A DNA stretch of 64,000 bases from positions 38,289,203-38,353,202 of the forward strand of contig JASXTE010000005.1 in NCBI GenBank assembly GCA_030280995.1, written 5' to 3'. How positions within the stretch are numbered: the first letter of the stretch is position 1; each line of letters begins with the position of its first letter. Position numbers and translations under genes: made by a program. The stretch is from Hemileia vastatrix (taxonomy: Eukaryota > Basidiomycota > Pucciniomycetes > Pucciniales > Zaghouaniaceae). This document shows positions 1 to 64,000 of the stretch, piece after piece. The notes under the pieces were generated by a model. The model was given only the letters and a program-made list of their open reading frames with translations. It was not told the DNA's origin and ran no database searches.

Positions 1-429
1 AAAGTTGTTAATTTTGGTCATGATGGGTGTTTTTCTGATGAGGAAAAGAAGATGTTGTTGCACGTTATTGTTCTTAGGGAGAAAGTATTGGCATTTGTTG
101 AAGAGCAAAGGGGTGTTTTGAAACACTCTTATGGGGAAGCTTACTTTATTCCTGTGGTTTGTTAGAAACCTTGAAAAATTAAAATATTCCAATTTTGGCT
201 GCTATTAGGGATAATTTTGTAGAAATTGTAAGGGAAAAAGGCAGAACTGGTTTATAAAAACAATCAAGATCTAGTTATTCAAGCCCGGTTTCTGAGAAAA
301 GAAGCAGGATGGGAATCTGAGGGTTGTGCATGATCTTAGAGCCTCAAATAGAGTCACTATCAAGGATGGGAGGATTCCGCCAAGTGCAGAGGACTTTGTG
401 GAAGCTTTTGCTGGTAGGGTGTGTTACGG
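1..429 (+). pseudogene. Left half of an older gypsy pol, interrupted by element A
   Basis: Conceptual translation with frameshifts gives the region just upstream of and into reverse transcriptase: KVVNFGHDG, RGVLKHSYGE, then DLRASNRVTIKDG and GRVCYG, all closely matching the pol of elements A (about 5170-5600) and B. The reading breaks in several places, including TAG and TGA codons near 164-175. It stops at GTGTTACGG, where the LTR of element A begins. The continuation (LGDIMGGYDE equivalent) is found after the A element at 14209. This is therefore a dead copy of the same family used as an insertion target. Confidence 0.85.
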
Positions 430-1518
430 TGTGGTCTTCCAACATTGGCAGGGGCCTTTGTTGTGTGATTTGGTGCGGTTTGTGCATGTCTTAATTGACA
501 TCTGTTAAAGAATTGGGTATTTTTCTGGATTTATTCCGTGGATATTGGGTCTGCGGGTATGTAGTTACTATCATTGGATAGCCCTGGTTTTTCTCTATAT
601 CTTATGTTGTTTAGACATTTTTCATATTCTGAGTTTTAAGGGGTCATTTCCTCATTTTACATTTATATAAGATTGCTGTTTAATTTTGTTTTTCGTGTTT
701 TACAGGCTAACCTTAAGTCTTAGGGTTAAGTTCTTAGTACCATTGGATAGAGCTAATTTTTCTCTATATTTCATGTCTCAATGTTGTTATAGTGAAATTC
801 CGTGTTTTAAAGGTTTTAGTAGTTGTAGCTAATTTTTCTAAGTAGATTAGTGGTTTTTATTGGTTTTCTGGCTTCAGGGAGGCCGAGCCGCTTCAGGCGG
901 CATCTCCGACGTCGGGCGGCCCGCCTGCCTCTGTTTTAGGAGGTTGGGGAGCGCTCCAGGAGGGTTTTTTATGCAATTTGGCGGGCACAGGCGCCAGATT
1001 GGTGGGTGCACATGGGCTCTTAGTGGTCTGTGTGTACATAGTGAATAAGACAGTTTGGGGCAACCTTAATCATCATACAACCATCCGGAGGTGATATCAT
1101 TGTTCCTCACTCAGTTTTCACTGTTTTCTGGCCACAATTGGCTGTGTTTGTTGCAAGTGAGTTCTTTATTTAACTTAACTTTGGCAACTGTTTTCTCTGT
1201 TATAGTCTTGCAAGCTATAGCAAGTATTATTGCTGTCTCTGGTGTGGATTTTCAGCCTACATCAAGTATCTTTGCTGTCTCTGGTGTGGACTTTGTTCTA
1301 CATTTCAGTTCTTTGGTCTGGTAGTCTATCTGGTGACTACTTTCTTGGCTCGTCAAGCAGTCAAGTGTGTTCAACAGGAGCTTTAGCAAAACAGGAACCA
1401 ACATACTTTAGCAAGTAAATCTCACTCTATTTTTCTAAAGGGACAGGGGATTTTCTCTCTGGTTTTTCTCCAACTCCCTTGGTCAAGGCCTATAGCTAGT
1501 ACTATAGGATTGTCTACA
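430..1518 (+). repeat. 5' LTR of element A
   Basis: Matches 13113-14204 along its whole length. It starts TG and ends CA. A CpG-rich patch (about 885-950) with GCGGCCCGC-like palindromes stands out in otherwise AT-rich DNA. Short open frames within it are not conserved genes. Confidence 0.93.
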
Positions 1519-1522
1519 TTTC

Positions 1523-1539
1523 TGGCGCCCAACGTGGGG
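1523..1539 (+). other. Primer binding site of element A (tRNA-Lys type)
   Basis: TGGCGCCCAACGTGGGG lies 4 bp after the 5' LTR. It is complementary to the 3' end of a eukaryotic tRNA-Lys(CUU) as I remember it (T-arm side ending in CCCACGTTGGGCGCCA). The tRNA assignment is from memory; the host tRNA set should be checked. Confidence 0.8.
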
Positions 1540-1609
1540 TAGAACTTACTAGTTCTTTGGAATCTCTGTTTTCTTTGATTGGCTCTTTTTGGTGTTTTGG
1601 TCAGGAGGA

Positions 1610-3990
1610 ATGGCTTCTGGTTCTGCTATTCCTGTGGTGACTGTCAGTGGGGGGGATGGTCCTCCTTCTGTGATGGTTAGGGAGTGTGTGAGGATTAAAA
1701 CTTGGGATGGTACTAAGTTTAATGGGGAGGATGTCAAGTGGTTTCTAGAGAAGTATGAAAAGGCTGCTGGAGTGGATGGTGCTTCCTACCTGGACATGGT
1801 GAAGCAGATTATCTTCTTCATTGGTGATAGGTCAGTGGAGAAGGAGATTGTGGCCATGTCTGGCTACAAGAAGAGGGATTGGAAATTGTTGTGTAGGGAA
1901 ATGGTGGATAGATGGGGTGTCAGGTTCACTATGGTGGATCTGAACAAGGTTGTCAGTGAATGGAAGTCTTATGGTGGTGTTGGTAACTTACATAGTTACA
2001 GGAAGTTTCTGCTACAGTTTGATCCTGTGGTGAAATATTTGGTGGAAGTGGAGGAGCTGGCAAATGAAAATGCTGCCAAAGATGTTTTTTGGTCTTCCCT
2101 GGCTAGAGATGTCAGGATGGATGTGTTGAAGGAGTTGCAAAGAAAGGAATTGATGAAGACTCTTTCTAATGGGGACCAGAAGTTGCCTGCCTTGGATAAG
2201 GTGAAGGAGGCTGTTGAGGCCTATTTGAAATTATTGGCTGTGGACACCTATCAGGAGGGGTGTGCCAAGTATGTCAGCAAAGTCAGTGAGGCTTTGGCTG
2301 AAGAGGAAGTTAAGGAGAGGAAGGAGGAGAAAAATTTGGTGAAGGTTCCCAAACAGGAGAGGGACCCAATGGTGGAGCAGTTGGCTGATCTTACAAAGCA
2401 GCTGCACATTTTTGTTCAGGAGGCCAAGAAGGTTAATAAGACACCTTCTCAGCTTAAAGATTTTGAAAGGAGGGCTGGTAGGAGTGATCCTTGGGTTTGC
2501 TCTTATTGCAGTAGGAGGGGAACAGGTCCAATGATTGTTGGGCACTGAACAGATATGTGTCTGAAGGAAAACTGGAGTTTGATGGCAGGGTTTTTAAGTT
2601 CCCTGAAGGTTCTTTTGTGAAGCCCAGTGAGGGGCAGGCTCCTGTGGATTTGTTCAGGAGAAGGGGAGGTCTCAATAAAAGGAGGCCAAGGTTTGAGGAG
2701 ATTCCTGATCAAGGGAAGTCTTCTAGTAAAGAGAATGAGGATACTAAGGGAAAGGGGAAGGAGGTCAATAAGGTCTCTTTTTCTACTTCTTTTGGTGGTT
2801 TGGAGTTGTATTCTTGTGGTGGACAGCCAAGTGGTGAATGTTTGGCTGGTGTTTATGGTGTGGAAACAGGAAAGGTGGGAAGGCATAAGAGCAGTTCTCA
2901 GGCCCAACCAAAGCCAAATGCTTCAAAGGGGGATCCTAAGCTGAGTGCAGCTACAAAGAGGTAGAGCAAAGAGGAGCTGTACAAGATGCAGAAGGGTATG
3001 GCTGATATGGGCCCCCCTAGTTTTGGGGCATTGGATCTGAATGGTGAGCCAATGCCAATGGAGGTGGATTCTGACTCTGAGGAGGATGTCCCTTTGGCTT
3101 CATTGCCAAAGCCTGTTGGAGTCAGAGGTTCTGGTGAGGGATCTGGTTTGGTTCCTGTTAATGGTAAATCTGTTGGTGGTGCTGGTCCTCAAGAAGCTTC
3201 TAGGACCAATGTGGTGAAGCCAAGGGCTCACTTTGAGAGGCCAGTAGTGTCTGGTCAAGTTAATGTTATGGACTCTGTCCTGGAAAGGATGAATCAGGGT
3301 CAGGTTTCCCTATCTTATGGGGAATTGTATGCTATCAGTCCAGGGTTGGCTGATAGGCAGAAAAAGTTGTTGACCAGAAGGAGGGTGTCTTCTGGGGAGG
3401 TGGAATACATCTGTGATTCTGCTGAAAAGTTTGGTGAGGGGTTGGAAACTCATTTTTCTGCTCCTCTGGGATATGTCAATGTCACTCTGAATGGCAGGGA
3501 GGCAAGGGCATTGGTGGATTCAGGTTCTCAGATTAACCTGATTTCTTTGTTTGAGGCAACTCATATGGGCCTCCCCATCAAAACTGGTATTGGTGGGAAT
3601 TTGAGAGGGATCAGTGGCCATGTCACTGAATTGGTTGGAACTTCAGAGTTTGTGAAGTTAGATTTTGGAGGAGCCTCAGGGAAGGTTCATTTTTACATTG
3701 CTAAAGGTAATGTAAAAGCAGTTTTGGGTGGGCCATTCTTGATGAATTTTCAGGCAAGAATTGGTTATCAATTTGATTTGGGAATCAGTTTGGAGTTGAC
3801 TTGTGAAGACAAAAGGAGGCTTCACATGAGGTTATCATCCCCTGGAGAGGATGGTTGGGAGAGCAGGCCTGGTTTATCTTCAATGTGCCAGTGCATGGAC
3901 TGCTGCAGGAGAAGGAAGGAAGTGGGTTCTGCCTCTGGTTTTTTGGAGTGCGGCTCAGGCTCTATTGAGAGTCTTTCTTTTTTAGAGTAA
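1610..3990 (+). pseudogene. gag-pro: Gag-protease polyprotein of element A
   Basis: The start chosen is ATG 1610 (MASGSAIP), matching the MSSSAV start of element B. The order is a capsid-like region (WDGTKFNGEDVKWF, DMVKQIIFFI, MVDRWGVRF), a degraded zinc knuckle at about 2495-2525 (CSYCSRRG then frame loss; the B copy reads C-x2-C-x4-H-x4-C), an acidic/basic linker and a retropepsin-like domain with ALVDSGSQINLI near 3505-3545. Two lesions are visible: a frameshift near 2518-2525 in the knuckle and an in-frame TAG at 2962-2964. The frame ends at TAA 3988-3990, just after a slippery heptamer, so pol would be made by -1 frameshifting. Confidence 0.88.
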
Positions 3991-4062
3991 TGAGGGCTGA
4001 TCACCCTAGTGCTACAACCTCTCCCCAAGATGCGGAAATTGCATGTTGTAGTAGGTCAGCTC
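3978..4062 (+). promoter_or_regulatory. Programmed -1 ribosomal frameshift signal, element A
   Basis: The heptamer T TTT TTA (3978-3984) is in the correct phase with the gag frame (TCT TTT TTA GAG TAA). Nine bases later GGGCTGATC (3994-4002) can pair with GGTCAGCTC (4054-4062). A second stem, CTACAAC/GTTGTAG (4012-4018 / 4045-4051), nests inside it. A -1 slip continues in the frame FRVMRADH..., which aligns with FGVAGADR of element B. The same layout occurs at 22422 and, decayed, at 42547. Confidence 0.75.
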
Positions 4063-7000
4063 CCTTGGAGATATACCAAGTGGATTTTCAACTTTTTCTT
4101 TTTTATATTTCTCTTCTCTGAAAGTATTCATCAAGTTTTTTATCAAGTCTCTGTTCTTTCTCAAGATTCTTAATTATTTTTAATTCAAGTTCAAAGAAGA
4201 AGATTGGTTATATATCTTTGTTGAAAGATATACGGAAAAGTTTTGGGGCGGTGAGATTGGGGTCTAAAAGTAAGTCCACCCAATTGTGCACCGCTAGGGT
4301 TTCTTCTACACCTTTCAAAAACATTACCTGGGCCACACCTATGAGCATTGGGGAAACACCTGGTTATTTTTTTAGGTCAGAAGAAAACTCAAGAAAAGAA
4401 GATAAAAATTTCAAGATAATTCATGAAAATCAAGAAAAAAATCTAAAGATAATGAAGAAAGAAGATGCAAAATATTGTTGTGAAGATCGTCAAGATCTAT
4501 TTTTGGGCCTCCAGCACGAGGTTAAACTGCAGAAAATTATGAAGAAAGATGATCCTCAAGATCAATCTTTGGGCCTCCAGCACAAGGTTAAACTGCAGAA
4601 AGTTATGAAGAAAGAAGATCATCAAGATCAATCTTTGGGCCTTCAGCACGAGGTTAAACTGCAGAAAATTATGAAGAAAGAAGATAATCAAGATCAATCT
4701 TTGGGTTTCCAGCATGAGGATAAACTGCATAATTTTAGAAGCGTTGATTCTGAAGATGAAACAAGATTTGAAGATTTGGAAGTTGGAAGTGAGGATGAAG
4801 ATGTGGAATTGCAGAAAAGTTTTGGAGTGGTGAGATTGGGGTGTAAAAGTAAGTCCCCCCAATTGTGCACCGCTAGGGTTTCTTCCACACCTTTCAAAAA
4901 CATTACATTGGCCACACATGTGAGCAATGGGGAAACCCTTGGTTTTTGTTCCAGGTCTGGTGGTGACGAATTCCTGAATATCTCTCAAGTTGAAGGTGGA
5001 GCAGCAAAGTATAAGAAGGTAGCGCAGAAGATTAGGCCTGTCAATGAGCCTATGCCTGTGAGCTTGAATCCGCCCTTGAAGAGACCTCCTTTGTCGAGAG
5101 ATCCGTACTGTACTCCTTTGGTGAAGAATCCTCCAGAATTTTTAGAGACGGCTAGGGTGACTGTGGAAAGGTTGAAAGTTGTTAATTTTGGTCCTGATGG
5201 GTGGTTGTCTGAGTAAGAAAAGAAGTTGTTGTTGCACGTTATTGTGCTAAGGGAAAAAGCTGTGGCATTTTTTGAGGAGGAAAGGGGTGTATTGAAGCAC
5301 TCTTATGGGGAACCTTACTTGATTCCTGTGGTTTGCCATGAAACTTGGCAAATCAAACCTATTCCGATTCCAGCCGCTATTAGAGAGGATTTTGTAGAGA
5401 TTGTTAGGGAAAGAGTCAGGTCTGGGTTATACAAACAATAGACTTCCAGCTACTCAAGTCCGGTGTTCTGTGTAAAGAAGCAGAATGGAAAGTTGAGGGT
5501 GGTTCATGATCTTAGAGCCTTAAATAGAGTCACTATCAAGGATGCTGGTATGCCACCAAGTGCAGAGGATTTTGTTGAAGCTTTCACTGGAAGGGTGTGT
5601 TATGGTTTGGGTGATATTATGGGTGGTTATGATGAGAGGGAACTACATACGGATTCAAGGCCTCTCACAACTTTTGAGACTCCTTTGGGAAGATTTCAGC
5701 TCACTAGGTTGCCTCAAGGAGCAACTAATTCAGTGGCAGTTTATCAAGCACAGATGGCTTGGATTTTGCAGGATGAGGTTCCTACTCATGCTGGTATTTT
5801 TATTGATGATGGTGGAATTAAAGGACCATCCACTGATTATGGTAATGAGGTGTTAGCGGAGAACCCTGGCATAAGGAGTTTTGTGTGGGAATATGCAATA
5901 ACTCTAGAGAGAGTGTTGTTCAGGATTGAAGAGGCTGGTTTGACCATTTCAGGGTTAAAATTCTGTTGTTGTGTTCTTGCTTTGGAAATTCTGGGTCATG
6001 TAGTATGTAAAGAGGGAAGGATTATGGTGAAGAAAAAGATTAATAAAATCCAGTCATGGACAAGGCCTAAAAATACTACTGAAGTCAGGGGATTTTTGGG
6101 TGTATGTGTATATGTCAGGATTCTTATTAAGGTTTTTTCTTTGTCGGCTTCACCTTTAAGGAGGTTTACCAGAAAAGATGCAGATTGGGAATGGACTGAA
6201 GAGTGTGAAGAGGCTTTTCAGAAGTTGAAAAAGGTTGTTGGTGAAGATATTGTTCTTCACAAGTTGGATTATGGTGTTGGTGCTGGAAAAATTTATCTGG
6301 AAGTGGACTCAAGTTATATTGCTGCTGGTGTTGTTTTTTCTCAGGAGGATAAGACTGGGAGGGTCAGGCCAGTAAGATATGAGTCTGTGGTGTTTAATGA
6401 GGTGGAATCTAGGTATTCTCAACCTAAGTTGGATTTGTGTGGCGTAGCTAAAATTTTAAAGAAGCTACAGACGGTTTTGTGGGGGCAGCATTTTGAGCTG
6501 CAGGTGGATGCAAAATCTTTGGTTCAGATGATCAATACACCTAGTCTTCCAAATGCTCCAATGACTAGGTGGGTGGCATTTATTTAACATTTTTCTTTTG
6601 ACCTTGTACACAAACCAGGTAAAACTTTTACTATGCCTGATGGATTATCAAGGAGACCACCTACAGATGAGGATTCTGATTCTGAAGAGTTTGACCAAGA
6701 TGTTCCAGTGGTTAGGGCCAGCACAAAGGGTTCTGAGGATTTTTCTCTCCTCCCCCATGAGGCTAAACTGGATGATTTTTCTGACCTCCCCCAAGAGGCT
6801 AAACTGGCTGGATCTGATCTTGATTCTGGTGATCAGGATATTTTTGTTGATGAAGATGGAATTGTTGTTTGGGACAGCTCAAAATTGGAAAAGGGTGTTT
6901 TTGTTAGTGAACTGGATTCTCACAAGGTTCAGTGGAAAGAGAAGGATGTGCCAAAATTTAAGGATTGGTGTCCCGGTTGGGCTGCTCAATTGGCTCATGT

Positions 7001-7888
7001 TCACACTGGTGATTTTGATGACAGAGTTGTACCCTTGGATGTTGTTTTGTTGGATTTTGAAGATGAGACCTGGGGTCAGTCTGGGTTTTATTTTATTTTG
7101 GTGGAATATCTGTTGACCTTGGAGAGGCCAGATACTTGTGATGATTATACTTGATTGGCAATCAAGAAGAAGAGTCCTGGATTTTATGTGTCAGGAAGGC
7201 GGTTGATGAGGAGGAGACATTCTAATCCTCAAGTGGTGGTGACTCAGAAGAAGGGTCAAGAATTGGTTTTGAAGTCTTTGCATGAAGACCTTGGTCATAG
7301 AGGCTTTGGGGAGACTTATAGAAGAGTAGCAGACAGATATTGGTTGCCAGGTATGAAGTTGGCTGTGCAGGGTTGGGTTCAATCTTGTGAAGAATGTCAA
7401 AGAAGAAGTCACTTGAAACCTAAAGAGGTGGGCCATGCTACTGGTGAATCAACTGTTTTTGGAAGGGCCAGTCTGGATGCTGTCCATATTAAAGAGGGCA
7501 GGTATAAATACTTGATTGTTGCTAGGGATGATTTGTCTGGTTGGGTTGAGGCAGTGCCTCTGGTTAATTTGACTTCCAAGAATGCGGCAGAGTTTTTGAA
7601 GAAGGAGTGGATTTATAGGTATGGGTTGATGAAGTTGGTCACTGTTGATGGGAGTTTGGTGCTAAATTTAAAGAAGCTGTGGCTAGTGTTGGTTCTAAAG
7701 TTAGAGTGGCTACACCTTTTTATCCTGAAGCTGAAGGCATGGTTGAAAGAGGCCATCAAGTTATCAAGAATTCTTTGGTGAAGATGTGCAGAGATAGTGC
7801 TGAAAAGTGGAGGCATTATTTACCCTTGGTGTTATTTGCTGATAGTATCACTGTGAAGAGGACAACTGGCTATTCTCCCTATTTGTTA
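3985..7888 (+). pseudogene. pol: Pol polyprotein (RT, RNase H, integrase) of element A
   Basis: Read in the -1 frame after gag. A repeat-bearing spacer (4218-4990) is followed by reverse transcriptase (RVVHDLRALNRVTI, LPQGATNSVAVYQ, catalytic FIDDGG near 5798-5815), RNase H (IYLEVDSSYIAAG, LQVDAKSL) and integrase (HEDLGHRG, CEECQRRS zinc finger; LDAVH, VTVDG and EGMVERGH for the D, D, E residues). Stops: TGA 4119, TAA 5214, TAG 5439, TAA 6585, TGA 7152. A frameshift lies near 7650. At about 7888 the frame jumps from TTGYSPY straight into 3' noncoding sequence, so the last roughly 220 residues, including the GPY/F module, are deleted. Confidence 0.9.
4494..4740 (+). repeat. In-frame tandem 60-bp repeats in the pol spacer of element A
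   Basis: Four copies of a 20-codon unit reading close to SLGLQHEVKLQKIMKKED. Each copy contains the dispersed motif in the form CTCCAGCACGAGGTTAAACTG. The repeat is flanked by a second, larger duplication: SFGAVRLGSKSKS...FKNITWAT at about 4237-4370 and again at 4815-4950. Element B has single LQQEVKLQ units instead, so the expansion is specific to A. Confidence 0.85.
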
Positions 7889-8061
7889 ATGATTGTCTGT
7901 TTCCAACCCTTTTTCTTAATTATGTTGAACCCTAATAATGGTTTATTTTCACAGGTTTTAGTCCTCTATGACTTTAAACTTGAATTTCCTTTGGTTTTCA
8001 AGCGCTGGACTCTTCACTCTTATTGGTTTTGGTTTATTGTGTTGGATGTTGTGTTTTTGTT

Positions 8062-8148
8062 AGAAGGTACCCAGGGGAGCTTCTAGATTTTATTTTGGCA
8101 AGTATGGGGGTAACTGATGAGCTGGCTGCTCTGTAGAAAAGTTACCCC
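8062..8148 (+). promoter_or_regulatory. Hairpin modules H1 and H2, element A copy 1
   Basis: H1: AGAAG (8062-8066) pairs with CTTCT (8080-8084) around GTACCCAGGGGAG. H2: GGGGTAACT (8107-8115) pairs with AGTTACCCC (8140-8148); the loop contains GGCTGGCTGCTCT. Related copies lie at 12122-12210, 26835-26922, 46996-47083, 55622-55710, 55884-55970 and, reversed, 36120-36206. Stem bases change in compensating pairs between copies. Confidence 0.75.
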
Positions 8149-8287
8149 AGAATGTCTGTCTCAAGTGTTTTGTTTTTCCTAGTTGAATTCAAGTTCTGTT
8201 GTTTATTATTCAGGTTTCAAGTCCGCTATGACTTTAAACTGGTTTGGGACTGGCTTCTTTATCTTTGGTTCTTTCAGATTGGTGGTG

Positions 8288-8343
8288 GATCACTGGTGGT
8301 CTCCCATCATTTTTACTTATTGGAGGGAGCCCACCCAGTGATC
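8288..8343 (+). promoter_or_regulatory. Hairpin module H3, element A
   Basis: GATCACTGG (8288-8296) is exactly complementary to CCAGTGATC (8335-8343). An inner CTCCC/GGGAG pairing is also possible. The loop ATCATTTTTA is conserved in the copies at 27145-27196, 47338-47390 (decayed) and 56104-56157. Confidence 0.7.
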
Positions 8344-8519
8344 ATTTCTATGGATCGGACTTTCCCTTATTGGACCATCTATGGAGCTGGACTGTCTTTG
8401 ATTTTGCAGTTATGTTTTTGCTAGATAGCAGTTTTAGATTATTTTATTTTTTCTCTTTTTTTATTTTAATTTTTTATGGGGGTTGTTTAAAATTATAAAA
8501 TCAAAAATATAGGGTGTTA

Positions 8520-8589
8520 CCACATCAGGGTCACCTGGATGTGGGCAAGCATTGGTGGGGAAAGGCTCATCAATTGGCCGGGCAATGCT
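8520..8589 (+). promoter_or_regulatory. Hairpin modules H4 and H5, element A copy 1
   Basis: H4: CCACATC (8520-8526) pairs with GATGTGG (8538-8544), extended by AGG/CCT. H5: AGCATTG (8548-8554) pairs with CAATGCT (8583-8589) around a conserved GGCTCATCAATTGGC core. Confidence 0.72.
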
Positions 8590-8714
8590 ATTTTATTTTT
8601 ATTTATTATTTATTTCAGGTGTTTCTGTGTTTCATTATTTTTATTATCTTCTAAATTTCTAAATTTTTTGAATTTTTTTTTCTGTTAATCATTTAAAAGA
8701 TTTAATTGTGTATA

Positions 8715-8783
8715 CACATCAAGGTGCACTTGGATGTGGGTAAGGTATCAGGGGATCAGCTCATCAATTGGCTGGGAAATACC
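8715..8783 (+). promoter_or_regulatory. Hairpin modules H4 and H5, element A copy 2
   Basis: CACATC (8715-8720) / GATGTG (8733-8738), then GGTAT (8744-8748) / ATACC (8779-8783) around GCTCATCAATTGGC. The H5 stem differs completely from copy 1 yet still pairs, so the structure rather than the sequence is kept. Confidence 0.7.
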
Positions 8784-9373
8784 ATTTCTGTTACTTTTTA
8801 TATTATATTTCATTTCATTTATTTTATTTCATTTTATTTATTAATTTTTAATTTTATTATATTAGTAGACATCATCAAAAAACTAAAAAAAAAATCTGAA
8901 ATTATTTTTTATTAATTGTTTTATATTATTATTATGTTTCTAATCTTTTTCAGGAGCTCATTGTCTGGATGATGAAGCTTCTGGAGGCTGGTCTGGATTG
9001 TGATGACGTTTTTGTTTTTTGTTGGGATTGTGGGAAGCACTGTGTTCTTTGAAGTGCATCCTGCTGGAGAGATGATAGGGATTGTAATGGTCAGGAATTA
9101 GATTGGAGGGAAGTTCAGAGGAGGAAGAAGAAGAGGCAGGAATGGAGTGCTGGAGGGTGTGCTTAATGATCCTAGACATTTTCCAGTGGTCGTCCAGTAG
9201 GCACTTTCTCAGGGATTTTTCAAAGTCATTCAAAGGTCCATGGAGGGCAAAGGCATTTAGCATGTTGGAACACATGGTGCTTAGGTGTTTCTTCATGTCT
9301 CCATAATCCAGGGTCAAAGAAGTTTCAAGAGGTTGGCCAACTCCAATAATAGATTCAGGAGGAGGGGTGCCAA

Positions 9374-9441
9374 CTAGACAAGAAGAATTGGATCAGTAAT
9401 TATTTTTGTTGAAGAAATGGAATAATTAATTTGGTACTTAC
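9374..9441 (-). other. Intron in antisense gene 1, element A
   Basis: Minus-strand donor GTAAGTACC, acceptor TTGTCTAG, 68 nt, with ACTGAT as a plausible branch point. Removal keeps the frame. In element E the matching donor has become TTAAATAC, so that copy is probably unspliceable. Confidence 0.72.
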
Positions 9442-10106
9442 AGATTTGAAGCTCATCAAATCTGTAAGCAGCTGGGATTTGGATCTCTGACGATTTTGTA
9501 ATGGTCATAGTGGGTGGATCAACTAGGGAAAGATATGGATTCTCATGGTCTTCCTCTGAAGGATCCTGAGAAGGTGAACTGGGATGCTGAGGTTCCTGGG
9601 GCCTAGTTGGAGCAGTGAGATTGTTTTTGTTGTTGTGGTTGTTATTTCTGTTGGATTCAGCTGGAGGAGGTGCTGGTGATGGAGTACCAGGGCTGTTAAA
9701 GGATGGAGCAGGAGAGGGGGATTTGGAAGCAGACTGCTCTCTTCTGGATGGAGAATTTGAAGAGATGGAACTGTCAGAAGAGTAGTTGGCTGACAGAGGA
9801 GAGGTGTAGTTTCTTTGAATTAGTTGGGGATGAACTTTTTGTTGTGGAGCAGTGTGTGGTGTTCTGGTTTCTTCTTGGGGTTCTCTGGCAGGTCTCTTAG
9901 AAATCTGGTAAATTTTGGGGCATTTGGACTTTGGAAGGGTGGATTGCATTGCTCTGGGAGCAGTAGGAGGTAGTTGGGTTGAGTTGTTGTTGTTGTCTGG
10001 ATGACTTTGGCTGTTTTCTGGCCATTTTTGGAGGTTTTGGCCCTGATTTTCACTGTTTGGTGAGGCGGGCAGGCCGCCCGATGTCGGCCGGGCCGCCTGG
10101 ACATGG

Positions 10107-11242
10107 TGTGGTAGCCTAAAGTTTAGTATGGCACCTAAGTACATAAATAGAGTTATTAGGGCGTGCAAGATTGGCATTATTATTTTTTATAAAAGGGTTT
10201 TATTTAATTTATTTGATTTTCAAATATGAAGAAATTGGTCAAGAGCAAATGCCTACGCGAAAATAATTTATTTTAAGAAGAAAACTTATTTTTATGGTCT
10301 GAAGAGTTTATAAGTATCAAGTTGAGTCATTCAAGAACCTTGGGAAATTTTCCCAGAATTTTTACTATTTTTATTATATTTTTAAATGAATTTTAAAGTT
10401 TTATAGAAATATTTACGTTTTTAGAAATTACTTAACTTTGATGAATTTTCACGGGGTGATTAGAGCTGCGCAGACTACGAAAATTAATTTGGAATGTAAG
10501 GGGGAAGTGCCTCTATCATGTGTAATTTTTCTAGATTTTTTATCATAGTTTTAAAGGTTCTACTTGAGTCTGTTTGGACTCTGCTTCGACTCCGTACGGA
10601 CTCCGTTCGGACTCCGTTTTGACTTCGTACGGACTCCGCTTTGGCTCCGGATTGACTCTGGGAGAGCTCTGGAGGGGAAAACTTAGGCACGTGACTAGGA
10701 ATACTTAAGCGCCTCTCAAAATCGAAATTGAAAGGGGGAATACAACATACAGCTTAATCATTAACCACCACGGTCTCATTTTTTATTACTCGACAAATTA
10801 AATAAATTTGTAATACCCTTATAACTTTATATTTTATATATAACATTTTAGAAATACTACTCAACAATTTAAATCACACTTCATACAGGGTATCTTTAGA
10901 AAGGTCTTCCTCACTGGGACTTGATTATTGCTGTCTCATAAAAATTCAAATTATTATAAAAACATAAAAGTCAATCTTTTCAGATCTTTCACTGGTACAC
11001 CTTAATTGTTGTTATCAGTATTTCTTTTCTCAACAGCCACTTTTATTTAAATCTCAATAAGTGTTAATTATTTTAGAGTTTCATTATTTTTATTAAACAG
11101 ATCCAAGTAGACTGGTTAGCTTAGTGATTTAGAATATCCATTTTGTTATTTTTATTGGAAGGACAGGGTTTTCAGCTAAATCCACATATCTCCTCCGGAT
11201 TCTGCTTACAGCAAGGCGACTGTAAGAGTTTACCTTACCATA
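10107..11242 (+). mobile_element. Solo LTR of family B inside antisense gene 1
   Basis: Begins TGTGGTAGCCTAAAG and ends TTACCATA, matching the B LTRs at 18497-19648 and 30626-31734. It is flanked by ATGG (10103-10106) and ACGG (11243-11246), most simply an ACGG duplication with one C-to-T change. No internal region remains, so it arose by LTR-LTR recombination. It includes a 12-bp minisatellite (10565-10660, units near GGACTCCGTACG). Confidence 0.9.
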
Positions 11243-11819
11243 ACGGTCTAGAAGCATGGGAGTTGATCTTGAAGCTTTTGGAGCTAATTTGGCGGAGATA
11301 AAAGCAGTTTCTTGTGAGGCTAAGGCTGGTCTTTTGTGAAGAGTGCCGGAAGCTGAGCTTCTGGATCTTCTGGAAGGAGCAGAAGATCGAGAGGAAGAGG
11401 AAGGACCAAGCTCTGGGGATCTGGTAGGAGATCTGGAGATGTATTTGTGAGAAGGAGAAGGCGGAGGAATAGGGTAGTTGGCGTCTCTGTCACATCTTTT
11501 CTTTTTGGAATAGCAAGAGTCACAAGCCCTGTTGTAGAATTTGGATTCAGGATTTGGAAGAGTTTATGTGCAAGGTCTGCACATGTGGATGCACTGTTTT
11601 CAGGCATAGTCCTTGGGAGCAGTGAAGCAAGGGAGAGTAGAAGGGTTAACATCAGGAGATCCAGCCATGATCTGTGGTGAGAAAAGATGATGAAAAGGGA
11701 TAGGAGGAGATTTTTGTCAGTGATGGGTAGATGATGAAGTGAAGGTGGAAGCTCAGCAGGTTGGCTGTACAGGTGTGCTGCATGAAATTGGCTGCATCCA
11801 TTTTATGCAAAATTCAGTC

Positions 11820-12365
11820 AGTCCATCAAGACTCTAAACTGAAAAAGCTATGTTATAAAGAGAGTCAATCAAGACTCAAAACTGAAAAATCTATGGTATC
11901 AAGACCAGTCCATCAAGAATTTAAACTGAAATCTGGTTTCTGTTATTCCTCCAAGACTTTAAACTGGCTGGTTTCAATATTTTATCAAGTCTAGTCCGTC
12001 GAGACTTTAAACTGAACACTGTGTTAGTCCCCCAAGACTTTAAACTGAGGGTTGTAAGTCCCCCAAGACTATAAAATGAGGGAAAAGTTTTTGTTGTTGG
12101 AATTGGTTTTGAAAGATTGGTGGAGGGTATCCACAGGGGGAGCCTCCAAATTTAGCAAAGGCAAGTTTGGGGGTAATTGATGGGCTTGCAGCTCTATTTA
12201 CAATTACCCCAGAATTTAAGTTTTTTCTCTGTGTCTTAATGTGGTTTATCTCTGGTTCTGGGTTTATGATTTAGGTTTTTGAGTCCCCCAAGACTTTATA
12301 CTGAGGGTTTTTGAGTCCCCAAAGACTATAAAATGAGGATGGTCCCCCAAGACTTAAAACTGAGG
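11820..12365 (+). repeat. Array of the dispersed ~22-bp motif, element A
   Basis: About ten copies of a motif like GTCCATCAAGACTTTAAACTG at 11821, 11863, 11908, 11948, 11994, 12027, 12058, 12282, 12316 and 12341, all in element-sense orientation and 30-60 bp apart. It lies directly upstream (minus-strand sense) of antisense gene 1 and downstream of antisense gene 2. A second H1/H2 hairpin pair (12122-12210) sits within it. Confidence 0.85.
12122..12210 (+). promoter_or_regulatory. Hairpin modules H1 and H2, element A copy 2
   Basis: H1 is GGAGG (12122-12126) / CCTCC (12143-12147), changed on both sides relative to AGAAG/CTTCT elsewhere. H2 is GGGGTAATTG (12170-12179) / CAATTACCCC (12201-12210), a perfect 10-bp stem. 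Confidence 0.75.
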
Positions 12366-12423
12366 GTTGTTTGTGGTTACATCCTATAGAGGGTGTGGTC
12401 AATTTTTCTTTTCTGAATCAAAC

Positions 12424-13064
12424 TCAAGTACTAGAGGAATTACAGAGGGAATCAAGAGATGAAATGAAGTGTTCAGAATTAGCCTTGAACTGGTGAATGA
12501 GGTGTCTTCTGTTCTCAATGTCCTGTGGATCTCTAGCAGGAGTGGATTGGAAGTAGTGAAGCAGAAGTTGTTTCTGTTGAGATGTGTGTTGTTGGAACTT
12601 GGCCTTGATAGTGGGCAAGTGCGTTGGTGTTGGTGGTGAAATGGATCCTACATTGTTATCATCACTATCAGAAGAGGGAGGAACTGAGAAGTTATTAGTT
12701 TTAAAGTTTAAGGAAGGAATGAATGTTCTTTACCATCAGATGGGCCAGGGATGGGGGAACTAGTTGTTTTATGGGTTGTGGCACTCTTCTGGGAAGGGTG
12801 GAGCTTTTTGATTAATCTGGGTATCAGGATGGATGGCCTAGATCTTTTGGTGCTTGCAGAAGAAGGACCAGGTTGAGATGGAGATGAATCTTTTGTGGAA
12901 GAAAGTGGACCAGGTCTGTGGCAGGTCTTCTTTCTGGATTGGCAGACATCGCAGGACGTTCTGTATGGATGGACAGGTGGTGTTATGGCGCAGATTAAAT
13001 TGTTGTCAATGCAGTATTGGCAGGGGCCCATTTCAGAGGCAGATTTGGGAAGAAGGCTAAACAT
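12424..13064 (-). CDS. Antisense gene 2 of element A: Zn2Cys6-like cysteine-cluster protein
   Basis: The frame runs from ATG 13064 (MFSLLPKSASEMG); the longer upstream ATG at 13184 lies in the LTR and is less likely. The cluster is CQYCIDNNLIC, 12 residues, then CDVCQSRKKTC, i.e. C-x2-C-x6-C-x12-C-x2-C-x6-C with the basic half second, the reverse of typical fungal Zn2Cys6 factors. A Ser/Pro/Lys linker follows. An intron at 12684-12733 (GTAAAG...ACTAATAAC...CTCAG, 50 nt) joins GPSDG to VPPSSDSDDN in frame. The C-terminal exon has QQKQLLLHYFQSTPARDPQD, predicted helical. No stops interrupt it. The closest relative is 29810-30502 in element B. It may be a DNA-binding regulator encoded by the retrotransposon; function not shown. 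Confidence 0.72.
12684..12733 (-). other. Intron in antisense gene 2, element A
   Basis: Minus-strand GTAAAG donor, CTAAT-type branch sequence (ACTAATAAC) and CTCAG acceptor; 50 nt. The equivalent intron in element B (30046-30129) lies at the same boundary between the Ser/Pro linker and the C-terminal exon. Confidence 0.75.
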
Positions 13065-13112
13065 GGTGGTTGGATGAAGAAAGAATGCGGAAATTCTCAA
13101 TTGGAGGGAGGA

Positions 13113-14204
13113 TGTGGTCTTCCAACATTGGCAGGGGCCTTTGTTGTGTGATTTGGCGCTGTTTGTGCATGTCTTAATTGACATCTGTTAAAGAATTGGG
13201 TATTTTTCTGGTTTTATTCCGTGGATATTGGGTCTGCGGGTATGTGGGTACTATCATTAGATAGCCCTGGTTTTCTCTATATTTTATGTCTTTTAGACAT
13301 TTTTCATATTCTGAGTTTTAAGGGGTCATTTCCTCATTTTTCATTTATAAAAGATTGCTGTTTAATTTTGTTTTTTGTGTTTTACGGGCTAACCTTAAGT
13401 CTTAGGGTTATGTGCTTAGTACCATTGGATAGAGCTAATTTTTCTCTATATTTCATGTCACAATGTTGTTATAGTGAAATTGCGTGTTTTAAAGGTTTTA
13501 GTAGTTGTAGCTAATTTTTCTAAGTAGATTAGTGGTTTTTATTGGTTTTCTGGCTTCAGGGAGGCCGGGCCGCTTCAGGCGGCATCTCCGACGTTGGGCA
13601 GACCGCCCGCCTCTGTTTTAGGAGGTTGGGGAGCGCTCCAAGAGGGTTTTTTATGCAATTTGGCAGGTACAGGCGCCATATTGGTGGGTGCGCATGGGCT
13701 CTTAGTTAGTGGTCTGTGTGTACATAGTGAATAAGACAGTTTGGGGAAACCTTAATCATCATACAACCATCCGGAGGTGATATCATTGTTCCTCACTCAG
13801 TTTTCACTGTTTTCTGGCCACAATTGGCTGTGTTTGTTGCAAGTGAGTTCTTCATTTAACGTAACTTTGGCAACTGTTTTCTCTGTTATAGTCTTGCAAG
13901 CTATAGCAAGTATTATTGCTGTCTCTGGTGTGGATTTTCAGCCTACATCAAGTATCTTTGCTGTCTCTGGTGTGGACTTTGTTCTAAATTTCAGTTCTTT
14001 GGTCTGGTAGTCTATCTGGTGACTACTTTCTTGGCTCGTCAAGCAGTCAAGTGTGTTCAACAGGAGCTTTAGCAAAACAGGAACCAACATACTTTAGCAA
14101 GTAAATCTCACTCTATTTTTCTAAAGGGACAGGGGATTTTCTCTCTGGTTTTTCTCCAACTCCCTTGGTCAAGGCCTATAGCTAGTACTATAGGATTGTC
14201 TACA
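13113..14204 (+). repeat. 3' LTR of element A
   Basis: Partner of 430-1518, preceded by the purine tract TTGGAGGGAGGA and followed by the ACGG target repeat. Confidence 0.93.
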
Positions 14205-14208
14205 ACGG

Positions 14209-14752
14209 TTCGGGTGATAATATGGGTTGTTATGATGAAAGTAAATTTACACTGATTCTTGGCCACTTACAACGTTTGAGAATCCTCTGGGAAGATTTCA
14301 GCTCACTAGGTTTCCTCAAGGAGAAACTAATTCAGTAGCGGTATATCAAGCACAAATGGCTTGGATTTTACTGGATGAGGTTCCTACTCATGCTGGTATT
14401 TTTATTGATGATGGTGGAATCAAAGGACCATCCACTGATTATGGAAATGAGGTGCTGAAGGAGAACCCAGGTAGAAAGAAATTTGTTTGGGAATATGCAA
14501 TTACTCTAGATAGAGTACTTTTTAGGATTGAAGAGGCTGGTTTGACCATTCCGGGGTCAAATTTTTGTTGTTGTGTTCCTGCTCTGGAAATTCTGTGTCA
14601 TGTTGTATGTAAGGAGGGAAGGATTATGGCAAAGAAGAAATTCAATAAAATTTAGTCATGGACAAGGCTTTAAAATACTACTGAAGTCAGGGGATTTTTG
14701 GGGGTTTGTGTGTATGTCAGAAATTGTATTAAATTTTTTTCTTTGTTGGCAT
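14209..14752 (+). pseudogene. Right half of the interrupted gypsy pol
   Basis: Continues the fragment at 1-429: TTCGGGTGATAATATGGG aligns with the LGDIMGGYDE codons of intact pol. It then reads MAWILLDEVPTHAGIFIDDGGIKGP and EEAGLTIPGSNFCCC through to the RT end near VCVYVR. It has stops and small frameshifts, and ends abruptly near 14752 where copia sequence begins. Confidence 0.87.
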
Positions 14753-17700
14753 TGACTATGCTTTTAATCCAAGAATGCCTGCTGATCAAGAAGCTGAACT
14801 GATGACATTCAACATCATTTATCAAATGCTCACTTAAGAACTTCAACTCAATATTCACACTGATTGGACACCATATCAATTTTACCACTACTTACTTGAC
14901 AACTTCAACCACATCCATTTATCTCACATTGCAGCTGCAAATAAAGAGAGACTCTACAAGTGTATTGATTGGATTAACTCAAAAATGGAGAAATCTGAGT
15001 ATGTGTCTGTGGAAGAATTGATTGAAAGGTGTGGAGTTGAAACATCTAACAAGTTTATTAGTGTTGATGTAACCTCAGGTGGTGAATGTGCGGCTGGATC
15101 TTCTTCTCCCCCCTCAAATTCTTTCTTGCTACCCTCATTTTTGCGAACAGTGAAAAATAATGCAGTTATCAATCAACCACCTGCTATGAAAGGCTCCCTC
15201 ATGGATTGGCACTGGCAACTAGGTCACACAAGTGAAAAAATTGTCAAAAAAATCATCCATCAATCTTTAGGTTCTGGTCTCCCTTTGTCAATTCCACCTG
15301 GATCAATCAATTGTGAAGATTGTGCAATTTCCAAAAGTACAAGAACAGCATCAGAAACAAGAGAAAAACAAACTGAATCTTTAATGAGTCTTATTGTTGG
15401 TGACTTGGTTGGACCTATGGATCCCACAGTCAATGGTGCTAGATGGGTTGCTATTTTTAGAGAAAGTTCAACCTCATATGGTGAAGTTTTTTTGCTCAAA
15501 GCCAAATCTGATGCTACTTCAGCTTTTGTTTCCTTTTATAAAAAGTTGGAAAATGTCACTGTCAAGAAACTTCAAGCTCTAAAGACAGATGGAGGCAAAA
15601 TGCATAGTAAACAGATGGCTAAAATACTGGCTGAAAATGGAGCAACTCACAAAATTTCTTGTACTTACCATCATGAGCAAAATTGCACAGCTGAATGTTT
15701 TAACCACACTGTTGGGGATATTTAAAATGTGATTCTTCTTGCTAGCAAACTTCCAGAATGTTTCTTTGGACTTGCTTACAAATGGACAGCTCATGTTCAC
15801 AATCGCCTCCCCAATGTCAAAACTGGTGACAAAACTCCCTTACATCTGATGCACAACTGTGACCCCAATCATTCTAATTTTCAAATCTTTAGTGAAACCA
15901 CTTATTTCCATATCCACAAGGAAACTTGAAAAAAACTTGATCAAAGATCTCTCATTAGTAAGTGTGTGGGTAACTCCTTGAAAAATTCTGGTTGGATTTT
16001 TTGGCATCAAGAGACAAACACCTATTTTGAATCTGCAATGGCCAAATTTCCTGGTGATAATCTCCCATCCCACAATATCTCTCTCCAAGCCCCACTACTT
16101 GATTCACAATCCAAAGGTTCTATTGATCACATCCTCAATAATTTAAAAACTTGGTGATTTCAAGGATGAAGAGACTTTTCTTTCTCAAGAAAAATCAGTT
16201 TCTGGTGTTATCAAAAAGGGTATGTCTCACTCATCTGTCATCCCAAGAACACACTTGCAAGCTATGCTTTCACCTGATTTCCAAAAATGGGAACAAGCTT
16301 GCAAAAGAGAATTGGACATCATGAAGGACATGGATGTGTGGTATGAAGATAAAGTCCCTGCAGGTGCCAAGATCACAAATGCCAAATGGGTATTCACTAT
16401 CAAAAATCCTTCTTCCCCAGCTCCAACATTCAAGGCTTGCTATGTAGCAAAAGGTTTTCTTCAGCAATATGTCATTGATTTAACTGAAACTTTTTCTCCT
16501 ACTGCAACTTTTGTTTCCCAGAGCATTCTTCTTACTCTTGCAGCTTATCATCAGTGGCCAATAAAGTCTTTTGATGTCAATGCAGATTACCTTCACAGTC
16601 CTATTGATAAAGAAATCTGGGTATGTCCTCCTGAATGTTATCAGCTGAAAGATAAAGATAGTGCTTTATGCCTTAAGAAATCTCTCTATGGCACAAATCA
16701 AGCTGCTAGATGCTGGTTGCTCCACATATCTAGCAAGTTGGATGCTCTGGGATATAGGGCAAGTCAATACAATAAATCTTTTCATATTCTCAGAAAGAAA
16801 GATTCTATGGGTGTGATTTGGATTCATGTGGATGATGGAATTGTGACTGGCAGTAGTGAAATGGTCTTGAAGGAATTAGAGGATGGTTTGGATGGTAGTT
16901 TGAAGGTGAGGTGGAGTGATAAGGTAGATGGAATAGTGGGAGTGGTAATCAAGGAGGTTCCTGAAGGTTTTTATCTCAACAATTTCCAACTCGTTGAGAA
17001 GATTTTGAAGACTCACAACCTTTGTGGCCTCACTACTCGTTCCCCCCTTCCAAATAACATTGTTATTGACAAAGCCAAGGATGAAGATGAAGCTATTGAT
17101 ACAACTAAATATCTCTCTATCTTGGGTGCTCTCAGTTATGTAGCAGTGGCAACAAGGCAAGATATTTCTTTTCCTGTAAATTCTCTAGCTAGATTCTCTT
17201 CAAAACCTACCTCTACTCAATGGACAGCACTCAATCATCTCCATTGATATGCTCAACATACAGCTAAACTTTAACTCCATATTCATCCTGACCATGATCT
17301 TCCCCTTGTACTCACCTCCTTCTCTGATTCAACCTGGAATAATAAAGAATTCTCCAGAGCTCAGTAAGGTCATCTTCTACTACTTAATTCATTCCCCATT
17401 TTTTGGACCTCTAGGCCTCAACTGAAAGTTAGTGACTCCTCAATGAAAGCTGAATATGTCTCACTTAGAATGGAAATGAAGGATGCTATCTGTATCTCAA
17501 ATATTCTCAAAGACATCTTCCCTGAAATTCCTCAAATAAAAATCTTTTGTGACAACAAGGGTGCAATAGATAATGCAAAAGATAATCCTGGAAATAAAAG
17601 AAAAAGGCATGTTGATAGATTATTTTATTTTGTAAATGAACAACTATTTATCAAAAAGCTACATTAGAATGGGTCCCTACTTCCCAAATGCATGCTGATA

Positions 17701-17765
17701 TTCTCACTAAGGCACTGGGATCATCTCTCACTTTACTAAGAAAGAAGGATGTTTGTGTGTGGTAA
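14753..17765 (+). pseudogene. Ty1/copia pol remnant (integrase, RT, RNase H)
   Basis: The main frames are 14985-15722 (GAG-pre-integrase H2C2: HWQLGHTSEKI...CEDCAISKS; integrase core with LKTDGG and EQNCTAECFN, the latter altered from the usual NGTAERFN), 15729-16157, and 16222-17247 with a copia-type RT (NAKWVFTIK, SFDVNADYLHS, catalytic WIHVDDG). RNase H follows at 17443-17667 (SMKAEYVSL, CDNKGAI, KRHVDR). Several stops separate the pieces. No gag and no 5' LTR are present, so the 5' end is truncated. Integrase preceding RT is the copia order. Confidence 0.9.
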
Positions 17766-18208
17766 AACAAATAAATAAATAAAAATAATAAAAATAATAA
17801 TAATAATAAAATATTTTTATTAATATTAATATTTTAATTTTAATTTTAATATTCTTTTCCTTTTTTCTCTCTCTCTCTCTATCTTATTTAGTGTTTGTGG
17901 GAAATGGTTTTAAACAGTAATGGTGGCTGGGGGGGATACTTGATAAAGATATGACTATTTTCTTTTTCTTTTTCTTTTTAAATTTATTTATTTTTTATTT
18001 TTAACATATTGAGTTGGTTATTTTATTGGATGGAAAGGTTAATGGGGGGATCAGGGTAGTAGTGTTTCAATTATTCTAATGACTAAGTGGGGGGGGATTT
18101 TTGTACTTAGGGAGCTTATGTGCTTAGTCATTATTGTAGATATACTGTTGCAGCTGTACCTCCTGTTCTCCCGCTCTTTTCAGAGTCCAGTTGGCTGATA
18201 CCATGCAA
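17766..18208 (+). other. Tail of the copia remnant, possibly part of its 3' LTR
   Basis: Noncoding and AT-rich, with CT and AT microsatellites (17820-17885) and a G-rich tract (17926-17935) that could be the copia polypurine tract. The following 270 bases may be an LTR start, cut where A-type LTR sequence begins near 18209. No second LTR copy exists in the window to test this. Confidence 0.4.
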
Positions 18209-18496
18209 AAATTATGTGTTTTAAAGGTATTAGTAGTCATGGTGGATTTTTCTAAGTATTTTGGGAATTTTTGGAGGTTTTTGGCTGTTTTCTGACTTCA
18301 GGGAGGTCTGGCCGCTTCTAGGCAAGCCGCCCCCTTGGTTTTAGAAGGCTGGGAAGCATTTCTAGAGTGGTTTTATGCAATTTGGCACTCAAGAATTCCA
18401 AATTTGTTGGTGTGCATGGGCTTTTAAATAGTGGTCTGTGTGTAAATAGTGAATAAGACAGTTTGGGGCAACTTTAATTATCATACAACCATACGG
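18209..18496 (+). repeat. A-type LTR remnant, left part (split by element B)
   Basis: From ATTATGTGTTTTAAAGG onward it matches the A and E LTRs (compare 805-1095 and 52860-53170), ending at CATACAACCATACGG. Its continuation (GAGGTGATATCAT) resumes at 31739 after element B. Confidence 0.88.
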
Positions 18497-19648
18497 TGTG
18501 GTAGCCTAAAGTTTAGTATGGCACCTAAGTACGTAAATGGAGTTATTACGGCGTGCAAGATTGGCGTTATTATTTTTTATAAAAGGGTTTTATTTAATTT
18601 ATTGGAGTTTAAAATATGAAGAAATTGGTCACGAACAAATGCCTACACAAATACAATTTATTTTACGGAGAAAACTTATTTTTACGGTCTGAAAAATTTA
18701 TAAGTATCAAGTCAAGTCACTCAAGAACCTTGGGAAATTTTCCCAGAATTTTTACTATTTTTCTTATATTTTTAAATGAATTTTAAAGTTTTATAGAAAT
18801 ATTTATGTTTTCAAAAATTACTTAACTTTGATGAATTTTCACGAGGTAATTAGGGCTGCGCAGACTACGAAAATTAGTTTGGTATGTAAAGGGGAAGTAG
18901 CTCTATTATGTGTAATTTTTATAGATTTTGTATTACAGTTTTAAGGTTCTAATTGAGTCTGGAAGTCCTGACGGACTCCGTACGGACTCCGCTTTGACTC
19001 CGTATGGACTCCGTATGGACTCCGTTCCGGCTCCGTTTGGACTCCGTACGGGCTCCGGATTGACTCTGGAAGAGCTCTGGAGGGGAAAACTTAGGCACGT
19101 GACTAGGAATACTTAAGTGCTTCTCAAACTCGAAATTGAGAGGGGGGACACATCATACAGCTTAATCATTAACCACCACGGTCTTATTTTTTATTACTCA
19201 ACAAATTAAATAAATTTGTAATACCCTTATAACTTTATATTTTATATATAACATTTTAGAAATACTACTCAACAATTTAAATCACACTTCATACAGGGTA
19301 TCTTTAGAAAGGTCTTCATCGCTGGGACTTGATTACTGCTGTCTCATAAAAATTCAAATTATAATAAAAACATAAAAGTCAATCTTTTCAGATCTTTCAC
19401 TGGTACACCTTAATTGTTGTTATCAGTATTTCTTTATCAACAGCCACTTTCTTTAAATCTCAATAAGCGTTAAATATTTTAGAGTTTCATTATTTTTATC
19501 AATCAGATTCAAGTAGATTGGTTAGCTTAGTGATTTAGAATTCCCATTTTGTTATTTTTATTGGAAGGACGGGGTTTTCAGCTAAATCCACATATCTCCC
19601 CCGGATTCTGCTTACAGCAAGGCGACTGTAAGAGTTTACCTTACCATA
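18497..19648 (+). repeat. 5' LTR of element B
   Basis: Contains a tandem array of 11-13 bp units near GGACTCCGTACG (18970-19068), with more copies than the 3' LTR (31098-31150); this explains most of the 1152 versus 1109 bp length difference. Confidence 0.93.
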
Positions 19649-19650
19649 GT

Positions 19651-19667
19651 TGGCGCCCAACATGGGG
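19651..19667 (+). other. Primer binding site of element B (tRNA-Lys type)
   Basis: TGGCGCCCAACATGGGG, two bases after the LTR; one base different from the element A site. Confidence 0.78.
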
Positions 19668-19824
19668 TTCTATTTCTCTAGCTTTCTTTAAAGACTTACT
19701 TGGATCAAGAACGTTATTAGCCTGCAAGAGGCTTATTTTCTGGGACTCTAATTGGATTTTTGTTATTGGCCTGAAAGAGGCTTGTTATTTTATCGATTGT
19801 TAAGGCTTTACTTTACTTATTGGG

Positions 19825-22434
19825 ATGTCTTCTTCTGCTGTTGCTTCTGGATCTTCTAACCCTCTTACTCCCTCAGTTAGAATTGTTTCTTGGGATGGCC
19901 CAAAGTTTGATGGGGAGGAGGTTAAATGGTTCATTAGCAGGTATGAAGCTGCTGCTGCTGTTGATGGTGCTTCTCATGTGGATATGGTGAAGCAAGTTAG
20001 GTTTTTTATTGCTGATAGGGAGGTGGAAAAAGAGGTTATTGCTATGCAGGCATTCAAGGACAAGGATTGGGTTAAGCTTTCTAAAGCTATGGTTGATAGA
20101 TGGGGTGTTAGGTTTACTATGATGGACCTCAATAAAATTGTTGGAGACTGGCAAGCAAAAGGTGGAGTTTCTTCTATGGCTGACTTCAAAAAGCTCTGTG
20201 TTCAGTTTGATGAAGTGGTGGAATATCTCATACTGGTGGACAAGTTAGTGCATGAGAACCAAGCAAAAGATTTGTTTTGGACAGCATGCAGCAGGGATAT
20301 TCGTATGGACGTCTTGAAGGATCTTTCAAGAAAAGATTTGATGAAGGAACTGCCTAATGGTGAGCAGAAACTGCCGGCTCTGGAGGTTATCAAGGACAAC
20401 ATTCAAGCCCATCTAAAGTTATTGGCGTTGGACAAATATCAAGAGTCATGCACTCAATATGTTAGCAAGGCTAGCGAAGTTTTGGCCGAAAACAACGATA
20501 TTATGGTCAAAGCCCAGGAGGCCAAGAAGCCTCAAATGGGATTACCTGCTGCTAAAGTTGAGGGTAATGTAGATAATAAGATGGTCGATCACCTGGCCGA
20601 TTTAACGAAACAATTAAAAATATTTGTTCAAGAAACCCAGAACGCCAATAAGGCCCCAATCGCTTCTTTGTCGACGTCAACTTCTTATCAGTCTAGAGGG
20701 TATGAACGTCGAAAGTATAATGGCAATAATAATGGTAACCGCTTCCCAGGCAATGGGAGAAATGGTGGGAATGGTGGTAATGGATATAGAGGTGGCTATG
20801 ATGAGCCAAAGGTGTGCTCCTATTGTAATAGGAGGGGGCACAGAGCAACAGTTTGTTTTGCTCTTGATAAGGATATGGATGCTGGGCGAGTTCTTTTTGA
20901 TGGTAAAGTTTATAAATTTCCTGATGGTTCGTTCATCAAGCCCAGTGATGGACAGTCTCCTTCTGATTTTGTCAGAAGAAGTTTAACGGCTGAAAGGAGA
21001 GCCAGATTTGAAGAGGTGACGGATGAAGATGTTAATGCCAAGAGTGGCAAAAATGGCAATGGTAATGGTGGTAAAGCTGACAAGGGCAAGGAGAAAGAGG
21101 TCAGTAAAGCCACATTTTCTACTTCTTTTGGTGGTTTAGAGCTGGCGACGGTTGCCCAGGTGGAGGGTAGCTGTATGGCTGGCGAATACGATGTTAATGC
21201 TGCTAGAAGAGCAGCTGCTACTAAGGCGAAGAGTAGCATTCAGAGCCAATTAAGGGCTAATCCTGGCAAGGCCAATAACAAAGTGAACCCTTACTCTAAG
21301 GACAAGAATTCTAGTGCTCAAACTGCCGCCAACAAATTGAACCCTTACTCTAAGGACGAATTATATAAAATGCAGAAGGGGATTGCTGATATGGGGCCCC
21401 CTAGTTATGGCAAGTTTGATTTAAATGGTGAGCCTATGCCAGAGGATGATTCAAATTCTGAGGAGGACGTACCATTGGAGTCTCTACCCAGACCAAGTTT
21501 TAGCGGTCCCATCCCAATGGAGGGAGTAAGAAGGACTAGCAATGGATCAGGATTAGTGCAAGAAGCTGGTGACGGAGTTAGGGTTATAGAAAGTGAAGAT
21601 GTTATAATGGGGGGTGAAGATGGCTCGGTTGGACCTCAAGAGGTACCCAGGGCCAAGGTTGTTAAATCAAAGGTCCAGTATGAGCGACCAGTAGTTTCTG
21701 GTCAAGCTAATGCGATGGACGCAGTTTTGAATAGGGTGAATCAACTTCAGATTCCCTTATCTTTGGGGGAGTTATTTACAATTAGTCCGGCGCTTGCTGA
21801 AAAGCAAAAGAAGCATTTGACGAGGCGTCGGGTTTCCACTGGAGAGGTGGAATATATTTGTGAAAATGCTGAAAAGTTTGGGGAAGATGTAGATACACAT
21901 TTTTCCGCTCCCCTGGGTTACCTGGTGGTAACTCTTAACGGTAAAGAAGTAAAGGCCTTGGTCGATTCAGGGTCTCAAATTAATTTAATTTCATTGGAGC
22001 AAGCGACGAGTATAGGCTTGCCAATTAAAAGTGGAACTGGGGGAAACCTCAGAGGCATTGGAGGGCATGCAACAGAGCTGATGGGTACAGCTGAGCATGT
22101 CAGGTTAGGCATTGGTGGATCTGTTGGTAAGGTTCACTTTTATGTGGCCAGAGGAGCAGTCAAAACTGTTCTTGGTGGTCCTTTTTTGATGGATTTTGAG
22201 GCCAGGATAGGGTATCAAGCTGGCATGGGGATTAGTTTGGAGTTCACTGGTGAAGATATGCGGAGGTTACATATGCGGTTAGCGCCTCCTGGAGATGAAG
22301 GTTGGGAAACACAGCCAGGGATTACTACTCTGTGCCAGTGTTGTGTTTGCACCAAGAAGCGGCATGTAAAACGGACGGCTTCTGGAGAATTATGTTTGTT
22401 GGAAAAGGATGGATGCCCTCATTTTTTGGGGTAG
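19825..22434 (+). CDS. gag-pro: Gag-protease polyprotein of element B, 869 aa
   Basis: Uninterrupted frame from ATG 19825 (MSSSAVASGSS). Residues about 1-260 are capsid-like (WDGPKFDGEEVKWF, DMVKQVRFFIADREVEKEV, MVDRWGVRF). A Gly/Asn-rich stretch precedes a zinc knuckle C331-x2-C334-x4-H339-x4-C344 for RNA binding. A variable charged linker follows. Near residue 713 the motif ALVDSGSQINLI marks an aspartic protease (DSG active site) with LGGPFLMDF later. The protease is thus in the gag frame, with RT downstream in another frame. It ends CPHFLG at TAG 22432-22434, one codon after a TTTTTTG slippery site. It would form virus-like particles in the cytoplasm. Confidence 0.95.
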   Translation: MSSSAVASGSSNPLTPSVRIVSWDGPKFDGEEVKWFISRYEAAAAVDGASHVDMVKQVRFFIADREVEKEVIAMQAFKDKDWVKLSKAMVDRWGVRFTMMDLNKIVGDWQAKGGVSSMADFKKLCVQFDEVVEYLILVDKLVHENQAKDLFWTACSRDIRMDVLKDLSRKDLMKELPNGEQKLPALEVIKDNIQAHLKLLALDKYQESCTQYVSKASEVLAENNDIMVKAQEAKKPQMGLPAAKVEGNVDNKMVDHLADLTKQLKIFVQETQNANKAPIASLSTSTSYQSRGYERRKYNGNNNGNRFPGNGRNGGNGGNGYRGGYDEPKVCSYCNRRGHRATVCFALDKDMDAGRVLFDGKVYKFPDGSFIKPSDGQSPSDFVRRSLTAERRARFEEVTDEDVNAKSGKNGNGNGGKADKGKEKEVSKATFSTSFGGLELATVAQVEGSCMAGEYDVNAARRAAATKAKSSIQSQLRANPGKANNKVNPYSKDKNSSAQTAANKLNPYSKDELYKMQKGIADMGPPSYGKFDLNGEPMPEDDSNSEEDVPLESLPRPSFSGPIPMEGVRRTSNGSGLVQEAGDGVRVIESEDVIMGGEDGSVGPQEVPRAKVVKSKVQYERPVVSGQANAMDAVLNRVNQLQIPLSLGELFTISPALAEKQKKHLTRRRVSTGEVEYICENAEKFGEDVDTHFSAPLGYLVVTLNGKEVKALVDSGSQINLISLEQATSIGLPIKSGTGGNLRGIGGHATELMGTAEHVRLGIGGSVGKVHFYVARGAVKTVLGGPFLMDFEARIGYQAGMGISLEFTGEDMRRLHMRLAPPGDEGWETQPGITTLCQCCVCTKKRHVKRTASGELCLLEKDGCPHFLG

Positions 22435-22503
22435 CAGGGGCTGATCGCTCTAATGTTGTAATCTCTCCTCATAATGAGATCCCGGATTGCAATAGGTCAG
22501 CTC
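22422..22503 (+). promoter_or_regulatory. Programmed -1 frameshift signal, element B
   Basis: T TTT TTG (22422-22428) is in phase with gag (CAT TTT TTG GGG TAG). After a 9-base spacer, GGGCTGATC (22438-22446) pairs with GGTCAGCTC (22495-22503). An inner stem, TTGTAATC (22456-22463) / GATTGCAA (22485-22492), takes the place of the unrelated CTACAAC/GTTGTAG stem of element A: different sequence, same structure. A -1 slip gives FFGVAGADRSNVV, the upstream part of pol. Confidence 0.78.
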
Positions 22504-25500
22504 ACTTGGAGATAATTCAAGTGTATTCTCAATTATTTTCTGTTAATATTACTTTGGAGTGCAAATACGTTTTGGACTTTTCTATATGTTTATTGGATTT
22601 ACCCGGTTTTTCTATTAAATTTAAAAACGGTGAAAAAGGCAAAATGGGCCAAATTAGGTTGGATAAAAATTGGAAGGGTATGTTTTATGACCTCCAGCAA
22701 GAGGTTAAACTGCAATTACCTCCTTCTATTACGGACCTCCAGCAAGAGGGTAAACTGCAAATATCACATCAAAATCCGATAAAAAATTTCAGTATAATTA
22801 AAACACAAAAAAATAATTTTTGTGAAAATTCAATTCCGGTCCTCCAGCAAGAGGTTAAACTGCCAACTTTCTTTACGGGTGATTTACTGTTGGATAAGGG
22901 AAGCAAAGGTGTTGGAAAATCTGTTTATAAATTAGACGAGGGAAAGGAGAAAAGGGTAAAATTTAAAAATGAAATAAAATATTTTTCTAATTTTTCTTAT
23001 TCCGATTCTGACGATGAAGAAGATTCATTTGATGAAAGTTTTAATGGCGATGTTTTACCTCAAGTTTATTTAGATGTGGACGCAGCCAAATATAAGAAGG
23101 TAGCAAATAAAGTTCGACCTATTAATGAACCGCTACCTGCTGAATTAAATCCACCTTTGAGAAGACCAAGGTTATCAAGAGATCCTTATGAAAGTCCCTT
23201 GGTAAAGAATCCGCCTGAATTTTCTGAGACATCAAGAATCACTTTTGAGAGACTGGGTGTTGTTAATTTTGGACCTGATGGTTGGTTGTCTGGAGAAGAG
23301 AAGAAGTTGTTGTTGGATGTGATGGTCAAGCGAGAGAAGGCCATTGCTTTTGTAGAAGAGGAGAGGGGTGTGTTGAAGCATTCCTATGGGGAGCCTTACA
23401 AGATTCCTGTGGTATGTCATGAACCGTGGCAGCAGAAACCGATTCCTATTCCGGCTGCATTAAAAGAAGCCTATATTGAAGTTGTCAGAGAACGGATACG
23501 CACTGGACTGTATGAGCAATCAACGTCAAGTTATTCTAGTCCTGTATTTTGTATCAAGAAACCGAATGGCAAGCTTAGAGTTGTTCATGATCTTAGGGAA
23601 TTAAATAGGGTTACAATAAAGGATGCTGGGATACCGCCTAGTGCTGAGGAGTTTGTTGAAGCGTTTGCAGGGAGAGTGTGTTATGGTTTGGGAGATATTA
23701 TGGGTGGATATGATGAGAGAGAGTTACATCCGGACTCAAGGCCTCTCACTACATTCGATACGCCACTTGGACGTTTACAGTTAACAAGATTACCTCAAGG
23801 AGCAACAAATTCGGTTGCAGTTTATCAAGCTCAGATGGCTTGGATCCTTCAAGATGAAATTCCACAATATGCTGGAATCTTTATAGATGATGGAGGAATT
23901 AAGGGACCAACAACCGACTATGATAACCAGGTGTTGGAAGAGAATCCTGGGATACGCAAATTCATTTGGGAGTTTGAAATTACTTTAGAAAGAATCTTGT
24001 TTCGAATTGAAGAGGCTGGCTTAACTATTTCAGGTTCAAAATTTTCATGTTGTGTGCCAGCCTTAGAAATATTAGGCCATGTGGTATGTAGAGAGGGTAG
24101 GATTATGTCCAAGAAGAAAGTTAACAAAATTCAGTCCTGGCCAAGACCCAAGAATACGACCGAAGTTAGAGGGTTTTTAGGCGTTTGCGTATATGTTAGA
24201 ATGTTTATTAAGGACTTTTCTTCATTGGCAGCTCCATTGAGATGGTTAACGAGAAAGGATGCAGACTGGGAGTGGGATGAAGAGTGTGAGAAGGTGTTTG
24301 TGAAGTTGAAGGAGGTTGTGGGGAAGGATTTAGTCCTGCACAAGTTGGATTATGGAAAAGATGCTGGCAGAATTTATTTAGCAGTTGATTCAAGTCAGGT
24401 TGCAGCTGGGGCAGTTTTGTCTCAGATGGATAAAGCTGGTTACATCAGGCCAGTTAGGTATGAATCTGTAGTATTTAATGAGGTCGAATCAAGATATTCT
24501 CAACCAAAATTGGAATTATGTGGTGTGGCGAAAATACTGAAGAAACTTCAGCATATTTTGTGGGGGCAACATTTTGAGTTGCAAGTGGATGCGAAATCGT
24601 TAATCCAGATGATTAATTCCCCAAGTTTACCGAATGCACCCATGACGAGATGGGTAGCTTTTATTCAACATTTTTCGTTTGATTTAGTTCATAAGCCTGG
24701 CAAAACTTTTACTATGCCAGATGGTTTATCAAGGAGACCACCCACTGAAGAAGATTCAGACTCAGAAGAGTTCGATGAAGATATACCTATTATCAAAGCC
24801 AGCACTAAAGGAGCTGAAGACTTTCCATACCTCCCCCATGAGGTTAAACTGGCAGGACTATTGTGTTTAGATTATGATGATGATGACCTCCACCAAGAGG
24901 ATAAACTGGAAAATAGTTTTTATGTTAATAAAGGTGTTGGAAAAGGTGTAGATAAATTCGGTAGAAAGGAGGTAGAAGAAGATGTGGTGTATGTAGAGGA
25001 AGATGGATTGGTAGTGTGGGATAGTAGTAAATTAAGGAATGGTGTATATGTTGGAGAATTAGAGAATTTAAATAAAAGGGTGGATAAAGAGAAAGAGGTA
25101 TTTTCAAATACGGTTTTTGAAGGATCCAAAGGTTCAGAAGAAAAACGTCGACATAGCTCGATTAAAGATTTATTTAGGGGTCAACGATTATTGGCTCATT
25201 CATGTGCAGGTGATATTGGTGATAGAGAAGTCCCTATTGATGTTATATTAATCAATTTTCAAGATGAAGTCTGGGGTCAGACTGGTTTTTATTTTTTGTT
25301 AGTCAAATATTTGTTGACTTTAGAGAGGCCAGAAGATTGTGAAGACGATGAATGGGTGGCTATCAAGAGGAAGTCATCTACGTTTTACCTATCTGGTCGA
25401 CGTTTAATGAGGAGGAGGTATCCAAATCCTCATGTAGTTATAACTCAAGAGAAGGGGCAAGAATTAGTTTTGAAATCACTGCATGAAGATCTCGGGCATA

Positions 25501-26543
25501 GAGGCATTGGAGAAACGTTTAGAAGAATTTCTGATTGATTTTGGTGGCCTGGCATGAAGATGGCTGTTAAACAGTGGGTTCAGTCATGCGAAGAATGTCA
25601 AAGACAAAGCTATTTAAGGCCAAAAGAACCTGGACGCGCAACCGGTGAATATATGCTCTTTGGGAGAGTTAGTTTAGATGCCGTTCATATAAAAGAGGGA
25701 CAGTATAAATATTTAATTGTGGCCAGAGATGATTTATTTGGTTGGGTAGAGGCAGCGCCTCTTATTAATTTAACTGCCAAAAATGTGGCAGAATTTTTTT
25801 TGAATAATTGGGTATATAGGTATGGGGTGATGAAGTTGGTAACGGTAGATGGAGGTCCTGAATTTGGGACAGAGTTTAAAGAGGCCGTATTGAAAGTTGG
25901 ATCAAAGGTTAGGGTAGCAACCCCATATTATCCTGAAGCTGAAGGCATGGTTGAAAGAGGGCATCAAGTTATTAAGGATGCTTTAGTTAAAATGTGTGGG
26001 ACAAGTGCCAAAAAGTGGAGGCACTATTTACCTTTAGTTTTATTTGCTGATCGAATCACTGCCAAAAGGACGACCGGATTTTCACCTTATGAACTTGTTT
26101 TTGGACAGAAAGCAGTTTTACCGGTTGATTTAGAAGCTGAATCATATCTTGGAGTTGACTGGGACACGGTCAAAACTACTGAAGAATTATTGTGTGCAAG
26201 AATGATGCAGCTAGAAAAGAAAGAAGAATATTTAGAAAAGGCATATTCGCGGATGATGAAGATCCAAAATCAATCAGTTAGATATTGGGATGAGCGGTTG
26301 GCACATTGATTAAGGAAACCTTTGAACCCAGGTGATATGGTCTTGGTGTATAATAGGAGTTTGGAAAGTCAGTGGGGAAAGATGTTTGCAGATAGGTGGA
26401 ATGGACCGTATAAAATCAAGGAGCAAGTTTCCGGCGGTTCATATGTGCTAGAAGAGTTGGATGGAGTAGTATTAAAGAAGAGGGTAGCAGCCGATCAAGT
26501 GAAACGGTTCTATCCTAGAGACACCAGGAGTGCCAAAGTCTAA
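22429..26543 (+). pseudogene. pol: Pol polyprotein of element B, open except for two TGA codons
   Basis: The frame is shared with a possible ATG at 22302 but is most likely entered by -1 frameshift near 22428. A spacer with LQQEVKLQ motifs is followed by reverse transcriptase (VVHDLRELNRVTI; LPQGATNSVAVYQ; catalytic FIDD 23880-23891), RNase H (IYLAVDSSQVAAG; LQVDAKSL; HKPGKTFTMPDGLSR), a second spacer, and integrase: HEDLGHRG/CEEC zinc finger, D in LDAVH, D in VTVDGGPEFG, E in GMVERGH, and a C-terminal GPY/F module (WNGPYKI, GSYVLEELDG). Stops TGA 25536-25538 and 26306-26308 sit where relatives have Arg, consistent with CGA-to-TGA. The frame ends DTRSAKV at 26543. Confidence 0.93.
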
Positions 26544-26660
26544 CTCCGAAATGAGGATAAACTACAATTTTAATGACTTTTATTAAATTTATACCTCAGC
26601 AACGAGCATAAACTATGATATCTACGAAATTTTATGGATTCCTCCGCAACGAGTATAAAC
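26544..26660 (+). repeat. Three diverged motif copies after pol, element B
   Basis: CTCCGAAATGAGGATAAACT (26544), CCTCAGCAACGAGCATAAAC (26593) and TCCGCAACGAGTATAAACTA (26642): weak forms of the dispersed motif immediately after the pol stop. Element D keeps the same arrangement at 46795-46905. Confidence 0.6.
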
Positions 26661-26834
26661 TATCTTCTTATTTTTATCAAAAATACTTTACTATCGTTAC
26701 ACTGCATATGGGCAACGAAACTATGATGAAACTTAACGAAATGCAAGAAGACTTTCTTTGAAATTTTCAAAAAACTTAAAATTCGTAAAATATGGGTGAA
26801 GATAGTGTTGGAAAATTTTTTAAAATTTAATGGA

Positions 26835-26922
26835 AGAAGTGTTCACAGGGGAACCTTCTTAATTTAATATTGGCAAGTGTGGGGGTAATTGATGGGCTGG
26901 CTGCTCTATACACAATTACCCC
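26835..26922 (+). promoter_or_regulatory. Hairpin modules H1 and H2, element B
   Basis: H1 AGAAG (26835-26839) / CTTCT (26855-26859) with an inner GTTC/GAAC extension. H2 GGGGTAATTG (26882-26891) / CAATTACCCC (26913-26922), a perfect 10-bp stem. Confidence 0.78.
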
Positions 26923-27144
26923 ATAATGTTTGTTTTCAAAATTTTCCCTGTTTCTAGTTGAATCCTGGCTTTGTCTTTTAATTTTAGGAAGTCCACTAAG
27001 ACTATAAACTGGAACAAATCAAGAGACACCGCTCTCAACGCCGGATTCAAGATTCTTTTATTTTATTTTGTTTTTGATTTTTTTTATGTTAGATTGTGAT
27101 TTCTTTTCTTTAATATATATTATGAATTATTGTAAAGGTGATGC

Positions 27145-27340
27145 TCACTGGTGGTCTCAAATCATTTTTATAAATTGGAGGGAGCCCACCCAGTGATCAT
27201 CATTATAAAAATTATCTTCTAAAAACTTTCATTTATTTTCTTTTCTTTTCAATTTCTCAAAATTGTGTAACCACATCAAGTTGCACTTGGATGTGGGTAT
27301 GATGTCGAGGGTACGGCTCATCAAATGGCCGGGGGGCATC
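27145..27340 (+). promoter_or_regulatory. Hairpin modules H3, H4 and H5, element B
   Basis: H3 TCACTGG/CCAGTGA (27145-27196). H4 CCACATC/GATGTGG (27271-27296), extended by AAGT/ACTT, where element A has AGG/CCT. H5 GATG/CATC (27301-27340) around GGCTCATCAAATGGCC. Same order as in elements A, D and E. Confidence 0.75.
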
Positions 27341-27665
27341 TTTTAAAATTTTATTTTAAAAAAAAAATTTTTTTATTACTTTTTTTATTTTTCTTTTCAC
27401 ATTCGTTTATCTTTCTTTAAAAATTAAATTTTAACTTTTATTTTAAAAAAATTAAAATTAAAAAAAAAAAAAATCTTTTATTTTAAATGGTAAAAAAATA
27501 ATAATAATAATAAAATAACTAAAAAAAAAATAAAAATAAAAATAAAAAATAAAAATAAAAATAAGAAAAAAATAATAAAAGGTATTTTAGTTTTAGGTAG
27601 TTTAGATGTTTATATTTTATTTTTCAAACATTATTCAAGAAAGCTACATACCAGGAAGAACACCA

Positions 27666-28658
27666 TCAAGGGTTGTTATCTTTTGAAGAATCGAAATTAG
27701 AAAATTTAGAAGGACCTTGATCGATTTCCTGGGATTTGAATCTTATTTCACGGTCACGATAGTGTTGAAGCCAGTTGGATATTTTGAAAAGGTCTCTTAA
27801 CAGTTGCTCTCTCATCCAAGATTCTGATCTATCAGAGGGCGGGTATCGTTGGAAATAAGCGATAAGGTTATTAAAATTAGCAAAAAGCTTTTCAGACACT
27901 AGGTGAATTGGAACTCTAGGGAAGCTTGGATTAGGTTCTGGTAGTTCATAAGCAGAATATGAAATTGGAGAACCGGTGGACGCTTATCAAATTAAAATAT
28001 CAGCAAATTAAAACCTGAAGATTAAGAAAATAAAAAGAGACAACTAACCTGTGTCAACACTATCATGATCATAGCTAAATGGCTTACTTGGTAATGGAGT
28101 GGGATTTTTTATTTTTGATAGATGAGGAGGACTGGTGTTGGATTTGGTGTTTGAAGTAGATGTTCTGGGCCTTTTGGATGATACAAGAGAAGATGAAGAC
28201 TGCTGGCTATTATAGGACCTTTTGTGCTTCAAGATGTTGGAAGAAGGAGAAGAATTGTTAGAAGGTTGAAGCATGGCCCTGGGAGCAGCAAGAGTTCTTG
28301 GGGGAGTAGCAGCAAGTCTAGATTGGAGAGAAGGACCCAGAGGATTAGGTGATGGAGAAAGATTTAAATAGGCTGATGGAGAAAAAGGGATGGGATCTTT
28401 AGAGGTTGATGGAATAGGGGGTGGAGTAGAAGGTGAAGAAGAAGGAAGAGGTTTGCAGAAGGCGGCGAAGCTAGTAGCAGTGATGGGGAAAGAACCACAG
28501 TTCAAGCCAGAACATTTTCTTTTCTTCTCATAGCAGGATAAACAGGCCCTGTTATAAGTGTGCTTTTGCCAGTTAAAAGAGAAGATACATTCCCTATGGG
28601 TGAAGGCACAGTATTTGCAAGATTGATCAGCTGAAGCAATGAAGTCAGAAGGTTTCAT
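27666..28658 (-). CDS. Antisense gene 1 of element B: cysteine-cluster protein
   Basis: ATG 28658 (MKPSDFIASADQS). The cluster CKYCAFTHREC, 14 residues, then CLSCYEKKRKC follows C-x2-C-x6-C-x14-C-x2-C-x6-C. A long Ser/Pro/Thr-rich linker with basic patches (KHKRSYNSQQ, SSKRPRTSTSN; possible nuclear localisation) follows. An intron at 27983-28048 (GTTAGT...GATAAG, 66 nt) joins DSVDTA to STGSPISYSAYELP. The last exon has EKLFANFNNLIAYFQRYPPSDRS and LLRDLFKISNWLQHY, predicted helical. It shares a plan with gene 2 (same cluster, linker, intron, F-rich C-terminus), so the two look like ancient duplicates. No stops. A transcription-factor-like role is inferred. Confidence 0.7.
27983..28048 (-). other. 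Intron in antisense gene 1, element B
   Basis: GTTAGT donor after GACACAG, acceptor GATAAG; 66 nt; removal joins two open frames. The non-GTAAGT donor makes this less certain than the other introns. Confidence 0.55.
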
Positions 28659-28749
28659 CTTGTTAGGAGATATTTTTTTGAAGAAGAAAACTTGAAACTA
28701 GGATGAAGAAAGCTGGTGGCAAAATCTGGGTTCAAGGATAGAGAAGTTG

Positions 28750-29225
28750 TTAGGTCCACCAAGACCTTAAACTGGACTATTATCAAGTGTTGGGTCCACC
28801 ATGACCTTAAACTGGATTTCTTATCAATTAAATGTTTGGTCCACCATGACTTTAAACTGGTAGTTCATTCATTGTTTATTCCACTATGACTTTAAACTGG
28901 AAAATTAATATCTGCAGGATAATTCAACATTCATTGGACCACTATGGCCTTATACTGGATTACTTGTCGATCAAATGTTTGGTCCACTATGACATTAAAC
29001 TGGATTATCAAATTTATTCAATCTTTGGTCAAGCCTAGGCCTTATTTAGGAATATTTCAAGTTATTTATGCACCTAAACGATCTTTGGTCCACCAAGACC
29101 ATAAACTGGCAATCGATTATATGTTTGGTCCACCAAGACTTTAAACTGGAATGTCAATCTTGTTTGGATAACTCAATTCAATCTTTTAATTTATCACTGT
29201 CCACTAAGACTCTAAACTGGTTATT
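28750..29225 (+). repeat. Array of the dispersed ~22-bp motif, element B
   Basis: Nine copies close to GTCCACCAAGACTTTAAACT at about 28756, 28795, 28839, 28880, 28937, 28981, 29088, 29129 and 29200, all in element-sense orientation, typically 40-60 bp apart, directly upstream of antisense gene 1. Confidence 0.88.
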
Positions 29226-29504
29226 CAATTATTTCTGGAATTGGGTGCTGATAGCTTTAGGAGGTTAAAATTTTAGGTGGTGATGATGCTAAAAAAAGCA
29301 TAATGGTTAATTAGGTAAAATTTGTGGCGCTTTAACATGGTCTAAAGTTAATATTATTATTGGAAGCCTGGCAAAAGTATTTTATGGGTTTGCTGTATAG
29401 CAAAGTTTGAAAATTGTGATGAAGGAATCAGAAGTTAGGATGGTAGTTGGATTTTAGGGAATGATTTTTTTTAGTGCCTCATAGTTAGGCCATTTTTTTT
29501 TGGT

Positions 29505-29705
29505 GTGAAGCTTGGAGGACCTTATGGCCAGATTGGAATCATAGAATTCGGCTCAGTGGGGGGCCCTATGAGGTTGGAATCAGGAGTATTCGGCTCATAG
29601 GAAGATCCACTCTCTCAATGCTGTGACAAGAAGGAAGACTGGTATATGGGAGTCTGAAGGGATTCAAACCTTGCTCTCAGTAGTGGAATCATCACAAGAT
29701 TTATA
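29505..29705 (+). promoter_or_regulatory. Conserved noncoding block with hairpin H6, element B
   Basis: CCTATGAG (29565-29572) is exactly complementary to CTCATAGG (29594-29601). Within the block TGGAATCA...ATTCGGCTCA occurs twice. The block is recognisable in element D (48630-48820), although that element has lost most coding capacity. No homologue seen in A. Confidence 0.6.
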
Positions 29706-29809
29706 TTATTTTATTTTATGTTATATCAAGCCAGAGAAGAAAGAAAACATCATTTATGTTGAAAGTTTAAGAAGACCAAGCAAAAACAAAATTTTATCAA
29801 GTTATACTG

Positions 29810-30502
29810 TTAGAAAAGATAATTTCTTTGAAATTGTTCAACATCATTATCAAAGCTTTGCATTAACATTCTTCTTTTCATGAGGTCTTCATGGTTATTA
29901 GCTGGAGTTTCTTGAAAATAGGCCAGCATTTTTCGTTTCAACTCATTAGTAAAGTCAAGAAAAAGATAGCGATGAAAATTTGGGTAATGATTGATATAGT
30001 CCGTCTTCACTCTACCAACATCATCATTGTTGGTTATTTCGACAGCTAGAAGTTCAAATATGTTATTAAGTCATAGGTTTAGTCAATTTTGATTAAAAGT
30101 TTTTTTTAGTAAGATAAATAGGGTCTTACATTTAGAGCCAGGAAACATAGTCTCAGCAAAGTTAGTTGGGGGTACTGGCGTTATAGGATTAGGATCTTGT
30201 GAAGGCAAAATTAGGCCGGGATCTGTTGATGAAGATTGAACTTTTGAAGCTGTTTTTGATCTTATTTGTTTTAAGAAGACAGGAATTTTGGATCGCTTTT
30301 TAGAAGTTGAGGGATCAGGGAGAGCTGCTGGTCCTAAATATACGTTTGTTTTAGAAGGAACTATTGGCCGGTTGCATTTGATTTTTTTCACACGGCATAA
30401 GTCGCAAGCTGTTCTGCCAGGAAGATTAGGGTTGGACATTAAACAAGGTACCTGGTATCGAGCGCAGAGTTCACATGGAGCGACAAGTTCTTTGGAAGAC
30501 AT
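29810..30502 (-). CDS. Antisense gene 2 of element B: Zn2Cys6-like cysteine-cluster protein
   Basis: ATG 30502 (MSSKELVAP). The cluster CELCARYQVPC, 12 residues, then CDLCRVKKIKC follows C-x2-C-x6-C-x12-C-x2-C-x6-C; the second half resembles the basic first half of classical fungal Zn2Cys6 DNA-binding domains. A Lys/Ser-rich linker ends ETMFPGSKS. An intron at 30046-30129 (GTAAGA...CTTCTAG, 84 nt) leads to an exon reading VEITNNDDVGRVKTDYINHYPNFHRYLFLDF and LAYFQETPANNHEDL. The C-terminal motif YFQxTPA is shared with gene 2 of A and with the decayed copy in D. No stops. It overlaps no sense gene and lies next to the 3' LTR, which could supply its promoter. Confidence 0.75.
30046..30129 (-). 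other. Intron in antisense gene 2, element B
   Basis: Donor GTAAGACC, TTGACTAAACC as a branch site, acceptor CTTCTAG; 84 nt. Splicing restores one frame from GSKS to VEITNND. In the same place as the element A intron. Confidence 0.75.
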
Positions 30503-30625
30503 ATTGATGAAGATGAATTTTATAGTTGATTAAAGAAGATGGTGGTTGAAGGTTAAAGATGAATATTGTGTTCAACCACTTATGCAAAGTTTTAAGAATG
30601 GGGACATTCTCGATTGGAGGGAGGA

Positions 30626-31734
30626 TGTGGTAGCCTAAAGATTAGTATGGCACCTAAGTACGTAAATGGAGTTATTATGGCGTGCAAGATTGGCGTTATT
30701 TTTTTTTATAAAAGGGTTTTATTTAATTTATTGGAGTTTAAAATATGAAGAAATTGGTCACAAACAAATGCCTACACAAATACAATTTATTTTACGGAGA
30801 AAACTTATTTCTACGGTCTGAAAAAATTTATAACTATCAAGTCAAGTCACTCAAGAACCTTGGGAAATTTTCCCAGAATTTTTACTATTTTTCTTATATT
30901 TTTAAATGAATTTTAAAGTTTTATAGAAATATTTATGTTTTCAGAAATTACTTAACTTTGATGAATTTTCACGGGGTAATTAAAGCTGCGCAGACTACGA
31001 AAATTAGTTTGGTATGTAAAGGGGAAGTAGCTCTATTATGTGTAATTTTTCTAGATTTTTTATTATAGTTTTAAGGTTCTAATTGAGTCTCGAAGTCCGG
31101 ACGGACTCCGTACGGACTCCGCTTTGACTCCGTACGGGCTCCGGATTGACTCTGGAAGAGCTCTGGAGGGGAAAACTTATGCACGTGACTAGGAATACTT
31201 AAGCGCTTCTCAAACTCAAAATTGAGAGGGGGGACACATCATACAGCTTAATCATTAACCACCACGGTCTTATTTTTTATTACTCAACAAATTAAATAAA
31301 TTTGTAATACCCTTATAACTTTATATTTTATATATAACATTTTAGAAATACTACTCAACAATTTAAATCACACTTCATACAGGGTATCTTTAGAAAGGTC
31401 TTCATCGCTGGGACTTGATTACTGCTGTCTCATAAAAATTCAAATTATAATAAAAACATAAAAGTCAATCTTTTCAGATCTTTTACTGGTACACCTTAAT
31501 TGTTGTTATCAGTATTTCTTTATCAACAGCCACTTTCTTTAAATCTCAATAAGCGTTAAATATTTTAGAGTTTCATTATTTTTATCAATCAGATTCAAGT
31601 AGATTGGTTAGCTTAGTGATTTAGAATTCCCATTTTGTTATTTTTATTGGAAGGACGGGGTTTTCAGCTAAATCCACATATCTCCTCCGTATTCTGCTTA
31701 CAGCAAGGCAACTGTAAGAGTTTACCTTACCATA
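30626..31734 (+). repeat. 3' LTR of element B
   Basis: Preceded by the purine tract ATTGGAGGGAGGA; partner of 18497-19648; followed by ACAG, a one-base variant of ACGG. Confidence 0.93.
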
Positions 31735-32163
31735 ACAGAGGTGATATCATTTCTCTCACTCAGTTTTCACTGTTTTTTGGCCACAATTGGCTGTGTTTGT
31801 TGCAAGTTTAGTTCTTCATTTAAATCAACTTTGGAAACCGGTTTTTCTGGTGTAGCTTTGCAACCTGCATCAAGTATTACTTCTTTTTCCAGAGCAACAA
31901 ATGCACAGTGTTTTGTTTTTCTGGTGTAGATCTTTCTGAATTTCTGGTTTCTGGTTCTTTGGTTCTCAGTGGTCTGCTATTGGCTGCTTTCTTTACTTTT
32001 TAAGCAGTCAAGAAGTGTGTTGGAAGGGGTATAGTAACAGTCTGTAATTTTCTGTATCAAAAAAATCTCACCTGGTATTTTCTCAAAGGGACAGGGGTTT
32101 TCTCTCCAGTTTTACTTCAACTCCCTTGGTCAAGGCCTATAGCTAGTACTATAGGATTTTTTA
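31735..32163 (+). repeat. A-type LTR remnant, right part
   Basis: GAGGTGATATCAT... to CTAGTACTATAGGATTTTTTACA, the 3' part of an A-type LTR whose left part is 18209-18496. No A-type internal region follows, so this was a solo or truncated LTR before B landed in it. Confidence 0.88.
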
Positions 32164-32390
32164 CAATTTTTAAAGAGATTGTTTGATGACTAGTTTGTTT
32201 TATTTATCTCACACTTTAACTGTTCATAATTAATTTTACATAAATTTTTAACTTAATTTCCTGTATTTCTTTACTCTATCCATCATTAGTTGAATTTTAT
32301 TATTTTAATATTATAAATTCTCTTTTAAATAAAATTTTCAAGAATTTTTAATGTTAAAAATTCTTTTTTAGTTAAAATTTTCAAGTCACA
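32164..32390. other. AT-rich sequence without recognisable feature
   Basis: Noncoding, T-rich, no long frame or repeat seen. Confidence 0.5.
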
Positions 32391-32800
32391 TTTGGTAATT
32401 TCCCAATCCCACCCCTGCATTTGATTGAACTAAGGGGTGGGTATCACCTAAATTCTTTCAATTAAAGAATTTAACAAGTCTTATATGAAATTTTGGCAAT
32501 ACTCCCCCCTGCATTTTATTGAAGTAAGGGATGGGTATCACCAAAAATTTCAAGTCATTTTTTTTGAAGTCTCATATGAAAATTTGGCAATACCCTCCCC
32601 TGTATTTTATTGAATTAAGGTAAGGGTATCACCAAATCTTCAATTTAAATATTTTTTTAAAGTCTGATATGAAAATTTGGCAATACCCCCCTGTATTTTA
32701 TTGTATTAAGGAAAAGGTATCATCAAATTTTTAAGTCAATTTTTTTTTAACGTCTGATATGAAAATTTGGAAATAACCCCCCCCCTGCAATTTATTGAAT
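32391..32800 (+). repeat. Minisatellite of about 90-100 bp units
   Basis: Units start with TTTGGCAATACCCCCCTG at 32391, 32492, 32583, 32676 and 32766, each followed by ATTTTATTGAATTAAGG and GGGTATCACC. Spacing is 101, 91, 93 and 90 bp. Noncoding. Confidence 0.88.
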
Positions 32801-32839
32801 CAAAGAAATCAAATGGAAAAAATATTTAAAATTTGAAAA

Positions 32840-33080
32840 TTTCTACGACCAATTATTTTCCCCAGTTGCAATCAAGTTTTCCTATTTTATATAATAGCCA
32901 GTAGAATGACCTAAGGCAAGATGCACCATTACATAAAAACAGTAATCTATCTTGATGTAACTTTGAAAAATAATTGGAAGAGATGAATCCAAAATTAAAT
33001 GAAAAAAATTAAAATTGAAAATTTCTACAACCAATTATTTTCATCAGTCCCAATCAAGTTTTCCTATTTTATATAAAATA
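32840..33080 (+). repeat. Direct duplication of about 60 bp
   Basis: AATTTCTACRACCAATTATT...CAATCAAGTTTTCCTATT occurs at about 32841-32902 and 33022-33081. The region between and up to 33430 is AT-rich, with A-runs and several minus-strand donor-like CAGGTAAGT sequences (near 33213 and 34266) whose exons I could not identify. Confidence 0.7.
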
Positions 33081-33439
33081 AAAACCTGAATTATGATTGA
33101 AATACCAGGTAAAACAAATTCACCAAAAAAAAAAGAGTAAATAAAAAAAATTAAAAAAAATTCAGTAAATATAATTGCAAAAAATAAATAAATAAATAAA
33201 AATTACTTACCTGCTGTTGGAAAACCTCTTGATGTAATTCAATCCAATTTATTAAAATATAATTAAAAAACAATTGAATTCAGTAAATTTCCAAATAGTT
33301 AATTATTTGTAAAAACCAACACAAATAAAAAAATAAATTACCTGTTATTTTGGAAACAGGGGGAAATGTTCAGAAACTAAGGGAAAGAAAAAAATTCTGT
33401 AAAGAAAATTAAAAAGCAGATATTAGTCTTTTTTTGCTT

Positions 33440-34100
33440 CAAAATGCCCCCCATAAAGTTCCCCCCTTTACCCCTTCAATCCCCCCCTTTAACCCTTCCT
33501 TGCCTGCCTCAAACCCCCCTTTAACCCCTCCTTGCCCACCTCAAACCCCCCCCTTTAGTCTCCCTTTACCATCCCTTTACCCCCCCTTTACCCCTTCCTT
33601 GTCTGCCTCAACCCCCCCTTTACCCCAACCTTGACCCCCTTAAGCCCCCTTTACCCCCTCAGACCTGCCTCAACCCCCCCCCCTACACCTAACTTATCAA
33701 ATTATTAAATATTCAATAAATTAATGAACAATTGCTGATAATTGATCATTAACTTATTGAATTGATAGCGGTTTGATAAGTAGGTTCTGGGGGGGGTGGA
33801 AAGGTTTGAGACAGGTTTGAGGTGCATCTGGGGGGGTGAAGGGGGGGTGAAGGGAGGGGTTTGAGGCAGGAAAAGAGGGGGTAAAGGGGGGTTTGAGGTG
33901 GGCAAGAAGGAGGTAAAGGGGCAGTTGAGGTGGGCAAGGAAGGATTAAAGGGGGATGTTGAGGTGGCCATGAAGGAGAGAAAGGGGGGTATGGAGGAAGA
34001 CAAGGAGGGGGTAAAGGGGTGGGGACTTGAGGTGGCCAAGAAGGGGAGAAAGGAGGGTATGGAGGCAGACAAGGAGGGGGGGAAGGGGGATGATGGAGGG
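33440..34100. repeat. Large imperfect inverted repeat, C-rich arm then G-rich arm
   Basis: The left arm (33440-33690) is built of CCCCCTTTACCCC and TTGCCTGCCTCAA blocks. The right arm (33785-34100) has the complements GGGGTAAAGGGG and TTGAGGTGGGCAAGG. The AT-rich centre is itself palindromic: ATTCAATAAATTAATGA against TCATTAACTTATTGAAT, and ACCTAACTTATCAAA against TTTGATAAGTAGGT. Open frames over the arms are low-complexity translations and not credible genes. Confidence 0.8.
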
Positions 34101-34539
34101 TGAAAAAAAAGAAAAAATAGATATAAAAAAAACAAAATTAGTCTAACCTTGAAAACAAAAAAAAATTCACTTACAGGACAAAAAAAAAGAAAAAAAAAGC
34201 AAAGAAAAAGCAAAAAAAAAATCTTGATTAGCAAATAAAAGACAACAAAAATGAAAAAATGACTTACCTGGTGAGTTGATTTGAGAAAATATAAGCAAAA
34301 AAAATATATGAGGGATGTTTGAGGAGAGGATGAGAAGGATATGAGTGATGAATGAAAAAAAACACTGACAAAATATGTGATTTCATGTTGAGCTGGTGAA
34401 AGAAAACCAATGAGCCATCCAAAAACAGATATTCACCATAAATTGAAAAACAAAAATGAATAAGTAACAAACAAAAATACAAAAGCAAGTGAATAAAGTA
34501 CACAAAGTGGAAATTTGGAGAGAACCAAAATAAAAATTT

Positions 34540-34824
34540 AAAAGTGTTGTGAAGTGAAATCTTGGAGAGTAATTGGCAATATAATGGAGCATATGCTGGT
34601 TGATTGAATGTTTTGGTATTCAAGGGAGGGGAGAGCCGGTGCTGGTTCAGGATCCTCTTCTTTATAAAGATCATTCCACTCATCCTTGAAATCAGCTAGG
34701 ATATTGTGGAGTATAATGCAAGTCATTATCTAATGATTTGCAGTTTTGATCTCCAATTTTTTTTGAAATTGGATTCTGAGCTCCCTAAGACTAGAAAATT
34801 GTCCCTTTAAAGTACCTATAGCGT
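34540..34824 (-). pseudogene. PIF/Harbinger transposase, C-terminal part
   Basis: The minus strand reads AIGTLKGQFSSLRELRIQF, then (after one in-frame stop) MTCIILHNILADFKDEWND, the typical end of the DDE_Tnp_4 nuclease (third acidic residue region, GxLKGRF and LHN motifs). It continues the protein of 37654-38420 directly: QTEKA before element C, AIGTLKG after it. The end is set at the stop near 34540. Confidence 0.88.
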
Positions 34825-35577
34825 TGTAGACATTCCTATAGTACTAGCTATAGGCCTTGACCAAGGGAGTTGGAGAAAACCCAGAGAGAAAATACCCTGT
34901 CCCTTTAGAAAAATAAGTGAGATTTACCTGTTTCAGCCAATTAAAGATCTGTTTTCTAGACCCTCTAATTAAACAATCTTGACCTCTTTAAAAGTGAAAG
35001 ATAATAGTCCCAGGCAGACTACCAGAAAGAGTTGAAATGAACTATAATATATTCCAACAAAACATCAGCCAATGAGACAGTGAGGAACAGAGAGGTGATG
35101 AGTAAAGAGATAAGATGATTCCCTAATAATCTTCCCACACACATATCATGCAGCTATGAACAGACTACCCCAGCCTAATCCCTGCCAAAAATAAAGCTCT
35201 CCCACCTTTCTAAATGCATAAAAAATTCCTCTAAAGGCTTCCATGCACACAGGCGGGCGGGCCGTCTGACATAGGGACAGCCACTTAGAGGCGGGCGGGC
35301 CGCCCGACGTAGGGACAGCGGCTTAGAGGTAGGCGGGCCGCCCAACATAAGGATAGCAGCTTAGAGGCAGGTGGGCCGCCCGACATAGGTATGGCTGCTT
35401 TTAGACCCTTAAACATCCAAAGCCACCCAAAATACCCCTCTAAAACACCAAAACAACAGTAACTACATGTAGAAACAAGAAAACACCAATAAAAACCCTA
35501 TAACCTCAACTATACCCTACATTACAAATACCTAAAAATATACACTCTAAAGGACTATCCAGGTGTGGATAACCACA
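34825..35577 (-). repeat. 3' LTR of element C
   Basis: Contains four tandem units of about 45-50 bp built on GGCGGGCGGGCCGCCCGACG (35250-35395), a CpG-rich palindrome; the 5' LTR has only two decayed units. Confidence 0.88.
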
Positions 35578-36640
35578 TCCTCCCTCCAATCAAGAATGTC
35601 CCCATTCTTCCTTCACCAACAACCATGTTCAAACACCTCTCCAGAATCTTTACTAACAGCCCATTTCTCTCTTCCTCTGGATCCTATTCCATCCTAAGTG
35701 AACTTCTGAACCAGAAATCCAAGCTTCTTCTTTAAAATTTCTCTTGCACCATGCCTTTAAATTCAATCTATTCCTGTGAAAAAATTTCTTCCTTCTGTTT
35801 CTGAATTCTAACTCTGGCTGTACCAGCCTCCAACAATAAAAAGTGCTATCCAGTTGACCAGTCTTCCTGACTATAACCTTCTACCAGCATAAAAATTTCC
35901 TCATTTTATAGTCTTGGGGGACTAGCCCTCAGTTGAAAGTGTTGGGGGACTAACAGACCTCAGTTTAAAGTCTTGAGGGACTAACAGCCCTCAATTTATA
36001 GTCTTGGGGGACTCCGAAAATTCTCAGTTTATAGTCTTGGGGGACTGTGAAAACCTGAATCACAGAACCCAGAACCAGAGATCAACCAGAAAAAGATTTA
36101 GAGAAGTAACTAACTTTCTGGGGTAACTGTATATAGAGCTGCCAGCCTATCAGTCACCCCCCAACTTGCCTTTACAAAATTCAGAAGTTCCCTCTTGGAT
36201 CCTTCTGAATTTAAACTTCTGCCTCACACTGCCCCCCATTCCTCAGGTTATAGTCTTGGGTGAATTTCCATCAAAAAATCTTGAGCCCATAATTAAAAGA
36301 TCAGCTTAAAGTCTTGAAGAACTTTCCAGAAAAAAATCTTGAAGATATATCCCATAAATCCCCAAACCAAAAAAACATCAAATCCAAAGCATTTAACCTC
36401 CTTTAACAAATAAAACAAAATAAAATGATATCCCCCAGCCAATTGATGAGCTGATCCCTTTATACCTTACCCAAATCCAAGTGCACCTTGATGTGGTCAC
36501 ACCTAAAAAAAATTTATATTTTTTATTATTATTTTGACTCCTCTTCTACCAAAAACATTGCCATAGCCCTATCTTGAGCCTTTGAACAAACGTAGCCTTG
36601 ATAAAAAAATTAAAAGAAAAAAAGAGAAAAAAGAAAATAA
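35578..36640 (-). repeat. 3' noncoding region of element C: motif array and hairpins
   Basis: Seven reversed motif copies (for example CAGTTTAAAGTCTTGAGGGA) lie at about 35900-36040, 36245 and 36303. H2 GGGGTAACTG (36120-36129) pairs with CAGTCACCCC (36151-36160); H1 AGAAG (36183) pairs with CTTCT (36202); an H4 relative lies at 36471-36496. A plus-strand ATG at 35624 might be a ruined antisense gene 2, but no cysteine cluster is left. Confidence 0.72.
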
Positions 36641-36977
36641 TCTTGAATCCACCACTTTCACAGGCAAAACCCTAGCCAAAAACCACTTTTCATCCTCCCC
36701 CAAAAACCTTGAACCATCCCAAGACTGAATCCCAACCATCCTAGCAAGTCCAAGTTACAGCCTCCAATCTCTACCAAAGATAGCCAAATTCCCCCCCAAT
36801 AGCCTTAAAGACCTAGGAGGGACCAAATACAACAGAAAAGAAGACCCCTAGACCAACAGCAAAGAGATATAGCACCATATCCTAAATCCACCAAAGGAGA
36901 TCCACCAAAGAGAGAAGCCTAGATCATCAGAGATTCCAAAACGCCAACAGATTCTACCCCACATTGGGCACCAGAAA

Positions 36978-37653
36978 TGTAGACAATCCTATAGTACTAG
37001 CTATAGGCCTTGACCAAGGGAGTTGGAGAAAACTCAGAGAGAAAATCCCCTGTCCCTTTAGAAAAATAAGTGAGATTTACCTGTTGCAGCATATTGGAGA
37101 TCTGTTTGCTAGACCCTCTAATTAAACACTCTTGACCTCTTTAAAAGTGAAAGATAATAGTCCCAGGCAGACTGCCAGAAAGAGTTGAAATGAACAGTAA
37201 TATATTCAAACAAAACACCAGCCAATAAGACAGTGAGGAACAGAGAGGTGATGAGTAAAGAGATAAGATGATTCCCTAAAAATCTTCCCACACACACATC
37301 ATACAGCTATGCACAGAATACCCCAGCTTAATCCCTGCCAAAAATAAAGCTCTCCCAGCTTTATACATGCATAAAAAATGCCTCTAAAGGCTTCCATGCG
37401 TCAGGCAGGCAGGCTGCCTGACATAGGGACAGCCGCTTAGAGGCAGACCAGCCTCCAGACGTAGGGACAGCTGCTTTTAGGCCCTTAAAAGCCCAAAAAC
37501 ACCCAAAATACCCCTTTAAAACAAAAAAACAACAGTAACTACATGTGGAAACAAGAAAACACCAATAAAAACACCATAAACCCAACTATACCCTACATTC
37601 CAAATACCTACAAATATGCACTCCAAAGGCCTACCCAGGTTTAGATCACCACA
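36978..37653 (-). repeat. 5' LTR of element C
   Basis: 676 bp; partner of 34825-35577. Differences are mostly C-to-T or G-to-A at CpG sites and the lower number of GC-rich units. Confidence 0.88.
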
Positions 37654-38420
37654 GCCTTTTCAGTCTGTACTCTTGATTGGGAAAGGTAATAATTAAATTT
37701 AGTTTTGGGGTCATTTTCTAATCTTGCATCACAGAAAGCAGGTATAATGTACTTCCCACTTGCATATGCTGAGTCTGAAAGGAGTTGCTGAGATTCATCA
37801 AAGTATGAGTCTGGGGTTTGAGAAATCCTCATTATTTTGAAGATGGAAGATTCATGACATGATCCATGGTAGCCACTGTGAAGCGCAATAAATATTTTAT
37901 TGAAATCACATATAAGTTGAATGGCAATATAGTATCTAGAAGGAAGATAAAAAGTTAGTCCATGAATGATGAGAAATTGAAGAAGATTTTGAATAAACCT
38001 TTTTTTCAATCAAAATAATGGTTCCCATCATGAGAAAGCTTTTGACTCAAAGGTATAGTCGTGCCATCAACAAAACTTACACAGCCAGGGAAAGCTTTGG
38101 CTTGCATTACTTGAGAGGATTCAAGTCGCTGTTCTGGAGTTGGCCAAGCAAGTGTTTGAGACTTGAGAGAAAGGATAGCAATCATAAAGCACTTGGTGTA
38201 TAATATCACTATACCATATCCTATGTTAAATAGATTATTTAAACATCTTACAGCAGCAACATTTCCATTTGAGCCAAAGCAACATATTGCAACAGCAATT
38301 TTAATGGCAGGATTACGCTGTTTGTTATGGGAATTGTTATGAAAGATAGGATTTTCAGAGATGAGTTGATAAAGTTTGAAGAAAGATTTGGGAGAAGTGC
38401 TATAGTTGAGTGAAGTTTAG
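37654..38420 (-). pseudogene. PIF/Harbinger transposase, N-terminal and catalytic part
   Basis: The minus strand reads TSPKSFFKLYQLISENPIFHNN...NKQRNPAIKIAVAICCFGSNGN (helix-turn-helix-like region), then FPGCVSFVDGTTIPLSQ (first catalytic Asp), HYFD*KK, intron, RYYIAIQLICDFNKIFIALHSGYHGSCHESSIFK and LLSDSAYASGKYIIPAF (second Asp), stopping at RVQTEKA where element C enters. An in-frame TGA follows HYFD and a frameshift lies near 38405. Removing 37936-37998 restores YFD-KKRYYIAIQ, as in relatives. The gene cut DNA for a DNA transposon; no terminal inverted repeats were identified. Confidence 0.87.
37936..37998 (-). other. Intron in the Harbinger transposase
   Basis: Minus-strand GTTTATTC donor, GGACTAAC branch sequence, CTTCTAG acceptor, 63 nt. 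It inserts unrelated residues into a conserved block if not removed. Confidence 0.78.
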
Positions 38421-39034
38421 TTGAGGAATGTTGAGAATGGAGTGGAGATCATATTGGGAATCATGATAAAAATTTGGCCCCCTGGAAATGAGGTAAAACC
38501 TTTTGGAAAGAAAACACAAATAGGATAAAGAATCTTCCAAATCAGAGTCAGATTTATAGTAGAGAGCTAAAAGTAAAGTGATAGCATTTATAGTTGAGTG
38601 AAGTAGCTTTCTAGTAGAGAGATTCTTTATTTTTGTCAGTAGTATAGGTTGTTGGTAGAAGGTTTAGGTGATGAGTGGGAAGTGGGAATTCACCACCAAA
38701 TGTGCAGTTGGGGTGTGTAGATAGAAAAAAAACTTAAGTGTTTGCCACCAAAATTAAGTAGCATAGAGTGAGGAGAGACTTAAAGATGTCATCAGAAATT
38801 ATAAGTCATGTGACTTTCTTGAAAATCCTTTATGGATGTGATGAGTTTGGGATCAGGAATTAGGAATAGAAATTGGGGTATAAGAGGCAGGGTAATGCAT
38901 TATCGTGGATTCCTTATCCACTAGCCCCGGGGCTAGTGAATAAAAATCTTCCGTAATTAATAATGTCTTATCCCGGGAAAAAAAATTCCTGATCCCTAAT
39001 TGCGGATCCCTAAACAATGATACTCCCTAATAAC
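38421..39034. other. Noncoding flank between Harbinger gene and element D
   Basis: Holds a perfect 20-bp palindrome, CACTAGCCCC/GGGGCTAGTG (38919-38938), next to short repeats of GATCCCTAA/TCCCGGGA type. No coding frame recognised. It may contain the 5' end of the Harbinger element. Confidence 0.5.
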
Positions 39035-39860
39035 TTTATAAAGTATTTTTGGTTATTTTACATTTTCCATAATTAACTTAAATTTAATATTTTTTTACTA
39101 GATGAATAGGGCTTTTCAGACTACAAAAATTAGAATGGATTATAAAGAAGAATTAGCATTATAATCTATAATATTTCTACATTTTTTATTAGTATGTTAA
39201 AGGTTATAATTGAGTCCAGAAGTCCATACAAGCTCTGTAGAAACTCTGGTTATCTCTGGAAGAGCTCCAGATGAGCTCCAGAATGCTCCAGTTAGGGAAA
39301 GTAGGGCACATGACATACTATGCATATAAATTCTGTAGACTCAAAATTAGAGAAAAAAAGAAGAAATCTAACAGAAAATTTAACAACCCACCAAAACAAA
39401 ACATATTAATAACAATCATTAATATTTTGCATAACAAATTATTAAATTGTATTACCCTTAAAAATATAACACTTCTACATAACATTTTATTAAATTCACT
39501 CATCAGAATATATAATAACTTATAGGTTACTATTTTAAAGGTCTCATCATCAGGGATATGATTTTAACATCTAAATCATAAAAAATAAAAGCTTTATAAA
39601 AATATATTATCCAATAATTTATATAACTTTTCTAAATGCAGCTTCACTTTTGTGTTTCTTACCCTCATTACAAAAGAACACTAATTCTAAATCTCAACTC
39701 AGTTAATAACAAATAGTTTATTTTTAATTTCATGTTAAGTAGAGGATATAGCTTAGTTAATTTTGAACTTTTATTTACTTGAAGGGACAGGTTTTTCTTT
39801 GGTTTATCCAGCTACCTTGGATTCTGTATTCATAAAGGCAACTTTAAGAGTCTTTCTACA
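39035..39860 (+). repeat. 5' LTR of element D, missing its left end
   Basis: Aligns with 50085-50882 and more weakly with the B LTR; the first roughly 300 bp are absent. A decayed primer binding site (GGTAGTGCCAAAGATGGGG) follows at about 39863. Confidence 0.82.
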
Positions 39861-39997
39861 TTGGTAGTGCCAAAGATGGGGTTTCAACTCTCTTGCTTTT
39901 AATCAATATTGCTTGGTATATGGATTGCTTAGCCTGAAAAAGGGTTATTAAAAAAACACTTATATTATTTTTTAACAGTTTTATCTTATACATTTGG

Positions 39998-42559
39998 ATG
40001 TCTTCTGCTACTGGATCTGGTGTTTCTCTTCCTGTTGGTTCTTCAGTCAGGATTGATTCTTGGGATTGGCCCAACTTTAATGGGTAATAAGTTAAATAGT
40101 TCTTAAATTAATATGAAGCTGCTTCTGTTGTTGATGGGGCTTCACATTTGGACATGGTGAAGCAGATTAGGTTCTTTTTTTTGGACAGAGAGGTGAAAAT
40201 GGATGTCATTTATATGGATGTTTGTAAAAGATGGGTCTGGTTGAAATTTTCAAAGGAGATCATTGCTAGGTGGGGAGTGAGTTATAATATGGTGGAATGC
40301 AACAAAATTGAAAATGATTGGAAAGCAAAGGATGAAGTTTTAAATATGGTGGACTTCAAAAAGTTATGTAGGCAGTTTGATGAAGTGGTGGAATATTTGA
40401 TTCTGGTAGAGGAAATATGCAATGAAAATAAGGCTATGATTTAGTTTTTTTCATCATTCAGAAGGGACATCAGAAAGGATGTGTTGAAGTAGCTGTCTAG
40501 AAAAAACTTGATGAAGGATTTACCAAATGTAGAACAGAAAGTGCCTTCTCTAGAGGTCATCAAAGAAAGGATTCAGGTGTATTTAAAAAATGGCTTTGGA
40601 TAAGTATGAGGAGTCCTGCACTTAATATGTTAGCAAGTTTAGTGAAGTTTTGGCCAAAAATAATGATATTATGGTCAAGGATTAGTTGGGACAGCCTGTT
40701 GCTAAGGTAGAGGGGAATGTTGATAATGAGATGGTAGATAATTTAGCTGATTTAACAAAGAAGCTCAAAAAATTTGTTGAAGAGACTCAGAAGCCCAACA
40801 GAGAGCCTGTGGCTTCAACTTCCACTTCTTCATTTTATCAATCTATGGGTTGTGAGAGGAGGAACTTTGGCTTTAATGGCAATGGAAACCATTTTAATGG
40901 GCATTGAAATGGAAATAGTGGTAGTAATGGTAATGGTAATGGTGAAAATGGTTATAGAGGTGCTTATGGAAAACCTAGGGTGTGCTCCTATTATAATAGG
41001 AGGAGGCACAAGGCAGAAGATTCTTATTTTTTTGTTAAGGACTTTCAGGCTGGTAGAGTAAAATTTGATGGAAAGGTTTACAATTTCCCTGATGGGTCTT
41101 TCATCAAAACTAGTGATGGGAAAGCATCCTTTGAGCTAGTTAGGAGGAATTTGATGTCTGAAAGGAGAGCCAGATTTGAAGAATTAACTGATGATGATTA
41201 AAATACTAAAGGTGGAAAAAAAATGGTGGTAATGATGGTGGAAAATTGGATAAGGGTAAACAAAAGGAGGTCAGTAAGGCCACTTTTACAACTTCATTTA
41301 CTGGATTAGAGTTGGGAATGGTTGCTAGAGTGGATGGTAACTGTATGATTGGTGAATATGATGTTGATTCTGCTAGAAGAACAGCTGCTACTAAAGCTAA
41401 ATGTATCATTCAGACCGAACTTATGGCTAAACCAGGCAAGGCTGAAAATAAAAAGATTAAAAATAAACCTTAATCTAAGGGCAAAGTTTAAAAATTCAGG
41501 AGAGAATGGCAGATAAAAGGCCACCCAGTTATGGCAAATTTGGTTTAAATGTTGAGCCTATGATTTTGGAAGAATAATCTGATTCTGTGGAAGATGTAAC
41601 AATAGTTTCTCTTTAAAGACTAAGTTTTTCTAGTCCTACACCTATGGAGGGAGTAAGGAGAAGCAGTGATGGATCTAGATTGGTTAAAGAAGCTAGTGAT
41701 GGAGCTAGGGTTATTGTAGATGAAGATGTTATTATGGGGGGTGAAGATAGAAATGTGGGTCATCAAGGAGTTCTAAGGGCCAAGGTTATTAAATCAAAAG
41801 TTCAATATGAAAGGCCAGTAGTATCTGGTCAAGAAAATGATATGGAGACAGTTTTGTATAGAGTGAATCAATTCCCAATTCCTTTATCTTTAGGTGAATT
41901 ATTTAGGATTAATCCAGCTCTCGCAGAAAGGAAGAAGATGAATCTGACAAGGATAAGGGTATCTTTCGGAAGAGTGGAATATATTTGTGAAAATGCGGAA
42001 AATTTTGGAGAGGAAGTGTAAACTCATTTTTCTGTTCCTGAAGGGTATTTAATGGTGATGTTAAATGTTAAAGAGGTAAAGGCCCTGGTGTATTCTAGGT
42101 CACAAATTAATTTAATTTTCTTAGAGAGGGAAACCTTAAAAGGCTTGCAAATTAAAGCAGGTACTGGTGGTAATTTTAGAGGCATAGTTGGGCATGCTAC
42201 TTAACTTATGGGTACAGCACATCATTTCAAGTTATGTATTGGTGGATCTGTAAGAAGAGAGCGCTTTTATGTGGCTAGAGGATCAGTAAAAATGATTCTT
42301 GGTGGTCCCTTTTTGATGGATTTTAAAGCAAGGATAGGTTATAAGAGTGTTTTTAGAATTAGTTTAGAGATTACTGGTGAAGATATGAGAAGGCTTCATT
42401 TACGTTTAGCACCTCCAGGAGATGAGGGTTGGGAGAGAAGGCCTGTCATAAACAAAATGTGCCAGTTTTGTATGTGCACCAAGAGGGGGCCAATTTAAAG
42501 GTCAGCTTCTGGTAATTAATAATAAAGATAAGTATAAATACCCTCGTTTTTTGTGTTAG
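39998..42559 (+). pseudogene. gag-pro: Gag-protease of element D, decayed
   Basis: ATG 39998 (MSSATGSGV). Aligns with B throughout: DMVKQIRFFF, DFKKLCRQFDEVVEYLILVEE, EMVDNLADLTKKLKKFVEETQ, knuckle remnant CSYYNRRRHKA, RRRNLMSERRARFEELTDDD, retropepsin region with LVYSRSQINLI (the DSG motif is lost), LGGPFLMDFKARIGY. Many stops and frameshifts. The last codons keep the slippery heptamer TTTTTTG (42547-42553) before TAG 42557-42559. Confidence 0.88.
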
Positions 42560-45500
42560 TAAGGGCTAAATGCTCTAATGTTTCAATCTCTCCTCAAGAA
42601 AAGATCCCAGATTGTAATAGGTCACCTCACTTAGAGATAATTCAAGTGGATTGTCAATTATTTTCTGTTAATATTATATTGGAATGTCATTATGTGCTGG
42701 ATTTTTTTATATGTTTATTATCTTTATCAAATTATTCTATAAAATTTAAAAATAGTTAAAAGAAAAAGATAAGATTTATTATGTTGGATAAAAGTTGGAG
42801 AGAGAATTTGGTTAAATATGGTGATATTAGTGGTGGATTATTCTCTTGCCTCCAGCAAGAGGATAAAATGCAGTTATCAAATCAAAATCAACAAAAAACT
42901 CTTAGTATAATTAAATCACAAAAAAATAATATTTGTGATAACTCTATTTCTTTCCTCCAGCAAGAGGTCAAACTTCCAACTTTATTTACTGGTGATCTTA
43001 TGATGGAAGATCAAAGGAAAATGGTGTTGGAAAATTATATGATAAATTAGACAAAGGAAAAGAGGGTGGTAGTGATAAATATGAAAATATTGAAAATAAA
43101 AATCATGTTTCAACTTACTCTTTTACTGATTATGGTTCTAAATCCAAAGAAAAATATTATGACAAATTATATAATGGCCAATCTATAATGGATCAAAGAT
43201 CTCAAGTAAAAGTGGAAATTGGTGCAGAAAATTTTTTAAAAGTAGCAAATAAAGGTGGGCCAATCAATGAACCTCTTCCAGTTGAATTAAATCCGCCTTT
43301 GAGAAGACCAAATTTATCAAGAGATATATATGACTGTGCTTTAGTCAAGAACCTGCCTGATTTTTCAGAAACTTCTAGGATCACTGTCAAGAGATTAGAG
43401 GTTGTTAGTTTTGGACCTGAAGGATGGATTTCAGGTGAAGAAATAAGGGTTTTTCTTGGATGTAATGGTTAAGAGGGAGAAGGCCATTGAATTTCTAGAA
43501 GAGAAGAGAGGTGTGTTAAAGCATTCTTATAGGGAGCACTACAAGATTCCAGCTGTTTGCCATGAACCATAGCAACAGAAGCTGATTCCAATACCTGCCT
43601 CTTTAAAAGACAATTACATTGAAGTCATTAGAGAAAGAATATAAACTGCATTATACAAATAATCTTCATCAAGTGATTCAAGTGCATAGTTCTGAATAGA
43701 AAGACCTAATGGAAAGCTTAGAGTAGTATATGACTTAAGAGAACTAAATAGGGTTACAATAAAAGATGTATGAATACCACCTAGTGTGTAGGAATTTTTA
43801 GAAAGTTTTACAGGGGTAGTGTTTCATGATTTGGGAGATATAATGGGGGGATATGACAAAAGAAGGTTGCATACAGGCTCTAGACCTCTTACAAATTTGG
43901 ATACACCACCTGGCCAAATACAACTAACAAGATTACTTCAAGGAGTAAGGAATTCAGTTGCTGTATATGAAGCTCAGATGGCTGGGATTCTACAAGATGA
44001 AATTCCACAATATGCTGGTATATTAATTGATGATGGTGGAATAAAAGGACCTTAAATAGATTATTGTAGTGAATAAAAGGACCTTAAATAGATTATTGTA
44101 GTCAAGTACTGAAGGAGAATCCAAGGATACAAAAATTTATCTGGGAATACACTGTTATTTTAGAGAGGATTTTTTCTAGGATAGAAGAGGCTGGTTTAAC
44201 AATTTCAGGTTCCAAATTTTCTTTTTGTGTGCCAGCTTTGGAAATCTTACGTCATGTGGTATATAGAGATGGTAAAATGATGTTGAAGAAGAAAGTAAAT
44301 AAAATGCAATCCTGGCCAAGACCCAAGAAGACAAACAATTTCAGAGGGTGTTTAGGTGTGTGTGTTTATGTTAGAATGCTTATCAATGACTTCTCTTCAT
44401 TGGCTGCTCCTTTGAGACAGTTGACAAGAAAGGATTCTGTTTGGAAATGAGATAAAGAGTGTAAAGAGGCTTTAGTCAGATTAAAGCATGTAGTTGGGGA
44501 AGATATTATCTTCCACAAGCTGGATTATAGGAAAGATGCAGGCTGGATATATTTAGCAGTGGATTCAAGTCAAATTGCTTCTTGGGCTGTTCTATCTCAA
44601 ATGGATAGAGCTGGCTATATTAGACCAGTTAGGTATGAATTTTTACTATTTACTGATGTGTAATCAAGATATTATCAGCCCAAATTGGAATTTTTTGGTA
44701 TGGTAAAAATTTTAAAGAAGCTACAAAATGTTCTATGGGGACAGCACTTAAAATATCAAGTTGATGCCAAATCTTTCATTCAAATGAACATTTCCCCTAG
44801 TTTACCAAATGCACACATGACTAGATGAGTAGCTTTTATACAACATTTTTCTTTTGATTTAGTTCATAAGCCTGGAAAGATGTTTACTATGCCAGATAAA
44901 TTATCAAGAAAACTAGCTACTTAAAGGGATTCTGACTCACAGGAAGTTGATGAAGATATACCTGTGATTATAGCCAGTACAAAAGATACTGAAGAATTTA
45001 CTTATCTCCCGCATGAGTTTAAACTGGCTGAATTAATATTTATGGATAGAGATGATGAATACCTCCACCATAAGGATTAACTTGAAAATAATAAAAATTT
45101 GATAAATTATGTGCTTGGGGAGATTGATGATGGTGTAGATAAATTAGGTAAAAAGAGGTTGTAGATGTGGTGCATAAGGATGAGGATGACTAAATAGTGT
45201 GGAATAGTAAAAATTTGGTGAATGGTGTATATGTTGATGTTTAAGAAAATTAGGTTAAAGAGAGGTTGGGTTCTTATAAATCTTTTGTTAAAAGGAGGTT
45301 GGACAAAGATGAAGATGATGATTCTGAAGAGTGTGAAAGGGAAAAAGAGGAAAATGTGGTTGATAAAAAGTTTGAGGGTTAAAAGATGGAAAATTCAAAA
45401 TGTGAAATGATAAAAAGGAAAATTATAGGATTTAAGTAATTGTCTCATTCATGTGCAGGTAATCTAAGAGATAGGGAAGTGTCTTCAGACATAATATTTA

Positions 45501-46792
45501 TGGATTTTCAAGATGAAGTCTGGAGACAGACAGGATTTTTTCATAAAATGGTTAAATATTTGTTAACATTAAAAAGTCCAGATAATTGTGATAATAATGA
45601 ATAGGTGGCTATCAGAAGGGAGTCACAAAAATTTTATCTATCTGGTAGAAGATTAATGAGGAGGAGGTATCCAAATCCTCAGGTAGTTATTACTCAAAAG
45701 AAAGGGAAAGACTTAGTTATGAAATTTATGCATGAAGATCTTGGGCATAGAGGAGTTGGTGAAAATTATAGACAAATTTCTGATAGATTTTGGCGGCCAG
45801 GAATGAAGCTGACTGTTAAAATTGGGTTCAGTCATGTGAATAATGTTAAATGAGAAGTTATTTGAGGCCAAAGGAGCCTGGACATGCAACCAGTGAAAAT
45901 ACTCTTTTTGGTAGGGTTAGTTTGGATTCTGTTCATATTAAGGAGGGGTTATATAACTATTTTATTGTAGCCAGAGATAATTTATCTGGTTGGGTAGAGG
46001 CAGTGCCTCTAATTAATTTGAATTCCAGGAATGTGGCAGATTTTTTAATGAAAAACTAGGCATATAGTTATTGAGTAATGAAGTTGGTCACAGTTAATGG
46101 AGATCCTGAATTTAAGACATATTTTAGAGAGGCTATATCAAATTTTGGATAAAAGGTTAGTGTAGCAAATCCATATTATCCTGAAGCTGAAGGAATAATA
46201 GAATGAGGGAATCAAGTTATCAGGGTTACTTTACTTAAAATGTGTGAATCAAGTGCTGAAAAGTTGAGGCACTATTTACCATTAGTTTTATTTGCTGAAA
46301 GAATCACTTCCAAAAGGACAACTGTATGTTCACCACATGAACTAGTTTTTAAACAGAAATAAAATTTACCAGTTGATTTAGAGGCTGAATCATATCTTGG
46401 AGTAGATTGTGACACAGTCAAAACTAATGAGGAATTATTATGTGTAAGAATGGTTCAGCTAGAAAAGAAAGAAGAAAGTTATAAAAAATGCATATTTGAT
46501 AATGATGAATATTTGGAATCAGTCAGTAAGATATAAGAATAAGAGGTTGGATCATAGGTTAAGGAATCCTTAGAAAATCGGAGATATGGCCTTGGTGTAT
46601 AATAGGAGTTTGGAAAGTCAGTGGGGAAAAATGTTTACAGATAGGTGGAATGGACCATACAGAGTTAGAGAAAAAGTGTCTGGTGGTTCATATGTATTAG
46701 AAGAGTTTTATGGAGTTGTTTTGAAAAAGAGGGTAGCTTCTGATAAAGTCAAGTGGCTCTATCTGAGTGGCACAAGGTGTGCTGAAGTATAA
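42560..46792 (+). pseudogene. pol: Pol of element D, decayed
   Basis: Fragments align with B pol from start to end: NVSISPQEKIPDCNRSPHLEII, LQQEDKMQL, PLRRPNLSRDIYD, DLGDIMGGYDKRRLH, ILIDDGGIKGP (catalytic DD kept), ALEILRHVVYRDGKMM, LMRRRYPNPQVV, HEDLGHRGVGENYRQISDRFWRPG, RVSLDSVHIKEG, and a final WGKMFTDRWNGPYRV...SGGSYVLEEF. More than 30 stops or frameshifts. A short duplication sits at 44041-44100. Unlike element A, the integrase C-terminus is present. Confidence 0.9.
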
Positions 46793-46995
46793 CTCTGAAA
46801 TGAGGATAAACTAACAACTATCATTTATAAAGATTTCCTCTGAAATGAGGATAAACTACTTTACTATTTCTTAAAGAAGATTTACTCTGCAAGAGAGTAT
46901 AAACTAAAACTATCATTAAAATTATCAATTATTAAATTTGAATGTTGAAAGTTTATGGTTAAAAATTATAATGGAATGTAATTAATTTTTTTGAT

Positions 46996-47540
46996 AGAAG
47001 AGTTCACAGGGGAGCCTTCTAAGTTTAATATTGGTAAATTTGGGGGTAATTGGTGGGCTGGCTGCTCTATACACACTTACCCCACAATATCAATTACTAT
47101 AGTTTTCCTGGTTCAAGTAAGATACTGGCTTTTCTTTTATTATATAGGAAGTCCACTAAAGCTATAAACTGTATCAAAATGATGTCAATTGATTATGTTC
47201 ATTTGAAGCTGGATTTAAGAATTTCATTTATTTATTTTTTTGATTTATGAAATTTTATTTTTGAATTTTTTTATTTAGAATTTTACTTTATTTTCATTTT
47301 AAAATTATTAAAATCAAATTTTTTCAGAGATAATGATTGCTGATGGTCTCCAATCATTTTACAAATTGGAGGGAGCTCACCCAGTGATCATTTCTATTTT
47401 TGTTATTATTTTTTTCAAATTTTTCAAAAATCATTTATGTTATTTTCAATTTCTTTTCTTTTGTATCCCACATCAAGGTGTACTTGGATGTGGGTATGAT
47501 TTCAGGGGTATGGCTCATCAAATGGCTGGGGGCATCTTTT
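46996..47540 (+). promoter_or_regulatory. Hairpin modules H1-H5, element D (partly decayed)
   Basis: H1 AGAAG/CTTCT (46996-47020); H2 GGGGTAATTG/CACTTACCCC (47043-47083); H3 remnant (47338-47390); H4 CCACATC/GATGTGG (47468-47493); H5 core GGCTCATCAAATGGC (47511-47525). Order and spacing as in B. Confidence 0.7.
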
Positions 47541-47819
47541 ATATATTTAATTTTAATGTTCAAATTTCAGAAAATCTTTAATTAAAAATAAAACAAAAAT
47601 AAAAATAAATAAAAATAATAAATAAATAAAAATAATAATGATAAAAATAAAAAAAATTATTATTTTTTTTAAAAAATAATAATAATAATAAATTTTTAAT
47701 TCTGGATTTTCTTTAAAATTTTAGTTTCATTTCTTTTATAAACTCATTACTATATTTTTATAAGAAAAAGGGTCTAATGGAGTGTGATATCTGTTGGATT
47801 CTATCTCATGATATGCTGC

Positions 47820-48330
47820 TAGTCCTCCAAGACTTTAAGCTTACTAATTTTCAAGAATAATTCAAGACTTTGGACTTATGTTTTTTGATCTTTTAGGCCT
47901 TCAAGACTTTAAAATGAATACTTATGAAGCATTTCAAATAATATGGGATCTGTTAGTCATTCAAGACTTAAAACTGAATATTTTAGAAGAAAATTTAAAA
48001 AATATATGATCAATGGAATGTTTTTGGTTCACTATTACCTTAAACTGGGAACAAATTAAAAGACTTTGTCCACTATGGAAAATACTAGAAACGTACTATA
48101 GGGATTTGGTTTTCTAAGACTTTAAACTAGTAATAACATCAAAATGTCAATCATTGGTCCCCTATGACTTTAAACTGGCAAATTAATTTCACTTTGCTCC
48201 ACCAAGACTATAAACTGGAAATCTATTAAGAATTTGGTTTCAGGGATATTAGAAGGAAATTATAATCCAGTGGGATATTCAATTCAGTAATTTTTAATTT
48301 ACCATTGGCTCATCAGTACTCAAACTGGTA
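47820..48330 (+). repeat. Motif array of element D
   Basis: About nine decayed copies of the ~22-bp motif, best preserved at 48157 (CCCCTATGACTTTAAACTGG) and 48200 (CTCCACCAAGACTATAAACT). No antisense gene 1 is left between the hairpins and the array. Confidence 0.75.
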
Positions 48331-48629
48331 CTCACTCATTTGGACAACTCAGTCATTAATGAAAATAGTGAAACAAATTTTACACAATGGAGATTTCATT
48401 AAAAGGAGTTATTTAGGATTAAAAAAAAGGAGATTTTAAAGGTTATTTATGAAGATTGCTATAAGTCAAAAATATAGGTGCTATGAATATCTAGAAAATT
48501 ATAATTTATGATAAAAGTAGGAGTGATTTTGAAGGGCTTGAAATTTATTTAAATTTTGTGATTCTAAATCATAGAAGAAGGATAGAATCTGGATTTAGTG
48601 GGTCTCATTGCTAGACTATTTTAGGTGAA

Positions 48630-48820
48630 GCTTTGAGGAACTTATGGTAAGAATGGAACCATAGTATTTGGCTCAGGGAAAAGCCCAAAGGGGATGGAAT
48701 CAAAAGTATTTGCCTCATTAGGGAGGCCTGCTCTCTCATGCTGTGAAAAAAATGGAGACTTGTAGAAGAGAGTCTGAAGGGATTCAAACATTTCTCTAGG
48801 TAGTGAAATCATCACAAAGT
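48630..48820 (+). other. Conserved noncoding block of element D
   Basis: Matches B 29505-29705 (GGAACTTATGG, TGGAATCAAAAGTATTTG, CTGAAGGGATTCAAAC). Confidence 0.65.
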
Positions 48821-48959
48821 AAATTAAGTTTATAAAAATTTATTTCAATATATGACAAATAAATGATGTTTAAAGAAGAATTAAAATCAACCAGACAATA
48901 AAATTTATCAGCAGAAAAAAGAATCAAAGTATTCAAAATTTTAAAGTCAAGAAGACAAT

Positions 48960-49640
48960 CAAAATAAATAATCTCTTTGGAATCTTTCAAAATCATTATC
49001 AAATCTTTGCATCAAAATTATTCTCTTCCTCAAATCTTTAGTATTATTAGCAGGAGTTTCCTAAAAATAAGTTAGAAATTTATGCTTAATATCATCACAG
49101 AAATCAAGAGAGAGATATCTATGAAACTTAGGATAATGATTAATGTAATCATTTTGCACCTGGCCAACTTCATCTGTGTTGGTGATTTTAATAGCTTAGG
49201 AGTTGGAAGAGATAGTACTTTGATTTAAAATTAGTAGGAGTACTATTAAATTAAAACTAATAGACTAAATTTTTGAGCCAGGAAATAATCTTGCAGCAAA
49301 ACTAAATGGAGAAACTGGAATAATAGGATTAGGATCTTTAGATGGAGGAGGAATCTCAGGATTGGGATTTTTAGATGAAGAAGCTGTTTGGAATTTTATA
49401 TTACAAAATAAAGTGAAATTTTTTGATAATATCTTTTTAGGAATAGTCATATCAGAAGAGAAGCTGGTCCAGTATAGGAATTAGTTCTGGAAGGTATAAT
49501 TGGAAAATAACACTTGATTTTCTTAAGCCTGAAAAGACCACAGGAAGTTCTTTCAGGATGACCAGGGTTAGAAATCAGACAAGGAACCTGGTATTTGGAA
49601 AAAATTTCACCAGTGAAAGCAAGGTCTATTGATGAAATAT
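48960..49640 (-). pseudogene. Antisense gene 2 of element D, decayed
   Basis: The minus strand reads FSKYQVPCLISNPGHPERTSCGLFRLKKIKC (cysteines partly lost) and FAARLFPGSK, then a second exon TNTDEVGQVQNDYINHYPKFHRYLSLDF and LTYF*ETPANNTKD. It is clearly homologous to gene 2 of B, with stops and a lost start. Confidence 0.78.
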
Positions 49641-49785
49641 TGATGATGATATTGATTTAGAAATAAATCTGGAAATATTCAGGACTAGTTAAGTCAATTG
49701 GTTGATGAGGATGAAGATAGGATGAATATGTGTTCAATCAATTATGCAAATATAAAGAATGGGGACATTTTTATTGGAGGGAGGA

Positions 49786-50882
49786 TGTGGCAGTCTAAAT
49801 TTAGTAGGGAACTTAATTTAATTTTAAAAAGATTTTTTTTGGATGATAATTGAGATTGGAAAACCCAATCTAATTTTAAAATGGTTATATTTAAAAGAAT
49901 GAGTATTGAAAGTTGTTAAAAGGGGTTAATTTTACATGTAAAGATTTAACAAATAATTACTGGGCAGGAAATGAGATTATAGGTTTAAAATTGCATGAAA
50001 CTTAAATTCAGGAGTCTCAAGAACTTTTGGGAATTTTTCTGGAATTTTTACTATTTTTATTCCATTTTTAAAAATTTCATTAAATATTTTTGGTTATTTT
50101 TGATTTTTCATAATTCACTTAACTTTGATATTTTTTTACTAGTTGAATTGGGCTTCCCAGACTAAAAAAATTTACATGAATTATAAAGAAGAAGTAGCTC
50201 TATCATATATTACTTTTCTAGAATTTTTTTTGGTATTTTTAAGGCTCTATATGAGTCCAGAAGTGCATATGAGCTCTATAATTCTCCAGACAAGCTATAG
50301 AATGCTCCAGTTATGGGAAGTAGGGCACATGACATACTATGCATATAAAGCCTGTGGACTGGATATTAGAGAAAAAAAGAAGAAATCTTATGAAAACTTA
50401 ACAACCAACCACAACAACGCATATTAATAACAATCATTATTATCTTACATAACAAATTATAAAATTGTATTACCCTTATAAATATAACACTTCTACATGA
50501 CATTTTATAAATTTCACTCATCATCAGATATAATAACATATAGGCTACCATTTTAAATTTCTCATAATCAGGGTTCATATTTTAAAAATTAAATTATAAA
50601 AAGACAAAAGCATCATAAAAATAAATTGTTCAATCATTTATATAACTTTTCTAAATAAAGCTTCACTGTTGTGTTTCTTACCCTCATTAAAAATAACACT
50701 GATTTTAAGTCTCAACACCATTAATAACAAATAGTTTATGGGTAATTTCAAATTAAGTAGAGGATATAGATTAGTTAATTGTGAACTCTTTATTTAATGG
50801 AAGGGAAAGGATTTTCTTTGGTTTTTCCAACTCCCTTGGATTCTGCTTACAGAAAGGTGACTGTGAGAGTCCTTTTACTGCA
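49786..50882 (+). repeat. 3' LTR of element D
   Basis: Begins TGTGGCAGTCTAAATTTAG after the purine tract TATTGGAGGGAGGA and ends near ACTGCA; resembles the B LTR at a distance. Confidence 0.82.
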
Positions 50883-52504
50883 GACTACTGCTAGCTTTGG
50901 TGATAACCTAGGACAGGAATGACTATTCTGCATGCAGAAGTGAGACTAACTAAGACTAACTATGTTAAGGCTTCCAACAGTGAAGTAGACAGGACTTACT
51001 ATGCTAATTTAGCAGTGATACAAGAGAGTATCTGGATTATTAGGTAATTTATCTAATGAGGAGTGCTCCACGGTGCTTTCCTCATATTACTCCCTTATGC
51101 AATATCCCTGCTTCCACCTCCGACAATGCATATAACCCATTGTGCTCCTCCTCATTACCTCTCAACCAAATCCTAAGACTGCCTCAGAAAATGGAAGGCA
51201 AATTATCACTCCTCTTTTTTCTCCATCCTTGCCTATGAGACTCTGCCTCTACATAAATAAGAATATCCCAGTTAATCTCTTCACATTCATCCCTAATCCT
51301 TCACTTGATCTAGCCTTGATACTAATAAATTTCCCTTCATCAACAATCCTGTGTACTAACCTTTATAATTACCCCTATACTTTATCCACATTGAAATTAA
51401 TCTTACCATTCCTACTGATATCAATCAACTTCCCCTACTACTCTTTTATGACTCTAATATTTATCACAAACTTTAGTCTGACTCACTTAAGCAGAACTCT
51501 AACCAACACAAAGCATCTCTTCTCCTCGGCTCCCTTACAGAATTGAACATGTCTCTGGTGTCACAACTAAGGATACCCACCTTTTGGAACTCCAGGAACT
51601 TCACCCCAGTAATTGACCTGGTGTTTGCAAATGGCATCACAGTTGACAAAATATATAGTTGTGTAACAGACCAGGATGGGTTGTCTTCTCACCTCTATGA
51701 CCACAGAGAAATCTTCACACACCTCCTCCTCCCCACTCCAAGCTTTTCAAGAGCTGGAAAAGACTTTATGGGTCCTCTCACCATTCTGCTATATCCTCTT
51801 TTTCTCTCATCTCCCTCCTACCCTCCCTCACATCAATTGTCTTGGCTTCCAAACAGGTCACTTCCCATTTTATCAAACTAATGGAAGATATTGTCCTGCT
51901 GCAGAATCCCAGATCTTTGTGTCATACTAAGTGAGGCAATAGCATCTTAGATCCCCTTAAAAATAATTGCTATTAAGCCCAACATAAATACTTGCTCTCC
52001 CCAAAACCTCACCTAGAGCTGAGGTTAAGGCAGCAAGACAGATATTCCACTCCAAAATCAAATATCTATGCAACCTCCACTGGTGTAACTTATTAAAATA
52101 CTTCACTTCCCAAACTCTCCACAAATCAGCTAATTCATTTAATCACTCCTCTAATTTTTCCTCCAATCCTTGTATTTCAGACCAAAATGGATCACTTGTC
52201 ACTGAAAACCTACTGAAGTCCCACATTCTCTTTGAGGGCACTTTTTTAGCATCTATTGACTGTGATTTATAAGAAATCTCCCCCCTCTCACCCCTTTTCC
52301 CTCCAAAAAATCAAGGCTGCTCTTCTTAACACCAAGAAAGAAAGAGCCACCAGGCCCCTATGAAATCTCTAATGCCCTTTTACACTGTAACCCTGAAGCT
52401 GTCTTGATGTAAAAAGAAAGTTCTATAATACTAAGCCATAGACACAATATGAAATGGGTTGTCTCTTCTTTATAAAACTAATTTAAAAAAGAAGCACATG
52501 CCAC
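50883..52504 (+). pseudogene. LINE-type (non-LTR) retrotransposon remnant, endonuclease to RT start
   Basis: Frame-shifted translation gives an APE-type endonuclease tail: LTHLSRTLTNTKHLFSSAP, PTFWNSRNFTPVIDLVFANGITVDKI and SCVTDQDGLSSHLYDH (the usual xxSDHxP is altered). Then KAARQIFHSKIKYLCNLHW, SDQNGSLVTENLLKSHILFEGT, and TKKERATGPYEISNALLHC resembling the start of a LINE reverse transcriptase. It is cut at 52504 by the LTR of element E. Identification rests on motif pattern only. Confidence 0.65.
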
Positions 52505-53605
52505 TGTGGTCTTCCAACATTGGGGGAGCCCTTTGTTGGTCTGTTTGGTGTTGTTTTGATATGTCTTAAATGACATTGTTTAATAATTGGGTGTTTTTCT
52601 GGAATTATTCGACAAATATTGGGACTGTGGGTATGTGGGCATTACCATCAAATAGCCCAGGCTTTTCTCTATATTTTATGTCTTGTTGACATTTCTCATA
52701 TTCTAAGTATTTGAGGGATTATTTCTCATTTTTCATTTTAAAAGATAGCTGTTTAATTTTTTTTTTGCATTTTACGGGCTAAAATTAAGTCTTAGGGTTA
52801 AGTGCTTAGTACCATTATAACAGGCTAATTTTTCTCTACGTTTCATGTCTCAATGTTGTTGTAGCTTAATTATGTGTTTTAAAGGTTTTAGTAGCTGTAG
52901 TTTATTTTTCTAAGTATTTTGGGTGTTTTTAGAGGTTTTTGGTGGTTTTCTGTCTTTAGGGCGGTTCTTCTGCCTCAGGCGGGCCTCCCGACATCAGGCG
53001 GATTGTCCGCCTTGGTGCTAGAAGGCTGGGAAGCGTTTCTAGAGGGGTTTTATGCAATTTGGCGCTCAGAAACGTCAAATTTGTTGGTGTGCATGGGATC
53101 TTAGAAAGTGGTCTGTGTGCATATAGTGAATAAGAAATTTTGGGGCAACCTTAATCATCATACAACCATCTGGAGGTGATATCCTTGTTCCTCACTCAGT
53201 TTTCACTGTTTTTTGGAAACAATTGGCTGTGTTTGTTGCAAGGTTAGTTCTACTTTTAACTCAACTTTGGCAACTGTTTTTTCTGGTGTAGTCTTGCAAG
53301 CTATGTCAAGTATTATTGCTGTCTATGGTGTGGATTTGCAACCTACATCAAGTATCATTGCCTTCTTTGGTGTGGAAATTGGTCTACATTTCAGTACTTT
53401 GGATTGGTAGTCTGTCTGGAGACTACTTTCTTGGCTGATCAGGCAGTCAAGTGTATTGGAAAAGGGGCTTTAAACAACAGGAACCAATTTACTGTAGCAG
53501 GTAAATCTCACTCATATTTTTCTAAAGGGACAGAGGATTTTCTTTCTGGGTTTTCTCCTATTCCCTTGGTCAAGGCCTATAGCTAGTACTATAGAATTTT
53601 CTACA
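52505..53605 (+). repeat. 5' LTR of element E
   Basis: TGTGGTCTTCCAACATTGG...TTTTCTACA, about 1.1 kb, similar along its length to the A LTR; includes a decayed GC-rich patch near 52965-53015. Confidence 0.88.
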
Positions 53606-53845
53606 TTTCTGGCACCCAATGTGGGGGTCAAATCTCTTGGCTTTTTGGAATCTCTGTTGATCTAGGCTTCTCTCTTTGGTGGATCTCCTTTGGTGGATTT
53701 TGAATTTGGTGCTATATCTCTTTGTGGGTGGTCTAGGGGTCTTCTTTTCTGTTGGATTTGGTCCCTCCTAGGTCTTTAACACTATTTAGGGAGGACATTG
53801 GCTATCTTTTGTAGGGATTGGAGGCTGTAACTTGTATTTTCTACA

Positions 53846-55149
53846 ATGGTTAGGATTCAGTCTTGGGATGGTTCAAAGTTTTTGGGGGAGGATTCAAAGG
53901 GGTTTTTGGCTAGGTTTTAGGTTGCTGCTGAGATTGATGGGGCCTCACTGTTGGGCATGGTTAGGCAAGTTATCATTTTCATTGGTAATAGGGAGGTGGA
54001 GAAGGTAGTTTCTAGTATGGCAGGATATAGGAGTCAGGACTGGGGAAAGTTGAAGATTGAAATGGTTGAAAGGTGGCCTACTACTTTCTCAATGGTGAAT
54101 CTTCATGCCATTTCTAGGAAGTGGGAATTGAAAGGTGGTGTAACTTCTTGTTCTCAGTATAAGGAATTTATGGAGGAGTTTGGGGAGGCTCAGGATTATC
54201 TGGTATATAATGATATATTACCACATGAAGATGGGTCCAAGTATGTATTTTGGAGTGCCATGGGTAGGGATGTAAAGGTGGAGGTTATGGAGATTCTTTT
54301 CATGGTTGACTTGATGAAGACTCTTCCAAATGGGGAAAATAGGATTCCTGATATGGCTGTTTCAAAGGAGGTTATTTTGGTATATTTAGATGGTATGAAG
54401 GATAGGGATGTGGAATCTGGAGAGGAAACACTGTTGGACAGAGAGTTTCAGAAGACTGTGGTGGAAACTTCAGCTTCTGGGGAGGTGTTGGTGCCATCAA
54501 ATTTAGAAGATGGTGATTCTGATGATGTTTGTGAAGCTTATTTTTCTTTTCCAGAGGATATCATGGGAACTCAGGAATGGGATTCACTGGATGTTTTGGA
54601 GATGTATGCACTAGAGGATAAGTGTATTTCCTTAAGTTTGGATGAATCATGTGGGAAGGAGGATTTTTCTGGTCATGATGAAGGATGTTGGAATATTGAG
54701 AAGGAATATGTGGTGGATGAATGGTCGTTGAGAGATGATTATTTTTCTTTCTCAAGTTCAGATAAAGGCTTATTGGAGGAGGATGTATCAGTTGAATTTT
54801 TGGATGGACAGAAAGATTCTGTCTTGGATCTTTTTCTAATAGAAGAATATTTTTTTATGTGGTTCCCTCAAGATCAGAAGGTCTCTGCTTGGAGGAGGAT
54901 TTATATTTTGATGTTATGGATGTTATTCTGGAGGATTTTGCAGATTCTAAGCAAGATTTTTATACGGAAGAGGAAAATTGTGATGTTTTGGATGTCACTG
55001 GTATGGGGGTTGATTTTAAAGATGTGGTGGAGGTTCCAGATGTTTCAAAGGGTGGAGAATTTATTGATTCTGGTGATGTGAATTATGGTAGACTCAGTGT
55101 ATGGAGGAAGATGGAAGATTTGTTTGGAGGTCTGATGTTGGGATATTAG
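53846..55149 (+). pseudogene. gag: Gag-like protein of element E with acidic C-terminal extension
   Basis: ATG 53846 (MVRIQSWDGSKFLGED). Residues 1 to about 190 match gag of A and B (LLGMVRQVIIFIGNREVEKVV, MVERWPTTFSMVNL, YVFWSAMGRDVKVEVME, LMKTLPNGENRIPD). A long Asp/Glu-rich tail (LEDGDSDDVCEAYFSFPEDI, VTGMGVDFKDVVEVPDVSKG) follows in place of zinc knuckle and protease. Lesions: TAG at about 53915 (ARF*VAAEIDG) and a frameshift near 54855 after which the acidic frame continues (VPSRSEGLCLEED). Without pol it would depend on partner elements such as A or B. Confidence 0.78.
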
Positions 55150-55199
55150 AATTGGAAGAGGAGCTTAGGGGGTTCAGGCCCTAGGGGAAAACTTATTGG

Positions 55200-56066
55200 T
55201 TTCAACCTGGGGTTTTCAAGAATCTGATTCTTCCAAAATGAGGATAAACTACTTAATTATTTTAGTTTTGCTTAATTTTGTCTCTATGTATTTGGTCAGG
55301 ATTTTTTTTGTTTTATTTAATTCTTATCAGTCTCTCTGGTTCAAGTCTCTATATAAAAAAGGAAAAAAAAAGAAAAGAAAAATCTTAGTATAATGAAGAT
55401 GGAAGAATAGAAAAATTCAAGTGAAGATGGGTATTTTATTTAAAGGAAAATGAAGATTAAAAAAAATGATGATCATTGGTTTTATTTAACCTCCAGTATG
55501 AGGTTAAACTGCAAAATTTATTTCTAAATTGGATTTTTTTTGGTTTTCAATAATTTTAATGGTTTTTTAATGGTTTTGGTTTTTTAATGGGAGAAGATTT
55601 GTGTTGAAAAATTCTTTTGTTAGAAGGTACCCAGGGCCAGGGCTTCTAGATTTTATTTTGGCAAGTGTGGGGGTAACTGATGGGCTGGCTGCTCTAACAA
55701 CAGTTACCCCAGATTGTCTGTTTCCAACCCCTTCTATTAATTTGGTTGAACCCTAGTATTGGTTTTCCTTCACAGGTTTTTAGTCCTCTATGACTTTAAA
55801 CTGGAAATTCTTTTGGTCTTCAAGTGCCGGACTCTTCACGCTTATTGGTTTTGGTTTAATGTTTTTGATGTTGTGTTTTTGTTAGAAGGTACCCAGGGGG
55901 AGCTTCTAGATTTTATTTTGGAAAGTTTGGGGGTAACTGATGAGTGGCTTCTCTATAGAACAGTTACCCCAAAATGTCTTTTTTAGGTATTTTGTTTGTC
56001 CTAGTTGAATCCTAGCTCTGGATTTTGTTATTCAGGGTTTAAGTCCACTATGACGTTAAACTGGCT
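55200..56066 (+). promoter_or_regulatory. Motif copies and two H1/H2 hairpin pairs, element E
   Basis: Motifs at about 55225, 55495, 55780 and 56043. H1/H2 pair 1: AGAAG/CTTCT (55622-55647), GGGGTAACTG/CAGTTACCCC (55670-55710). Pair 2: 55884-55907 and 55930-55970. The flanking sequence is also duplicated (GTTAGAAGGTACCCAGGG, GCTTCTAGATTTTATTTTGG). Confidence 0.78.
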
Positions 56067-56103
56067 TACTGGTTCAAGACAGTCTTAATGGTCATGGTGG
56101 TGG

Positions 56104-56577
56104 ATCACTGGTGGTCTCCCATCATTTTTATTTATTGGAGGGAGCCCACCCAGTGATTGTTTCTTTGGACTGGACTTTCTATGGACCCAGACTTTTTCTT
56201 TTTTTTAATTTTTGTTTCTATGGTTGTGTTAGATAGTAGCTTTAGATTATTGTCTTTTTTTTCTCTTTTTTTTCTTTTAATTTTTTATGGGAGTTATTAG
56301 GATATAAAGCGAGAAAAATCACAAAATTATATTATATGGTGTCACCACATCAGGGTCACCTGGATGTGGGCAAGCATTGGTTGGGAAAGGCTCATCAATT
56401 GACCGGGCAATGCTATTTTCTTTCTTTCTCTTATTATTCTCTCAATTTCTAATTATTTTATCTTTATTTTTTATTTCAATTCATTTAAAATTTATTTAAC
56501 AGTGTATTCACATCAAGGTGCACTCTGATGTGGGTAAGGTATCAGGGGATCAGCTCATCAATTGGCTGGGAGATACC
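56104..56577 (+). promoter_or_regulatory. Hairpin modules H3, H4/H5 and second H4/H5, element E
   Basis: H3 ATCACTGG/CCAGTGAT (56104-56157). H4 CCACATC/GATGTGG (56345-56369). H5 AGCATTG/CAATGCT (56373-56414). Second H4 CACATC/GATGTG (56509-56532). Second H5 GGTAT/ATACC (56538-56577). Same order as element A. Confidence 0.76.
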
Positions 56578-56819
56578 ATTAGTAACTATTATTTGTCTCA
56601 TGTTATTATTATTATTCATTTCATTTGAATTTCTTTCAACTCTCATATTTTTGGTTAATTTTGTTATTTATTTTCATTTTTTTTAGTATGTTAGTAGTTT
56701 AAAATAAATAAAAATAATATAAAAATAAATAAAAAATAAAATAAAACAAAAAAATAAAATAAAATAAAAATAAAAATGAAACAAATTATTTTATATATAT
56801 TTCTGTTAACTATTATTGT

Positions 56820-57880
56820 TCTCTCTATTCAGTGACTTATTAATTTCTTTCTTGTTTATTTTAATGTCTGGAAGAAGAAGCCTCCAGCGGTTGGTCTGGC
56901 TTATGGTGGTGTTTTTTCTTTTTGTTAGGATTGGTGGAAGAACTGTGTTCTTTGTGATGTAGGAGGCTGGAAAGCTTATATGGGTTGTAATCGTCAGGGA
57001 CCGGAGTGGAATGTAAGTTTTGGGAAGAAGTGGAAGAAGCGGGGATAGAGTGTGGAAGGTGTGCTTGACTATTCTAGACATCTTCCAGTGGTCATCAAGG
57101 AGCTTTTTCTCAGATTCTTTTCAAACTCATTTAATGGACCATGGAGGGAAAAGGCCTTGAGCATTTTTGAACACATCATTCTTAGGTGTTGTTTCATGTC
57201 AGCGTAATTCAGCGTTAAGGTAGTTTTTAGAGGTTGGCCAATCCCAATTTTAGTTTCAGGAGGTGGGGTTCCAACTACACAGAAGAATTAGATCAGTAAT
57301 TGTTCTCTGCTAAAGATATTGGATTTATTAATTTAGTATTTAAAGATTGGGAGCTCATCAAATTTGTAAGCAGCCAGGGTTTGAGCTGTAGAAGAAAGCT
57401 GAATGGATGTTGAAGGAGGATAAACCAGATAGAGGTATGGATTCTCATGATCATTCTCCAAATGGTGTTGAGAGGATGAAGGAGAAGAAGGGTGTTCCTG
57501 TGGCCTGGTTGGAGCAGCGGGGCTGCTGTTGTTGTTGTGGATATTATTATTTCTTGGCAAAATTGGGTTGGACACTGGTGGTGGAATACAAGGGTTGTTG
57601 AAGGAAGGATCAGAAGAAGGTTACCTGGAATCTGATTGTTATTTGCTGGATGAAGATCTAGAAGAAAGGGAACTATCAGAGGAATAATTGGCAGCCAGAT
57701 GAGAGGTGTAGTTCTTCTTGAAGTAACAGGAGATTTTTGTTTGGAACCAGTGTTGCGTGCTCTGGTGTTTTCAGGAGGTCCTCTGGTAGATTTTCTAGAG
57801 ATTTTGGAATTTTTGGGGTTGTCTGAGGAAGAAAGTTTGTGTGTATGCATGGTTCTGGGAGCACTAGGCACCACGGGAAA
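56820..57880 (-). pseudogene. Antisense gene 1 of element E, decayed and lacking its start
   Basis: The minus strand from about 57880 reads VVPSAPRTMHTHKLSSSDNPKNSKIS, matching APRAMQ...KCPKIYQIS of element A. It continues with the NNNIHNNNSSPAAPTRPQE, DHENPYLYLVYPP and AAYKFDELPI blocks, a ruined intron (57290-57360), then GQPLKTTLTLNYADMKQHLRMMCSKMLKAFSLHGPLNEFEK with frameshifts. The N-terminal cysteine cluster lies beyond the truncation point. Confidence 0.72.
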
Positions 57881-57890
57881 TCTGGGGGTG

Positions 57891-59164
57891 AACTGCTAGC
57901 AGTTCCCTCTATTTGAAACCATCAGGAATTTGTAAAGAAACTGTTGGGAAACCATCCTGAAACTGTCAGAAATATGTTTTTAAATCTGAGGAAAAACATT
58001 GAAAAAATAAACTGTCACAGATTGTATCCAGAACATTCCCTCCTTGAGCAGAGCTTAGGAACCACATTGAACATCAGTTAATCTCAGGTTTGGAAAAAGG
58101 TTGAACAAAATCACTTAGCATACCTTAATATTCAAATATTAAACTTGAATATATGTTGTGTGTATGATATAGATGCATATGCATTTGAATTTGCATGGTG
58201 GATACTTATTGCATGTTAAAAATTGATGTGAAATGCCTATCCAAAGTGTATGCATAATGACTATGAAGAATAAATATGCATAAAAATATGCATAAAAAAT
58301 ATGCATAGTGATTATGCATAAAAAATATGCATATTGAATATGCATAAAAATATTAAAATTGAATATGCTTTAAAAATATGCTTAATGAATATGCAAAAAA
58401 AAGGTGCATATAGGTATATGAATAAAATATATTAATATGCATATACATCTGTATAATGAATATGCATATGAATATGCATAAATATGCATAATGATTGAAA
58501 AATGCAAAAAAATGATGCTTAACGAGTATTTTTTTTGCATAAATTGAAATATGCAATATGAATTCATATTGCATACAGATAACACTGGCAAACCAACTTG
58601 ACCAAAACTCATACTAAATTTTCATTCTGGACTAAAGGTGTGAGGGAAGGAAGAAAAACAGTCTGACATTAGAAAAATGCTATATGCACTCATTTTGTAG
58701 CAGAGCAAATGAGAAGTGCTGAATTATGGTTGGTGCACATAATTTAGTATGATATCATAATTTTATTTAATTGTTTTCAATATTGAAAAGACTTTAGGTC
58801 GGTTGGTATGGATCTAGCTGTGCCAGGGTCTAATCTAATTATTTTAACAATTTCTTAATAATTAATGGGTTTTAATACAAAAACAGGTTGTATTTTTTGT
58901 GGGATATTGGATATGATAAGGTCTTTTGTAAAAAAAACTTATATTGTTCAAAAATATTCCTGAATCAGATGTGGGATAATCACTACAAAAAATTGTAGTA
59001 CTGTGGGCAATAAAATATATGCACAAGCAGTAAAGAAAGGACTGAGTGAAACCTTTTTGTGCAGTGGCAATCATTAGAGTGGAATTGTGGATGAAAAATA
59101 TAACTCATTATTACCATTTTATTTAATCAAAAAATTTATAATATTAAAAAGAACTATTGATTAA
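57891..59164. other. AT-rich noncoding region with ATGCAT-rich microsatellite
   Basis: 58138-58570 is dominated by AATATGCATAAAAATATGCA-type repeats, dense in the palindrome ATGCAT. The remainder shows no convincing frame. Confidence 0.7.
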
Positions 59165-59659
59165 TTGGTATTTGACCTTTGTGCCTCACTCATATTTATC
59201 ATTTGATTGATTTTTTGTCACCATTATGTTATTAATATTATAAGTATAGCAAAAACTTGTGTGCCCAACGCATACCGGGTGATGTTACACCTTTTATAAT
59301 ATTATTAAATAAAGGTAAAAAAATATGAAAATGATTTGTTTTAAAAAAAATAAATTGATATCCAAAAGCAATATGAGGGATAAAAAGGTAAAATTAAAGG
59401 GATCAAATATGAAATAAAAAATTAAAGTAAAATTCCTGCCATCAAGAGCAAGTAGACATGATGGGTTGAATTCCCACCAGTGGCACTAAACTTGGACTAT
59501 AATTTCTTTTTTGTAAAAATAAAAAAAAATCAAATTGAGCTTTACCAAAACTTCAGGATGACAATTTTGCCATATCAAACAACTTCTAGTGAAATTATTG
59601 AAGAAAAATTCATTTTCATTGCAATAGAGAGAATTGATCACATCAGACTGCATGTGACA

Positions 59660-59705
59660 AAAAGTGTTCAGCACAAGTTTGGACAAACTTGTGCTGGACA
59701 CTTTT
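59660..59705 (+). repeat. Satellite palindrome (first of seven)
   Basis: Arms near AAAAGTGTCCAGCACAAGTT and its complement around a GGCC-like centre, about 46 bp. Other copies: 60241-60285, 61220-61264, 61824-61870, 62409-62454, 63022-63067, 63629-63674. The copy at 61220 has the perfect centre TTCGGCCGAA. Confidence 0.88.
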
Positions 59706-60524
59706 ATGATGGAGAGTAGCTAGGGTGGAATTTTTCTTCAGTTCATCTGGTATTTCTTATAAACATGTCCACTGGTATTTGATCTTTATGCCTCACTCAC
59801 ATTTATCATTTGATTGATTTTTTGTCACCATTATGTTATTAATATTATAAGTATAGCAAAAACTCGTGTGCCCAACACATACCGGGTGATGTTACACCTT
59901 TTATAATATTATTAAATAAAGGTAAAAAAATATGAAAATGATTTGTTTTACGAAAAATAAATTGATATACAAAAGCAATATGAGGGATAAAAAGGTAAAA
60001 TTAAAGGAAGCAAATATGAAATAAAAAATTAAAATAAAATTACTGCCATCAAGAGCAAGTAGACATGTTTGGGTGAAAGCTCACCAGTGGCACTAAACTT
60101 GGACTATAATTGCTTTTTTGAAAAACAAAAAAGTGCCAATCTGAGGTTTAACAAAACTTCAGCAGAACCATTTAGCCATATCAAACAACTTCTAGTGGAA
60201 TGATTGAGAGAGAATCAATCACACCAGACTGCATGTGACCAAAAGTGTCCAGCACAAGTTCTGCCAAACTTGTGCTGGACACATTTATGACAGAGAGTAG
60301 CTAGGGCAGAATTTTTCTTCAGTTAATCTGGTATTTCTTATAAACATGTCCATTGGTACTTGATCTTTGTGCCTCACTCATATATATCATTTGATTAATT
60401 TATTGTCACCATTATATTATTAATATTATAAGTATAGAAAAAACTCATGTGCCAAATGCATACCAGGTGATGTTACACCTTTTATAATATTATTAAATAA
60501 AGGTAAAAAAATATGAAAATGAAT

Positions 60525-60893
60525 AAGCCTCTTGCAGGCTAAGAATGTTCTTGATCCAAGTAAGTCTTTAAAGAAAGCTAGAGAAATCAAACCCCACGTT
60601 GGGTGCCAACTATGGTAAGGTAAACTCTTACAGTCGCCTTGCTGTAAGCAGAATCCGGAGGAGATGTGTGGATTTAGTTGAAAACCCCTTCTTTCCAATA
60701 AAAATAACAAAATGGGAATTCTAAATCACTAAGCTAACCTCTCTACTTGGATCTGATTGATAAAAATAATGAAACTCTAAAATATTTAACGCTTATTGAG
60801 ATTTAAATAAAAGTGGCTGTTGAGAAAAGAAATACTGATAACAACAATTAAGGTGTACCAGTGAAAGATCTGAAAAGATTGACTTTTATGTTT
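60525..60893 (-). mobile_element. Fragment of a B-family LTR end, primer site and leader inside the satellite
   Basis: On the minus strand: the last ~250 bp of a B LTR, CTTACCATAG, the primer binding site TTGGCACCCAACGTGGGG, and about 80 bp of leader (CTTTCTTTAAAGACTTACTT). Neither end coincides with an LTR border, and satellite sequence continues on both sides. Confidence 0.85.
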
Positions 60894-63800
60894 GGATTAG
60901 TTTTACAAAAATTAAATAGAAATTTAAAAGTAAAAAGAGGAATAAAAGAGTAAAATAAAAGTCAAAGATTCAAATATGAAAAAAATACTAGTAAAATTAC
61001 TGCTATCAAGAGCCAGTAGAGGTGATAAATCAAATGGGAGCCATCAGGGCTTAATTGTAATAAGTTACCTTTTCTTTAAAGATAAAAAATTATACACCTG
61101 ATATTGGGCAGAACAGCAGGTGGATGAGTCAGCTAAACCAAACTACTTCTAGTGAAATTTGATAAAAAAATTTTTTTGTTGCCATACAGAGAGTTGATCC
61201 CATCTGACTGCACATGACCAAAAGTGTCAAGCACAAGTTCGGCCGAACTTGTGCTGGACACTTCTATGATGGAGAATGGCTGGGTTAGAATTTTTCTTCA
61301 ATTCATCTGGTATTTCTTACAAACATGTCTACTGGTATTTTATCTTTGTGCCTCACTCATACATATTGTTTGATTAATTTTTTGTCTTAATTATATTATT
61401 AATTATATAAGTATAGCAAAAAATCGTGTGCCAAATGCATACTGAGTGATTTTACACCTTTTATAATATTATTAAATAAATGTATAAAAATATTAAAATA
61501 ATTTATTTTCAAAATTATTAATTGATATCCAAAAGCAATATGAGGAATAAAAAATTAAGTTAAAGGGATCAAATATGAAAAAATAGATCCAAGTATTATT
61601 CCTAATATCAAAAAGCCAGTAGAGATGTTGAAGCAAATGAGAGCCATCAGGGATAAATTGTACTAAATTGACTGTTTTTTAAAGATAAAAAATTGTGTAC
61701 CTGTGGTTTGGATGAACTCTAGGTGGATAATTCAGCTATATCAAACTACATCTAGTGAATTTTCTTATCAAATAATTTTTTCATTGCCATAGAGAGAATT
61801 GATCCCATCTGACTGCACCTGACCAAAATTGTCCAGCACAAACTCGACTGAACTTGTGCTAGACACTTTTATGATGGAGAGTAGCTAGGGTGCAGGTCTT
61901 CTTCAGTGCAACTGTTATTTGATCTTTCTGTGTTATTCATATTTTATTATCTGATTAATTTTTTGTCATTAGAATATTATTAATTTTATTAGTATAGAAA
62001 AAACTTGTGCGCCAAATGCATGCCATGTTATATTACACCTTTTATAATATTATTAAAAAATGTTAAAAAAATATGAAAATGATTTTTTTTCCAAAATTAT
62101 AAATTAATATCCAAATGTAACATGAGTGATAAAGAAGTAAAGTAAAAGAGATCAAATATGAAAAAGAAAAATTCAAGGAAAATTCCTGCCTTCAAGAGCT
62201 AGTAGAGGTGTTGAAACAAATGGGTGCCATCAGGGCTAAATTTGATAAAATTTAATTTTTTTAAAGATAAAAAATTTATCACCTGAGGTTTGGAAAAACT
62301 CAAGGTGGATAATTCGGCCATACCAAACTACTTCTAATGTAATTATTTAGCATTTTTTTAAATTTAATTTCCACAGAGAGAATTTATCCCATCTGACTGC
62401 ACCTGAACAAAAGTGTCCAGTACAAGTTCGGAGGAACTTGTGCTGGACACTTTTATGATGGAGAGTAGCTAGGGTGGAAGTGTTTCTCAGTACATCATTT
62501 TTTTGTTTTTAACATTTCTATTGGTTTTTTAACTTTTTTTTATCATTCATATTTATCATATAATTAATTTTTTGTCACCATATATATTATTAATGTTTCT
62601 AGTATAGCAAAAACCTGCATGCCAAATGCAAAATTGGTGATGTTACACCTTTAATAATATTATTATATAAAGTTAAAAAAATATGAATATGTTCAGTTTT
62701 TAAAAAAATAAATTGATATTTAAAATTAAAAAGAGTAATAGAAAAGTAAAATGAAAATAAATGGGATAAAATACAAAATAAAAAATACAAGTAAAATTTT
62801 ACTATCAAGAGCCAGAAGTGGTGTTGGGACAGTTGGGGACCTCTAGGTCAAGACTTGGTCTAAACTTACTTTTATGTATAGCTAAAAAATTTTGAGCTGA
62901 GGTTTGGAAAGACTTCCAGGGGACAATTTTACAATATTAAACATTCTTTACTTCAATAATTGAGTGAAATATCATTTTCATTGCCATAGAGAGAATTTAT
63001 CTCATATGACTTCATGCAACCAAAATTGTCCAGCACAAGTTTGGCCAAACTTGTGCTGGACACTTTTATAATTGAGAGTAGGCATACAGCAAATCTTCTT
63101 AAACTCAAAAGGGATTTCTTATAAACATTTCCACTGGTATTTGATCTTTCTGTGTCATTTAAATTTACCATTTGATTAATTTTTTGTCATCATTATATTA
63201 TTAACGTTATTACTATAGTAATAACTTGTGTGAAAAATGCATACCAGGTGGTGTTCCACCTTTAATCATATATTATTAAATAAAGGTATAAGAGAATGAA
63301 AATTATTTATTTTAAAAATTAAAAATTGATATCCAAAGCAATATGAGCAATAAAAAAGTAAAATAAAAGGGATAAAATAAGAAAAAAAATCTAAGGAAAA
63401 TTCCCATTATCAATAACAAGTAGAGGTGTTAGATCAAATGTGCACCACCAGGGCTAAACTTGTACTATATTTTCTTTTTTGTTAAACCAAAGAAAGTGTC
63501 CTGATGAGCTTTGAAAAATCATAAGGAGGAAATTTTGGCAATATCAAACTACTTATTGTGCAATGATTGAGCAAAATGTCATTTTAATTTCCATAGAGTA
63601 AATTTATCCCATCTGACTGCATGCAACCAAAAGTGTCTAGCACAAGTCCAGCCGAAATTATGCTGGACACTTTTATGATGGTGAGTATCTAGGTTGCAGG
63701 TCTTCTTCAGTTCATCAGGTATTCCATATAAACAAATCAACTTGTATATGATCTTTCTGTGTTATTCATATTTATCAGTTGATTCATTGTTTTTCACCAT

Positions 63801-63950
63801 TATACTATTAATGTTATTAGTATTGAAAAAAATTATAAGCCAAATGCATACTGGGAGATGCTACATCTTAAATAATCTTATTAAATAAAAGTAAAAAAAA
63901 TATGAAAAGTATTAGTTTTACAATAAATAAATTGTTATTTGAAAGCAAAA

Positions 63951-64000
63951 ATGTCACGCGCCACGTGACACTCGAGGCGAAATTAACTCAATAAATCAAT
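63951..64000. other. Non-satellite sequence at the window edge
   Basis: TGTCACGCGCCACGTGACAC, a CpG-rich inverted repeat GTCACG/CGTGAC, abruptly follows the satellite. It could be the first bases of another LTR element; too short to classify. Confidence 0.35.

What the first reader, a model, noticed from the sequence alone, without database searches (positions are those of the whole stretch)
27666..30502. Paired antisense, intron-containing Cys-cluster genes carried in the 3' region of gypsy elements
Seen: elements A and B each carry two minus-strand genes between pol and the 3' LTR. Three intact clusters fit C-x2-C-x6-C-x12/14-C-x2-C-x6-C with the basic half second. Each gene then has a Ser/Pro linker, a short GT-AG intron and a helical exon with F/YFQ..P-type residues. 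D keeps a ruined gene 2 and E a ruined gene 1. Known: classical fungal Zn2Cys6 factors have the basic half first; antisense ORFs exist in some plant and viral retroelements. Inferred: genes 1 and 2 are ancient duplicates and encode regulators of the element. I know of no description of this arrangement.
Basis: partly seen in the sequence, partly recalled or inferred. Interest (0 to 1): 0.86.

Follow-up and report, generated by a model that had tools for sequence, protein, structure and literature searches.

The report
Paired antisense regulator genes in rust retrotransposons
Jumping genes in what is probably a rust fungus carry two extra genes on their backward strand, long preserved by natural selection and looking like gene switches with a rearranged fungal zinc cluster, which suggests the elements bring their own control system.

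Summary
Confirmed and extended. Two gypsy elements, probably from a rust fungus (inferred from pol), carry two minus-strand genes between pol and the 3' LTR: P (pol-proximal) and L (LTR-proximal). L is open in A and B, P in B; A's P is broken, D keeps a broken L, E a broken P. All four introns are short, GT-AG, phase 1. Three intact clusters fit C-x2-C-x6-C-x12/14-C-x2-C-x6-C (0 in 60 resampled windows), with the halves in the opposite order to Gal4/Ppr1. The last exon is predicted as a helical hairpin. dN/dS in the proposed frames is 0.10-0.12 (last exon) and 0.31-0.40 (exon-1 regions), against 0.04-0.11 for reverse transcriptase and 0.80-2.18 in wrong frames, so the neutrality refutation fails. 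New: all 24 TTAAACTG octamers follow a 4/6/4 inverted repeat (16 with 4 pairs, 8 with 3); 10 lie between P and L. All nine CGG-N3-CCG sites lie in B-type LTRs. Best reading: paired, element-encoded zinc-cluster DNA-binding regulators acting on the element. Selection is shown; splicing, binding and regulation are inferred. Antisense genes with repeat arrays are known from plant Retand elements, and one antisense gene from Botrytis Boty.

The parts
18497..19648 (+). 5' LTR of element B (TGTGGT...CCATA); possible 4-bp target duplication, ACGG at 18493-18496 vs ACAG at 31735-31738
   Evidence: self-blastn and boundary reading
19651..19670 (+). primer-binding-site-like sequence starting TGGCGCCCAAC, 2 nt after the 5' LTR of B
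   Evidence: sequence; assignment as PBS recalled, not tested
19825..22434 (+). gag-protease ORF of B
   Evidence: Pfam aspartyl protease hits
22302..26309 (+). pol frame of B (RT, RNase H, integrase), one in-frame stop in integrase
27666..28658 (-). P gene of B: exon 1 28658-28049, phase-1 intron 28048-27983, exon 2 27982-27666; 308 aa; cluster C-x2-C-x6-C-x14-C-x2-C-x6-C
28753..29219 (+). array of 8 inverted-repeat sites (RGTC-N6-GACY-TTAAACTG type, up to 6 mismatches) between the P and L genes of B; 6 have the exact TTAAACTG
29810..30502 (-). L gene of B: exon 1 30502-30130, phase-1 intron 30129-30046, exon 2 30045-29810; 202 aa; cluster C-x2-C-x6-C-x12-C-x2-C-x6-C
30616..30625 (+). purine-rich tract GGAGGGAGGA abutting the 3' LTR of B; same sequence abuts the 3' LTR of A
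30626..31734 (+). 3' LTR of B; the L gene start codon is 124 nt away on the other strand
31096..31167 (.). tandem CGG-N3-CCG array in the 3' LTR of B (equivalents 18971-19066 and 10572-10658)
430..1518 (+). 5' LTR of element A (outer flank ACGG 426-429 equals 14205-14208)
8958..11668 (-). P gene of A, broken: two premature stops in exon 1 and a solo B-type LTR (10107-11242) inserted; last intron 9441-9374
11820..12362 (+). array of 10 inverted-repeat sites (up to 6 mismatches) between the P and L genes of A; 4 have the exact TTAAACTG
12424..13064 (-). L gene of A: exon 1 13064-12734, phase-1 intron 12733-12684, exon 2 12683-12424; 196 aa, open; cluster spacing x12
13113..14204 (+). 3' LTR of A; the L gene start codon is 49 nt away on the other strand
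48962..49626 (-). broken L gene copy in element D
56864..57818 (-). broken, 5'-truncated P gene copy in element E
47821..48217 (+). 7 inverted-repeat sites (up to 6 mismatches) in the 3' region of D
35902..36323 (-). 7 inverted-repeat sites (up to 6 mismatches) in a reversed element fragment (F)

Best explanation
The two minus-strand genes are genuine accessory genes of a lineage of gypsy elements, probably of a rust fungus. Each encodes a small modular protein: an N-terminal binuclear-zinc-cluster-like domain whose two halves stand in the opposite order to Gal4 (a circular permutation of Zn2Cys6), a Ser/Pro-rich linker, and a C-terminal helical hairpin that most likely dimerises. The L gene begins 49-124 nt from the 3' LTR, so its promoter is probably in or next to that LTR, read backwards. 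The P gene lies behind the repeat array that separates it from L. The most likely mode of action is that the proteins enter the nucleus as dimers and bind inverted repeats in the element itself (the TTAAACTG-linked 4-bp/N6 palindromes between P and L and in pol; the CGG-N3-CCG array in B-type LTRs), tuning transcription of sense or antisense units. Shown: gene anatomy, selection on the proteins, shared ancestry of the L genes and of the P genes, and the repeats. Inferred: splicing, dimerisation, DNA binding, and that the repeats are the targets.
For: dN/dS in the proposed frame: L exon 2 B/D 0.10, L exon 1 0.31, P exon 2 A/E 0.12, P linker 0.40; RT controls 0.11 and 0.04; other frames of the accessory genes 0.80-2.18; in 2000 bootstraps per comparison none had pN>=pS. 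A and B L genes 72 bits; same intron phase in all four genes. Pfam Zn_clus on B's L: 24.3 bits against cut-off 21, two stretches, the best matching protein 31-45 to profile 1-15; A's L best stretch matches protein 13-30 to profile 17-35: the halves are swapped (the position of the second stretch is not printed). PDB: Ppr1 matches B's L from residue 29 (E 0.0028); Gal4 and Lac9 match its second half without significance (E 0.27-3); Lac9 matches both halves of the L profile in swapped order, also without significance. AlphaFold2 of L exon 2: helices 21-45 and 51-75, pLDDT 93-95 over residues 31-70. TTAAACTG: 24 of 24 (both strands) follow a 4/6/4 inverted repeat, 16 with four and 8 with three pairs, 88 of 96 positions paired with G-U counted, against 16-57 of 96 at other spacer lengths; 16 cells changed on both sides, covariation score 0.446 vs 0.164 shuffled, 0 of 500. 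CGG-N3-CCG: 9 of 9 in B-type LTRs, 3 each; 0.022 per shuffle of the 3' LTR.
Against: No transcription or splicing data. The cluster model has low confidence (mean pLDDT 57, no meaningful fold match), so the zinc fold rests on sequence. The Pfam cut-off is reached by B's L only (A's L 14.9, B's P 8.1 bits). By pN/pS the last exons (0.24-0.26) are somewhat less constrained than RT (0.13-0.20). The palindromes have no CGG half-sites, and the A-type LTRs have no CGG-N3-CCG, so one fixed target is not shown. The nine CGG-N3-CCG sites are tandem units in three copies of one LTR family, hence not independent. Two of five covariation measures do not exceed the shuffles (pairs changed on both sides 2 vs 2.1; pair types 5 vs 5.6), and related sequences can raise the others. 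In pol the sites encode LQQEVKL-like peptides in one frame (8 of 8), so peptide selection could contribute there. Two protein searches with L and P found no relative; DNA scans, made with pol only, found no related locus. The dN/dS pairs use broken copies in D, A and E.
Confidence: 0.55

Rival explanations
1. Anti-silencing factors: the proteins bind the element's repeats to remove or prevent host repression (as VANC proteins of plant VANDAL transposons do; recalled), rather than acting as ordinary promoter regulators.
For: Same anatomy would serve; repeats are spread through the pol and 3' region rather than sitting only at a promoter.
Against: Nothing here separates it from transcriptional control; no chromatin data.
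Confidence: 0.2
2. RNA or replication role: the repeated 4/6/4 unit is an RNA hairpin in the genomic transcript, read by Gag or by the L/P proteins (packaging, export), and not a DNA site.
For: Arms covary, with four G-U cells; 23 of the 24 exact sites are on the + strand, the sense strand of elements A to E, and the other is in a reversed fragment.
Against: Stems of 4 bp; the B array folds no better than shuffles (z +1.72; 96 of 100 shuffles at least as stable); an inverted DNA site covaries in the same way.
Confidence: 0.12
3. Captured host transcription-factor genes riding along, with a function for the host or none.
For: Introns are kept, and zinc clusters are typical fungal host factors (recalled); capture is known for retroelements (PMC7264820 passages).
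Against: Same order P-L in two families whose LTRs do not align, divergence under constraint, and remnants in D and E point to long residence in the elements.
Confidence: 0.08
4. Chance or overlapping-frame artefact: open frames antisense to non-coding element sequence with no product.
For: No expression data; other copies are broken.
Against: Frame-specific purifying selection, in the last exon close to that on RT; cluster pattern 3 observed, 0 in 60 resamples.
Confidence: 0.02

Closest known systems
Plant Retand-lineage gypsy elements (PMC11963269; abstract and passages seen)
   Same: Long pol-3'LTR region with antisense ORFs predicted to bind DNA and tandem repeat arrays, most often in the same region; regulatory role proposed, unproved.
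   Different: Plant hosts; TRP28 (PF04195) domain, not a zinc cluster; the word 'intron' occurs 0 times in its main text; its repeats are family-specific, whereas here one motif is shared across the element families of the window.
brtn of Boty elements, Botrytis cinerea (Zhao et al. 2011; seen only as cited in PMC7264820 and PMC8365987, passages)
   Same: Fungal element with an additional antisense gene.
Grande gene23, RIRE2, PvRetro13 antisense ORFs (PMC7264820; passages seen)
   Same: Antisense ORF between pol and 3' LTR; Grande's product is nuclear and transcribed from its own promoter.
   Different: Plants; the review says no clear similarity to other database proteins has been described for these products.
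Gal4-type Zn2Cys6 factors (Ppr1 1pyi, Gal4 1d66, Lac9 1cld)
   Same: Two C-x2-C-x6-C halves; the basic half of B's L (CDLCRVKKIKC) is close to Gal4's (CDICRLKKLKC).
   Different: Halves in the opposite order, inter-half spacing 12-14, a predicted helical hairpin where Gal4-type factors have a coiled coil (recalled), and carried antisense in a retroelement.

Membership tests
Fungal Zn2Cys6 (Pfam PF00172) | Six cysteines as two C-x2-C-x6-C halves | tested here: met
   Three intact clusters
Fungal Zn2Cys6 (Pfam PF00172) | Order: basic half first, profile matched end to end | tested here: not met
   Basic half is second in all three; best Pfam stretches and Lac9 match the halves in swapped order
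Fungal Zn2Cys6 (Pfam PF00172) | Score above the curated cut-off (21 bits) | tested here: inconclusive
   B's L 24.3 (two stretches), A's L 14.9, B's P 8.1
Fungal Zn2Cys6 (Pfam PF00172) | Predicted binuclear cluster fold | tested here: inconclusive
   AlphaFold2 mean pLDDT 57 from 3 sequences; a short helix at each CxxC (10-16, 32-39); no meaningful fold match
Fungal Zn2Cys6 (Pfam PF00172) | Zinc-dependent binding of paired triplets | not testable with these tools
   Needs a binding assay
Retand-type plant gypsy elements | Antisense ORFs between pol and 3' LTR | tested here: met
Retand-type plant gypsy elements | TRP28 (PF04195) domain | tested here: not met
   Three intact proteins scanned against Pfam at E<=10: only Zn_clus, and a weak SOG2 match for B's P
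[quoted passage not shown]
Retand-type plant gypsy elements | RT in the Retand lineage | not tested
   Best RT relatives named as fungi are rusts, 75% identity; no tree was built
Boty brtn | Sequence homology to brtn | not tested
   No brtn sequence obtained

The most novel reading that the evidence does not exclude
A retrotransposon lineage carries a complete regulatory circuit: two paralogous dimeric factors with a circularly permuted Zn2Cys6 domain and its own operator system, in which the two palindrome classes (GTC-N6-GAC between the genes, CTC-N6-GAG in pol) and the CGG-N3-CCG LTR array are read by the two different proteins to set element expression or evade silencing.
Probability: 0.25. 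Interest if true: 0.85.

Novelty: new variant of a known kind. Interest (0 to 1): 0.64.

Why it matters
Why many long gypsy elements keep antisense genes is an open question; the 2020 plant review says their roles are undetermined (PMC7264820, passages). Here the same layout occurs in what is probably a rust fungus, with a recognisable DNA-binding-type domain, selection on the last exon close to that on reverse transcriptase, and a candidate target motif repeated in the same region. That turns 'accessory antisense ORF of unknown role' into a specific protein-site hypothesis. A circularly permuted zinc cluster would also show that the pseudo-symmetric Zn2Cys6 fold tolerates swapping its halves.

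Tried and rejected
Protein searches with B's L gene (14 candidates, none at E<=10) and with residues 170-290 of the last part of A's P gene (25 candidates, none) found no relative. This says little, because candidates need shared 5-residue words and the A and B L genes are only 27% identical. DNA loci: 2 scans of viral contigs and 2 of genome contigs, with pol and not with L or P, gave no confirmed relative. Rfam at gathering threshold: no match in the window. Fold searches: best E 8.0 for the cluster model and 5.0 for the hairpin, none significant. The RNA-hairpin idea for the repeat was weakened. Of 49 loose repeat hits, two in gag (20203, 40373; 6 mismatches) were set aside as chance. The covariation count used only the 24 sites chosen by the anchor TTAAACTG; identical rows were merged to 23. 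The chance-frame explanation was rejected on the frame-specific dN/dS.

Literature: 8 searches, each showing 8 to 20 papers of longer hit lists; among those shown I saw none on Zn2Cys6-like antisense genes in LTR elements. Only open-licence PMC papers are held, and I saw listings and passages, no whole paper.
Full report
What was claimed and what is there. The spliced models translate as described: B's L gene 30502-29810 (202 aa), B's P gene 28658-27666 (308 aa), A's L gene 13064-12424 (196 aa). All four introns, A's broken P included, are short (50, 66, 68 and 84 nt), GT-AG and phase 1. The three intact clusters are the only matches in the window to C-x2-C-x6-C-x12/14-C-x2-C-x6-C, and 60 first-order Markov resamples of the window gave none.

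Elements and boundaries. Element A has LTRs 430-1518 and 13113-14204 (97% identical) with ACGG on both outer sides. Element B has LTRs 18497-19648 and 30626-31734 (96-98%) and sits inside an A-type LTR, with ACGG and ACAG outside. The A-type and B-type LTRs do not align with each other in the blastn self-comparison, while the RT regions are 77% identical in DNA. Both have a TGGCGCCCAAC sequence just after the 5' LTR and the purine tract GGAGGGAGGA at the 3' LTR. B's pol has one in-frame stop in integrase. A's P gene has two premature stops in exon 1 and a solo B-type LTR inserted at 10107-11242. D keeps a broken L copy and E a broken, truncated P copy.

Host. Among hits named as fungi the RT region matches rusts best: Puccinia striiformis 75% identity, P. 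coronata 72% over 72% of the query, Austropuccinia psidii 66% (517 proteins at E<=0.001, 120 listed; the top hits, 77%, are unnamed). The species is not identified, and the genome search did not complete.

Selection. Pairwise Nei-Gojobori in the proposed frames: L exon 1 B/D 0.31 (117 codons), L exon 2 B/D 0.10 (76), P linker A/E 0.40 (164), P exon 2 A/E 0.12 (111). RT controls: B/D 0.11 (370) and B/A 0.04 (376). The two other frames of the same alignments give 0.80 to 2.18 for the accessory genes and 1.16 to 2.74 for RT. In 2000 codon bootstraps per comparison none had pN>=pS. Some partners are broken copies, which should raise these values. dS runs from 0.8 to 2.5 and is in part near saturation, so pN/pS is the safer figure: 0.24-0.26 for the last exons (95% ranges 0.15-0.42), 0.51-0.53 for the exon-1 regions, 0.13-0.20 for RT. 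The last exon is thus close to RT, somewhat less constrained.

The proteins. L of A and B share 27% identity (72 bits; E 5e-20 among my five sequences); P of A and B share the cluster region at 32-33 bits and the last exon at E 0.009-0.013. L and P are linked by the cluster (pairwise hhalign E 5e-4, probability 31%) and weakly by the last exon (blastp E 0.008; hhalign E 0.029, probability 1.7%). The second half of B's L, TACDLCRVKKIKC, is close to the first half of Ppr1 (E 0.0028) and of Gal4. The nine PDB sequences listed at E<=10 are Ppr1, four Gal4 chains and Lac9 (E 0.27-3), and three unrelated ones (E 0.2-1.3). Pfam Zn_clus matches B's L above its cut-off (24.3 against 21 bits) in two stretches, the best aligning protein 31-45 to profile 1-15. 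A's L (14.9 bits) aligns protein 13-30 to profile 17-35, and B's P reaches 8.1 bits. Lac9 aligns both halves of the L profile in swapped order, at scores not significant alone. I read this as a circular permutation of the pseudo-symmetric Zn2Cys6 domain. AlphaFold2 predicts the last exon of L as two long helices (21-45 and 51-75) with pLDDT 93-95 over residues 31-70; YFQ ends the first helix and TPA lies in the turn. The cluster model is weak (mean pLDDT 57).

Candidate targets. TTAAACTG is the commonest octamer using all four letters on the + strand (23 copies; one more on the - strand, in a reversed fragment). All 24 follow an inverted repeat of 4-nt arms and 6-nt spacer, 16 with four pairs and 8 with three (G-U counted); at random positions of the window four pairs occur in 2.5% and three in 13.8%. 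In all 88 of 96 arm positions pair, against 16-57 of 96 for the other spacer lengths from 3 to 11. Of the 24, 4 lie between P and L of A and 6 between P and L of B. Arms are mostly CCTC/GAGG in the pol copies of A and B and AGTC/GACT or GGTC/GACC(T) in the 3' region. Covariation score 0.446 against 0.164 shuffled, 0 of 500; cells paired 91.3% against 73.4%, 0 of 500; but the number of pairs changed on both sides (2 vs 2.1) and of pair types (5 vs 5.6) do not exceed the shuffles. With up to 6 mismatches 49 sites are found, against a mean of 0.8 in 20 block shuffles: 10 between P and L of A, 8 between P and L of B, 7 in D's 3' region, 7 in the reversed fragment, the other 17 elsewhere. As RNA, the B array folds no better than shuffles (z +1.72), which favours a DNA site, though an RNA hairpin is not excluded. 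The pol copies tested (8 of 8) encode L-x-x-E-V-K-L-like peptides in one frame. Separately, all nine CGG-N3-CCG sequences of the window lie in the three B-type LTRs, three each; 2000 shuffles of the 3' LTR give 0.022 on average. They are tandem units in copies of one LTR, hence not independent. CGG/CCG triplet pairs are the classical Zn2Cys6 target (recalled). CGG/CCG pairs with gaps up to 12 number 59 in the window: 36 in the six A- and B-type LTR copies, none in D's LTRs, and 23 elsewhere, of which 17 are in two GC-rich blocks near 10070 and 35270.

Mechanism. Shown: two constrained antisense genes per element lineage, their anatomy, and repeated inverted sites beside them. Inferred: antisense transcription with the L promoter in or near the 3' LTR, splicing, dimerisation through the helical hairpin, and binding of the element's inverted repeats to control it. 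Which repeat is read by which protein is open. Rivals are anti-silencing (0.2), an RNA role of the repeat (0.12), captured host genes (0.08) and chance (0.02).

What is known. [quoted passage not shown] Other plant elements have antisense ORFs of unknown role (PMC7264820, passages). Boty of Botrytis has antisense brtn (as cited in PMC7264820 and PMC8365987, passages). Among the papers shown by eight capped searches I saw none on Zn2Cys6-like antisense genes in LTR elements. Hence: new variant of a known kind.

Noticed in passing
4508-4661, 7960-8241, 11820-12362, 22691-22862, 24830-24908, 26990-27011, 28753-29219, 45005-45026, 47150-48217, 55490-56063, reversed 35902-36323: Repeated unit (4-nt arm, 6-nt spacer, complementary arm, TTAAACTG) shared by the element families in the window, with covarying arms; in pol it encodes LQQEVKL-like peptides, and one of the 120 listed pol relatives (P0057) also has such a peptide.
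   Followed up: partly
18971-19066, 31096-31167, 10572-10658: 11-bp tandem array of CGG-N3-CCG palindromes in B-type LTRs; the window's nine CGG-N3-CCG sites are all there.
   Followed up: partly
10066-10095 and 35251-35389: GC-rich blocks (GGCGGGCCGCCCG-like) in an AT-rich window, one a 38-bp tandem array, resembling by eye a block in the A-type LTR.
   Followed up: no
59166-63924: Long array of roughly 600-bp repeats (up to 8 copies), holding a reversed B-type LTR fragment at 60522-60893.
   Followed up: no
426-429 / 14205-14208; 18493-18496 / 31735-31738; 10103-10106 / 11243-11246: ACGG or a one-base variant (ACAG, ATGG) flanks A, B and the solo LTR, hinting at a 4-bp target duplication with a preferred site.
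   Followed up: no
protein hits P0013, P0020: Records named as a Sphingobacteriaceae MAG encode rust-like gypsy pol (72-74% identical to the window's), probably contamination of the bin.
   Followed up: no
33482-34089: C-rich and G-rich tandem arrays that are partly inverted copies of each other.
   Followed up: no
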